Positions 1 through 64,000 of a stretch of DNA of 64,000 nucleotides are shown here, in pieces. A program made the position numbers and the translations under genes. Under the pieces are notes generated by a model that saw only the letters and a list, made by a program, of their open reading frames with translations, was not told the DNA's origin and made no database searches. The stretch covers positions 1,612,001 through 1,676,000 of the forward strand of contig NC_089396.1 of assembly GCF_003171515.1 (NCBI RefSeq), read 5' to 3'. The first letter of the stretch is position 1; each line of letters starts with the position of its first letter. This DNA comes from Pyrenophora tritici-repentis (lineage: Eukaryota > Ascomycota > Dothideomycetes > Pleosporales > Pleosporaceae).

Positions 1-833
1 GTGACCTGTGATAAGGTAAGTCCATGTCAATTTGTGAAAACCAGGCAATACATACATGATGAGCAGACTGATTTGGCACAGCAGATTAGCTTGTAGGAGT
101 CAAAGGCCAGTTGGTTGCAAAGGGCGCAGAAAAAGTTCTTCGGGAAGACTGTCGTGGATAGCGAGCTGGGTACATGATTAGTATTGATATAGTCTCTCTT
201 GTATCATTACACATACAGAGCAAGCTCCCTGAGCTCGTCAGCGAGCGGGGCCGCCTTCGGGTCTGCTGCGGGGTTGGCCATGGCGACGCTTTGCGGGATC
301 GCGACTTCGGTAAGGCTGCCGCGTAGGACACAAGAACCAGCAGATGCGCCGCAGCTCTATTCCATTAAAAGAATACTGGGTATCGAGAAAGAAGAGACAA
401 GAAGAAAAGCAGGCGAGGCAATCGCTCGGTGCAGACACAGACAGGGTTGATTGCAGTCGCGGTCGATGTGTTTGCGGAGTGACAGCTAAGTGATGTCGCG
501 GAAGTTTTCTGGAAGTCGCGACCAACCAAGCGACTGGTCTGTGCGTTAGAACGCTAGTGATTTGTCACGTGTGTCAAACACCCCTCGTTTCCAAGCTTCA
601 GCTGCCACTCTGCAGCATTGTCGTCATAATAACCTTTCGGAGCGTTGAACACCACCTAAGCCTTCTAATTTAGGCCCAGCAAGTGCTGCGCGGGGTGAGA
701 CCATTGTGGCGCTAATGCGGTTGTGGCTTAGCCGGACCCTTGTCAATGTCAGCGTCATCGCTATCGGCACTGGGCATGGCAATGGCATCCCTTGAAAGCT
801 AACAAGTCCCGTTCCGTACCTTTGCCCACGAAA
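1..833. other. Intergenic, 5' flank of hydrolase gene
   Basis: No convincing gene is visible. Short open frames on both strands overlap each other and match no family I recognise. The last part should contain the promoter of the hydrolase gene that starts at 834, but no clear TATA or CCAAT element stands out. Confidence 0.5.
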
Positions 834-2058
834 ATGATCTTGAGCCAGATCTCGTATCTGGACTGTGTGGCCTTCCTCGTCTTTCTCGCGCCACAGTTGC
901 TGATTCAGATTGGCATCATACCGCTTCTGACATGGCTCGTTCCAGCGTTGCCGTCGATTGGTAAGTCTAAACGCCCCCTGAACGCGAAGTATACTGATGC
1001 TCATAGTTTCTAAAGTTCTTGTCATCCCATATCAATTTGTCCGCAGACGCTTCTTGATTCCATATGAACACCGCTCGCCTTTTGTAAAGAAAGCAACACC
1101 GTTCCAAGATCTTGTGATCCGTTTTGTTCGCTATGCCTTTGCCAATATGCCCGCTTTCCTTGGTCGGGTTTTCTTCTCCAAGGCCGTCTCACTTCCCTTC
1201 CTGAGATTCCGCATGTTGAGACACGGCATCTTTACCAGCCCCCTTCGATGGACCGAGGTTAAGCGACCAAACTTCAAAGGCGTATTGGTAGTCTACGACC
1301 AACAAGAACAGCCCGACATCATTGTCTATTATGCGCATGGCGGAGGATTCTCCATGGGAAGCAGCTACTTTTACCTCGAATTTCTACTTGCCTGGGTTGC
1401 GCTACTCAAGTCCGCTGGATACCGTAACCCAGCTCTCTTCGCACTGGAGTATACGCTTGTACCTGACGCCATGTACCCAACTCAACTTCATGAGACAGTT
1501 GCCGGGTATGAATACGTTCTATCACTAGCCCACTCATCGACTCGTGTCGTGGTAGGCGGCGACTCGGCCGGTGGCACTTTAATGCTCAGTTTCTTGTTGT
1601 ATCTTTCAGAGCATACAAAGCTTCGGCATCAAAAGCCGGGCCTCGCCATCATGATAAGCCCATGGGTCACCATTGTGTCTCGCAACAATCGCAACACGGA
1701 ATCTGACTACCTCAACAGCGCTTCACTAGAGCAGTATGGTCGCCAATACATTGGTAACAAGGTATCTCCCGGGGATCCCATGGTTTCACCCGGCCATTGT
1801 AAGGATACCAAGAAATGGGCGGAAGCTAGTCCAGAAAAGGGCTGGTATTTCTTATATGGCAGTGAAGAAGTACTCGGGCCTGAGACAAAGGATCTCATAA
1901 ACCTGCTAGGAAAGACTGGGAAAGATGTCGATAGCTGGGAGGAAAAGGGTGGCATACACGCATGGCCGGTCGCCAGTCTCTATCTTGGGGTAACAAGGGA
2001 AGATAGATTGAGTGGGTTGAAGAGCATCGTGGGAGCTATCAAGGAGAGAATACATTGA
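834..2058 (+). CDS. Alpha/beta hydrolase fold-3 (HSL-like) esterase/lipase
   Basis: Two exons, 834-960 and 1007-2058, split by a 46-nt intron (GTAAGT...CTCATAG, phase 1), giving about 392 aa. ATG 834 is chosen because the frame runs straight into the donor, and the joined frame is open to TGA 2056-2058. The first ~40 residues are strongly hydrophobic and could be a membrane anchor or signal segment. The hormone-sensitive-lipase oxyanion motif HGGGF lies near residue 153, the nucleophile motif GDSAGG near 229 (Ser 229), and a catalytic His in GIHAW near 360. The acid is less clear because the usual DxLxDE stretch reads GSEEVLGPE here (about 328-335), so Glu may replace Asp. The family hydrolyses carboxyl esters of small or lipid substrates; the substrate cannot be told. 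Fungal relatives include tailoring or detoxifying esterases, but no biosynthetic cluster is seen here. Confidence 0.88.
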
Positions 2059-3170
2059 TTGATTACGCACAAGGACATCAATCTCCATCTATCCGTCCCA
2101 TCATCTACCAAAAGACTGCCGAGGCAGTTCGAAACCAAGTTCTCTTGCAGCACGCTGCAGTCTCTCAATTCTCTCTTCTTCGGCTATCGCCCACTGTTGA
2201 TCCATCAATGGTGTGTTGGCGTTCTGTCTTGCCAACGCAGCTTCAGAGAGACGGGCGGGTGTCGGAGAATTTCTGGAAGTGTCAGATCAGTCGTTATACT
2301 TGGGTACAGCAAGAACCTACGTAATCGACGATAATCCTTTCCTAGTCTTATCGATGCTACCTACATCTTTGCTGCCCGGCTTTTGACTTGACATGGCCCA
2401 AAAGAATTGTAGATATAAAAGTGATTTTTTGTTTTGATCTCTGGCACGAAACTGCGCTCTTTTCCAGTCGCAAATGTGATGAAAAACAAGCCAAACCCCC
2501 CGCAGCCATCACTCACTCTCTTATACTCCTTTATATCCGTTCCACACCACCCTTCCATCAGCACTTGATTGCCTACCTGCCCGTCCGTCACCACTAAACC
2601 ACCAATCGCAGACCATCTTCGTTCCGCTCAATAAAGCTAGTGTATTACCCCGCCGGGCTTAGATCGTTGCTCGATCGCTCATAGGGTAAGGTGCCCGCAG
2701 GCCCCACCCACACCTTGTCCTGGCTCACAGTGTCCTGCATGCAACCACCCCTCCTTTACGATCCTGGATGAGCAAAATAGCCGCTACTGTGCTGCGAGGC
2801 ACACGCGGGCTCGCCCGCGCCCGGTTTGAGGTTTCTAAAGATGAGGGCACAGAAGGGAAGTACTATCATAGTATGCATAACCACGTAGAAAATAGCCGTA
2901 TGTGATGATGCGCGTCGTATCTACGAATTCGCAGTCCATATTTCGCACATTCTGAAGAGCTTTGTCGCATTTGGCTCAGCCTGGGAGATAGATACATCAC
3001 GTATTTATTATGTGGCCAAAGTCAGCCTGACCTGTCTCGGCATTATCCGAGCCTCTAGACTTCTTTCTTAATACACTTTCTCATGCACTTTTCTTCTCTC
3101 TTCTTATTCTTCTTTATCATTGCGAGGTGTATTTCTTCTTCCCTTCGGTCCCCGTCTAGTAGTTTTCGCA
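2059..3170. other. Intergenic region
   Basis: No supported gene. Open frames are short and overlap on both strands. A pyrimidine-rich stretch around 3070-3130 just before ATG 3171 resembles a fungal core promoter. Confidence 0.5.
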
Positions 3171-5853
3171 ATGGCAGAGCTGGGAGCCATCGCCAGTGTC
3201 GTTCAGCTAGTCGATGTAGCCTTGCGCGTCAGTGGCGAGGTCTGCAGCTTCCTCGATGCTTATAAGGATACTGCATACGACGTAAAATTCCTCCGAGACA
3301 GTAGGCATTACGCCCCCTTTGCATTGGTGGCCTATTACTTATCTTATTAGTCTCACGTGACGTCGAAGCGAACGTTCGCAATCTGAGGAGATATATCCTG
3401 AAGTTTAAGAAGTCCACAAATGCAGTTGAAGAGTCCGAGGTTCTCTCCGAAGCTGTTATTGGGGCTTTCCTGGGGTATGACGATGATATACTTGCCGCCA
3501 AACGCCTGTTGCCGGCGAAACCAGTGGAGAAGATAAAGTAAAGGTTCGCTAGGTGATTTATAGACAGAAAGAGCAGGGGGTAATCGAGAGATTGAATCAA
3601 AGAAACACACGTCTCAATACTGCATTGAAAGTTACTGGAAGGTAAAGCAGTACTCAAGGTATGAAATCAACACTGAAATTCTTCAGGCTGAATGACCTAC
3701 AGATCCTCCAGGACACACAGAACATCCTCGATAAACAGGCAAAGCATCGCAACACGCTGAATTATACAATCCAGAAACAAGATCAATACCACACTCAGCT
3801 TCTAAATCAAGCTCATTTTGTCAGCACTAATGTTGAGAATTTACAGAAGTCATCTACCCATGAGCACGAAGATATCCTCTCGAGCATTTCCAGGCAATCC
3901 CAACATATGGATAGAGGATTTAATCGATCCAATGTCCAAAATGTCTTACTATTGGAAAAAGTGCGAGACTCTAACAATTGCCTCTGTGACTTCAGATCAC
4001 AAACGGAACACATGTTTGCACGGAGTCTGTAGTCGATTGATACGGTATCTAAAGAATCACAAGATATCCATACCCAGACGACATTCATAGCTTCAAGCAT
4101 TGAGGCAACTACCAAGGTCGTGCGCCAGGAGCTTCGTATTACTATAACACCAATCATTGAACAAGCATTGAACACCATGAATACCCGTACAGAAGCAAGA
4201 ATGCAGCGTTTGGAGAATACGATACAGCGCATTATTTATGATCTCGGCCACCATACACAGCCTCCAATAGACTCAAAGATGACAGAGAAAGAACCACGCC
4301 GCTACCCAGAAGGTTTCAGAGGCGGGCAATCAGTTGATAGCCAAACGAGCAACCAATGCGGTTTCAATTTAGCCCTGTCCCGGGTCACGTCAGGAGAGCA
4401 GGATGCTGACCTTTACCACTTTACAGTTACCTATAGCCGTAGGTGGTACATGGAATGGAGGATAGGTTCCATCGAAGCTGAAGTATCACACATTTCTCAT
4501 CGCATCAACGGGTTACCGTCATCAGATTCCATGGTAGTGATCCATGTTCACTTCTGACCTCGCCAATCAATCTAACACCTGCCGGTGATCTCAATTCTCT
4601 ACAAAACAGGGCCGAATCAGCAAGGCTACTCTGAGCGAAAGTCATCCGGTTTGGATGGTCATCTGGGCTAATGATGTCCGACAGCTTCAGCAGATGTTGA
4701 AAGATAGGGAGGTATATATTAGAAGCGAGGACCAACACGACAGGACGATTTTACATGTAAGCATTGAATCATGCCTCGGGGCTTCATCAGTTTTCACTGC
4801 CTCGTTTTGGATGTCCTCTTGCCAGACTGAGACTCGTATGCTTAGGGAGATATGAATGTTTTCTTAGCTGACGAGGACAAAGTATGCTGGGAGACGCGTA
4901 CGCGTTAGCATTTGTAAATTTTTGAGCTCTCAAGGTCTTTCATGGCATCGGCCAAATACTGCGTGAGTCCGATATGAACAATATTGACAATTCAGCTCAC
5001 AGTATCGTAGAACCTCAGAATGCATTTGGCCTACTCAACCTCCAGAAACTATTGAGTATTATCGAGCTTCTGGATTCTTTAGGTTGTGATTACGAATTGC
5101 TTGGCCAGTATCCAGGTGCAATCGCATGTCTTTCACAAAGCGATGTGGTGTCATACAAGCTTCATAACGTTCTTTTGTGCTCTGCAAAATAGAGCAAAAG
5201 ATAGTTGGCAGAATTTTGCAAGTGGAAAGTTTCGTCACAATTGCATACTCTCAGATAATTGGAATCAGGAACTCGCTGCTACGCTACTTAACGAGCGTCT
5301 TACTCCGAACTTTGCCACTGATGGCGAAGGGTTGTACAGCCGTCTTTTATGGATATTGATTCTTGTAGAGATTCCCAGAGGGAGACACACTCCGACCAAA
5401 AAGAGCCAGCTTCATCAATCGCAATATTTTTGGGGGTTTCAGGTTAGTCCCAATACACCGCCTAACACCAAGCGTGCCATCCGGCTCATGCAGTTTTGTA
5501 AATTGCTATTTGTAGAGCACAAGTTGGATGTTTATGCAACAATGGCACGCAACTCTTATGGGAAGATGTACACACCTTTGTCTTTGGCTCGTAGCTTGAA
5601 CATACTGGAAGAGTGGTCCCTGATACTTCGAGAGAGTGGATATTACTCGGAAAATGTGTTTCTGAAAGACCTAAGACGTCGAAAGCGAGCATCACGGTTA
5701 CAATTTGCAACTCGGTCGAGAATAGACAATTCGGCGCTGGAACTACCATCGTTCGATGGCCTTCGCTGCCGACTTTGTCGAAAAGCCTACTGCAAGAACC
5801 CTGAGCATCTTCATGGTACCTTTGATCAGAACAAACCAGGCAACCCCGATTAG
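3171..5853 (+). pseudogene. Decayed NLR-like gene: fungal N-terminal domain, coiled region, ankyrin-like tail
   Basis: From ATG 3171 the frame begins MAELGAIASVVQLVDVALR, the hallmark of the 'fungal N-terminal domain' found before NACHT/ankyrin modules in ascomycete NLR-like proteins. A plausible 50-nt intron (3301-3350) joins exon 1 to a frame carrying the rest of this domain, which ends at a TAA near 3539. A further matching piece follows at 3571-3645. The next frame (3661 onward) is Gln/Asn-rich and helical. It meets a single in-frame TAG at 4030-4032 and then stays open to 4557, so it looks like one nonsense change, perhaps CAG to TAG. Around 4640-4760 a short segment ending in RTILH resembles the start of ankyrin repeats. 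The frame at 5086-5853 ends with a short Cys cluster (CRLCRKAYC). Several breaks cannot be explained by normal introns, so I call it a pseudogene. Relatives act in non-self recognition and programmed cell death. Confidence 0.55.
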
Positions 5854-6130
5854 TCGATCTGCCCACCCCAAAACCGAATCTACAAGATTCACAATTCTCC
5901 CCTCTTTCCACTCACGGTGAAAAAGTAATATATCGAAACTTCTCCGTTAGCAACGTCTCTCATAAGCACCAAATACCTTTCTAGAACCGTTTTACATTCA
6001 GCCACGTCGAAAAGACTTCCCGAAAAAATACCCTAGCAACCCTATCAGCATAAATCTGACCTATGCAAACTCTTCAGATTACATGACTAACTTCCGGTAA
6101 TCGATATGGTGCTCATAGTCATACTCTATC
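5854..6130. other. Short spacer before hAT element
   Basis: Non-coding. Its last eight bases (6123-6130, ACTCTATC) are the left target-site duplication of the hAT element. Confidence 0.7.
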
Positions 6131-6250
6131 CAGTGATCGGAATGGTCTGGTCTGACTTGGTCTTGGTCTGGTCTAGACCGCCAAGACTTGGTCTGGTCTG
6201 GCGATTTTTTGAGACCGTGGTCGGACCGGTCTAGATGATCGGACCGGTCC
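6131..6250. repeat. Left terminal and subterminal repeats of hAT element
   Basis: Terminal inverted repeat followed by tandem-like GGTCTGGTCT units and GGACCGGTC motifs. The mirror-image cluster lies at 8762-8861. Likely transposase binding sites. Confidence 0.8.
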
Positions 6251-6392
6251 GGCTATAAATAGGTCCACGTGACTAGATCTTAGACTAATCTAGCCAGAAA
6301 ATTTAGCACAATATGAGTCATTAAGATCAAGGTAAGTCTTCTACTTACATAGAACAATCAAGTCCTTAACAACCTACTTATATACTATTGTT

Positions 6393-8690
6393 ATGGAGCC
6401 TTCAACACCAACCTCACCGTCCCCATCGAATATTATAAGACTAGATTTAACGTCTCTTACTCCATCTCCTATCCCCACGTCATCACCCACCCCTATACTA
6501 TCACCCACTCCTATTCAATATCACGAATCTCCAGATGAGTTCGTGCAGGGCGGTATCACGTACGTGAAACGTGCAATAATTGCAAGGAAGGATTTCCGTC
6601 AAGGTACATCACACATCTGGAAGTACGGACTCCAATACATTCGAGATAGCGATAAGAAAGAGGTGTATTACTGCCATGAGTGCAGGGTTGGGAAGAGCAA
6701 GCAAGAGTTGTTTGTCATCAATGGCACTTCTAGGATCCGGAATCACCTGGAACAGAAGCACCAGATTGATCCCCAGAGTGGCATCAAGCGAAAGGGTTCT
6801 GTACGGAAGTCTATAATCGACCAGCAAAAGGATGGGGCTGCTTCCAGCATCTTTTTCTGGAAGGAGTCAGTAGAGAAGTTTAAAGAGCTTCTAATTCGTT
6901 GGATTGTGTACTGCCATATCGCCTTCTTTCAATTAGAGAACCAGTACTTTCGTGAACTACTCCTCTTTTTAAATCCGGCACTACTCAACCACCTCCCGAA
7001 GGCTGCGAAGACTATCCGAAGCTGGGTAATGAATGCATTCATATCGAAGAAGCAACAGCTTAGGGAGGACCTACACCATTCACGGAGTAGGATCTCTATC
7101 TCCTTTGATCTCTGGACTTCACCAAACCCTTACGCTATCCTAGGCGTCGTCGCTATGTGGATTGATACTACCGGCATGCGACGTGTTACCGCTTTAGGTA
7201 TGCGACGTATATACGGCGAACATACTGGAGAGAATCTTGGATCGGTGGTCCTTGAATTGCTGGAAGAATACGACATTAGCGGAGATCAGATTGGATACTT
7301 TATGCTGGATAATGCCTCGGCAAATGATACCGCTGTTGAGTTTATACTCAAGGATCTCTGCCCATGGATGAAGTCAAAACAACGTCGTCATCGCCGGCTG
7401 CGTTGCTTGGGCCATGTCATCAACCTCTGTTGCCAGGCGTTCCTTATGGGGCGAAACTGTGAGAAGTATCTTGCGAAGCTGGAGAAGCATCATCAACGTG
7501 GCGACTATACGAAGGTGGAAGAGCTCTGAAAGAAGTTCGGATGTTTGGGTCGTCTTCACAACCTGGTGCGATACATCAGGCTTACTCCACAACGGCGTGA
7601 GGAGTTTGCTACAATTATTATCGGCGGAGATCTTTCGCAATTCGACGGGCTTGAGCTTATCCAGAACAACTCGACCCGCTGGAACTCATGGTTTTATTCG
7701 ATTACACGTGCATTAAATGTTCGAGAACGTTTAGAGCTCTTCTCGGCTCGTCATGTACCTGGAAAGGGCTCCGTAGGGATCGCGAACTTTAAGCTTGATG
7801 GACAGCACTGGTTTGAGCTTGAAAAGATTGAACTCGCTCTCAAAGACTTCTATGCTGCAACTTTGCTTTCTGAAGGTAAGAAGACGTCACTTGCGGACTG
7901 GTTTTCAACTTTGGACTGCCTTCTCCGGGAGATAAGCGAGACGAAGGATCACTACCACGACATCCACACTGAGGACGATAACAACTTTACATGGAAGTAC
8001 CTTCAAGGCTGCGCTGATGCTGCTTGGTTAAAGTGCGTTGAGTACTATAACAATCAGCAGCTGAATTGGCAAAATCGATTCCCTGAAGATACTGACCTTC
8101 CACCGGCATATTATGCGGCTCAAATCCTTGATCCATATCGCAAGTGGGGATGGTTCAGGCAAGAGTGGGTTCTTCATGGCGACGAAGAGAAGAAGAGGTG
8201 GTTTGAAAACGCACAATTAGCGGTGAAGCATCTCTGGGAGACAGAGTATAAGGGAAGGTACCCTGTCGAGATGCTGCCACCACCAGCCAGGAAGGAGAGA
8301 GATCCTGACCCAGCATTTGATCGCCAGCGGGAACATAAGCGCATTCGAATAGACGCTCCAGTTTCTACAACTGATTTGTATGAACAATACATCTCTACTG
8401 ACCGGCTTCATAACGAAGAGGCAGGTTGCAATGAGGCTATTGCGTACTGGCTATCTCGCTACGACTCCCAACGAGATCTCGCTCGCTTCGCTCTAGACAT
8501 GTTTGCGATCTCGCCTATGTCGGATGAATGCGAACGTCTTTTTAGTAGCGCGAAGCTTACTATCGTCGATCGCCGTGGTAGGCTGAAGGCAGATATTATA
8601 GAAGCGTGCGAGTGTCTCCGGGCCTGGTATGGAAAGCCCCAAGCTGAGGGGAACAGCGATATCGAGGATAGTGAGAACGAAGACGACTAG
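6393..8690 (+). pseudogene. hAT transposase with one in-frame TGA
   Basis: The frame from ATG 6393 to TAG 8690 would encode about 765 residues but is cut by a single TGA at 7527-7529 (codon 379). Frames before and after are identical, so there is no frameshift. The N-terminus is Pro/Ser/Thr-rich, then comes a BED-type zinc finger (YCHEC ... HLEQKH, near residues 93-125). An RNase-H-like core begins with SFDLWTSPNP near 237, and the second half ends in a typical hATC dimerisation domain (DMFAISPMSDECERLFSSAK, near residue 705). The family cuts and pastes the element by binding its ends. The TGA could derive from CGA or TGG by one transition. Readthrough or a trans-acting copy cannot be excluded, but this copy is best called broken. 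Confidence 0.9.
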
Positions 8691-8761
8691 ATTGACAGTC
8701 AGTAGTAAAACACATTTCCTCGGCTTCCTTCTTTGCTTCAGCCTCATTCTTGGCGGTCTTG

Positions 8762-8861
8762 TTGGTCGGACCGGTCTGGTCGGACCGGTCCTTATGTAAG
8801 CACCTGGTCTGGTCTGGTCTGTACCCTCAGACCAGACCAGACCAGACCATTCCGATCACTG
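8762..8861. repeat. Right terminal and subterminal repeats of hAT element
   Basis: Inverted counterpart of the left end: GGACCGGTC and CCAGACCAGA units, then the terminal inverted repeat ending ...CCGATCACTG, then the target duplication ACTCTATC. Confidence 0.85.
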
Positions 8862-8869
8862 ACTCTATC

Positions 8870-9287
8870 TTTAGTACACTACTTCCGTGGGAACATTACA
8901 GGAATCTGGACTAGTGTTAGTATGAGGAGCCAATCTTGCCCCAACGGTAAACCAAGAAGTATCCGGAGAAGAGCAGGAGGTAGGGTGTACGATAGTTGGG
9001 ATATATGAGGATTCTGCGATGTTGGAAAAACAGATATGGGTTCAAGGTGCCAAGCACGGCGACCATTTCACAAGTACCAGCTTGACAGTTGGGTGATGTT
9101 GGTTTCATGTACAACGATATGGCAAAAAAACTGCACAAATGCCGAATATTTGAATTCTTTTGCGCGCTCTTTCCGGGCCCTTCCAATTTTCTTCTATTGA
9201 GATAATCACGGGAAAACTAGTCTTACAGTAGACAACAACAGAACGACCAATACGATTCATTTTTCCTTCTTCTAGTATTATTGATAC
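8870..9287. other. Spacer between hAT and copia elements
   Basis: No gene recognised. This is the outer left flank of the copia element. Its last bases (…GATAC) do not match the bases outside the right LTR. Confidence 0.5.
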
Positions 9288-9484
9288 TGTTGGAAGGCCT
9301 TGTACGATCGTACGGTGAATAACAGTAGCTAAGGTAATCTTGTGTATTGGTATTCTGGTGTATGATGATTCTACGAATGTGGGGGCTACGAAGGTATACA
9401 TAGCGTTGGGTCCGAGTTGGGCCGAAGTAGGATCGAGGCGGTACATTGGGCCTTATTAGGCGACACACCGTGTGTATGCCGACA
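9288..9484 (-). repeat. Copia LTR, downstream (3') copy
   Basis: 197 bp, TGTTGGAAGG...TGCCGACA on the plus strand, apparently identical to 15093-15289. A purine-rich tract at 9485-9500 (read on minus) is the candidate polypurine primer. Confidence 0.95.
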
Positions 9485-9578
9485 CTGGCAATCTTTTCTT
9501 ATTGTAACGACTGATGTAAGGAAAAACGGGTCTTCTAAAAAGGGCACAATGAGAGGGATTCCAAATAGGCATATGTGC

Positions 9579-12500
9579 CTACTCCGTAGGTCGCTGCACA
9601 GATCCCTCTACTCGGATTGACAGCTTGTTGCTTTCGATGAAACGTTCTAACGCGCGATTTGGTGTTGCTTTCGTGAATGCGTCCGCGGGGTTGTCCTCTC
9701 CGTTGATCCAGCGGATCTCAGTGATCTCGCGACGCTCGTATGACTGCCGAAGCGCCATGATGTCGATCATCAGTCGCTTCTCAGCAGTTGTTCCGAGTTT
9801 GACGAGGCATTCATACAAGGAGTATGAATCCGTACACACAATAAGTGGGATCGGTGGTAGACCTAGGCGTCCTGTAATTATCTTGAGGGTTGTTAGGATA
9901 GCGATAGCGATGTCGACACCGCTAACCATGCCGTACGTTTCTGAGGCAAGAACGCTCCGGGTAACGCGTTTGCATTTGGTCGAACTCCAATGGATTACGT
10001 TACCACGAATATCAAACGTGCTGTCTTGTCGACTCGACTCATTCGCAAGGATAAGTAGGTACCCTAGCTGTGAGCTAAGGTCTTGGTTGTTCGCGAAGGA
10101 TCCGTCTGTGAACACTACCAGCTTTGCTGTAGCGAGGTCGAGAGGGACGTATCGCAGGCCTCGTTGTATGCTCTCAGATTGCCACTGCAGCCGGCGGTTA
10201 AGCTTCACGTATTCTGTGTCCTTAGGTTGTTGTATTTGCGCAGCCGCGGAAAGATCGAACGATGCTTCAGGTTGGCATATCGACGCAATGTACGCGCCAC
10301 GCGCGCGCTGCTCCATGTACTTCTGTGCTCGGTTTGCTGCCTTCGGATCAATGATTTCGATCTTGGCACCTTGTCCCTTCTGCGTAAGTAGAATCGTGTC
10401 TCCGCGCAACGTTAGAGTACATCCGTTGAACTCGAGTGATACTTCTTTGGACAGTCTCTCCTTGGGCTTAGCTCGAAAATTGGCTTTCTGGAGCGCAGCG
10501 TCTTCTGCACCAGAGAATGCAGGCGTCCCAATCGCGAGAGTATCGTCTGTCTGCAGGCCCACTATTCCAAACGCTTCCCGTCTCCCGTTCGTGATCAGGA
10601 GGCACGGGTCATACGTTGATGTAGCCATGTCGAGCTCCTTGCAGTGGTGTCCTTGGTACGTAGCAAACCAGTGGACTCCTGCTTCCGCGATTCCATAGAG
10701 TGGCTTGATTACGCGAATAATTGTTCCCTTGGGATACTTTTTTATAAGCTCCTTTGGGAGGTGCGCTAAAACCGTGCGGAATAGCTCTGTTTGTGCCTGT
10801 GGGTACGCTTGCGTGATATCTCGTAGTTCCACAACCATGCCCTCATCGAGTAATGCAGGCGCTAGGGCTAGAATCAGGCGCTGGCTGGCTCGTTGGATGG
10901 TTGGCGACTGCGTCAGGATCTCGTGTTTGCCCTCGTCATTGTAACCTTGAACAACGAGGCGTGATTTCTCGTACGGGACCATGGTCTTGCCTTTGACTTC
11001 GCGGACCATGCGCGATTTGAAGATACGATACCCGCCGTGTAGAGTTGGATCAAACAGCTCAAAACTGAATACTCCACGGCCGACGAGGTCGTCGATCTCC
11101 TTCTGATCGGATGCTTCGAATGGAGCGCCCGGGACGTTAATCACGCCGTCATTGCGTAGCTTGACGGCCAGGGCGTAATCGTCCTCCTCCTTCTTCGACA
11201 GGTACTGCACCTTGGGCTTGTTCTTTGATCCAGGTGGGCGGCCCCGCTTGCGCGGCTGAGCCGCTTGGTTGGCTTCCGCCGGTGGTACCGGTAGTGGCGG
11301 TTCATCAGCAATCGCTTCGTCTGTGGTCGGAGATCCACCTGTGCCTTGATCTGCGCCGTCTATCGCTGTAGTCAGATCGCGATAGTACGGTTTTACGACA
11401 GTGGATCGGAACGTCGTTGGGCCGTTGATCATGTCTACAGTAACATCGTGGTCCTTCATATCGATGACTCTATACGGCCCTTGCCATCCATTCTTCTCGC
11501 GCCATACCATCACCTCACTCTGAAGAGGCAGTGACAGTACCCCGTCTGTAGTAGGCCCATTCCTGGTACCAAGTGCGTTGCTCACCGCATGTTCCGCTGA
11601 GGCCTTCCGCAGCGCCCTCATCGCTTTCTGGATTGCCTCCGCGCGATGGGTTATCGAGGGAGATGGTGGTGAATCCATGGATATCCGGGGGTATGCACCG
11701 AAGACGAGCAGCGTGGGTACGAGCCCGTCTGGGCCTGCGGTGTCGTTGACGGCCTTGACTGCCATCTGCAACACTGCGGCGTCGCTGGTGCCAGTGTCAA
11801 GCTCTGTCCTCAGGATCTCGTACGCGCGTCTGAGCGGTGCGTGGTATCTTTCTACCTTGCCGATAGACCAATGGGCCTCGGTTGGCACTTGTTTACATGT
11901 GATTCCCATGATCTTCGCCTCTGATCTGAATTCGACTGACGCGAAGTTGGTGCCGGCGTCGTGGGTGACGATATCTGGCGGCCCTTGGTATGTATCAATC
12001 CAGAGCAGGCGGAGTGCTTCCCAGGTGTCTTTCGCGCTCATAGACGGTAGAAATCGCGCGCCGTTGAATGTTGTAGCCGAATCGATCACGTGAAGCACTG
12101 GTTTCCCACTCAGATACATCACATCTACGAGGATCTCGAAGTTGAATTCCCGATCATCTTTCAGCCTAAACTTGAATCGGCGCGGCGCTGGATCATGCGC
12201 TTGGCAGTGATGGCAGAACGTTTGGATCTCTCGGAGCAGCCGTTCATCCACGTCCTCGTGTCCTGCGCGTTTGAGCAATCGTATCAGCCGTTCGACGGCT
12301 GGATGCCCGAACCTCCGGTGTAAGCGTCGGAGCTCAGTCTCCGTAAGGAATACGCGCGCGCGCTCTGCCTTGCTTAGGTGGAACCACGGGTGTCCCCATT
12401 TGCGAATCACTGGAAAGGTAGCTTTTCCTTGTACCAGCTGGTCCGTAGTATTGTTGAAGTACACGTGGAGCCGGTCCATGTCTTTCAGACAGAGGAGAAA

Positions 12501-14729
12501 CGGGGTGGGTGCGTTCAAGACCTCAAATTTGATCTTTCCAATCTGTGTCGATACATGTGCGGTTCCAATCGAAGTAGTGACGCTTCCTTTGCCAAATTGC
12601 ACAGATGCGTTTCCAGCAGTAGACGTATCTAGAGTTACGGTGGGGTCCTCAGTTTGGAGCGCCCAGAACTGCTCCTTTCCGGCTGTCGATACATTTGAGG
12701 CACCAGTGTCAGGAAGAATGCCTTGGTACGTGATTCGCGAGTATCGATCCTCGATAAGGAACTGCGTTGCGGGCGTAATAGGCTCCTTGCACCTGTAGAC
12801 GTCTTCTCCAGTCACGTGGTGCAAAAAGGCCTGATCTGTGAGGTACTTAACTGCCAATCTTTGGTCCTCATCATCTTCGTCTTGCTCCTCTAGGAAGAAC
12901 TGGTCGACTTCTTCCCCCTCGTACGCGACGAGAAATGTGCTAAACTCCATTTGCTCTCCCGTAATCGCGCAGTGTGTGATGTACTGCGCTTTTGAGCGTT
13001 TTCTTTCTTCAAGCGTGTGGTTTGTGGACCAACAGCCTGTCTTGCCGCAGACGTAACATTTCTTGTCGATTTGTGTGTTGACTCCAGAGCGGTGCTGAAG
13101 CCCACCGCGTCCGCGGGTGAATCCGCTGCGTCCACCGCGAGGGTTGTAATTCCCTCGCAATCTTCCAGAGCTGTTGTTGTTGTACCGACGATCCAAGTAG
13201 TACTGGCTATCCGTATCCGCCTCAGTGAAGTTGACGGAGACGGTCATGGCGAGTGAGTTTTCGATTGACGATCGCAGATCTCCAAACAGAACCTCGCATT
13301 CTAGAGACGGCTTGTAGAGTGCCATCTCGAGCTCCTTCACGCCTCGGCATGCTGTGATTACAGTCGTTCGGAGCGCGTATTCTCCCATGTACTGCTGTCC
13401 AAGTGCTCTTTGACACAATTGGAGCTTGTCCAGCATGATGTCAAGGACCTCGTGGAGGTTCTTTTCGGGGTTCTCCCTGCGGACTTTGACAAACGATGTC
13501 GTCGTCCAGTCCGCGTAGTAATGGCCGTGGTTGACGTCTGTGTCGAAGTGGTTCTTGAGCTTTGTGTAGGCAGTCAAGAACGTATCCATCCGCTGATCGA
13601 CGAAGTGGAGGTAATACTCCTCTGCGCGGCCGTCGAGAATCCGTGGAAAGACTGCATGGAACTGCCCTGGCTCGATGTCTGCGTGATAACAGATGCTGTA
13701 GAAGATCTTCAATTTATCGTCTAGGAGGTCGTACGGCTTTCCCGTATACTTTTTGTCTCGGTCCCACATTTTCACGAAGACATTGATCGTCTTAGGATCC
13801 AGTTTCTCATTGCCAAACTCGATTGGTGGAACTGCCTTGTACGGGTCTGTTTCACCAGAGGGCACAATTGGGGGAACGCTCAGTCCCTTCGGACGTTGCG
13901 GGTATGCTGGTGTATACTCGCGGAATCGGTCGAAGTTGTTGTAGGTGAGGGGAGGTTGCTGACTTTGGACGCGCTGATAGGCTGGCTGCGGTGCGGATTC
14001 AGTTGTCTCTACAGGCTGGCTTCGGATTGGTTGGTTTTGGGCTTTCTCAATCGTTTTTGCTAGCTGGTCCTGAATCTGTTGTTCTTCCTCAACGGTCTCC
14101 TGTCGTCCTTGCACACGGGCGTGGGTCTGGTCTTGATCGCGGGTTTGCCGACTGTCTACGTCTCGGCCTCTTGTCCTTACAGGCGTTTGGGTTCGGCTCT
14201 GGGCCTGGCTTGATAATCTCCTGTCTGTGGACTGTACTGATCCTTCACTGCGTTGTTGCCGTAGTGCCCGCTCTTGCAACATGTGCGCAGCTGATCGTGT
14301 GTCAAACACAGCCGACTGGAATACGTCCTGAGGCCATTCTAGGTACTCCTCCATGCGTAATAACCTAGCTAGAGACTCACTAGGTGCCATATTAATACGG
14401 CCAGTATACACTCCCTTAAAGCGGAGGATCCGCTTTAGTTCCTTTGTGTATATTGGCTGGGCACGTAGGAACATTGCCTCTGTCCATCCTTCAAAGTCCT
14501 GACGGAACTCCCAAAAGAGTTCTTCATCTGCTGTTGGTCGATCTGTATAGTCCGCAATCGCACGCGCAATGTACGTTGTTGCTGTAGTAATCCCTACCTC
14601 ATCGTCTGGAGCTTCAACGTTGTCCTCCCAAATCTCTGGATCGATGTGATGCCATTCTCTTGGTTTTATGTTTGTGGTCCCTAGTAGCGCCTCTAGTGTG
14701 GGTACCACTCTTCTACTACTGCTCGCCAT
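9579..14729 (-). CDS. Copia gag-pol polyprotein, intact
   Basis: An uninterrupted frame of about 1716 aa from ATG 14727-14729 (start MASSSRRVVPT). The frame is open ~46 codons further upstream but without another ATG. Order from the N-terminus: gag-like region rich in Gln/Arg; zinc knuckle (CYVCGKTGC..., near 555); aspartic protease DTGASN near 672; integrase HHCC zinc domain (HRRFGH ... CHHCQ, about 800-845) and DDE core with LVDVM and THDAGTNF; reverse transcriptase with an active site reading QTDD near 1390 instead of the usual YVDD; RNase H with FTDGSF near 1538 and the ASETYG motif. It copies element RNA into DNA inside virus-like particles and integrates it. No stop or frameshift is present, so the copy may be autonomous; the Gln at the active-site motif is unusual but known to vary in fungal copia elements. 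Confidence 0.95.
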   Translation of the reverse strand: MASSSRRVVPTLEALLGTTNIKPREWHHIDPEIWEDNVEAPDDEVGITTATTYIARAIADYTDRPTADEELFWEFRQDFEGWTEAMFLRAQPIYTKELKRILRFKGVYTGRINMAPSESLARLLRMEEYLEWPQDVFQSAVFDTRSAAHMLQERALRQQRSEGSVQSTDRRLSSQAQSRTQTPVRTRGRDVDSRQTRDQDQTHARVQGRQETVEEEQQIQDQLAKTIEKAQNQPIRSQPVETTESAPQPAYQRVQSQQPPLTYNNFDRFREYTPAYPQRPKGLSVPPIVPSGETDPYKAVPPIEFGNEKLDPKTINVFVKMWDRDKKYTGKPYDLLDDKLKIFYSICYHADIEPGQFHAVFPRILDGRAEEYYLHFVDQRMDTFLTAYTKLKNHFDTDVNHGHYYADWTTTSFVKVRRENPEKNLHEVLDIMLDKLQLCQRALGQQYMGEYALRTTVITACRGVKELEMALYKPSLECEVLFGDLRSSIENSLAMTVSVNFTEADTDSQYYLDRRYNNNSSGRLRGNYNPRGGRSGFTRGRGGLQHRSGVNTQIDKKCYVCGKTGCWSTNHTLEERKRSKAQYITHCAITGEQMEFSTFLVAYEGEEVDQFFLEEQDEDDEDQRLAVKYLTDQAFLHHVTGEDVYRCKEPITPATQFLIEDRYSRITYQGILPDTGASNVSTAGKEQFWALQTEDPTVTLDTSTAGNASVQFGKGSVTTSIGTAHVSTQIGKIKFEVLNAPTPFLLCLKDMDRLHVYFNNTTDQLVQGKATFPVIRKWGHPWFHLSKAERARVFLTETELRRLHRRFGHPAVERLIRLLKRAGHEDVDERLLREIQTFCHHCQAHDPAPRRFKFRLKDDREFNFEILVDVMYLSGKPVLHVIDSATTFNGARFLPSMSAKDTWEALRLLWIDTYQGPPDIVTHDAGTNFASVEFRSEAKIMGITCKQVPTEAHWSIGKVERYHAPLRRAYEILRTELDTGTSDAAVLQMAVKAVNDTAGPDGLVPTLLVFGAYPRISMDSPPSPSITHRAEAIQKAMRALRKASAEHAVSNALGTRNGPTTDGVLSLPLQSEVMVWREKNGWQGPYRVIDMKDHDVTVDMINGPTTFRSTVVKPYYRDLTTAIDGADQGTGGSPTTDEAIADEPPLPVPPAEANQAAQPRKRGRPPGSKNKPKVQYLSKKEEDDYALAVKLRNDGVINVPGAPFEASDQKEIDDLVGRGVFSFELFDPTLHGGYRIFKSRMVREVKGKTMVPYEKSRLVVQGYNDEGKHEILTQSPTIQRASQRLILALAPALLDEGMVVELRDITQAYPQAQTELFRTVLAHLPKELIKKYPKGTIIRVIKPLYGIAEAGVHWFATYQGHHCKELDMATSTYDPCLLITNGRREAFGIVGLQTDDTLAIGTPAFSGAEDAALQKANFRAKPKERLSKEVSLEFNGCTLTLRGDTILLTQKGQGAKIEIIDPKAANRAQKYMEQRARGAYIASICQPEASFDLSAAAQIQQPKDTEYVKLNRRLQWQSESIQRGLRYVPLDLATAKLVVFTDGSFANNQDLSSQLGYLLILANESSRQDSTFDIRGNVIHWSSTKCKRVTRSVLASETYGMVSGVDIAIAILTTLKIITGRLGLPPIPLIVCTDSYSLYECLVKLGTTAEKRLMIDIMALRQSYERREITEIRWINGEDNPADAFTKATPNRALERFIESNKLSIRVEGSVQRPTE

Positions 14730-15092
14730 TCCTACTGCCGGTGTCCTGGCTACCGGTGCTCTTTCCGATGATGTTCTCTCTCCTGCTATTGTGTTCTTGT
14801 TGACGCTTGTTGCGCTAGCTGCGTTCGCTAGAGATGCGTCGGTGGTCGTGGGTTGTACACGGGTCAAATCTCAACCGGTCGGTTGGCGCGTGTATAGACG
14901 GCGTCTTGGAACGCTTCTGATACGGCTGTAACGGTCGGTCGCTAGCCACGAACGACGCCTGATATAGCTAACAGTGAGCTTAGCATAGATAACTCCGCCT
15001 TGCTGATATAGGCAATCTAGGGAACGCGCGGGGTAAAGAATCTATCTCTTCTTAACCTAACTGTCTGTGACTGCCGTGCAATCACTGATCAG

Positions 15093-15289
15093 TGTTGGAA
15101 GGCCTTGTACGATCGTACGGTGAATAACAGTAGCTAAGGTAATCTTGTGTATTGGTATTCTGGTGTATGATGATTCTACGAATGTGGGGGCTACGAAGGT
15201 ATACATAGCGTTGGGTCCGAGTTGGGCCGAAGTAGGATCGAGGCGGTACATTGGGCCTTATTAGGCGACACACCGTGTGTATGCCGACA
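15093..15289 (-). repeat. Copia LTR, upstream (5') copy
   Basis: 197 bp, apparently identical to 9288-9484. As the upstream LTR of a minus-strand element it should hold the promoter. Confidence 0.95.
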
Positions 15290-15491
15290 CAGGGGCTCTC
15301 CAGAATACTGTACTTGGGATTATCATGGTATGCCCCTGTCCATGACGACGCCTGTGCGGGTACTTGGAAACCTTCCTGCAATTGGACTGTGTCTCAACCA
15401 GCACGAGATCACTCGCAATCACCCAAAAGAGGGCAAAGAGGCAACCGCCAAGACACATAACTGCCTGAAGGAGCTTCACACACATTCGAGT
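15290..15491 (+). other. Left flank of LINE cluster, possibly part of an interrupted frame
   Basis: About 200 bp of unique sequence between the copia LTR and the first LINE. Its right end holds the LINE target CACACATTCGAGT (15479-15491). One forward frame (…HEITRNHPKEGKEATAKTH…) is open into the target. If the whole LINE cluster is removed, that frame continues after 28302 as WVNVPWALLRESETPKYDH and stays open to a TAG near 28471. I do not recognise the product. Confidence 0.4.
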
Positions 15492-15623
15492 CACCGAACA
15501 CCAACTTTTAAGGAATTTGGGACCCTTATAAAATTATACGATTTTTACATCATTTTAACGGCACGGCGGCCTGTAACTACCTCAGCTAAATAACCGCTTT
15601 CTGCTCTCGCGGAGGTGGTTAGA

Positions 15624-17292
15624 ATGGCTAATGTAGAAACTCCAGAGAGGGCGCCACGGAGTGCCCAACCCCCCCATACACGATCAGAGGAGCCTGAGAG
15701 CCCTATTAATACTGACCTGCGCGGCAACAAGAGGAGGCAGCGAGCACATACTCGTGCTGAACCTCCCATCGGTAGCACTGCGCCCACTTCCTACAATCAA
15801 GCTGTCTCTGAAGCGGTCCGCCAGCGGATTCAGGCAGCCCAGAAAGCTACAAACCTTCGCCACTCCATCATAACGGATCTAGCGACAGCTGTCGACAGAT
15901 GCCTTGGGAAGTACACCGACCCAGACGGAGCCCGTGTGGCTAAGGACCTCCAACAGAAGGTGCTAAGGGCTATTGACACCTCCCTAATCACGCCCCTAAT
16001 CACGCCCCCAAACTCGGGGAGCGACTCTGACACTACGCACCGCTCCTGGGCGGACGTAGCTAGGACCCCAAAAAATCCAACCCCCCAGCAAGGGGGCCGC
16101 TACGACGAAAGCGGCCACGGCTGCCCCAAAGCAGCTAGCTCAAACTCCTAGGCGACCTCTAAACACTGACAACCGCATCCTTATAGCGGTTGGAGCGGAG
16201 GCTCGGCTCCAACGGGCATCACCATTTGCGGCCCGCATGGCTATTGTAAAGGCGATCAAGGAAATTACCCCCTCCGACATACCTACGGCAAAACATATCA
16301 AGACTGGCTGGGCGATTACGCCCCGCAACGACAAAATCAAGGCCCTGCTTATGGGGCAGGAGAATCGCGAACTTATGATCCGAGCGGTAGAGGGCGAGAG
16401 CGCAAGACTACCTGAACGATGGGTGAACTATGCAGTCCAGGGCGTAGAAAGCTCATACCGCACTATCACAGGGGAAAGTATACCCACCACAATAGACGAT
16501 ATAGTCAGCGAAGCTCTGTCCCAGACAGGGATCGAACCGGCGAGCTGCCGGCCCTCCAGACATGGACCCACGGAGGGAAGGACAACCTGGATTATATCTT
16601 TCACCAGACCCGTACGATCGTTTCGCCTATTTGGGACGGGCGACTACGCGCACGAGATAAAGAAGAACTCACCTGCAATGCTGCACGACCCAGGCTGCCT
16701 AGGGTACTGCAAAACCAGCCGCTGCACAAGGCCAGCCCGCTGCACGACATGCAGCAAAACAACGGCAACTCACCAGGGACCACACGGAGAACAATGCAAA
16801 GACACACCAAAGTGCGCCAACTGCCACGGCCCATTTCCAGCAACCCACGACAAGTGCCCAGCAGCCCCAACGAGGGCGAACGGCCGACTCATCCAACCCA
16901 CAAAGGGGGAACTAAAAGTCATTAGGGAGGCGGGTGACCGTGCTTCTGAGGCAATGCAGCCAGCTAGAGGAAGACAGACAGGCAGCACGGTCGAAACCTC
17001 CATTGAAATCACGGACGGCGACATAGCTAATACTACTGAGCCTGTGGGAACACCTACGGACGCAAGTAAAAGAAGCCGACAAGACGTAAACAACCTAAAC
17101 ACAGCCACTGTTAGAGAGCCCGCAACCACCCTAGGGACTAGGAGGTCTAAGAGAACAGCTGCAACTACGCAAGACCTCAACCTAGCGCGAATGTCTGCTA
17201 GAAGCGTGCAGCCTAGCACCGCTGACCAAGACCCTAATACGTCATCGTCTGAGCACGCTGACACTGAAATGAGCCTCGGATCTAGTGCGTAA
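15624..17292 (+). pseudogene. LINE copy 1 ORF1 (gag-like), frameshifted
   Basis: The first part from ATG 15624 (MANVETPERAP) stops at 16151. The remainder lies in another frame that is open from before 16080 to TAA 17290-17292. The switch falls near an A6 run at 16070-16075: reading past it one base forward joins SWADVARTPK to a Lys/Ala-rich stretch and on to AARMAIVKAIK. The second part carries clustered zinc knuckles (CLGYC...C, CTTC...H...C, CANCHG...H...C, near 16695-16860), typical of LINE ORF1 nucleic-acid-binding proteins. The same switch exists in copy 2, so it is either a lesion of a shared ancestor or a programmed +1 frameshift. The stop TAA overlaps the ORF2 start in TAATG. Confidence 0.85.
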
Positions 17293-20200
17293 TGAGGGCA
17301 CAACCCGCAAATTCACCCGGCGAAACCACGCCACACCGACACAGACAAATGCAGGTATGCTGGGTGAATGTGGCCAGAAGCTCGCCTTGCCACATTACAG
17401 CCTTAGAACGTGCATGGGAAGCAGACATAGACATAGTATGCATCCAAGAACCCTTTACTCTCACTGGAACCCGGACCTCTACACACCCAGGATTCCATAT
17501 GATATCGCCAGTGATAAGCTGGAACAACCCCACAACGTGGGGAACTGACCGACCACGGGTGCTCACCTATACCCGTAAGAGCCCAAATATAAGGGCTACT
17601 CTTATACACCCACGCATCAGCCGGGATGTGCTATGGATCGAGGCCAACGGCTACCGCATATTGAATGTTTATAGGCAGCCACAGAATGACTCGACATTTC
17701 AATACCTCACAGCTTTAACGCCACCCCGTAACTGCCTTATAGGGGGTGACTTAAACGCCCGCCATGAACTTTTTGAGCCCGGCTCCACGTCGGCCAATAG
17801 GGGGGCAGAGATCGCCCGCTGGGCCACTCAGAACGACATACCCTACATCGGCGAGGCAGGTAACCCAACACATCGGGCGGGACACGTGCTAGACGTATCC
17901 TTCTCAAATATACCCTTCGCTAGAACGACAGTCCGCGAAGATATGTATACAGGGTCAGACCATTTCACCCTAGTGACTGTGTCCTTCCAAGCCGAGGGAG
18001 AGCGGTGCTAGAACAGCATCACTACCGGGTCCACGAGAGAAACATAGATAGGTTTGCCGGGCTAGTTCAACTCTACACAGTAGGCGTACAGCCAATTAGC
18101 AATAGCGCCCCAGCGGACGTAATCGACGCAAGCATAGCTAGAATCACCCAAGCTATAGGAGATGCAATGCACGCGGCGGGAACACCAAATAGAGAAAAAG
18201 GCCACTCCGCCCCATGGTGGACAGAGGACTGTAGAGTGGCGTATAAGCGGCATATCCAGGAAAAGTCGGACTATGGCCAATCCCCCTCAGAAGCCACCCG
18301 TGCGTTCCTAGCTACGGTACGAAAAGCCAAGAGAACGTACTGGCAGCAGCGCATAGACGGCTGTAATAACGACAAAGATCTATACAAGCTAGTAGGCTGG
18401 CATAAACTATCATTCGACCAACGGGACACCCCACTTGTAATCGAAGGTAGGACAATCACAGCACCACTCGAGAAAGCTGAGGCACTTAGAGAGGCAATCC
18501 TCGACCGTTTTTCGGCGGAGGACGACCTCCTAGAACCACCGCCTCTTGACAACGACCCGCAAACCACGCCACTACCATGGGACACATACATATCGATGGA
18601 GGAGACTGAACGCTACGTGATTGGAGTATCTAGCACCTCCCCAGGACCCGATCAGGTGACCGTCCGACTCCTAAAGGCATGCTGGGAACACATTAGACAC
18701 CTAGTGCTAGGCATCTACCGGGCGTGCATGGAACAAGGCCACTACCCAGCCGCCTGGAAGACGGTAGAAGTGGCCATGATACCCAAAGTCGGGAAGAAGG
18801 ATAAGTCCTCACCCAGATCAATGAGACCAATTGCCCTATCGTCCTGTCTAGGGAAGGGACTCGAGCGTATCATAGCAAGGCGCATAGCACACACAGCTAT
18901 GGCTTTTGACATCCTAAGCCCACAGCACGGTGGAGCGCTGCCAAAACGCTCTGCGATGGACCTGGCGACCGCATTCACACACGACGTGGAGATGGCTTGG
19001 TCAAGACACGAGCATGTCTCTATGCTCACGTTAGACGTCCAAGGGGCGTTTGACGCGCTACTGAAAAACAGGCTACTACACCGAATGCGGCAACAAGGGT
19101 GGCCACCCCTACTCCGGAAATTTATCCAGAACTTCCTGTCGGAAAGGAGGGTGCGAGTACGCCTAGGCAATGTCACTACACCTGTACATCGAGTGGCCTG
19201 CGGCACCCCGCAGGGATCGCCGCTATCACCGGTCCTATACACCCTATACCTAGCTGAACTACTCAACCAGGACCGAAAACTCCGGTTCGGGTATGCCGAC
19301 GACATCAACCTATACCGGGTCTCCCACTCTTTAGACGAGAACGTCGCACTGCTAGCAGAGGACCTCAAATCTATCAATGAATGGGGAGCTGCGAACAAGA
19401 TCACGTTTGCACCAGAGAAACGGGAGCTGATCCACCTCACGCGCCAGAAAGGACTACATGCGCCGCCAATCCAATTGGAAGATCAAACAATTCACCCTAT
19501 AGCCCCTGCGCAGGGGGAAGCCAGACAGCGCTGCGCTGGCTTGGGGTGTGGTTTGATAGGGGACTAACTTTCAAGAAGCACGTCGCAGAAAGGGCGGCGC
19601 AAGCTAGGAAAGTAGCGAACCATCTCCGGAGCCTCGCCAACACAGCCCACGGCCCTCCAGCAGGATCGCTACGCAAGGCAGCCATAACATGTATCCTGCC
19701 CATACTACTATACGGAGCCGAAACATGGTACGAGGGCAGGACGAAGAACCCACGAATTGCAAGGGTTTCCCGTAAACCCACGGTCAGCACTAGGGTAGGC
19801 TGGCACCTAACCACGATAGATCAGGCACTAGTAGCAGCCACGAAGGCAATCCTCCCTGCGTGGAGGACAACACCAAACGCAGTACTGCTAAGAGAAGCTG
19901 CGATGCCGTCGGCACAGGTGGCGCTGGAGGAGGCTAAGCTCCGCTTTGCGGTTCACCTACGCACGATAGACGACAAGCACCCACTTACTAATAGAACTAC
20001 ACTGCCACTAGTCATACGAGGACGCGCAGCGGGCAACCGACGGATACCAAGATCGAAGGTTCAGCGCGTAGCACAACTGCTACCCGCCACACCCCGAAAC
20101 GTCCTAGCCAGCCCTCACTTTTCAGACGGGTCGAGGCAGGATCCAACGCAAGGGCAAGGAAAGGACATTGCTGCCCAGAATTTCACCATCTGGTGGGAGT

Positions 20201-21099
20201 CTCTTGGACAGGAGACAATCACTGTCTTCTCAGACGGGTCTGAACAACAAATCAACGGTACAAGGGTGGTCACTTACGGGTACGCTATATACCAGGGCCA
20301 GGCCGCCGTGGCGACTGGACAAGGTTCACTAAATGCCCTTAGCCACGTCTTCGATGCGGAGGCTATAGGCGCGTGCAGAGGACTCAAACACGCACTACAA
20401 CTCTCACTGCCTAGCCAGAGGGAGATCGTACTTTGCATAGACAGCACTTCGGTAATATGGGGCATACGCGGAACCGCCCCTACCTCCTCCCAATGGGCGT
20501 TCCTCCAAATCCATGGAGCTATGGAGGCCTACAACGTGAAAACGCGGTGGGCGCCGGGACACATGAAGATTGTTGGAAACGAACTCGCCGACCAGCTGGC
20601 TGACAACGAGGCCAAAGACCCGCACCAGCCATACGGCATGGCCGCCTCCCCCACAAGATCCGGTATACGAACAGTAGGCCGCCGCCTCCTCGAACATACA
20701 AGGGACACTTGGTGGAAGGATAAGAGCAGTAGGCTATCAGCATGGTACACGCAATGGCAGCTGCCATACGATACTAGGCGCACGCCCGCAGCGCTATGGC
20801 TACTCCGAAGGATACTCGCGAAAGTCCTTATGATACGCTCAACGCATGGCGACTTTGAATGGTACCACCGAAAATTCAACCACGAGGATACCTCGAATTG
20901 CCTATGCGGCAGGCCCAAGACGCCAGAACACCTAGTGTTCTGCAAGAGAGCCACAACACACTTCAAGAAGTGGCCTCTACGCCCCATCGTGCCCCCTCGC
21001 ACAAGACAGGAAGGCCTAGCGTACCTCGCGCAATTAATAGACCAGCCACAAGAGTTCGAGACCTTCGTGAAGGTAACGAACTCCTTCTATGACGAGTGA
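17292..21099 (+). pseudogene. LINE copy 1 ORF2: endonuclease, reverse transcriptase, RNase H; frameshifted
   Basis: Endonuclease part 17292-18011 (ATG overlapping the ORF1 stop), with IQEP, GGDLNARH and GSDHF motifs of the exonuclease-endonuclease-phosphatase fold. The reverse transcriptase continues in another frame from about 17985 (first residues LEQHHYRVHERN), with the PIALSS, GTPQGSPLSP and FGYADD motifs. A second break lies at a G run (19513-19517, five Gs): copy 2 has six, and its frame is open. After the break the frame runs to 21099 with RNase H (VFSDGSEQ, DAEAIGA, CIDSTSV) and a C-terminal CLCG...PEHLVFC motif. The endonuclease nicks target DNA and the RT copies element RNA at the nick. 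This copy could not make a continuous ORF2 protein. Confidence 0.9.
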
Positions 21100-21522
21100 T
21101 TTCTATTTTTGAATTTCACAAAGACCCGCTGAATTCCTTGGCATTATTCAGTGTAGGATTCGCGGCAAAACGCCGCATAGATGCCACAACCCACACGCTC
21201 TCTCTCAAACCTTTTATTATATCTCTAATTGCCTCTTGTTACTTTTTCGTTTCTCTCTCTAAAAAGCAGTTACTGTACTGCATCGATCAAAGGCGCAAGC
21301 CACGAAATACTAGAATATTGTAGGAAAACGGCTTCAAATGGCGGGAGTCCTTTTCACGAACATGTATATAGGCAGGACATCACTCCCCTTAGATACAAAA
21401 CACCTAGGAATAGGTTCCACGAGGCAAGTGCGACAGCACTATAAGACCACGGCGGGACCCGCCCGAATACCCTATGGGAGGTTACAGATAGGGCGTTAAA
21501 CCATAATCAACATCAACATCAA

Positions 21523-21539
21523 CCCAACTCGAATGTGTG
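21523..21539. repeat. 17-bp palindrome spacer, inverted target sequence
   Basis: Reads CCCAACTCGAATGTGTG, the exact reverse complement of CACACATTCGAGTTGGG, the target rebuilt from 15479-15491 and 27576-27588. It separates the ATCAAC tail of copy 1 from the reversed tail of copy 2. Confidence 0.9.
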
Positions 21540-21966
21540 TTGTTGATGTTGATTGTTGATTGTGGTTTAACGCCCTATCTGTAACCTCCCATAGGGTATT
21601 CGGGCGGGTCCCGCCGTGGTCTTATAGTGCTGTCGCACTTGCCTCGTGGAACCTATTCCTAGGTGTTTTGTATCTAAGGGGAGTGATGTCCTGCCTATAT
21701 ACATGTTCGTGAAAAGGACTCCCGCCATTTGAAGCCGTTTTCCTACAATATTCTAGTATTTCGTGGCTTGCGCCTTTGATCGATGCAGTACAGTAACTGC
21801 TTTTTAGAGAGAGAAACGAAAAAGTAACAAGAGGCAATTAGAGATATAATAAAAGGTTTGAGAGAGAGCGTGTGGGTTGTGGCATCTATGCGGCGTTTTG
21901 CCGCGAATCCTACACTGAATAATGCCAAGGAATTCAGCGGGTCTTTGTGAAATTCAAAAATAGAAA

Positions 21967-24900
21967 TCACTCGTCATAGAAGGAGTTCGTTACCTTCACG
22001 AAGGTCTCGAACTCTTGTGGCTGGTCTATTAATTGCGCGAGGTACGCTAGGCCTTCCTGTCTTGTGCGAGGGGGCACGATGGGGCGTAGAGGCCACTTCT
22101 TGAAGTGTGTTGTGGCTCTCTTGCAGAACACTAGGTGTTCTGGCGTCTTGGGCCTGCCGCATAGGCAATTCGAGGTATCCTCGTGGTTGAATTTTCGGTG
22201 GTACCATTCAAAGTCGCCATGCGTTGAGCGTATCATAAGGACTTTCGCGAGTATCCTTCGGAGTAGCCATAGCGCTGCGGGCGTGCGCCTAGTATCGTAT
22301 GGCAGCTGCCATTGCGTGTACCATGCTGATAGCCTACTGCTCTTATCCTTCCACCAAGTGTCCCTTGTATGTTCGAGGAGGCGGCGGCCTACTGTTCGTA
22401 TACCGGATCTTGTGGGGGAGGCGGCCATGCCGTATGGCTGGTGCGGGTCTTTGGCCTCGTTGTCAGCCAGCTGGTCGGCGAGTTCGTTTCCAACAATCTT
22501 CATGTGTCCCGGCGCCCACCGCGTTTTCACGTTGTAGGCCTCCATAGCTCCATGGATTTGGAGGAACGCCCATTGGGAGGAGGTAGGGGCGGTTCCGCGT
22601 ATGCCCCATATTACCGAAGTGCTGTCTATGCAAAGTACGATCTCCCTCTGGCTAGGCAGTGAGAGTTGTAGTGCGTGTTTGAGTCCTCTGCACGCGCCTA
22701 TAGCCTCCGCATCGAAGACGTGGCTAAGGGCATTTAGTGAACCTTGTCCAGTCGCCACGGCGGCCTGGCCCTGGTATATAGCGTACCCGTAAGTGACCAC
22801 CCTTGTACCGTTGATTTGTTGTTCAGACCCGTCTGAGAAGACAGTGATTGTCTCCTGTCCAAGAGACTCCCACCAGATGGTGAAATTCTGGGCAGCAATG
22901 TCCTTTCCTTGCCCTTGCGTTGGATCCTGCCTCGACCCGTCTGAAAAGTGAGGGCTGGCTAGGACGTTTCGGGGTGTGGCGGGTAGCAGTTGTGCTACGC
23001 GCTGAACCTTCGATCTTGGTATCCGTCGGTTGCCCGCTGCGCGTCCTCGTATGACTAGTGGCAGTGTAGTTCTATTAGTAAGTGGGTGCTTGTCGTCTAT
23101 CGTGCGTAGGTGAACCGCAAAGCGGAGCTTAGCCTCCTCCAGCGCCACCTGTGCCGACGGCATCGCAGCTTCTCTTAGCAGTACTGCGTTTGGTGTTGTC
23201 CTCCACGCAGGGAGGATTGCCTTCGTGGCTGCTACTAGTGCCTGATCTATCGTGGTTAGGTGCCAGCCTACCCTAGTGCTGACCGTGGGTTTACGGGAAA
23301 CCCTTGCAATTCGTGGGTTCTTCGTCCTGCCCTCGTACCATGTTTCGGCTCCGTATAGTAGTATGGGCAGGATACATGTTATGGCTGCCTTGCGTAGCGA
23401 TCCTGCTGGAGGGCCGTGGGCTGTGTTGGCGAGGCTCCGGAGATGGTTCGCTACTTTCCTAGCTTGCGCCGCCCTTTCTGCGACGTGCTTCTTGAAAGTT
23501 AGTCCCCTATCAAACCACACCCCAAGCCAGCGCAGCGCTGTCTGGCTTCCCCCCTGCGCAGGGGCTATAGGGTGAATTGTTTGATCTTCCAATTGGATTG
23601 GCGGCGCATGTAGTCCTTTCTGGCGCGTGAGGTGGATCAGCTCCCGTTTCTCTGGTGCAAACGTGATCTTGTTCGCAGCTCCCCATTCATTGATAGATTT
23701 GAGGTCCTCTGCTAGCAGTGCGACGTTCTCGTCTAAAGAGTGGGAGACCCGGTATAGGTTGATGTCGTCGGCATACCCGAACCGGAGTTTTCGGTCCTGG
23801 TTGAGTAGTTCAGCTAGGTATAGGGTGTATAGGACCGGTGATAGCGGCGATCCCTGCGGGGTGCCGCAGGCCACTCGATGTACAGGTGTAGTGACATTGC
23901 CTAGGCGTACTCGCACCCTCCTTTCCGACAGGAAGTTCTGGATAAATTTCCGGAGTAGGGGTGGCCACCCTTGTTGCCGCATTCGGTGTAGTAGCCTGTT
24001 TTTCAGTAGCGCGTCAAACGCCCCTTGGACGTCTAACGTGAGCATAGAGACATGCTCGTGTCTTGACCAAGCCATCTCCACGTCGTGTGTGAATGCGGTC
24101 GCCAGGTCCATCGCAGAGCGTTTTGGCAGCGCTCCACCGTGCTGTGGGCTTAGGATGTCAAAAGCCATAGCTGTGTGTGCTATGCGCCTTGCTATGATAC
24201 GCTCGAGTCCCTTCCCTAGACAGGACGATAGGGCAATTGGTCTCATTGATCTGGGTGAGGACTTATCCTTCTTCCCGACTTTGGGTATCATGGCCACTTC
24301 TACCGTCTTCCAGGCGGCTGGGTAGTGGCCTTGTTCCATGCACGCCCGGTAGATGCCTAGCACTAGGTGTCTAATGTGTTCCCAGCATGCCTTTAGGAGT
24401 CGGACGGTCACCTGATCGGGTCCTGGGGAGGTGCTAGATACTCCAATCACGTAGCGTTCAGTCTCCTCCATCGATATGTATGTGTCCCATGGTAGTGGCG
24501 TGGTTTGCGGGTCGTTGTCAAGAGGCGGTGGTTCTAGGAGGTCGTCCTCCGCCGAAAAACGGTCGAGGATTGCCTCTCTAAGTGCCTCAGCTTTCTCGAG
24601 TGGTGCTGTGATTGTCCTACCTTCGATTACAAGTGGGGTGTCCCGTTGGTCGAATGATAGTTTATGCCAGCCTACTAGCTTGTATAGATCTTTGTCGTTA
24701 TTACAGCCGTCTATGCGCTGCTGCCAGTACGTTCTCTTGGCTTTTCGTACCGTAGCTAGGAACGCACGGGTGGCTTCTGAGGGGGATTGGCCATAGTCCG
24801 ACTTTTCCTGGATATGCCGCTTATACGCCACTCTACAGTCCTCTGTCCACCATGGGGCGGAGTGGCCTTTTTCTCTATTTGGTGTTCCCGCCGCGTGCAT

Positions 24901-25062
24901 TGCATCTCCTATAGCTTGGGTGATTCTAGCTATGCTTGCGTCGATTACGTCCGCTGGGGCGCTATTGCTAATTGGCTGTACGCCTACTGTGTAGAGTTGA
25001 ACTAGCCCGGCAAACCTATCTATGTTTCTCTCGTGGACCCGGTAGTGATGCTGTTCTAGCAC
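21967..25062 (-). CDS. LINE copy 2 reverse transcriptase-RNase H, open frame
   Basis: An uninterrupted frame of 1031 codons, starting at a GTG context (LEQHHYRVHERN...). There is no ATG at this point, so it is probably expressed as a continuation of the endonuclease frame. It contains RT motifs (PIALSSCLGKGLERI, LDVQGAFDAL, GTPQGSPLSPVLY, FGYADDINLY), a connecting region, RNase H (VFSDGSEQ, VFDAEAIGACRG, LCIDSTSV, WAPGHMKIVGNELAD) and a C-terminal CLCG...EHLVFC zinc-like motif. Because copy 1 is frameshifted, this is the only copy in the window with a continuous RT-RNase H frame. Confidence 0.9.
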   Translation of the reverse strand: MLEQHHYRVHERNIDRFAGLVQLYTVGVQPISNSAPADVIDASIARITQAIGDAMHAAGTPNREKGHSAPWWTEDCRVAYKRHIQEKSDYGQSPSEATRAFLATVRKAKRTYWQQRIDGCNNDKDLYKLVGWHKLSFDQRDTPLVIEGRTITAPLEKAEALREAILDRFSAEDDLLEPPPLDNDPQTTPLPWDTYISMEETERYVIGVSSTSPGPDQVTVRLLKACWEHIRHLVLGIYRACMEQGHYPAAWKTVEVAMIPKVGKKDKSSPRSMRPIALSSCLGKGLERIIARRIAHTAMAFDILSPQHGGALPKRSAMDLATAFTHDVEMAWSRHEHVSMLTLDVQGAFDALLKNRLLHRMRQQGWPPLLRKFIQNFLSERRVRVRLGNVTTPVHRVACGTPQGSPLSPVLYTLYLAELLNQDRKLRFGYADDINLYRVSHSLDENVALLAEDLKSINEWGAANKITFAPEKRELIHLTRQKGLHAPPIQLEDQTIHPIAPAQGGSQTALRWLGVWFDRGLTFKKHVAERAAQARKVANHLRSLANTAHGPPAGSLRKAAITCILPILLYGAETWYEGRTKNPRIARVSRKPTVSTRVGWHLTTIDQALVAATKAILPAWRTTPNAVLLREAAMPSAQVALEEAKLRFAVHLRTIDDKHPLTNRTTLPLVIRGRAAGNRRIPRSKVQRVAQLLPATPRNVLASPHFSDGSRQDPTQGQGKDIAAQNFTIWWESLGQETITVFSDGSEQQINGTRVVTYGYAIYQGQAAVATGQGSLNALSHVFDAEAIGACRGLKHALQLSLPSQREIVLCIDSTSVIWGIRGTAPTSSQWAFLQIHGAMEAYNVKTRWAPGHMKIVGNELADQLADNEAKDPHQPYGMAASPTRSGIRTVGRRLLEHTRDTWWKDKSSRLSAWYTQWQLPYDTRRTPAALWLLRRILAKVLMIRSTHGDFEWYHRKFNHEDTSNCLCGRPKTPEHLVFCKRATTHFKKWPLRPIVPPRTRQEGLAYLAQLIDQPQEFETFVKVTNSFYDE

Positions 25063-25775
25063 CGCTCTCCCTCGGCTTGGAAGGACACAGTCACTAGGGT
25101 GAAATGGTCTGACCCTGTATACATATCTTCGCGGACTGTCGTTCTAGCGAAGGGTATATTTGAGAAGGATACGTCTAGCACGTGTCCCGCCCGATGTGTT
25201 GGGTTACCTGCCTCGCCGATGTAGGGTATGTCGTTCTGAGTGGCCCAGCGGGCGATCTCTGCCCCCCTATTGGCCGACGTGGAGCCGGGCTCAAAAAGTT
25301 CATGGCGGGCGTTTAAGTCACCCCCTATAAGGCAGTTACGGGGTGGCGTTAAAGCTGTGAGGTATTGAAATGTCGAGTCATTCTGTGGCTGCCTATAAAC
25401 ATTCAATATGCGGTAGCCGTTGGCCTCGATCCATAGCACATCCCGGCTGATGCGTGGGTGTATAAGAGTAGCCCTTATATTTGGGCTCTTACGGGTATAG
25501 GTGAGCACCCGTGGTCGGTCAGTTCCCCACGTTGTGGGGTTGTTCCAGCTTATCACTGGCGATATCATATGGAATCCTGGGTGTGTAGAGGTCCGGGTTC
25601 CAGTGAGAGTAAAGGGTTCTTGGATGCATACTATGTCTATGTCTGCTTCCCATGCACGTTCTAAGGCTGTAATGTGGCAAGGCGAGCTTCTGGCCACATT
25701 CACCCAGCATACCTGCATTTGTCTGTGTCGGTGTGGCGTGGTTTCGCCGGGTGAATTTGCGGGTTGTGCCCTCAT
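25056..25775 (-). CDS. LINE copy 2 AP-like endonuclease
   Basis: 239 codons from the ATG overlapping the ORF1 stop (TAATG). Motifs IQEP, GGDLNARH, HVLDVSFSN and GSDHFTLV mark the LINE endonuclease of the exonuclease-endonuclease-phosphatase family. It ends in a stop overlapping the start of the RT frame by 7 nt, in a different frame; the same break is present in copy 1. Confidence 0.88.
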   Translation of the reverse strand: MRAQPANSPGETTPHRHRQMQVCWVNVARSSPCHITALERAWEADIDIVCIQEPFTLTGTRTSTHPGFHMISPVISWNNPTTWGTDRPRVLTYTRKSPNIRATLIHPRISRDVLWIEANGYRILNVYRQPQNDSTFQYLTALTPPRNCLIGGDLNARHELFEPGSTSANRGAEIARWATQNDIPYIGEAGNPTHRAGHVLDVSFSNIPFARTTVREDMYTGSDHFTLVTVSFQAEGERC

Positions 25776-27443
25776 TACGCACTAGATCCGAGGCTCATTT
25801 CAGTGTCAGCGTGCTCAGACGATGACGTATTAGGGTCTTGGTCAGCGGTGCTAGGCTGCACGCTTCTAGCAGACATTCGCGCTAGGTTGAGGTCTTGCGT
25901 AGTTGCAGCTGTTCTCTTAGACCTCCTAGTCCCTAGGGTGGTTGCGGGCTCTCTAACAGTGGCTGTGTTTAGGTTGTTTACGTCTTGTCGGCTTCTTTTA
26001 CTTGCGTCCGTAGGTGTTCCCACAGGCTCAGTAGTATTAGCTATGTCGCCGTCCGTGATTTCAATGGAGGTTTCGACCGTGCTGCCTGTCTGTCTTCCTC
26101 TAGCTGGCTGCATTGCCTCAGAAGCACGGTCACCCGCCTCCCTAATGACTTTTAGTTCCCCCTTTGTGGGTTGGATGAGTCGGCCGTTCGCCCTCGTTGG
26201 GGCTGCTGGGCACTTGTCGTGGGTTGCTGGAAATGGGCCGTGGCAGTTGGCGCACTTTGGTGTGTCTTTGCATTGTTCTCCGTGTGGTCCCTGGTGAGTT
26301 GCCGTTGTTTTGCTGCATGTCGTGCAGCGGGCTGGCCTTGTGCAGCGGCTGGTTTTGCAGTACCCTAGGCAGCCTGGGTCGTGCAGCATTGCAGGTGAGT
26401 TCTTCTTTATCTCGTGCGCGTAGTCGCCCGTCCCAAATAGGCGAAACGATCGTACGGGTCTGGTGAAAGATATAATCCAGGTTGTCCTTCCCTCCGTGGG
26501 TCCATGTCTGGAGGGCCGGCAGCTCGCCGGTTCGATCCCTGTCTGGGACAGAGCTTCGCTGACTATATCGTCTATTGTGGTGGGTATACTTTCCCCTGTG
26601 ATAGTGCGGTATGAGCTTTCTACGCCCTGGACTGCATAGTTCACCCATCGTTCAGGTAGTCTTGCGCTCTCGCCCTCTACCGCTCGGATCATAAGTTCGC
26701 GATTCTCCTGCCCCATAAGCAGGGCCTTGATTTTGTCGTTGCGGGGCGTAATCGCCCAGCCAGTCTTGATATGTTTTGCCGTAGGTATGTCGGAGGGGGT
26801 AATTTCCTTGATCGCCTTTACAATAGCCATGCGGGCCGCAAATGGTGATGCCCGTTGGAGCCGAGCCTCCGCTCCAACCGCTATAAGGATGCGGTTGTCA
26901 GTGTTTAGAGGTCGCCTAGGAGTTTGAGCTAGCTGCTTTGGGGCAGCCGTGGCCGCTTTCGTCGTAGCGGCCCCCTTGCTGGGGGGTTGGATTTTTTGGG
27001 GTCCTAGCTACGTCCGCCCAGGAGCGGTGCGTAGTGTCAGAGTCGCTCCCCGAGTTTGGGGGCGTGATTAGGGGCGTGATTAGGGAGGTGTCAATAGCCC
27101 TTAGCACCTTCTGTTGGAGGTCCTTAGCCACACGGGCTCCGTCTGGGTCGGTGTACTTCCCAAGGCATCTGTCGACAGCTGTCGCTAGATCCGTTATGAT
27201 GGAGTGGCGAAGGTTTGTAGCTTTCTGGGCTGCCTGAATCCGCTGGCGGACCGCTTCAGAGACAGCTTGATTGTAGGAAGTGGGCGCAGTGCTACCGATG
27301 GGAGGTTCAGCACGAGTATGTGCTCGCTGCCTCCTCTTGTTGCCGCGCAGGTCAGTATTAATAGGGCTCTCAGGCTCCTCTGATCGTGTATGGGGGGGTT
27401 GGGCACTCCGTGGCGCCCTCTCTGGCGTTTCTACATTAGCCAT
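25775..27443 (-). pseudogene. LINE copy 2 ORF1 (gag-like), same frameshift as copy 1
   Basis: ATG at 27441-27443 (MANVETPERAP). The first frame ends at 26916 and the second, with the CCHC fingers, runs to 25775. The frame switch sits at the T6 run 26992-26997, the complement of the A6 run in copy 1. Confidence 0.85.
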
Positions 27444-27575
27444 TCTAACCACCTCCGCGAGAGCAGAAGCTGGTTATTTAGCTAAGGTAGTTACAGGCCG
27501 CCGTGCCGTTAAAATGATATAAAAATCGTATAATTTTGTAAGGGTCCCAAATTCCTCAAAAGTTGGTGTTCGGTG

Positions 27576-27589
27576 CATTCGAGTTGGGT
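27576..27589. repeat. Target-site duplication, left of LINE copy 3
   Basis: CATTCGAGTTGGGT, identical to 28289-28302. It is also the 5' flank of copy 2. Confidence 0.9.
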
Positions 27590-27896
27590 TGATGTTGATG
27601 TTGATTATGGTTTAACGCCCTATCTGTAACCTCCCATAGGGTATTCGGGCGGGTCCCGCCGTGGTCTTATAGTGCTGTCGCACTTGCCTCGTGGAACCTA
27701 TTCCTAGGTGTTTTGTATCTAAGGGGAGTGATGTCCTGCCTATATACATGTTCGTGAAAAGGACTCCCGCCATTTGAAGCCGTTTTCCTACAATATTCTA
27801 GTATTTCGTGGCTTGCGCCTTTGATCGATGCAGTACAATAACTGCTTTTTAGAGAGAGAAACGAAAAAGTAACAAGAGGCAATTTAAGATACAATG

Positions 27897-27959
27897 TGTT
27901 AGAAAGGTATCTATACCAATCAACGCAGTGGCAAAGAGTGTTCACTTTTTGTCTCAACA
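27897..27959 (+). repeat. TRIM 5' LTR
   Basis: 63 bp, identical to 28195-28257. Confidence 0.88.
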
Positions 27960-27971
27960 GGTTATGAGCCC
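27960..27971 (+). other. TRIM primer-binding site, half-tRNA initiator Met
   Basis: GGTTATGAGCCC is an exact 12-nt complement of the initiator tRNA-Met anticodon stem-loop as known from yeast. Its position immediately after the LTR sets the element's orientation as plus. Confidence 0.75.
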
Positions 27972-28039
27972 GGGGCCGCTTTCAGCGCATCAGCAGGTTC
28001 GTGATGGACTGCTTGTTGGGTGAGTGACCACAGCCGATT

Positions 28040-28147
28040 TGCCAGAGCAAGAGGGCCAGCGCCAAGCAGGGCCAGCGCCAGAGCTAGAGCAAGAGGGCCA
28101 GAGCAAGAGGGCCAGCGCCGAGTAGGGCCAGCGCCAGAGCCAGAGTC
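28040..28147 (+). repeat. TRIM internal degenerate tandem repeats
   Basis: Repeated units of the type AGAGCAAGAGGGCCAGCGCC in slightly varying form, GC-rich, filling the middle of the TRIM interior. Confidence 0.7.
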
Positions 28148-28194
28148 GCAAACCGCTCGCATTACTTTGTCCCCCTGCCTTGATTGCGGGGGTG

Positions 28195-28257
28195 TGTTAG
28201 AAAGGTATCTATACCAATCAACGCAGTGGCAAAGAGTGTTCACTTTTTGTCTCAACA
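28195..28257 (+). repeat. TRIM 3' LTR
   Basis: 63 bp, identical to the 5' LTR, followed by the duplication CAATG. Confidence 0.88.
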
Positions 28258-28288
28258 CAATGAAAGTTTTAAAAGAGAGCGTGTGGGT

Positions 28289-28302
28289 CATTCGAGTTGG
28301 GT
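28289..28302. repeat. Target-site duplication, right of LINE copy 3
   Basis: CATTCGAGTTGGGT, identical to 27576-27589. It marks the right edge of the whole nested cluster. Confidence 0.9.
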
Positions 28303-30224
28303 GAACGTGCCTTGGGCTCTCTTGCGTGAATCTGAGACACCTAAATATGACCACATTTTGGTACTATGCCCACTTCGAATAATGGTGGTCGGCACTCTCA
28401 TGATACTCTCTCAACGAGTGGCGGGAGGGTATCAAGCCCAGAGTCGAGTTAGCGCAGCGAGTTTCTCATAGCGCCTCGGTATGTGCGACGCATCTTTGCT
28501 TGCCATATACGAACGGGCCATATATGACGATCAGCGACTCGCAAGGTAAGCCTTTTACTGCCGCAAAGTCAAGAACTCAAGGACTTCCGTATCTAGTAGC
28601 ACCAGTGTAGAAAAGCTCGGGGCTGTTCCCATCATGCCATACCTCTCGCCATAGTCTAGGTGTCGAGACTACTACTACTATTGGGTCGATTTCCAGCCCA
28701 GGGCTTTGAAGTATGGATGCAGAGCATAGCGCGTCGATAGTGATGGCGTGGTGGGAGACAGGCACATCCGAGACAAGATGAGCGTCCGCTACAAAATAGG
28801 TGTCCTCCATGGGTGCGCGGAATAGCATCCAGTGATCGAGACGAGCGGCGGAGGACAATGCCCACACCCGCCACCAACGCCTCATGGCCGCATATAGTAA
28901 CGGTGCCAGCTGCACTCGGCCCGAAGCCTCGCCTTTCGCTGCCGCCATTCCTGTACGCATTTTCAAGCGGTACGACCATCTCCCTGCCCATCGAACAACT
29001 TCGCAAAGAATAAAGTGTCAAAAATCGTCGACATTGTCCCAACAAGATTGGGTACGGCCTCTACACTGCACCTTAGCTTCTAATCAAGATCTATTGAGAC
29101 CATGCATTTACTAGCAGCACGTGTCCCCCTGGTATGTTAAGCCAACTGGCAAGTTACTCGAAGTTTTTGCAAATATGTCGCTCCTTTCTCGTTACGTTAG
29201 GAATTGATACAGATCCTCTAACTGATCTATCAAAATGTTGTGATTGTCTCAACCGGCACTGGTTTTCTACGTAAGCCGCATCGTAGCGCGAGCCCGAAGG
29301 AGGTGCTAAAAATAGTGTTCTGATGGAGATGATTGTCGGGTTGGGTGGGTGAGATGCGAGAGATTCCAATGTACCGGCGCCGGTACCTAGCAGGTGATTA
29401 TGTAATGGCGCACGGGTCGGCCCCTAGCCGAACCAGCTCCAAACAGGAACAGGCCTCTTCTCGGCAAACCTGCCGGCTACAGGTGGTTCTATGGACTATC
29501 TTTATCAACACCTATCACATCCCTTTTCAGTGACGCATGAGAACCAGGCGTAAGGCTGCGCCGACTGCGAGAAATGCCACGAATTCCTTCATCAAGACCA
29601 TAGCTCCTTTGCCATTGTCTAGTAGAACCAAGAAGAGAAGTCTACATAGCGGCCAGTTGTTTTCCAAAGAAGCCCTGGGATACCTTTTTTTTCTAATTAC
29701 CCGACCTCAATCAACTAGTAGGAAGGTGTTCGATTCAGTCTATTATTAATTGACCAGCGATAAGGCTGAAGCACTACAACTGCTTCTCTGCCATGAGTCT
29801 CGATTCAGATCGTCAATGTCTGGCAAGGTTTAGAACGTAGTTATGCCGTCGAGTATAATTTGATCAATTAGTAGCAATCTTTCCATGCGGTTTCACCCGA
29901 ATCATCGTATTTCTCTAGGCAGTTTGCTTCTCATCAGGTACAAGCTTTTCCTGTGTCTTCACTCTCTGTGTAAGGAACCTACCGTTATGAGACATCAGGC
30001 ATGTTTGCATCGGTGAATGTTTGGCGCAGTGGCGGTCGTGCTTGAGTGTCACAGACGCATTTGTTGTGGGAACTGACGTCATTTCTCGCGTACCTGCATT
30101 AGGTACCCCCTCTCCGTCATCGAAGTCTACCATACCATGATTCTTCGTCTCCCACGCTTCAGCTGCTCCCTCCAAATTGCCAAACCCTGAACAAATCTCG
30201 GGAGACTTTTATTACAACTCCGCC
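28303..30224. other. Intergenic region with unresolved open frames
   Basis: The first ~170 bp may be the right part of a frame interrupted by the LINEs. Two overlapping minus-strand frames around 28577-29045 look partly protein-like but match nothing I know. The rest is non-coding as far as I can see; 30100-30224 is the upstream region of the kelch gene. Confidence 0.4.
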
Positions 30225-31583
30225 ATGGCCGAAATTGCAGCAGGCGCGTACATCGCGGCAGAGGTCGTTGAACACACTGCAGAGGCGGGCTACGCCGCTT
30301 ACATCGTCTCCAAGCCGACACTGCCTCTCAAAGTCACATTCACGCGCATGGCTACAGCTTTGGGGGACTCATCAGAGTACGTCCTCGATTAATCACGTTA
30401 TTTGGATAAGCTGACCTTCAGGCGCTCGTTGGCGCGCTCTAATCATACAGTCACGGTGATCAGCAACAAAGCTTACATATTCGGTGGCGTTACAGAGGGC
30501 AATGTTCTCTCCAGCAACGATGTGCATATCGTAACTCTTGAGCATTCCGGAAAGCCAGAGATGGATTACAGTATGATACCAGCATTGCCAGCAGCTGAGG
30601 GCGAGCAGACACCGCCAGCAAGATCGGACCACGCAGCTTGCGCTTTCCATGGAAACATCGCCGTTTATGGAGGTGGCGATGTGAATGGTAAGCTCTTAGC
30701 GGAGGATTCCTCGATGTGGCTATTCAGTCCGGAGAGGAGAAATTGGGATCTTCTTCGGTCATCCAAGGGTGATGTGGGTACTGGTAATATTGGTCCAGGC
30801 CCACGTCGCAAGGCACAGTTGTTTGCTAATGAGCAACATCTACTTTTGTTTGGGGGTATTGATGGCTCCGGAGATAATGCTTCGGACCTGTGGCAGTTTG
30901 ATATCGCTACACGCTATTGGACCCAGCTTCCCACCGCTCCAGTTGCGACATCTAATGCGACGTTAGCAAACGGTCAGTTGTGGTTGATATCGGGATCCGA
31001 CCCTATGAGCAGTCAACTTCATCATATTAGTATCTCTTCAGCGAGCGAAGAGAGGAAGTGGGAGTCGTTCACCTTCCCTACCAACCCGCTAGCGCCAGGA
31101 CCTCGTGCACGCCATGATGGAGCTCTATTGCCAGTGAGCACAGGATGGGGTCGCAACTACCTCGTCTACCTTCTTGGAGCCCGAGATAATTCCTCTCCAG
31201 AAGCACTAGCAGCGGAGCCCGAAGATCCAAAGCACTCGGATGACGTCACCCAGTTCAGTGACACTTGGGTCCTTCAGATTCCTTCGAGCGACTTGGAAGC
31301 GAAACCTTCCATGAGCCTGAAGAAAGCTATGAATCCTGCAAAGATCAAGGATGCGATCAGGTCTGCTGTTGGCGCCGACACTGGTCACTTATCTTGGGCA
31401 GAAGCCGTAGTACAGATACCATCGGTTAAGCAACTAGAAGACGAGGAGGGCAAGCTCCACCCAGGACCTAGAGCACTCTTCGGTGCAGATGTGATGGACA
31501 ACGGCAGCAGTGTAGTCTTCTGGGGTGGAGTGAATGCCAAGGGCGAGAGGGTCGGGGATGGATGGGTGGCGAAGTTTGAATAG
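30225..31583 (+). CDS. Kelch-repeat beta-propeller protein
   Basis: Exons 30225-30376 and 30422-31583 with a 45-nt intron (GTACGT...CTGACCTTCAG, phase 2), giving 437 aa. ATG 30225 is the only ATG giving an in-frame first exon. Several kelch blades are visible: AYIFGG near residue 66, AVYGGG near 126, LLLFGGIDGSG with a following LWQFDI near 185, LWLISG near 235, LVYLLGA near 290, and SVVFWGGVNAKGE near the end. The overall layout resembles fungal galactose-oxidase/kelch proteins of the Tea1 or nitrile-specifier type. There is no signal peptide, so it is probably cytosolic, and such propellers usually bind protein partners. The exact role is unknown. Confidence 0.88.
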
Positions 31584-34152
31584 ATACAAGGTACGTCAGC
31601 ACATACGCCAGACATGTTTTAGAACTCATGGAAAGAAATTAATAACAGTCTTTTGTCATTCATTCCACCCTTATGTACCCTTCCTTTCATTATTGTCACA
31701 TTTCACTTCCCGACAGGGAACTGAGCGCCGATACAGGCAAAGTCTATGTCTTGTAGATATGGGCAACGAGGTTTGACGATTCGCGGAACCTTTTCGATGG
31801 CTGGATCTGCAGTATGTGTGATAGGAGTATCAGAAGAGGAGGCAGAGTATTGCACTACGACGCTCAAACAACACGTTAGTCCAGCCAAGATAGATCTAGA
31901 AAGATATGACGTACGAAGCTGAGTTGCATTCCTGTTCGTCATCCGTTTTGACTTCTCTCATCGTGGCTCTAATACCAGCAAAAATGCTCATGCTGGTCTG
32001 GGCTGACATGCGGTTAGCAATTGTTCTATGACGATCTCTAGCGATACGTACTGGAGTATTTCTTTGCCGAATACTGAATGAGGATTTGCACGTAAAATTT
32101 CAACTATAACCACAAAATCCAGAAAAGGAGATAGTGAAGTACTCGTGAAGATTGGCTCCGGCTCCGCCTTCCACGTCAACCATGCTCGTGTGTTGTCCAT
32201 GCGTCTTATTTTCAGCAACTACCTGCAGGGCATTTAACACGGTCAGTATCGGCCGCACGTTACAGGATTATTTCACTCGAATCCTTCGAAGAAAGGCGAC
32301 CAATGACGAATGATTGGGCACCGTCCTACCAGAACGCGTATGATGTTCGTGAAGACACGCTTTGGTTCAGCCAGTCCGTCACTTGGGATGCCCTGAGACA
32401 TCAGGCCTAGGCCAGAAATAGTAAGTGAATGCAGTGTTGAGGGCTGTAAGTCTCACCAGTCAATATAGTAGAGCTTCTTGATTCTGGCTGGTCAGGACGC
32501 TCGCCACTCCAGAGGTATCGGGCTGCTTTCCTGCAAGTTCAGCCCAAGAATTCGGCCTCGATATAGTAAATGCCTTTCCAAGAAGACTGTGTCTTTTCTG
32601 ATTTGCCATTGCCTGTGCCGCTGTTCTTCGACTTACAGGCTATTTGCTGGAATTTGGTGCGAGGATATGCTACGGCGCGCTCATGAATTATAATGGTCAA
32701 TAATCTGCAATCAGTGCCCTCTCGGCCCCGGATCTGCAGAGAAGATGTCGAAGCTAGTGAAAAAGCGTGGTTGATGGTGAAAATTAGAGCTAATTTCTTT
32801 AGGAGACACCTGCATAAGCCGAGATCTTCGACAAGCCTAGCCTTCTCCATTAACCGATCCGGCTCCTAAATCAGCCCCGCTCGGCTTTCAAATCAGCTGG
32901 GCACCCATGCAATATACAGCCCATCCGCTTTTGTGAGGCCCCGGAAACCAACAAAAATACCAAATTGCAACAAGGGATTTAAGCCGATTGGATTAGCTTG
33001 TTCTTCCGGTCGTGCGCCTGGCCGTTGCGGCAGCTTCTATGCCGAAGCATGGAGTGGGTACCAGGTGTTGCTACTGGGTCAACTTGATCCTATGTAGGGC
33101 GTTGGATTCCATATATCGGTACCCAGTCGCAAGGTACCATGCCTCTAGTACTGGCAATTATCGGGCAGCCTGATGCCCAGTTCTGCATGGTCTCTACCAG
33201 CAGCGCATGGCTGCGTGTGGTTCAAGTGCGCGTCAACGGCGTGCGACTACTACTACTGAGGTAGCCTTGGTGCTCAAATTCTCACACCATTCACCTAGGC
33301 GCAACCTTACCGTAACAACACATCGCTCTATCTCCAATCCATGATCTCGAAAGGAGATCTCAGAGATATCATGAGTCATGCCATCATCCCATCAGTTTGG
33401 ATCAAACTCATCGAAGCAGAGCCACGGATTCTTCTTTCCTTTCGTCATTGCTGCATACCTCTAATCAGGTTTGTTCTTCCTCAATCATAGTCTGTTACGA
33501 CATGAGCCACGTGTAATGCTCTAGTTCATGCCGAGATCCAGGTTGCGGGAGAGCTGACCTTTCTAGCATGACTTGTTTTGCCTAATTTGGTCTACAACCC
33601 TCGGGTCGGTTGGAAATGCCGTAGCGGCATGTGGAGAAGCCTACCGCTGATCAAATACCAGGCCATGTGGAACAAAAGAGTCGGGCTGGGGCGTTGATTG
33701 CTCTATAACACGAAACGCAGAGCACCACTCAACGCCTGGTTCCCCACTGGGCCACACTCTTCATCACAAAGACGTAGCTGATATACTCAGATCAAAGCGC
33801 AATGGGTGGAGCTATACACCATCATATTCACGCCCCCGCATAGCTATAACACCCTTAACATCTTACTATGCTTCCGGACTAGTCACACTCCCACTGAGTA
33901 CCTAACCCCTCATTGTCGAGACGTACGTGTGCCATATCCCTTGGTCTCCCGTCTATGTCACGCAGATTACCATGCTACTTTGACGGAACCTCGTAAGGTT
34001 TGAAACAGCAGCCTTATTCACAGCTTATATAACCGAATCTGGTTGACCTCCAATGTTAATTCATATTCAAGTGCTGATCTACAAAGGATCGCCATGAAGA
34101 GCACCCAGGATTACTACAAAAAATTATAAGTTTCACTCTCCAGAAAAGTTCG
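31584..34152. other. Intergenic region
   Basis: Short overlapping frames only; none has family motifs. I see no repeat or RNA gene. Confidence 0.5.
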
Positions 34153-34809
34153 ATGAGGCTCAAGTCGGTAGATGATAGAGAGACTAGTGCTCACGAGGCT
34201 AAGCTAATCCTAATGGGGTTTGGCTGGACATGCTGGCAGCCCAGTGTGAATCCTTCACCGGTGGCCTTAGCCGATGTAGCGAACACGTTCGTCACCATAC
34301 AGCATATGTACCTCAGCGACTTCGGCCCCACTAGTGAGGACGGCCCGGCTTTTCCTATTTTGGGTTTTCACCGCGCGCGTCGCCCCCTTTTCCAGTTGCC
34401 CTCTTCAACCAGTCATGGGGTAATCTGTCAAGCTGGGAGCGTAAACATCAACGGCCATCATACGTTCATGTATTCTCTCTTGTCTACAGCCTGTCAGCTC
34501 ATTCTCACTACATTTGTATTGCCATATTTGTCCCCATCCCTTGTCGGATTTTGGCTGGAAGTATTACTAGGTAATATCATAAGAAATATCTCCGTCGTTA
34601 CTATTCATCATGTAGCCCTGGGTGCCCTCCTATTACTCGTCAAACTGCGATTCCATACAGCTGAGCTCGAGCTCGTCCGCTCGCACGTCAGCCCTCAACA
34701 GTTGAAGGTTGCCTTGACTCTCTTGTTGTTGGCCCTTATCGTAAGGTGTTTCGTCGCTCTTTGGTTTGGAGTGTATTTTGTTCTTACATGTCGTCAGTAC
34801 TTGATTTAA
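34153..34809 (+). CDS. Hypothetical protein, possible membrane protein
   Basis: A single ATG-started frame of 218 codons. The second half has two or three hydrophobic stretches (around residues 108-145 and 185-210) that could cross a membrane. I recognise no family, and the first half has no clear domain. It may be a lineage-specific gene or a chance frame, since codon use is not distinctive. Confidence 0.25.
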   Translation: MRLKSVDDRETSAHEAKLILMGFGWTCWQPSVNPSPVALADVANTFVTIQHMYLSDFGPTSEDGPAFPILGFHRARRPLFQLPSSTSHGVICQAGSVNINGHHTFMYSLLSTACQLILTTFVLPYLSPSLVGFWLEVLLGNIIRNISVVTIHHVALGALLLLVKLRFHTAELELVRSHVSPQQLKVALTLLLLALIVRCFVALWFGVYFVLTCRQYLI

Positions 34810-36598
34810 ATTATCGGAGTCACAATTCACGATGGAATGTCCATATCATGCTTATTCATCTCCGAGGAAACGTCGCCCGTATGATTCTGGGTATGGACGG
34901 AGTGAGGCATAGTAATATCCCAAGTCGGTATGAGATTTATCTTGTGCTGAGCGAACATTAATATATAGACAACTATCAGAGAAAGATCTAATATAAGAAA
35001 GCAAGGCGTTGGAATGAGTGTGAGCCAGGCTGGATAAAACAGCAAGAACGACATGATCGGGTGTCTTTATGTACATGACTTTTCGGGTGACAACTTCATG
35101 GCGGCTCATGTTCTTCGAAATCGACCCGGTTTCAGAAATTGACACGCAGTACTGAGAGATGGGCCAGGTAGTGTAGGTGGCCATGGCTTCACGAGCCTTG
35201 CAACGCATCATCTGTCCAATCTAGGCAATTCATCCGTCGGCTAACCTCAACGAGTCAAGTTTGGCTGTGTTTTGCCGGCGTTATCAACCAAGAGTTTATA
35301 GACGGAATTATTTTCTCTAGCCATGACATTGCGCAGGGTTGGCATGGGCGAACCATCTCCGCGTGGCTGGGGCATACCTCGTAAAGCGATCGCCGGGCTG
35401 TGCTGTTCCCATTCCGCGTGGTCTTGCGAGCGAACTGTCAACCTAGCTGTTTCGTTCGAGCATGCAAATGCTGGCAACCTTCTCGCACTCGGGCATTCCT
35501 AAGGTTTTCTTCTTCTTTCGTTTTGGCGATCGCCTGTAGGAGCCATCCAGTACCCCATGAACCCCGTTGGCGTTAGTACATCTGTGCCCATCATCCTTCG
35601 ATATTACTGGACACGATTACTCTGAAACTTTCATTCTAAATTGCATTGATCTTCTCCCCAGCTTCCAATCCCGAAGCGGAATCGATCGCTTGAAATTTGA
35701 CACCGAGATACCGACATGCAAATGTCAGATATTCACTCTCATCTGGAATACTGATGAAATAGGTAATAATGGTGATGATATTGATTATTGATTGTGTGTT
35801 GGTTCTGTCTACGGTCGTGGGCACACCTGGGGGGTGCCAAGCCTTCCTGTGATCCGATTGGCTCTCTCAGATGCCGGGTCGCGCTAGTCTAACCCAGCGT
35901 CTGTACGCTCTCATCTTCAACAGTGCTATTATCTGACAGCAAATTTAGGCCCCCTAGAAACAATCACTGGCGAAGTCATGTCCCATGAACGAAACATTCA
36001 CTTTAATACATGAACAAGGACGTTGCTTACCATGTAAAAAGTTTGAGGCGTTTTATATTGAGTTGAGTTTGCTTTGCTTTTACATGTGAAGTGTCTGGTA
36101 GGTGCAGAAGCACGTGACTGAACATGCAGATACACCAAATCCGTATTCGCATTTCACCATCCACAATTAACAGAAGTGCAGGGTCTTGTTATGCCATAAC
36201 CAGACTTTTATATCTCAAACAAGACACTAGAGACTCTAAGTACCACCCCACAGGCTGTTGACATCTGTATACAGTCCATGATAGCCCTTGCCAATACTCA
36301 GGTATCTTTGTTGAACTGTTCACCAACGCCCGTCAAGTCCATGCTCATACCATGAAGGTCTCGGGTCAGAGTGGCAGTAGATCGATGGCCGGTAGTAGTT
36401 GGGGTTCGTTCGACGCGTTCCTCGCTGATGGTTGAACAGGCGCAGTTGGCTCGAATACTATAGCAACGTATTAGCGGGTGTCTTTCGTGATTAAGTCGTT
36501 GTAGTAAGGGCATACGATGATGTCTCTGCGACGTTACTAGTCGAAACAGTTTGGGCATTGGAGGCGGTGGCCCTAGTCGGTGATGATGCACCAACCAT
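34810..36598. other. Intergenic region
   Basis: No supported gene. Its last 8 bases (36591-36598, CCAACCAT) are the left duplication of a MITE. Confidence 0.5.
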
Positions 36599-36726
36599 CA
36601 GACTCCGCAACAATCAATCGGATCGGCATGATTGATTCCTATCTAGGTTAAAGGCTGCCTAATGAAGTAATTCTTTAACCTATATAGGAATCAATCATGT
36701 CAATCGATTGATTGTTGCGGAGTCTG
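36599..36726. mobile_element. hAT-type MITE, 128 bp
   Basis: Perfect inverted ends starting CAGACTCCGCAACAATCAAT and a perfect 8-bp duplication CCAACCAT (36591-36598 and 36727-36734). The interior is also self-complementary (CTATCTAGGTTAAAG against CTTTAACCTATATAG), so the whole unit folds back. It has no coding capacity. CAG ends with 8-bp duplications fit hAT. The ends are related to those of the three MITEs at 43.4-45.0 kb. Confidence 0.9.
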
Positions 36727-36734
36727 CCAACCAT

Positions 36735-37765
36735 ACCGGGGATGTAGGAAGGTACTATCGCTGCAGAACTGTCTGAAGAGATATGCCAGGAATAGTCGAT
36801 TGACAGTAAATGTAAAGAACGAAGAAAGGAACATGGCCATATTTATGAGAAGGAAAGACTGCAATGATCATAATGGCGCAGAAGAAACAAGCGTACAAAC
36901 TCAATGATGGTCAAGACTGAGTGCATTATACAGCTTGCAGGACGAGGCAAATGATTGGCTCACGTCAAGGCGGCTGACCAGTTGATTGGCGCATGGGCTT
37001 CTCTGCCCTATGTGGCGCCCAGTGTATGCCTCACCCTCGCAGCTCGGGATTTCAGCCCCCGACGCTTTGACGCCCAGGTGCTGAGAACCTCCTGCTGTCC
37101 TTACCCTCATCACTTCTTGCCCAACTTCTCCACCTGAAGCACGAACAGATAGAACACAATGTCAATCTTCCTTGGAATTTATCTCGGGTTCCCATTTCCG
37201 CCATCTGCCGAGACATTCATAGCGTAGCACGCGCACCTACCAGTTACTGCAGTTGCAGTGCAGTGTAGTCCACCCTGATAACATCTTAACCACGCCAGGA
37301 AAATGATGCCCTCCACTTCTATCTTTCTGCCGAGGCATGGAGATTTCCGCACGTTGGGAAGCAACGGGCAGATCACAGGGTAAGTAGCCACTTCCCCAAC
37401 GCAGACAGATCCGAGACGATCTTACGCCACATGCACTCGCCACGGTTTGCAGATCTCCCTGTGGCTGTGCATGCAAGTTGTCCAGGTACAAAACCGGTCG
37501 TCGTCCAACGTTGGGTTGCTATCGGAGTACGAAATATGAAGCTAGAAGACTAGAATGCTGCAGAGAGCTGCAAAGAGCTGCATATGTCCTGATGAAGGCC
37601 CATCTGGCGAAGTGTAGAATTGGAGATACGTGTCTTGGCGTATGCTGGTCATGGTAGTCCTCCGTCTATCCAGTGGTAATGCATGCTACATGGTTAGCAA
37701 GGCATGCAGTGGACTTACACATGATGCACGAAATAATTCGATTCTATATGCGCATGCGCATTCCT
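36735..37765. other. Intergenic region, 3' of ALG5
   Basis: No supported gene; only short opposing frames. Confidence 0.5.
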
Positions 37766-38992
37766 CTAGTCTCTCTGATAGATCCCTGCTATCCAGCATG
37801 CTCTCAGCAGGGCAAGACCCCATGCCATACCGATACTATCCCAGATTACATTGAGCTTGCTACCCATGACCTCCTTCCATCCAATAGCGACTTCAATCAT
37901 GGCAATGTCGGCACTCTCTGCCAACATGAGCATTTCAACGTCGAAAATCCAGCCCTCGGAATGCATGTACGGCACAATGTATGGAAGTGATGGGCGCGAG
38001 AAAAGCTTGAAACCGCATTGTGTGTCCCTAATACGGGCAGTGGCCGGTGGTGTCATGACGCGGAGTAAGATGTGGAAAGAGTGCATGAGGAAGTTGCGAA
38101 GTCTAGAGCGCTGCACGACAGCTTCGCTGCCGACCAGGTGGGCTCGGGAGCCAATCGCAACGCCGCGACCATGCTTGTCTTCTATGCTTTGACATCCTTC
38201 CACTAGTTTGCCTAGGTCTGAGAAACGACTTGCGCCGTCAGCGTCTGCGAAGACGATGTATTTGCCTCTGGCGTGACGCATTCCGTGTGTGACTGCTCCG
38301 CCTTTCCCTCTGTTCTCTTCTAGAGTTATAACACGGATACTGCCGTGTGGAATGTGGGTTGAATGTGGTGACTTGGCGTCGCCGTTCTTCGACCATGGCC
38401 CTGGCTTTGACTTTGGATGTTGGCTCAATTGGTGCTCCTTCGCAAACTCCAGCGCCTTGTCGACCGTGCCGTCTGAACTTCCGTCGTTCACGATCAAGAT
38501 CTCCCAGCCTTTTTGGCTCTTCTCACCCTTTCCACCAGCGTGTGCGTCTCCATACTCGCTCTGAAGGTAATCCACCGCCTCTTCCAGCATGCCCTCTAGG
38601 CGCTCCTCCTCGTTGTACGCAGGCACCACGACACTCATGAATAGCTCTGGTTCCTCGATAGGCATTTGTGGCGGTATCACGACCCTTTTCCCGGGCTCTT
38701 TCGCTGCTTCTTTCTTCGCATTCTCTTTCTCGGCTGCCCATTTATCTAGCCAACAAGGTAATTCTCGCGGGTCGCTTCGCGCGCCATCTGGTAGTATTGT
38801 CGTATATTGCTTTTCCGAACGTCGCGGAGGTCGCGGAGTGGGCGCTAAGAGGTTCAATGCCATGTAGGCCTATTCCTCGTGGTCGCATTAGTCGCGTGTA
38901 ATTAGTCGTGTGCGCGCATGTGTTCATACCAGAAATCCCAGTACAGCCAGTAACACGCCTAATCCGACGACAATTACCCATATCGGAGGCAT
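37766..38992 (-). CDS. ALG5: Dolichyl-phosphate beta-glucosyltransferase
   Basis: Exon 1 38930-38992 and exon 2 37766-38869 with a 60-nt intron (GTATGA...GGAATAG, phase 0), giving 388 aa. Exon 1 encodes a 21-residue hydrophobic anchor (MPPIWVIVVGLGVLLAVL…), as in known ALG5 proteins, which supports this start over the ATG three codons into exon 2. The GT2 (GT-A fold) features follow: SVVVPAYNEEERL near 98, ILIVNDGSSDGT near 140, FADADGA near 230 (metal-binding DxD), GSRAHL near 260, and a conserved CGFKLF block. The enzyme transfers glucose from UDP-glucose to dolichyl phosphate on the cytosolic face of the ER, making the donor for the last glucoses of the N-glycan precursor. It appears intact. 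Confidence 0.95.
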
Positions 38993-40334
38993 TTCAATAG
39001 GAAATCTCAAGTTTGACCCAAATCCATAGCCAGTGTCCTGGCGTTGCGTGCCAAACGCGCGGTTCTCTTTTGCCATAACGTGTGGTTGCGGGGCCCTCTT
39101 GAGGGCTGTCCAACGGTCGTGTTACCGAACAGCCGTTGACATTGAGTTTGGTGGCAACAATGATATCGAAGTACGAAGCGAATGAGTGTTATGCAGTGAC
39201 AAAAGAATGAAAGCAATTATATTAACGCGACAGCCAATTGACGTACGAAGATGCAACGTGGAAGCTGACGTACAAGACGGCCCGAGGTCCATTCCTAGGT
39301 TAGTAAGCCCCGCGACTAGGTACCAGCGCTAGTGATGCCTTCGTTTCGTGCAACACAAACGTTCCTGATGACACTGCCCCTAGAAACACTCGCAATGTTC
39401 GCTCGTCTCTGATTCTTGTCAAAACAGAAACCTAGATTGGCTAACCACCTGCATCCATTAATGTTGGGTCTAACGCATCACCGATTCCCCATGCCAATGG
39501 ACCGATAGACCGGTTTGGTACCAGCTGCCATCATCGTTGATTGAATCCACCAAGTACCAAACATGTGTCCCTGAAAAACAACGAGATTCCACTAACGTTG
39601 TTGCTGCGCACAACTGGCACAATACGGTTCCAAGCTTGTTTCAGTCTCGACAAACGGATCAACGCGCCAGACCTGCAATTTGTACCGGGGCATGGGTAGG
39701 CAGTCCCAAACATGTCTGCTCAGTATGCATCGCAGAAATATTGTTGATTACAATTGCATCTTTTCTTCCCTGTATTCGCTTCTTTCCCATCCCTACCAGT
39801 ACTCTTAGTGTACCAGACATATGCTACAAGGCTGTGAGTCCAATTCGTAAGCGACCCACGTAGCGCCTTTTCTTAGTTTCGTCGCGATCTAGTACTTTCG
39901 CGTTGTTTTTCAGGCTAGAGCATCCTGTGGGAGCGCCTACGCGTTTATTACTTCGCTTGGGAACTGAGCAGTGGCGTGAAAATCTAAAAAGCTTTCGGCA
40001 AATGCGAATAGTACTGGGATCCTAGGATATGATTCGCCAAATAGTAGCTTGATGGGTTCCATGGTACGATGTGACAGACCATTCCTCCCACACACATACG
40101 CGGGGATTTGATAGCCAAAATCTGCTACGAGTATCAAAGAGCATCTTCCTTGTCATATTTCACACTGAGTACCCCCGAATCTGTCAATAAACTTGACCAT
40201 AGTAGCAGTCTAGATTACAGCTTATATTTTAGAGTAATCAGACAGCTATGAAGAATCAATACGATCTCGCCCGAGAAGGGTCAGGAAATCTTCTACTAGA
40301 CAGGTTATCCACCTCCGATCCGATATCGTTGCGC
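38993..40334. other. Intergenic region
   Basis: Upstream region of ALG5, then sequence without a recognisable gene. Confidence 0.5.
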
Positions 40335-40390
40335 ATACGGCAAGCCTTCTGAAGCTCCCTGATGAGCTGCTATTAGATATCATCGACCAG

Positions 40391-40404
40391 CCCCCCCCCC
40401 CCCC
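40391..40404 (+). repeat. C14 homopolymer in F-box remnant
   Basis: Fourteen consecutive Cs inside the former coding frame; a likely slippage site and possible cause of one frameshift. Confidence 0.9.
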
Positions 40405-40789
40405 AGTCGCTTCGCGACCGACGCAACGCGCTTATTGCTCTTAACAAGATATGTAAGCAGCTCCGACGAATAGCGCTAAAGCCCCTTTACGCGCACCTGT
40501 ACATCCCTGTCTGTAGGATTCCTCGTTTGGTTTCTTTTTATCTCGCGAATCTAGATCTGACAAAAATCATCTAGACGGTCGAAATACCTTTGCATCCATT
40601 CTACACATCTACGCCATCGTATGTCCTATGTCTCTATGACTGAAACGCCCAGTCAGAGCATGCAGCAAGGTCGAATGAGCAGTTCGAACCATAGATTTTG
40701 ATTCCTGAATTATTCAAATCAGGCCGAGTTAGCACGAATCAGAGTTAAATCAGAGTCAGGTGATGTTGGTGTTTTTGTATAGTTATACT

Positions 40790-43185
40790 GCAAATAGTGT
40801 CCTTGCAGCCTCACTGTCGCTCCCATAATTACTGTCAATGTAGTTATTTGGCAGTCTATAAGTGACACCACGGTGTGACCAGTCCTCCAACAACTCCGAG
40901 CATCTAATTGTGTTGGCACTTAACTGAGATCTCTCCCACGACGTTGTCCTTCTCGCCTTACTAAATGTTCACTCCGACTCAGCGCTCATTGCGAAGGCAG
41001 AGAGCACGTCAATAGCGAGTTGTGACAAGGCAGGGAAGGTTTATCGTTGTGTCAGCTAGGTCCACCACTTAATAACCGTTATTTGTCTCCCTTCCAGGGT
41101 TGGCAGTTAACTCGGAGGGGCGTAGATAAAGGCTTTAAAGTTGTCCTCACTGTCTACAACAACGGCTAATTGTCGTTGCCACTAATTAAAGGCTAGCAAA
41201 TTGGCTGCAGAGGTGTCTTAATCCCTAAGGCTGCTAGACAGGGTAGGCTTAAGCCGATCACGGTATATATGCCACAAGGCCTCTGCCCGTTACAGACCTA
41301 ATTTTAACTACTTCTTCTTCTCTGTTGTATTCTATTAGTTCTGTAGCTATTTGTAACGACGCTCTAGGTGTAGGAGGGCAGCTGTAATATAGGCACCACT
41401 CTTATTAATAAGCGCGTAGTACTTACTAAAGAGAAACTAGGCCATATTTAGTGGGGCGAGCAGAGTCTTATGCTTGGAATGGTGCTTCTGTTATTCTTCG
41501 AAGTGGTTAATTAGGAATTCTATAGATACTTAGAAACAGTTAAGGGTTACTTAATATCTCCCTGCCTTAAGAGTTACCTCCTTAAAGGGAAGAAGAAAGT
41601 TATAGACATGTTCTAAGAGTGTCTAGTCGTCGTCTATAAACACAACTAACTCTAAAGCATTAGGATATTTCGTATACAACGCGTTAAGAATAGGCCTTAT
41701 TCTAAAGGCCTCTTTAATTATAAGAAGCTAACTATTCCACCGTGTCTCGCCTAGAATTTTAGGGATAGTTGCGAGGCACTCTAAAAATCCTTTCGCCAGT
41801 CTCTTAAAGGCTTAATTAAACTTATCGTCTCACAGAATAACTGCAAAACTGTAGAGTTTTACAAGTGCAAGGTGCCTTACAAGGGCCGTTTCTGTAATGT
41901 CGCAGTTACTCCCACTATAACTTTCCGTCCCGTCCCTGTCAGACTCTAGTTATAATAACCTTGCTCTTTTATATCCTAGTTCCGCTGCTTCTTCATTCGT
42001 TGCGAACATAAAGGCCTATGTAGCGAGGTTAATAATATAGCTAATGCAACGTAGTCTTCGTATCTTCTTAGTCTAATAGTTAATGCCTTCAGCACCTATA
42101 AAGGCCTTAATTGCACAGATAAGCGTATCATTCACTCCTACATTGTTAGAGGTTATCTAGCCCAACCTTGTAGTAAGGTTGTACTCCTTGATAGTCTGTA
42201 TAAGAAGTGTAGCTAATTATGCGCTAGTTTTAGACTCTTCGCTGTTAATGTTAACAAGGTTAAGAAGAAGTTAAACTAGCTGTCTATTTTAGTCAATAAA
42301 CTAGACATTTACTACCTAGAAGTGCTTGTGCCCGTGCATCGTCTTCCACGTGTTAGTGCTAATATAGAAGCAGCTAATTGTATCGTCGCAGAGGTACCAG
42401 ATAACCTCTTGTTAAGCGCAGAAGTTCTAGACAATGCGTAAGGACAGTGAGCTACTAGAGCGAAGCAATACATGTTTAGCCTTAGGGTTAACAGCTATAA
42501 TTAACGCTTTGAATTTGTTAGAGACCACTAATTTGTGTAATATACTACACACTGTTACGAAGCGGGCGAGGGCGTTAGGGAACAGCTGCTTTTAAGCAGC
42601 ATTGCGGAGGACTGTGACGGCTTAGTTGTAACTAGATTCAGCATGCTTTATAGCCATATTATAAAGGCCTTATTGCAGGTTATTAGTTTGTGCAATCGTC
42701 GAGGGTGTAGCTAAGAATCTACCCACAAAGATAGCATGTTTTTAGAGGTGACAAGCCGCATTGCTTGATAGGCCCTTCTAGTTACAATTATCCTCTACGC
42801 AGTAGAATATTTGATAGCTATAATTATCCTTCTTAGCCTTGTAGGGTAGCTGTGCTCTTGCGTGCTTCTAAACTAACTTGTCCTTCTGCCCGAGGCCTCT
42901 GTGAGGTGTACTGCTGCCTCTCTTCCTCTTAAGATACTGTGCCCTAGTCTCCGTCACAGGAATAACTAGCGAAGGCGTCGGAGGTGCAGTTAATTAGGAC
43001 TAGCTGTCGGCATGGTTAAGGAAGGCGGTAATCGTCTCGTTAATATTAATCAGGCTAGTATTGTCGGTGTCCTCTGCAGCTCCTGTCTCGTCCAGCGGTG
43101 CAATTAACGCATCATCATATATATCATCCTCATCAGGGACAGCGAATGTCTAGGTCAGGCGTCTTCTTCTAGGACGATTGGCCAT
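40790..43185 (-). pseudogene. hAT transposase relic riddled with TAG stops
   Basis: Read on minus from ATG 43183-43185 (MANRPRRRRLT), one frame can be followed for most of the length and is interrupted by dozens of stops, nearly all TAG. Landmarks: BED-like finger (YCVEDNCN ... AACHL.KH) near 42700-42830; catalytic core region (STNTWKTMHGHKHF) near 42330; ETRWNS near 41745; an IDDD segment near 41630; KYYALINKSGAYITAALLH near 41400; and a hATC dimerisation motif (LAIDVLSAFAMSAESE) near 40980, followed by TGA where Arg is expected. Stops fall where hAT proteins have Trp or Gln. It cannot be functional. Confidence 0.85.
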
Positions 43186-43401
43186 AGTGGAAGGTGGGTT
43201 GTCAAGCGGAATAGCTTGGGATGAACTATGTCGATTAGTCTATCTATCGTGAGTGGCAGCCTATATAAGGCTTGCTAGCTAAGGGCAAACAGATAGACAA
43301 AGATCAGATAGAACAAAGATAGGATAGAACGATAGGGCAAATAGCAATCAGCTGTACAGACCGGAAGCTTCCCGGCTCCTTACCAGAGCTCTAGTTGATA
43401 T

Positions 43402-43563
43402 CACAGTCCGCAACAATCAATTAAGTGGGTCCTAGAAGGTTCAGATTGGATTGATTGATTACCGCTTTAAGCCTAGTAGTTACCTATAGGAGTTTAAGCC
43501 CTACCTAGATAGGTAAGTGGGTCTAGGAGAGTGACCGGATTGAATTGATTGTTGCGGAGTCTA
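43402..43563. mobile_element. hAT-type MITE, copy A (162 bp)
   Basis: Ends CACAGTCCGCAACAATCAAT and (inverted) TAGACTCCGCAACAATCAAT; perfect 8-bp duplication GTTGATAT (43394-43401 and 43564-43571). It lies inside the RIP-mutated hAT element. Apparently identical to copies B and C. Confidence 0.9.
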
Positions 43564-44059
43564 GTTGATATGGGTTAGTAGGTTAGATGAGGATGTGTAT
43601 ACAGCTGAGAGACCGAGTTCTTGAGGATTGGGTAGAGCCGAAGTCGAGCCGGCTGATTCAATTGATTCAGAGTCAAATCAAAAGGTCATGAATCTGAGTC
43701 AAATCAATCAAATCAAATCTGATTTGATTTGATTATGAATCAGGAATCAAAATCTATGGTTCGAACATAGCTGCCTCGAAATCATCCAGAATACGGACAT
43801 TTCCACACAGGGCAAGCGAGAATGGGTCACTGATGTCCTTGCCGGCCAAGCACCTGGACTCATGTACATTCTTTTTAATATGCTTCCAAAACTGACCTCA
43901 CTACTGTTGGGCTCAGAAAAATCCATCCCTATGGACATTTGTGAAGTTACAAGACTAGAGTGCCATATACGCTTTCAAGGCTGGACCCTCTCAAGACTCC
44001 ACCTTACGGCCAATACGCATGGACCACGATCATACCTAGATGAAGTTCTCAATCTAATC

Positions 44060-44221
44060 CACAGTCCGCAACAATCAATTAAGTGGGTCCTAGAAGGTTC
44101 AGATTGGATTGATTGATTACCGCTTTAAGCCTAGTAGTTACCTATAGGAGTTTAAGCCCTACCTAGATAGGTAAGTGGGTCTAGGAGAGTGACCGGATTG
44201 AATTGATTGTTGCGGAGTCTA
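44060..44221. mobile_element. hAT-type MITE, copy B (162 bp)
   Basis: Same 162-bp sequence as copies A and C; 8-bp duplication ATCTAATC (44052-44059 and 44222-44229). It interrupts the F-box remnant. Confidence 0.9.
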
Positions 44222-44385
44222 ATCTAATCACACCGAGCCTGGACCTACTTGAGCTTCCATCAGAATGGCAAGACAGGGTTGATTGGATCGCATGCCTAAT
44301 CAAAGGCTTCAACATGTCTACATCGCCTCGAAATATTCGCTTTGGACACTATGCTTGCCACAAATATCCCGAAGATGGCCGCTAG

Positions 44386-44820
44386 AGGCCTCTTATGGCT
44401 AATGTAACAGCTGCACTCACGACTAGGTATTCTTGGCCCTATACTTTTAAAACGAAACATTATTTTCACTTCTATTCTTGCGAAGAAGGAACAATTGAAC
44501 TCTGCTGTTTATTGCACAGCAATATTCCCGGCAATCACATATGTGATTGACCTTTCCAAGCCGGGGCTGCGAACCTTGATAGACGATGAAGATCAGGCCA
44601 CGCATTACCTTGCTATTGTTGACGAAGCTAGGAATGCTAGCATTGATTTGGCTGTGCTGAGCAGCGATTTATACAACACGAGCTGGAAGAATTGCGAAAG
44701 CGTTCAATGGCAAGAGAGCTTGTTCAGATGATTGTTTCATAGCTCATCTACTCCGAGTATGCCCAAATTCTATAATTTGATAGCTACTTTCGGATATCAA
44801 GTTACTATCTCCTCTAACAC
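44386..44820. other. Spacer between F-box loci, one small frame
   Basis: One ATG frame at 44495-44731 (78 codons, MNSAVYCTAIFPAITYV…) is mildly protein-like but matches nothing I know. The right end is the 3' region of the minus-strand F-box gene before MITE C inserted. Confidence 0.35.
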
Positions 44821-44828
44821 ATCGTGTA

Positions 44829-44990
44829 CACAGTCCGCAACAATCAATTAAGTGGGTCCTAGAAGGTTCAGATTGGATTGATTGATTACCGCTTTAAGCC
44901 TAGTAGTTACCTATAGGAGTTTAAGCCCTACCTAGATAGGTAAGTGGGTCTAGGAGAGTGACCGGATTGAATTGATTGTTGCGGAGTCTA
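44829..44990. mobile_element. hAT-type MITE, copy C (162 bp)
   Basis: Identical to copies A and B; 8-bp duplication ATCGTGTA (44821-44828 and 44991-44998). Its right terminal CTA (44988-44990) acts as TAG, the stop codon of the neighbouring F-box gene on the minus strand. Confidence 0.9.
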
Positions 44991-46337
44991 ATCGTGTATA
45001 ACCACCCTTCTCCACCCCTCCGGTGTGATTTCCCTTACCATCTCCAACGAGAGACATTCGTCCTTTCCCTTCCTCACCTCCGTACCCACCAGTCTTATAC
45101 CCATGTTCTCCTCATTAATCCATATCCTTATCTTCTTCCCGGGGTTTTCTTCTCTCCACTGCGTACTAGTCTTCAGATACTCTAGAGGCTTCTCCTCACA
45201 CCCGACTGCAAAACTCGCCTTCCCCACTCGCGCATCCGTCAGCATCGCCGCCGGCAGTCTCGCCCCTCCAGGCACTTCGCGCCCCATTTGGCCCTCGGCA
45301 GTGGCCTCAATATTCGCCGGCACGCTCATGACTTCCCTCCCGCCTTGGAGTCGCAGCACGTGTGAGGCGCGGATCCTGGCTTCCGTCCAGACGGCGCGGT
45401 GGGGGAGGGCAAGACTAGTTTGTACCCGCACGTCGGCGCGGATGTGCGCTTTCCAGAGGGAAAGGTCGTTGTGGTTACTGTCTATTGTTGTGAAGGCGTA
45501 GACTTGTGCGTCAGTGGGGACAGCATTGGGTGTTGCGACGAGTGTTTGCAGATTGCTAGTGACGGCGTACCAGAGGAGTTCTCGGTGGCGGTGCGTTCTA
45601 GTACTTGGATATGGACCACGGCATGTAAGCAAGGGTGTACTGGGCGGGCGAGCGCAGGTGTAGATGAGAGACTTAAGGTGCGGCAGGCGTATCGTCTGAT
45701 CCGGTGTCGAATGGTCGATGAAAAGCATCTCACAACTTTCCACGCGGAGGCGTACATGATGCATTTTCGGAAGTATTCGACGAAGGGAGTCGCAGAGATG
45801 CGTTGTATCTCCCTCCATACGTGTATCGTAGCCGAGAGTATCGAGTTCGAGGTTTGCACAGGGCAGAGGTAACGCCTCCATCAGTTGAACTAGAGTGGAC
45901 TGCGGAACTGTGTGGTGGTATCCTTTATCGAGCCAGAAGGAGAAAAAGCGAAGATTGGAGAAATGAGGGAGTAAGGCGATCAGCTGTAAGACTTGCTCAA
46001 TATTTTCGTCGTATAGCTGGAAAGATATCGTGATGGAATGGATATACGCGACATATTTCCTCACATCCAGTTGCTCGCAGAATCGAACCAAATCATTATG
46101 CGTACGAGAAATATCCCCGTATAGAAGAGATATAGTGACCTCCCGCCAACCTCGGCTCACAAGTGAACATGACGTGAGGTCTTGAATGGTGTCACTGATC
46201 CGTTTGAGCTGTGTGAGTATATCGAATAGGACATCTTTGGGTAGTTTGGAGGAAGATGAAGTAGACATCGCAGGGTAGGGTGTTAATGCTGAGATTATCT
46301 TGCCAAGGGCGTAGCCTAACATACAGTAGGCATGCAT
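44988..46337 (-). CDS. F-box protein (LRR-like), stop codon supplied by MITE
   Basis: A single frame of 449 aa from ATG 46335-46337; a second ATG at 46268 directly precedes the F-box and may be the real start. The F-box (SKLPKDVLFDILTQLKRISDTI ... SLVSRGWREV) spans roughly residues 29-75. It is followed by leucine-rich, irregular sequence (LIALLPHFSNLRFFSF, LPHLKSLIYTC) like fungal F-box/LRR proteins. Such proteins link substrates to the SCF ubiquitin ligase through Skp1. The C-terminus ends RRVVIHD and the stop is the first codon of MITE C. Before that insertion, the sequence read on minus would have continued for seven more codons to TGA. The gene otherwise looks intact, so it may still work. 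Confidence 0.75.
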   Translation of the reverse strand: MHAYCMLGYALGKIISALTPYPAMSTSSSSKLPKDVLFDILTQLKRISDTIQDLTSCSLVSRGWREVTISLLYGDISRTHNDLVRFCEQLDVRKYVAYIHSITISFQLYDENIEQVLQLIALLPHFSNLRFFSFWLDKGYHHTVPQSTLVQLMEALPLPCANLELDTLGYDTRMEGDTTHLCDSLRRILPKMHHVRLRVESCEMLFIDHSTPDQTIRLPHLKSLIYTCARPPSTPLLTCRGPYPSTRTHRHRELLWYAVTSNLQTLVATPNAVPTDAQVYAFTTIDSNHNDLSLWKAHIRADVRVQTSLALPHRAVWTEARIRASHVLRLQGGREVMSVPANIEATAEGQMGREVPGGARLPAAMLTDARVGKASFAVGCEEKPLEYLKTSTQWREENPGKKIRIWINEENMGIRLVGTEVRKGKDECLSLEMVREITPEGWRRVVIHD

Positions 46338-47655
46338 AACTACTGCGCCAAGTTTAGTTAGACAGGGGAGTGCTTTAGCGTAAATGCCACCCCATTTAGT
46401 GGAATCAAATAGAGGTAGACACTGTTACAATACACAATCCTCTATTCAGAAGTCAGAAACCACATTTCCTGCATGACATCTACTTCACTTTTCAGTTTAC
46501 GATATGGACATCCCATCCTATCTGCGACATCCTCCCAGCCTCGAGGCCCCAACCGCGCTTCCTCGCCCTTACTCTCTCTCTCTCTCTAGTAGGAGGTAAA
46601 CAGCCAGCCCTCCCCCCCATACTATCTTATTAACAAAAGAACCCAAAACTGCATAATCGCATAAACTCACTACTTGTCGACGCCACACCAGTCGAAACAA
46701 TCAACCTCATCAGTCCCCAGAAAGATATCCATCGGAACCTCCCTTGTCCAAACACATCTAAAGGTTGGTCAATCTTCCAGTGCAACTACCTCGGTCTCAC
46801 ACAGTTACAAACATGCCGCTAGACTCAACAAGGATTCCTTCCATTGTTCGAAACTTGCATCGAAGTCGGTATCCAAGCACTGCAGCTGCAGCAATATGTA
46901 CAAGAAGCTGTGTTGAACCAGACGGAGGACTCACGCGATGCAAAAGCTATAAATTCTGGTTATCTTCATGAGAAACGAATGCCATGCGTTACCCATTGAA
47001 CGCCTAATTCTTCTCTGTAGCACTACGTCAGCGGGGCGTGTACAGCTGAGTACAGATCATTCGGGTATCAAAGGTGAAGAGCTACAGCAACTGCTGTTTG
47101 CCGAGAAAAGTGAGGTGTAGCGCAATCACGTCACAAACTGTGTTAATAGCGTTGAGATACCGTTTCTGCAGCCACGAAAGGATCATCCTGAAATTCCGGG
47201 CTTTCGATATGTTCATTCCTGGGAGTCGGCTGTATTTAGATCTGTTGCTGTTGAAGTCAAGCTTGAGTACTGGGGAAGATTGGATGGGCTTGCTTATGTT
47301 TTTCGGGGAGGAGTATAAAAAGGCTTCGTGGGAGGCGCTGGTTGAACTGGGTCTGGGTTTACCGGATTTGGACGTTGGCTGGTGATAGTCCATGAAGGCT
47401 GCAACAAGAGAACGGCAGAGAGAATCTAGTTATTGTATACGAGAACGTGTATTCAGTGCCGAAACTCTACTTGATGTATTTATATATACAAGCCAACGCA
47501 AACAAGAACGCGCATAGCTTTGCAAAAACATAAAACGCCACTGCTAATCGCTTTGTTGTTGAACTTCAAGGAAACACAGAGTATTGTACTCAAGGGGAAA
47601 AAGTCTAAGGGGCTGAAAAAGTAGTAAAAGAAGCGCCGAAATGAAGAGAGGCAAG
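46338..47655. other. Intergenic region with possible decayed gene
   Basis: A CT microsatellite lies near 46575-46590. Between 46660 and 47388 several plus-strand frames look protein-like (for example ending EEYKKASWEALVELGLGLPD at about 47310-47370), but they lie in different frames without a convincing ATG or introns. I recognise no family, so I leave it as a possible relic. Confidence 0.35.
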
Positions 47656-49496
47656 CTATGCTTCTCTTTCATCTGCTAGCGCAGCACGCTTGTCATCTGT
47701 GTCAATGTACACTGTAGTGTTGTTAGCATTGAGCAGAAAGGTGTAGTTGGAAGGTGCGACGTACCATGCGGTCGAATGAACCAGCTGCACAGGAATGCAA
47801 GACCGAAAGTTCCTGCAAGGCACACAAATACTGCTTGTCTGTACGTTCCGACAGTGGCGCTGTAAATACCGTTGAATACAGTCGGTCCCATTACCCGCGC
47901 AATAGCATGGAGCAAGCCAGTGGCGCCTAGTAACTGACCGACCTGATCCTGCGGTACATGTTTGGTCAACGCAGCACCAAGGGTAGGTGAGCCGATACCG
48001 CCGATGGCAGCGATGGCGCCTGACAGTGCGAACAGTTCACCCTTTCGAGAAAGTACAAAGCCGAGATAGCCGAGCGTATCGAACAGGATAGACGCGCGGA
48101 TAATCGAGAGGTCAAACACATCTGAGCCTGAATTACGTTGACGCGCGTTCTTTCCGCGGAAGATGCGTGTAAGAATAGGTAGGATTATTAGGAGAGAGAA
48201 GACACGAGAACTGTTTACGATAGTGGTAAAGCGACCGGATTCAAGTTCGTGCCAGTCGAACTGGCGGCGAGTGTAGACTAGGACGACGCTCATGGCTCCC
48301 ATAGCAACACCAAACATTATGGTATCGGTGGCAGCCAGAAGGATCAAGTTTCGGCGCACGGCAGACGAAGTACCTGGACCCGTGGGCCACAGGATCTTGA
48401 GAGGACTGAATAGGTTGATTGAGCGCAGTTGGTTGATCCAGTCCGCCGAAGGGTCTTTTCTTTCGAGTTCTTCTCTGTGTTTCTCTCGTGCAGTCTCTTG
48501 ACGGGCTTTACTCAGTGATTCAGGGACAAGGAAGACAAGGAATGCAATGAATATGAAATGGGCGCCGAGTGCCATGTAGAAGATAAGAAGCACGGCTTCA
48601 GTCTTGCCAACGTACTTTTGGCGTGCATTGATGATATAACCAGCAAGGGCAGGTCCGATAGCAATCCCACCGAACAAACAGGCGTGAAAGTAGGAGAAGG
48701 CCACATTTCGCTTCTGCGGTGCGACACAGTCAGAAGCGTACGAGTGTGCACATGCCATGCCGACGATGAAAGACCCAGATATGCCTTCTAGGCAGTAGCC
48801 GACAAGGATCCAGTTGACATGCACCGTCTCGGGGAACTTTGCAGCCAGTATAGTGAGCACTTCGCCGAAGAGCGCACCGCATGTATTGGCAATCATGAAC
48901 TTCTTCCTCCCGTAGCGGTCCGATAGCGCGCCGATCTTGGGGCTGATGATAGCAGACAGTATGCCGGAGCATAAGCTTGCATAGAGGAGGAAGAGCGAAG
49001 AGCGGGATGATACGGCGTCATTCTGGCATCTATCCTGCCCTGGGTCCATGGGGGAAGAAATTGGGTCTGTTTCGAGGGTGGCGTAGTACTCTTCGCAAAC
49101 CAGATCCATAATCAGGTTTATCTTGGGCACTATGATACCTCCGAATGCTATAGTGAACAGCATGAAAGGCGGGAGTAGCCAGTATATCTGTGCCCGTCAG
49201 TCTGGCAACTCTCGATTGACAACGCCGTGTGCGCATACCGAAGGGCGCTTCCACCAGGGAAGACCTCGGAAGTCTGCGTCTCCCACCCATTCATACTCCT
49301 CATTGTTGTCATATTCATCGTCAACACTCCCATAGTCATGCCTCGAAGGGCTCAGAAGTGGTGCGTCTTCGTCGTCGCTGTCTCGTGTTGGTGGATTTAC
49401 CCCTGACTTGGTCGGCCTCTTTTGATTGGCGCGCATCCGGAGCTCCTGCTCAACGTCGATTTCCTCGACAAATGCTGCGTCGGTGCTGGAAGCCAT
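47656..49496 (-). CDS. Major facilitator superfamily transporter
   Basis: Exons 49239-49496, 47765-49187 and 47656-47711 with introns of 51 and 53 nt (GTATGC...GGCACAG and GTACGT...ACTACAG), 578 aa. The splice joins give WWKRPS-IYWLLPPFML and IRPH-VYIDTDDKRAAL in frame. The N-terminus is acidic and cytosolic (about 85 residues). About twelve hydrophobic segments follow, with the MFS motif A after TM2 (GALSDRYGRKK), an extended loop between TM1 and TM2, and a central loop of about 60 residues. The layout is like fungal members of the tetracycline-resistance/HIAT1-type branch. It probably exchanges a small solute for protons across the plasma or vacuolar membrane. The substrate cannot be deduced and no metabolic cluster is adjacent. 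Confidence 0.9.
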
Positions 49497-50355
49497 TGCG
49501 AAATGAGAGCGTCCCCTGACTTCTGTTGAATTCTGCGCTGAATCCGAGGATTCGGAGTATCGTGGGGTATTGTCCGAGTTACAGGGGCGTGGGCATTGCT
49601 GTAACTCGACTACGTCAACTGTCAGTTTGCTTTTCATTGGATAATGATAACGCGTGAAGAATGTTTCGCGACGACGTCCTGGCACGGAAACCAACGCGTC
49701 GCAGTTGTAATCCCTATCGGCATCGGAACATTGCAAGATGAGGGCTGAAATCAGCTTACCAAGAATAGAACGCCTCAAAGCGCACTGTGATGGCGACGCT
49801 CAGTAAGAATAAGAAAGTGTGCGACAAGGAGAGGCAAAGGGTCGGAATGTCAAGGCTGTATCTGCGCCATTGTTTCGCTAGCGCATCCTCTAGATAACAC
49901 TGGCAAGGCGGGACATTTGTGGATTCGCTGTAAATACACGTCCATGACGTTGCCATGTGTCGCATATCAGGTCGGCCATTCGTTACCTGAGACCCCCGAA
50001 GCGCTAGTCCGGATATGGCTACTCGGAGAGGCTGATATCCCGAGGCCCGCCTTGTTTTGGAAAGTGGCTTTGTAAGCTCGCGGCCTTGTTGGCAAGAGTG
50101 AAGTAGAAGCAGGTTGTTTCTGCACCATCATAGCATCATCGAGAGGGTCAACCACTCACACGGAGCAGAACAGGTGTCATCAGCTAATTCTGCAGACGCT
50201 GACAAACATGACATACCCCACTGACGACAGAAATCCCAGGGGTCGAGAATGTCCATGACCGGGGTCATGGTGGGGTACCGCACCGAGACTTCTGGGTTGC
50301 TCATAACTAAGTTAGCGGCACGGTATAGAAGAACAAATGGCTCAAATACCCTCAT
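49497..50355. other. Spacer between MFS and histidine kinase genes
   Basis: Holds the promoter of the MFS gene and the 3' flank of the kinase gene. Two minus-strand frames, 50128-50355 (with a GTATGT donor-like site) and 49756-49965 (hydrophobic end, with a GTAAGC donor-like site), might be exons of a small gene or of a longer 5' leader, but no product is recognisable. Confidence 0.3.
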
Positions 50356-53300
50356 TCATTTACGATCTAGGCTATTTCGCCAACACTGAACGACGCTCTG
50401 CAAATCCTTCAGCTTCGTGGGCTTGACAAGATACTGATCAACGCCCGATGCATATGCGGCGTTTCGATCCTTCGCACTGACAAGACCCGTGAGCGCACAA
50501 ATATACGTGCGGAACTCGTCCTTCATCCGAGCTTCGGTCTCGCGGATTTGCCTCGCAACCTCAAAGCCCGATACGACGGGCATAGAAAGGTCGAGGAAAA
50601 TGAGATCGAAGCGCTGCGAGCCGCCATCTCCGTCCAGCAGTGCGCCGTTGAATGCGTCAATGGCTTCTTGGCCGCCGCTCACAGAAGTTGAGGGTGTCTT
50701 GCTGCATCTTCGTGCATACATGCTGAGTACCTTGAGATTTACCGCGTTGTCGTCCACGAGTAGTAGTCTAGGCTCTGCACTGGCTAGATCTGACGGCACG
50801 GGAGGGCCCAAGTTCACCTGCTTCTCTTCTTGCGGAGTGTCCTGTTTCCTTGTCTGATCTGCTATGGGTGCGTCGGATATCGCTACTTCCCATGACTCTG
50901 CCGTGTCAGCCGTGGGTGTCACTCCCGGCTTTGGGCTGCCGTGGTCACTCTCGTGATGTTTACTTTCGATTGCCAGATTGGCTAGCAAGTGAGATACGGC
51001 CTGGTCAGATTCTTCCCCACTCTCCTGTTTTTTGCTCTTGTCTATGATCTCATGCGACTCTTCTTGGTCTTTTTCTATCCCAGCTCCGTGGTCAAGAGTA
51101 CCATGTGGTTCCGGGGCGGCAATTTGGCCAGGGAATAAAGTTGCCAACGCTTCTTGGAGACTTGAAAGTGTTATAGGTCCAGTGATAGCGGCAGTGTTGT
51201 CCAACGATATCATCTCCAGGCTAGGGACACTACTAAGATCTGGACAAAGAATGATGCGTTTAACATCACCGGTATCGTCGTGGGCCTGGGCTGCATCTTG
51301 CAGATCCTCGTACAAGAGGAAAATCAGGCGCAACTGCGTACTTGTAGTCTGCCAGGGAACGACGGTGGTTTGGAACCATCTGTTCAAGCCTCGCATGAGC
51401 GATGCAGACAGCATACTCGTACACCGTCTACCTCGAACAGTGTCTCCTGTTTCCCATCGCCTTGGTGGGAAGAGACTCATCTCAAGTTGGGGTAACGCTT
51501 CGGCGGCAGATTCTGATTTATGAATTGGGAGGTTTGTTGTGTCTTGTGAGGATCCTACTATTACCCGCCCCAAGGGAAACGTGGCAGTGAAAGTTGATCC
51601 GCGTGTCTCGCTTGAATCTACTTCCAATTTGCCGCCCAGAATGTTAGTGGTACGTTTGACTATAGAAAGTCCAAGACCGGTCCCTTCCGTGGTAGGGTCC
51701 TCTTGCGAGAATGGGTCGAAGATAGAATACCGAAGAAAGTCCGAAGCGATGCCTTTGCCGCCGTCTACGAGCGAGAGCTTGATAGAAGCCTCATCAACGT
51801 CTACGGAGACGCGAACACAGCCACTCGGCTCTCCAAACTTCAAAGCATTATCCTGACAGTATCATCAGCTACGAGTGTTGCGAGAGTACAAGTCGCGTGA
51901 CTCACTAATAGATTCGTAAAGACCGCCCGGAAACTAGCGACAGCCGTGAGGCGGCAGGACCAAGGGACATTAGTGTCGAAAATCACAACAGGATGATGCA
52001 ATTTCCCTTTTAATCGTGATGTAGAAGGTCGTTGCCGTTTATGGGTATTCCGACCATGGCTCAAAAGTTCGGGACGTACAGTCTCCTTCAGCCGCAGTCT
52101 CCGCGACTCTCTGTGTACTATTTCTTCGCAAACGTAAACCATGTTTGGGTTGCCGGTTCTCGTAGGAGAGATCGTAGATTGATTATTTAGTAAGCTCCAT
52201 TGATGTGATAGCGGTCCTGCCGATCCGTTTGAGGCTGTCTCGTCTGACATCCGCGCTTCGGAGCTAATGTTACTGAAGTGTAACACACGATCAATAGTGT
52301 CAAGTAAAGAAATGCCGCTGTAGCGTGCAGTCTCCAGCAAGTCGTGCTGGTGTTCGTTATAGGGCGTATCAGCTAGAAGTTCGAGGCTGGACAAAATGCC
52401 ATGAAGAGGTGTTCGCATCTCGTGAGACACCGAACCGAGAAAGTCCGACTTGATCTTGTCCATAGCTTGTACTTCAAGGCGCCGCACCTGCGTCATGATT
52501 GTAGTGCAAAATGCTGAAATCGAAGAGAGATCTGTAGAGCCCAGATAAACTCTTGACTGATCATTGGCAAACCCCAGAACTACCCCAATGTTCCGTTCAT
52601 GATAGGTGTCCCAAAGAGGCATTATAATTATCTGCTGAGCTCCTGGAAATGTTCTCGGGATCTCAGCACATATCATCGGATCAACCACAGGGGCTACGTC
52701 GTGCGCACTCGTTGCAGCAACAACATCGCCCGACTCGCCCAACAGCTGAATGATACCGCCATGTGGAAACCAATCTAACAGCTTTTCTATAAGTTCTGGA
52801 GAGGGTTCTTGGGGCTCACTTATGCCTGGACCAAGATGCTGTGCCAAAAGGCTGGAACGATTCCAATCAGGGTTGTTGTTAATAACGGCACCAGATAAGC
52901 CCACTTCTTGAATCCTGACACCATCGAATTCGAAGGTATCATAGAGTAGGCTTGAAGCTAGGCGATATAGGCGCAAAACAGAATTCGCATATAGGTTAGA
53001 TACTAGAGGCTCTTGTCCGGACTGCGCGACTGACGAGACTTGTTCGCTTTTAGGGTCAGTGACCACCTCCGCAGATGAACCAATTCTCAATAATGAGGCA
53101 ACACCCTGATTGAATCTGAGTACTCGTTTCCCCTCCAAGGCTTCCACGGCTTGTTCGAGGTGCTTGTTGATATGCGAGGCTGTCTCGAACAAGAATAAGC
53201 GGTCAGCGGGTGAAAGTCCGTTCTCCAGAGGCGTTTCACTGAATGTGAAGATGGTCCCGATATTTGGACCATTGTAGGGGTTCAAAGGGACTCCGGCATA

Positions 53301-53928
53301 ATGACGGAATCTGGCGATATCGCCTCGGACAAAAGGCAGGTTTTTGGTTCTCTCTACTTTGGCCATGTCGTATTCTTCGTACAAGGCCATACGCCCAGGA
53401 TAATTTCGTCGTGTGATAGTTCGTTCACACAGACCGCCATGGTGCGTTACTGACTCACAGCCATACCTTGATTGTGGTGTATGAGCTTAGATCTGTCTCA
53501 TACTTGGTCCATAGAGTACTATTGCTTACCATCTAGTTGAATCTGCATTCTTATGGTTAGGAATCTACAATTTCAGATATGGCTTGCAGTTCTCTATACG
53601 CACCCAGAGTGACCTTTGCCTCGTTGACATTAGCCCGGCTTGCGCCCGAGACAAAGTATTGTGTGTGGTCGTCCAACAAGCTAACCATAGCAAGGTCGGC
53701 ACCCGTCTGATGAACGACACATCGTAGTAAGGCAGCGAGTGCACCATCTGGTTGATTTCCGGAGTACCTTCCATGTGGTTCCAAAGGCTTGCTCGTCAAT
53801 CCAGTGGCTGAACCGCGCACGTATCGCACGACGGACGGCAAAACCTGGCAGAAGCGTCGGACCTCCCATACACGGGCACGATCGGCAATAAAAGCTTTCT
53901 GTTGCTCTGTGAGCTCCGGCGATGACAT
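50356..53928 (-). CDS. Cytosolic hybrid histidine kinase (GAF, HisKA, HATPase, receiver)
   Basis: Four exons: 53600-53928, 53530-53549 (only 20 nt), 51906-53485 and 50356-51852. The introns are 50, 44 and 53 nt, all GT...AG, and phases add up to 1141 aa. The last join restores the N-box NLLDNALKF. Domains: N-terminal GAF-like region (about 60-260, with YGCESV...GGLCERT typical of fungal hybrid kinases); HisKA with the phospho-acceptor His near 471 in SHEMRTPLHG; HATPase with the N-box near 643, DGGKGI near 675 and GTGLGLSI near 700; and a receiver with Asp pair near 1010, phospho-acceptor Asp near 1064 (IFLDLSMP) and LVKP near 1125. There are no membrane segments. It should sense a cytosolic signal and pass phosphate to a histidine phosphotransfer protein. 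The signal is unknown. Confidence 0.92.
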
Positions 53929-55224
53929 GGTACTCAGAAAGTCTCGACTATGCCGGCCATCCGGACAGCCTGGCGGGTGAAGGTCACTTTACGCAGGTGT
54001 TGTGGCTATGCTTGAGCGCGGGGTGATTGCGAATCTCCCCGAGATTCCAGTCAAGTCACTTAACTCAGTCGTCTGGAAAGCGCGATAATGTGGAAATTGT
54101 CATCGGCGGTCGATTACTGGTTGCCTAGGTGTATGTACGCAGAGGTTGCCAAGAGTCAACCTCCGATTACGTCATCTTTCACGGCCCGAATCAAACTTCT
54201 CCATCCATGCTATCTGTGCCAAGACTAGGTAGTTATCCTTTGCATACAACGTCCAAACTACATCTTGAACGCACTTGTGGTGCGATATAGAAGAATCAGG
54301 ACCCGAGAAGCGAGGTTGAGACACATAAGGACGTGCGACGTGAAGGAATGCTGGACAGGTCGCTGTCGAACCGCTTACATACCCAAGTAGGGCCTGAGAG
54401 GCGTTGACAACGAGAATGGGCAGACGGACCGGTGAGTGACCACCTCTGCAGAAGCTCTGATCTCAAGTGTCTTAGTGTGCGACGCAACAACGCCTAGGCG
54501 TGCAACTAAACCGGATGTTGCATCGTGTGTCGAATGAAGCCTTGGCTTAACGTTAGCTGGTTCTCAACCTTGGTTCTCAACTCGACGAAAGTATCTGTAC
54601 CGGCTGTTGCAGGGGCCTTGGCGTCTTGAGTTCTCACATTAATGTATTACCCTCAACTTAAGCCTCGTCGAACTTGCCTTATGCGTGTAATAAGGCCTTT
54701 TTGACGATTTCAATTCTCTATTATTATTCTTGTACTGGGTGGCGTTGGTGGAAGTAATGGTGAGGGGTTTGAACGTGCGGATTGCATAGTTTACATTTAA
54801 CTACGTAATTAGGCAGCTCTTCAGTGAGGTGAGCGTAAAAAAGCTCAATAGAGCTCTCGTCAAGATCGTTTGATCGATAGCTCTTCAGTGCGTAGTTTAG
54901 ACTTACTTACTTTCCTCGGCACGATTGAGGAATATGATCGATGGGGACCAAGAGAATCAGATTTCAATACCACGCTGACGGCATGACCGTAAAGAGTGAC
55001 CGTATAAGGCCCTACAGAGTGTATGTATAAGGCTAAGCAAAGTGTTGTACTAATTGTCTACGTATAAGTATCTCTGATATCTTTCAAAATCTCTTTAATA
55101 CCCAATGATAACACTGCTCTTCGAAGACTGCCCGAAAACCAGGAGGACGCGTCAAAATACTACCCCACTCATCTACCCGCCACCCTACCAAACCTGTACA
55201 AGCCAACTATCGCCACCTATTACG
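53929..55224. other. Intergenic region, AT-rich towards the right
   Basis: Promoter region of the histidine kinase on the left. From about 54640 the sequence is AT-rich and gene-free. It leads into a possible 5' exon of the small secreted protein gene. Confidence 0.45.
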
Positions 55225-55644
55225 ATGTAAGCCTATACTTCGAAACAACATTAAATTACTTCCTATACTAAACAATTCCGTAGGCGTCTCTTATCTACTA
55301 CTACTAATACTCTCCTTCTTTTCGCCCCCCTCCTAGCACTCGCCAAAGATTGTACTATCTACTACGACTGGAAAGATCCTGCACCTTAAAATGTGAATCT
55401 GGATATTCAGACCAAAGATAATTACAACCGCGACGTCTACGCTGCCAACATGTGTCTCGACATCGGCGGAACTAATTATGACTGGGGCATAGTGAACGGG
55501 AATGAGCCGCACGTGTGTGGTATCTGTCGGGGCGCAAGGGACAGCACGGACGACTATCACCGCGATGTAGCATTTGAACCACCGGTCAAGTTTACAGTGA
55601 GATGTGGAAACTTTCCGGAGAAAAAGTGCCACGGACCACGGTAG
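55225..55644 (+). pseudogene. Decayed small secreted cysteine-rich protein gene
   Basis: An intron with good signals (GTAAGC at 55227, branch ACTAAAC, acceptor CCGTAG at 55283) would join AT (55225-55226) to G (55284) and so create the ATG across the splice. The frame then encodes a hydrophobic leader of about 21 residues that looks like a signal peptide. A small region with six cysteines (CTIYY, MCLD, VCGIC, RCGN, KCHG) follows, to TAG 55642-55644. The frame is cut by one TAA at 55387-55389, about 15 codons after the predicted cleavage site. Length (about 120 codons), cysteines and AT-rich setting resemble fungal secreted effector-like proteins, but I recognise no family. The split start and the nonsense change are inferences. 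No transcript evidence is available. Confidence 0.45.
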
Positions 55645-58600
55645 GCGTAGGTGGATGGGCAGTAAGAACGGCGCGGGCGATGTTTAATGCAATTAAACAA
55701 GCTATTAAATAAGCATATTTTGTTACCGAGGGCCTTGTAGCAGTCTGCGTGCCGCCTTTAATGCTAGCTGATTAGCTACTTGTATGCTAATCGTGAACGT
55801 TGTTTGTAGAATCATTTAGGCTGGCGGAAGCTTAATTATTTTTTGTCAATTCTATTCTTGTAGTTTAAAAGACTTTTTGGTAGAGTACAGAAAAACATAA
55901 CCTTGTCAGTAGCAGCAGTATCCTTCATATGCTCGCCCAACTTCGAGTCATCGCAACTGGAGTTATCGCATTACAACAAGACCTCCGGAGTCCGGAGTAA
56001 TCAAGCAACCGTGGCATCAGCATGCATGCTAAGCCACTATTACTAAGCATGTCTTCAAATGCTCGCCACCTTCTGGCTATTACTTGTGGTTGTTCGGCAC
56101 ATGAGCAGTCCTTGAAAGCTGATATTAGCATTTTCCGTATCAAGCTGGACCTGGCATCAGACAGAACGTCTCAACCTGCTAAGCTCGTTTGCTACATAGA
56201 GCACGCGCATAATGGAGTCAGACGGACTATGACTGTTGCCAACCAGGTCTTGCCGGTGGCCCACTCACCGGCCCTTTGCGTAATCTCCTGACAGATATAT
56301 ACGCCTTTCCGCTTGCACGGCCAACCGCATCTTTCCATTGGAATATCGCATCCCGAGCCATCCGTGCCTAGACTAAATCATCATTCTAAGTCTATGTTGC
56401 CACGACTAGGCAGCATTGGCATCATCCGGGAGCCAACTCTGAGCATCAGCACAGCCACAAACCTCGTCACTTACTTCGTGCGTGAATACGTATATCTTGC
56501 AGTGGCAATTCAAATCGCCTATAGCGTTTGTACCGATCAGGCGCGCAGAGTAAGGTAAGATGGAAGGTGATATGGGACTCTGATGCTCGCATGATATACC
56601 TTATTTGAGTTGTTTCTCTGTGGGTGCTGCATGAATGACCTTAGTCAGATGTGTGTCCTCGCTCTTTTAGTTCTTTGGTTTTTTGGCCTTCTCCATGAAG
56701 CGCGCTGCGACTAAAAATCTTCGCTGGTGTTGTCTAGGGATAACATTAAGGCGTGAAAAAAAAACTAGCAAAGGTTCATAGTGACTGTGGAATATCTGCA
56801 CCCTGCTCTTTCTTGGATAAAATCATCGGGACTGCAGGGGAGGGGAGGGAGATGGTATCAGCTATGGAGCCTCAATGCCGACTTGCTGTGCCGCGTTGCC
56901 TTCGCCAACGGAAAAGTGTGCAACCCTTCCAAAATAGGTCCACGGACGTCTGCCTGGTCTAGTAGAAGCTCCGTGTCAATAGATCTAGGCAAACGGCTGA
57001 GTCCAGTTCCTTGTCTATGGCTTCCGGTGAACACGGTCTCCCTGTACAGTTTTTGGAGAAGTAGGCCAACATGAAAAGTTTTGACGTCCTCCAAAGTCGT
57101 TCGCATAACCCTTTATTCCTGAATCCGGTCAATGAATGGTCTTTGACATGTCACTAGGATATTAATGGGTTTCAGGCAATGTCTCTCTTTTCGAACATGT
57201 GGTCCTCGTATGACATCCCGTGACGCCTCTAGTAAACCTAATTTTGTGTCAAATCTTCTGTCATTATGTGGTGACTTTTTTGCTCGTGACGTCACGCTAT
57301 GAAAATATCTCATCTCCGTAGGCGAGAACCGGATTCGCCATCCCACTCGAGATTCTCAGATGACATGCTCAACGGATGAAGCGCTCCCAACAAGATTTTA
57401 GGTCCCGAAATCATTTTGGGGTTTGTTCGTAAAAGGTAGATTCGCGTGCGGTAATGCCAACTTGAAGGACTTTTGAGATGGATGGTTGCGGTTGAGTTTG
57501 GAGCTTTGGTCCCGCGTCAGCGTATTGGAGCGGGAGGCCTCATTTCCAGCCATACCATATCTTGCGCATAGGTAGTCCCGGTTAGTTCGGCCCCCATATC
57601 CCAAGCCCGTTCGTGCCTGGGGCGTAATGACGCGATCGTCCTTCATTCATTGTGGTTGCCTCTATTCCTTCCTTTTGGGGAATCGCCATCGGTGGAGGAC
57701 TTCAGAGGTCAAGATCAAGATCTCCTAAGCGTGACTGCATGAACAGTTCAGATGACATGAGTATGCTTACCGATAGTGATATTCATCGCACGAAATATAA
57801 CAAGGTTTTCTAGAGCTGATATTTTATTCTTCCCTCGTACAACGATCTCATGATCTGGCTCGGGTGCCAATCACGAAAAGCAAAGAAAGTGGTGTGCAGC
57901 ATTTAGCGTTTGATCGTCATTATGAACCCGATAGGTCTCTCTTGGAGTGCATGATTTATGCCCTCCTATAACCATTATAAACTTCACTGCTTTTACGGAA
58001 TGCTTACGGCTTTTGGATAGTGACAAAAGCAGCCTGCTGAATATGGAAGTCTACACTCCACAAGCTGATACATCAACATGACGTTCTGGATAGGTTCAAG
58101 TTGTTACACGAGCGGCATTGACCCGGTGATCAGGTCACCACCTCAATCGGTGTGCTTGCATTCGCGATAAGGCGGTGTCTCGTTCGTGCAGTAAGCAAGG
58201 CAACTGAACCATTGATTATGCCAGCTTCTGTAATCGAAAGTGCCCTGAAATTCTCATTCGTAAATTAGCGAAAGTAGAGTCATCCCCTATTTACCCATTA
58301 TGGTTGATTTTGTTTTGGGGGCTAAGTTTCCGAGCGAATGGTAAGGCACCCACCCCACAAAGGCAGTTGGTTTGCCTGCCAATTTCGACCTCATAACTCT
58401 TCCCAGGGAAAGCCTTCAATTTGCTTATCTTCTCACATCAAGTAATATTTCTCGGGCTCAAAACTGAGTCCAGTCAGCCTTCTCAACTGTGCCCTGAACA
58501 TTCATCATGCGGTCCTTGTGAACTTGATGACACCAGCGCATTTACATGCATGCCAACAGAGCTCCGCTGCGTGGTCATCGAATAAAGAATTTCAGCCATG

Positions 58601-61077
58601 CAGTCTTGTTGCACACCATGTTGATGTTGAGACGAAAAAGACGACTTATGGCATTGGCCGCGTTCCGCGCGGAAACGATTTTGGTTCGTTCGACCCCGCT
58701 CCCATAAGTAAAAAGGAAACGTATGGATATTGTTTGCCGATGGATCGGTACCCCGCGCCGCATGCATAATAAACAAGGCAGACGGTTTGCCTTACTGGGG
58801 GACTGTAAGGGGAGTCTTGCGATGTCCGTCATGAGCTCTTTGGTGTAAGCTTGACCGAAGTAGTTATGCTTGAGTGATTGAGAGATTTTCCTCAACCACA
58901 GTCCTCCTCAGCAGCATCGAGGCGATTCAGAAATCCACGATGTGACACAAGGAACTCCGTCAGACCCAGGGAAGCGGACAGTTTGAGGGCCACGACTGTC
59001 TGCTAATTGTACCACTAGCTGTCCCGCATCCGCGAAAACGATAGCCAATGAGTGGCACTCCTGAGTCCTTTCATAGTGATAGCAAGCAGCGACCGTACCG
59101 TATGTTTGATTGCGCATGCGGACAACCGCCATGACTTCCTGGCGTTTTCTAAGACAGCAGCCGCCTATCAATCAGCCTCAGCCTTTGCTATTCTTTACAC
59201 GCTTCCGAACTCTACATGTTGTTGGGCGGCGGAATATCGATATCCTTGTAATGTTTGCAAGAACACGGTACACCCCATAAGGCAATTGCTGTGGAATTGT
59301 GCGCCCAAGCTGAAGGCCACCCGTCGATCGGATCGAAGTAGAGGCCTCTGTTTTGTAAGGACATGGGAAATCTACTGGTCCTCCTCTTCACAGAGTTATT
59401 GTTGTGTAACACAGCTGTAGTATGCAATATAGATGTATAGTACGGGCTGGTTGCAGGTACCACTTGGCAAGGTGTTCTATGAGCTTAGTCGCCTGTTTCA
59501 CTTTGAACACTCTCTGACGAGTAGTTAGCGTGCAACACAAATTTCCGAGATGCTGCATCCGTTGGGCAGGTATCGTCGTGTCGGCTGGACACAAGCCACC
59601 CCGGCGCGTGTTCCTGCAATACGGACCGGCTCACGGAAAGTTTCGTAGGCCATAAGGCAAACACAAGACAACCTCATACCTTCCTTACCTACTCCTCTCT
59701 TCGTCGTGGCCCGAATCACCTCACCGGTCCAATGTGAAACTGTAAGGGCGCCAAACTGAAAACCTATGCAGCAAATTCCTAAGCTTTTGCGAATGGGAAG
59801 GCCCTGTACTGAGATACACATCAATAACACACTTCAGCATTCAGGTGGTCCAATTCCTCGATGCCACGCATTCCAAGCCGGCGTATTGGGGCTTGAGACC
59901 GAATGATATGCACAGACCCGCCGGTACATGACTCAAACAGTACTGCAGCCTCTGAGAAATGGTATACGCTGGGGGAAAGCAGGTGTAAGAGGACGTCGCT
60001 GAGATTGTTTGTATTCGGTCGTGTTTCGAGACGCTCCCTATTCCAAAATTAACAAATATAATGTCTTATCGCGTGCAACCTATCGTTGGCTGTAGTTGAG
60101 GGCCAGCTTCGCGTTTCGATACCTGCTATAGCTTTCAGGCAGCCGTTGCTACGCGACGTCCGGCTGGTGGGAATCGGGCGTTTGCGCAGGGCAATTTGAG
60201 ACCGTCCACAGCCTAGCGAGGTTGGGAAATCAAAGAAGTGAAGTCAAGTTTTGGAAGTGGTCATGGATGATCCAAGTCAGTAGAAGGACGGTGCGTCTAA
60301 TTGTAGCCAGAAGTCATTTGTGATGATGCGTGACTATGCTGTACAGTACGGTGCGCAAGCGTTCGCGCAGCACACAAGGCAAGCGTGGCTTTAACTTATG
60401 GCGTTGGCTTGACATGCATAATTACGTGCTAATACATTCCATCACAAATAAGATGGGACGGATGCGGCATTGTGGCAGTTTGGGGGCTGAAAGTGCTGTG
60501 CGGCTGAAAGTCCTTCCTGAAGGACTGCATCGGACCCCATCCGACCCCATCCATGGGTCTGCTAGCATTGAGTACGTGCTTTTAGGCGGTCGCGGAGGCC
60601 GCCTATATTGTCTTGGCGGTTGCCTCGTTGCCTGCTCGCAATAGTCCTGCCTCCCAGTGGAGGCTGAAAACAAACACCTATACATTCTACAACCGTAACG
60701 AACTCTGCAGATTGTAAAGAGAACTTGAACCTGTTCTATCGAGTTTAACGTCTAATTTACTCCCATAGTCGTTTCCCGAACCTCGGTCACCGCTCGGGTA
60801 CATCACTATTCTCGCCCGTACTGCGTCCACTACCACTATTCATTCCAGCTCCACTGCATCTCAAAGAACAATATCGCGCAATAGCTTTAACGGGATATTT
60901 CCAGCTTGTAGCTCATGATTTGAACCGTCAGGCTCACATTTGAGTTGAGGGTGCTTTGCGAGATCGGGCATGTGGGGACCCAGCCGACCAATCACAACAT
61001 CTTACTTTGTTCTATGAAATTCAGGCGGAAACCAAGGCACGGAATCGAAAAAGAAGGCTACACTTGAAGGTTTAGTC
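55645..61077. other. Long gene-poor region
   Basis: Over 5 kb without a recognisable gene. 55.65-55.9 kb is AT-rich. The remaining open frames are short, overlap on both strands and carry no motifs. I see no terminal repeats, tRNA or tandem array. 60.8-61.07 kb is the upstream region of the EST1-like gene. Confidence 0.45.
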
Positions 61078-63622
61078 ATGAACTCCGGAGATCTGCTTCA
61101 ATCGCGCTTTGCTCAGGCTTTGAAGAATCAGCAAGGCCAAGGGCCGCACCCCTGCCCATACCCGGGTCATGGCGGACGCATGTTCCAAGATTTTCAGCAG
61201 TTCCTGGATCATGCGAGAATCGAGCACCGCTCCGACTTTGAAGGTCTGGACACACGCCAATCACGTGCTAAACTTCGAGAATTGTCGATAAGGTTCAGGT
61301 GAGAGAAGGCCCACCTCAGCATGCATGCGTATGCTAGTCCAGTTTTTAACGACGTTAGGAGATCTGATCACTCGTCCGTAGCAACGGCAGGAGATCGATC
61401 AGCGCCTGACATAGGAGGTCTCACTCTGGAGTCGGAAAAGGAGCCCCGTCGAACTTCGCCGACATCTGGACGGAAACGCTCTGCTCCCACAGAGCACGAG
61501 TTCACTGGCCGCAAGGGCAAGGCTCCCACTCACGTGGAAGTGGTTGATTCCGATTACTCGAGGCATATCCCACACACCATTGTCCCAGATCGGTTAAAGA
61601 CACCAAAGTCACAAGATCCTCGTCTATTTGATCATAAGCTTAGTCCGAGAGGTACCTCATCGCCGCACCCAACAACGCCCGAGCCCTCCAGTGCATGGTC
61701 AACCGATGTCACTAAGAGCAGTAAATTGCCGTCTCCGCAACCTCAGTCTTCCGAGCGTCAACAGCAGCAGACAACTTCCAAGCCTCAACAGTCCCAACGC
61801 CAACCCGGTGTCCTTCATCTTCCACGTACTGATCCTCGGTATCCCAATTTGATTCTACAGCCCGACAGCAGACCTATCTCACAAGAAGAGCTTGCGTCTG
61901 AAGTGAAGTCGATTTATGCTGGCCTAATAATGGTAGAGAACAAATGTATGCATGTCGACCGCGCTCAAGCTGCCGCCGCTGCCCAGGAAGGTGAAGCTAA
62001 GACCAATCTCGCTTCTGACCATTGGCAAGCTTTGATTGCACTCCACCGTACTTTGCTACATGAGCATCACGATTTCTTTTTGGCTAGTCAGCATCCCTCC
62101 TCGTCGCCGGCGCTACGTCGTCTTGCAGGTAAGTACTCAATGCCAGCGCGTATGTGGAAGCATGGCATACACTCTTTCTTGGAGTTACTTCGAAGACGGC
62201 TGCCTGAGAGCATCGATCATATGTTGGCTTTTATCTACCTGGCATACCAGATGGTAGCACTTCTCTACGAGACGGTCCCTGCTTTCGAGGATACGTGGAT
62301 CGAATGCCTTGGGGATCTTGGACGTTATCGCATGGCTATTGAGGATGAGGATGTCCGCGATCGTGAGACGTGGGCGGGAGTGGCACGCTCCTGGTACATC
62401 AAGGCTGCCGACAAAAACCCCACGGTGGGGCGATTGTACCATCATTTGGCTATTCTGGCACGACCACATCCACTGTTGCAGATGTACTACTACTCCCGGT
62501 CTTTGGCTTCCGTTAAGCCGTTTGAGAACGCCCGTGACTCGATCAAGACACTACTGGATCCACTCGTTGAAAAGGCGAATCACACTTCCCGGGAACATCT
62601 TTCTAACGACGACTTCTTTATCTTGGCACATGCCTCGCAGTTTGACCACACTTCTATCGAGAAAGATGCGTTTAGTATGGACAAGTCCACAGCCAAGTTT
62701 CTAACACCCAAGGTAGCCTTCTTGGAGAAGTTGGATATACACATCGGTCGCGTCACTGCAAAGTGGAAGGACCTAGGTGTCTACGTGGCCGTTGCCAACA
62801 TCGCGGGATGGTTTGATTATGGAAAGGACAAAAACCTCATTCGACACGCCTTTCTCCAGCAGCTTTACCCACCAATTGAGTTCTCTAATACTGAGAATCC
62901 TGTAAATGTGGAAGCCAAACAGGAACCTATCACTCGATCGGACCAACAGAGTGCCTCAAAGAAAAGGAAAGAGTATGAAGAAGAGAAAATCCCAGAAACG
63001 TCCAAGGCGTGGTTAGAAGCGAGATCCCGCATTGAAAAAGATTGTCATCTCAAAAACGCCAGACTCTTCACCAACGAGACGTCCGCCATGGTTTTCCGCC
63101 GACTTGGCGACAAGAACGTCTTTCCTCACGTGCATGTCATGCTCGCATTTTTTTCCAACCTTGCTTCCAGCACATACGTTTCCTTTCTTGTTGCCGACGC
63201 TCCCTGGACCGAACTCGTTGCTTTCCTGAATACGTTGATCAAGAATGAGACTAGACATAGTCAGTCAGCAAACAAAAAACTAAACATTGATACGTTATTG
63301 GCCACCGACGTATTCCCCCGCGAGGGCGAAAGGGACGACGAGTTGCCGTTGCCAGAGGACTACCACATCCGAGGTCAGATCTGGGCACAACATTTTCCCG
63401 ATAAGTGGTTCGAGAGGGAGCGTGATGAGGAAGAGCGGTATCTGGAGTTGGCGAGTACGGCAAAGAATCGAGTGGAGAGGATTCTCAGACTCGCTTTTTC
63501 TATTGCAAAGGTCGGTTTCTCTGTTGTTTTTACTCTTGTTTATTTCTAACAGTGTGTTACAGCACCATCGTTGGATCACATTTGCCAGTGACTCGCATAC
63601 TTTCGCAGTCCGCTCTCCATGA
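61078..63622 (+). CDS. EST1/SMG7-like telomerase-binding or RNA-decay protein
   Basis: Exons 61078-61298, 61359-63510 and 63563-63622 with introns of 60 nt (GTGAGA...TTTTAACGACGTTAG) and 52 nt (GTCGGT...GTTACAG), 810 aa. Shorter choices for the first acceptor leave introns of 21 or 39 nt, so the 60-nt one is preferred. The N-terminus has a small Cys/His motif (PCPYPGHGG ... FLDHARIEHR, about 22-50). A disordered Pro/Ser/Gln-rich stretch runs to about 240. The 14-3-3/TPR-like EST1 region has WKHGIHSFLELLRRRLPESI, AFIYLAYQM, YIKAADKNPTVGRLYHHLAIL and MYYYSRSL, the helical core of the EST1 DNA/RNA-binding family. Family members act in telomerase recruitment (Est1) or in nonsense-mediated decay (SMG5-7). 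Which applies here is open. It looks intact. Confidence 0.85.
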
Positions 63623-64000
63623 CACCAGTGGTCCTGCGTCACTAAGTTTGATTTCTCTTCATTTTCACGATACACGACATCTGCTTCGCCATTCAACGTG
63701 GCCTCGCCTCCTCTTCTAGGCTTTATTGGTCAGGTTACTACAACCTCAGAGTCGGAACTCTTGAGAAATGTATATGTCTTCTGGTTGTATCTTCATGTCC
63801 GCGGCTTTGGATAGAGAAGAACCCAAGTTGAGACATCAGCGATCTCTGGTCATCGAAATAGTTGTGTCGCGGACAAATTGGCAAATCACAAGCACAGACT
63901 ATTGTCATGGGTCAAGAAACAAGGGGGTTGTCTGTCGTATGCAGTTATCATACGTTTTTCATCTAATCCTCACATGGTTGTGCAGGAAAAATATCTCCAA
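63623..64000. other. Intergenic region at window end
   Basis: 3' flank of the EST1-like gene; no gene seen. Confidence 0.5.

What the first reader, a model, noticed from the sequence alone, without database searches (positions are those of the whole stretch)
15479..27589. 12-kb LINE palindrome with an inverted target-site spacer: footprint of recombination between inverted retrotransposons
Two full-length LINEs (15492-21522 plus, 21540-27575 minus) lie tail to tail with a 17-bp spacer. Each LINE lacks a direct target duplication: copy 1 is flanked by CACACATTCGAGT on the left and CCCAACTCGAATG on the right, and copy 2 shows the mirror problem. The spacer CCCAACTCGAATGTGTG is the exact reverse complement of the target sequence. 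If the spacer plus adjoining LINE 3' halves are flipped, copy 1 regains CACACATTCGAGT on both sides and copy 2 regains CATTCGAGTTGGG on both sides. The simplest account is that two LINEs inserted in opposite orientation into the same site, then a crossover between the inverted copies flipped the tiny middle. Near-perfect 6-kb palindromes are normally unstable, so its survival is notable.
Basis: partly seen in the sequence, partly recalled or inferred. Interest (0 to 1): 0.9.

Follow-up and report, generated by a model that had tools for sequence, protein, structure and literature searches.

The report
Flipped palindrome of two fungal LINEs
Two nearly identical copies of a jumping gene sit tail to tail in a wheat-fungus genome, and a 17-base tag between them points the wrong way, which suggests that the two copies recombined and flipped the middle.

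Summary
Two full-length LINEs lie tail to tail (15492-21522 plus, 21540-27575 minus) around a 17-bp spacer that is the exact reverse complement of the target. The genome is Pyrenophora tritici-repentis M4, contig C7.

(1) A third, 5'-truncated LINE (27589-28288, minus) lies just outside with a normal direct duplication of the same target, so one site was used three times. (2) Un-flipping the middle restores direct duplications of at least 14 bp for both copies; 14 bp is the commonest length in the family. Of 32 elements tested, 22 have direct repeats, 8 none, and only these two inverted ones. (3) The family prefers AGYC about 29 bp before its 5' junction; this target has GCC at -29 on both strands, which can explain convergent insertion. 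(4) The arms differ by 8 substitutions in the outer 150 bp, none in the next 5.85 kb, and share a 2-bp frameshift not seen in other aligned copies: probably arm-to-arm copying.

A second LINE-headed palindrome (contig C2) shows the same pattern. Crossover and template switching cannot be told apart here. An assembly error in the spacer is not excluded, though the published mean read length (15 kb) exceeds the palindrome. Both processes are known; this example is unusually legible.

The parts
15463..15465 (+). GCC of the target motif for copy 1 (TGCC; GCC starts 29 bp before the 5' junction)
   Evidence: family preference (AGYC starting at -32..-28 in 13 of 18 selected targets); here TGCC, so one mismatch
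15479..15491 (+). left target duplication of copy 1, CACACATTCGAGT (14 bp with the A at 15478)
15492..21522 (+). LINE copy 1, full length (arm 1)
   Evidence: endonuclease, reverse transcriptase and RNase H domains
17976..17980 (+). region of a 2-bp (TG) insertion in copy 1, shared with copy 2, that breaks the endonuclease-RT frame (place approximate, LINE position about 2485-2488)
19512..19513 (+). G-run one base shorter than in copy 2; the same one-base difference recurs in other copies, so it may be a sequencing error
21523..21539 (+). 17-bp spacer CCCAACTCGAATGTGTG, the inverted target sequence
21540..27575 (-). LINE copy 2, full length (arm 2)
27576..27588 (+). target duplication CATTCGAGTTGGG shared by copy 2 (5' side) and copy 3 (3' side)
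27589..28288 (-). LINE copy 3: 5'-truncated, 3' end at 27589, interrupted by a small repeat element
27895..28257 (.). about 363-bp element with identical 65-bp terminal direct repeats inserted in copy 3; four other places match at 100% (rounded) over 361-363 bp
28289..28301 (+). right target duplication of copy 3, CATTCGAGTTGGG
28315..28318 (-). AGCC target motif on the other strand for copies 2 and 3 (GCC at -29)
   Evidence: searches show it one base further out because my cut there included one LINE base

Best explanation
An APE-type LINE with a loose target motif (AGYC, about 15 bp upstream of a 14-bp target duplication) used one site on contig C7 three times. Because the site has the motif position on both strands, outward of a 17-bp core, copies went in convergently: copies 2 and 3 on the minus strand, copy 1 on the plus strand, giving a tail-to-tail pair around the core. 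Exchange between the inverted copies (crossover, or a double template switch at a replication fork) then inverted everything between the exchange points, including the core. Arm-to-arm copying made the arms identical from about position 151 to the tails and left the outermost 150 bp and the tails different. Shown: the arrangement, the three insertions, the wrong-way core in this assembly, the motif preference, the arm identity pattern. Inferred: order of events, type of exchange, and that the identity comes from copying between arms.
For: Target duplications: of 32 elements tested, 22 have a direct match of at least 10 bp (11 of them exactly 14), 2 (copies 1 and 2) an inverted match of 14 bp, 8 neither. 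Un-flipped, copy 1 gains the direct repeat ACACACATTCGAGT and copy 2 ACCCAACTCGAATG or longer. Motif: 13 of 18 selected targets against a shuffle mean of 0.8, maximum 6 in 20,000; GCC at -29 on both sides of the core. Arms: 8 substitutions in positions 1-150 and 0 in 151-6000, where the 91 pairs of 14 full-length copies have a median of 30. The 12 other pairs with 5 or more substitutions in 1-150 have 19-37 in 616-6000; all 12 include copy 2. A 2-bp insertion and one substitution are shared by these arms and absent from the other aligned copies (17 and 22 others cover the columns). Palindrome C2:406412-416028: all 18 substitutions lie in the first 615 bp of 4.08-kb arms that share a hAT insertion.
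Against: Dispersed copies with only 1-2 interior substitutions exist (L046/L047, L031/L032/L037), so arm identity alone could mean recent sisters. Dispersed copies also share frame breaks (L035 and L046 share four one-base indels, L055 shares one of them), though those are one-base differences at recurring places that may be read errors. Copy 1's first 501 bp match a contig C9 copy at 100%, so its 5' mosaic exists outside the palindrome. The motif on the copy 1 side is TGCC, not AGYC, and 5 of 18 selected targets lack the motif. Spacer orientation rests on one assembly polished with 100-bp reads.
Confidence: 0.68

Rival explanations
1. Assembly error: the three insertions are real, but the assembler laid the 17-bp centre in the wrong orientation, and correction or polishing made the arms look identical beyond about 150 bp.
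For: An inverted repeat with a short middle can be laid either way if no read spans an arm (general knowledge). Polishing used 100-bp pairs, which could separate only the outermost bases from unique flanks, and the differences lie just there and beside the spacer.
Against: M4 PacBio reads averaged 15 kb and there was an optical map, so an arm or the whole 12.1 kb can be spanned. Other full-length copies kept 11-48 substitutions in most pairs. The C2 pair switches at 615 bp and shares a hAT insertion, which polishing cannot make.
Confidence: 0.14
2. Sister copies without arm-to-arm copying: both LINEs came from one recent source that already had the 2-bp frameshift, one with a different 5' end, and only the centre was flipped.
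For: Near-identical dispersed sisters exist, 5' mosaics occur elsewhere (L058), and dispersed copies share frame breaks.
Against: It needs a source with this frameshift, seen in no other aligned copy, to move twice into one site. The C2 pair needs a similar coincidence plus a hAT at the same base in both arms.
Confidence: 0.15
3. Inverted duplication of one LINE at a break (fold-back or break-induced replication), with no second insertion.
For: Large palindromic duplications can arise from short inverted repeats in yeast mutants (PMC7999016, passages).
Against: The outer flanks differ, each arm ends exactly at the LINE 5' end, each outer flank carries a 14-bp target repeat, and the outer 150 bp differ by 8 substitutions.
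Confidence: 0.03

Closest known systems
Yeast fragile site FS2 (inverted pair of 6-kb Ty elements, 280-bp spacer), as described in PMC7999016 (passages; the name FS2 is written there as fragile site 2)
   Same: two retrotransposons of about 6 kb in inverted orientation, close together
   Different: Ty elements are LTR elements (recalled); longer spacer; the passages mention no target duplication used as an orientation tag
Arm homogenisation and spacer inversion of short inverted repeats in S. cerevisiae, PMC8604942 (abstract and passages)
   Same: same two products, homogenised arms and inverted spacer; inversions described as reversible
   Different: short arms (10-16 bp in the passages seen) and spacers of a few bases in genes, against 6-kb arms and 17 bp here; direction there comes from strain phylogeny, here from target duplications
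Tad1-like non-LTR retrotransposons reported in P. tritici-repentis, PMC3538342 (passages)
   Same: fungal non-LTR elements of the same species
   Different: the passages seen describe no palindrome, target motif or stacks; that this family is the one meant there, and its clade, were not tested

Membership tests
APE-type non-LTR retrotransposon (LINE) | endonuclease plus reverse transcriptase domains | tested here: met
   Exo_endo_phos_2 7.1e-13 (copy 1), RVT_1 1e-24 and RNase_H 3.3e-06 (copy 2)
APE-type non-LTR retrotransposon (LINE) | fixed 3' tail and frequent 5' truncation | tested here: met
   truncated copies begin at various points and most share the ATCAAC-repeat tail; a few loci lack the 3' end instead
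APE-type non-LTR retrotransposon (LINE) | target-site duplication in direct orientation | tested here: met
   22 of 32 elements direct at 10 bp or more, 8 neither, copies 1 and 2 inverted
Tad1 clade | placement by RT phylogeny | not tested
   no tree built; the name comes from PMC3538342 passages and recall
Inverted-repeat spacer inversion | spacer is the exact reverse complement of its ancestral state, between homologous inverted arms | tested here: met
   ancestral state read from both outer flanks, in one assembly
Inverted-repeat spacer inversion | the other orientation seen in a relative | not testable with these tools
   only G000 was searched as DNA of this species
Palindrome with arm-to-arm gene conversion | arms more alike inside than other copies of the family, with sharp divergence at the outer ends | tested here: met
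   second pair. The pattern is met; that conversion made it is inferred

The most novel reading that the evidence does not exclude
This LINE builds recombination-active repeats by its targeting rule. Its motif lies outside the duplicated bases, so every insertion restores a usable target; one-sided sites grow into head-to-tail stacks, and sites with the motif on both strands grow into tail-to-tail palindromes, which then flip and homogenise. The target duplication is a built-in polarity tag that records each flip, so isolates could be read as a natural inversion-rate assay.
Probability: 0.3. Interest if true: 0.6.

Novelty: new member of a known kind. Interest (0 to 1): 0.45.

Why it matters
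A natural palindrome of 6-kb arms with a 17-bp spacer, whose spacer records its own orientation, would let inversion between retrotransposon copies be measured by genotyping isolates. It also shows how a LINE with a self-renewing target can stack copies and create palindromes in a fungus with little reported RIP. Assemblers may misplace such centres, so the case is also a check on long-read assemblies.

Tried and rejected
Considered and rejected: two-sided target-primed insertion at one double break (would put the 5' heads in the middle; here the tails are); twin priming (both copies are full length with tails inward); a same-orientation stack with one member inverted (would not leave a 14-bp duplication and the -29 motif spacing at copy 1's 5' junction); PacBio missed-adapter artefact (outer flanks differ and the arms end at the LINE head). 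These four rest on geometry, not on a separate test.

Led nowhere: arm comparison could not place the exchange point, because the interior is identical; tail variants are too common in the family to assign; the left junction with up to 2 mismatches occurs once in the genome, so no paralogous empty site was found that way. The titles and abstract starts listed by paper searches name no LINE palindrome with an inverted target duplication; these are capped lists (for example 20 of 188 papers and 15 of 1,543), so this is no proof of absence.

Caveats on counts: the 18 targets were picked by me from the 40 rows; 20 rows were dropped (12 as repeats of the same or a very similar target, 8 as junctions inside stacks) and the 2 window rows kept apart. 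Some kept targets are still alike, and the -32..-28 window was chosen after seeing the pattern. One search counts 7 and one search counts 8 substitutions in the first 150 bases because of a boundary; 8 is right. The C2 pair has 18 substitutions in the pairwise alignment and 19 in the multiple alignment. One search's joined empty site has one G too many; one search gives the corrected right-hand duplication and motif place.

The flip as such (best explanation or sister copies) stands at about 0.83.

Full report
What is there. The window is G000:C7:1612001-1676000. A 100% protein match named PtrM4_130270 on a contig of 2,765,034 bases, the length of C7, identifies Pyrenophora tritici-repentis isolate M4. 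The two LINE copies lie exactly as described, tail to tail, with a 17-bp spacer. The coding part carries endonuclease, reverse transcriptase and RNase H domains.

A third copy. Right of copy 2 come CATTCGAGTTGGG and then another LINE 3' end on the minus strand (27589 onward), interrupted by a small element with 65-bp terminal repeats (27895-28257). About 30 LINE bases follow, then CATTCGAGTTGGG again at 28289-28301. Copy 3 therefore has a normal direct duplication, and one site was used three times. The outer flanks give an ancestral site reading ...GAGCTTCACACACATTCGAGTTGGGTGAACGTGCC.... The 22-base left junction occurs once in the genome with up to 2 mismatches.

Why both orientations. In this family the commonest direct repeat is 14 bp (11 of 22), and AGYC starts at -32..-28 from the 5' junction in 13 of 18 selected targets (shuffle mean 0.8, maximum 6 in 20,000). 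At the window site GCC stands at -29 on the plus strand (TGCC) and at -29 on the minus strand (AGCC). The site can thus serve on both strands, with the motifs outward, which yields tails inward. Because the motif lies outside the duplicated bases, each insertion leaves a target intact (inference). Same-orientation stacks are common: I read at least 12 head-to-tail junctions by eye, against one tail-to-tail junction, the window's. These lists are lower bounds.

The flip. In one search, 32 elements were tested for repeats at their ends: 22 direct, 2 inverted (copies 1 and 2), 8 neither; several of the 8 have lost their 3' end. With the middle turned back, copy 1 gains ACACACATTCGAGT and copy 2 gains ACCCAACTCGAATG or longer as direct repeats. 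I found no single insertion that gives the present arrangement.

Arm identity. Copies 1 and 2 differ by 8 substitutions in positions 1-150 and none in 151-6000; the 91 pairs of 14 full-length copies have a median of 30 there. The 12 other pairs with 5 or more substitutions in 1-150, all including copy 2, have 19-37 in 616-6000. A 2-bp insertion near 2485 that breaks ORF2 and one substitution at 5313 are shared by these arms and by no other aligned copy covering them. Against this: some dispersed copies differ by only 1-2 interior substitutions; dispersed copies share one-base frame breaks, for example L035 and L046; and copy 1's first 501 bp match a contig C9 copy at 100%. Arm-to-arm copying is therefore likely but not proven.

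A second case. Among the listed copies, read by eye, opposite orientations within 20 kb occur at two places: this one and contig C2. At C2:406412-416028, arms of 4.08 kb (LINE 1-1623 followed by a hAT element) face each other across 1458 bp. All 18 substitutions fall in the first 615 bp; beyond are two one-base indels. A search with 801 bases of the hAT found one further copy, in other flanks, so its identical place in both arms points to copying or duplication between the arms. Unlike the window's pair, one arm there belongs to a head-to-tail stack and the two outer targets differ, so that pair did not arise at one two-strand target.

Assembly. M4 was sequenced with PacBio reads of 15 kb mean length (section 24), corrected, assembled with Canu from 18x of corrected reads and polished with 100-bp Illumina pairs (section 25), and optically mapped (passages) (PMC5913888). 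The reads can span an arm, so the orientation is probably right, but I could not see them.

Mechanism. Homogenised arms and inverted spacers are reported products of template switching in yeast (PMC8604942, passages), and an inverted 6-kb Ty pair is described as a fragile site (PMC7999016, passages). Crossover within paired arms would give the same inversion. I cannot separate the two. The low level of RIP reported for M4 (PMC5913888, passages) may help to explain why such a repeat persists (inference).

Verdict. The kind of event is known; this example is unusually legible.

Noticed in passing
L051/L052 (G000:C2:406412-416028): A second LINE-headed palindrome: 4.08-kb arms with a shared hAT element and a 1458-bp spacer made of pieces of other repeats; substitutions only in the outer 615 bp. 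The arms' homology ends exactly at the far hAT end, which hints at an aberrant hAT event.
   Followed up: partly
G000 C1, C2, C3 stacks, e.g. L035, L036, L040, L041, L057: Head-to-tail stacks of the same LINE separated by little more than the target duplication; two members of one stack (L041) are truncated at the same base.
   Followed up: partly
L031, L032, L039, L041, L046, L056, L061, L062 flanks: Several insertions fall in the same repeated target sequence at the same or nearly the same base, so the LINE has a favoured repeated host sequence; that sequence was not identified.
   Followed up: no
LINE position 2485: copies 1 and 2 of the window, and L050: The 2-bp insertion of both arms lies where L050 carries a 170-bp insert, so it may be the footprint of an excised small element.
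   Followed up: no
9288-15293: RVT_2 (Copia-type) element just left of the palindrome with identical 201-bp end repeats, so probably a recent insertion; its last 400 bases have 39 other listed matches at 100% (rounded) in the genome.
   Followed up: no
27895-28257: Small element with 65-bp terminal direct repeats inside copy 3; four other places match at 100% (rounded) over 361-363 bp and nine at 75-78%.
   Followed up: partly
LINE positions 1-600: Two 5' haplotypes exist in the family; the odd form of positions 1-150 was seen, among the 19 copies shown, only in copy 2 and L051, that is at outer ends of the two palindromes.
   Followed up: no
43402-44993: Three near-identical 165-nt direct repeats spaced 658 and 769 bp.
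   Followed up: no
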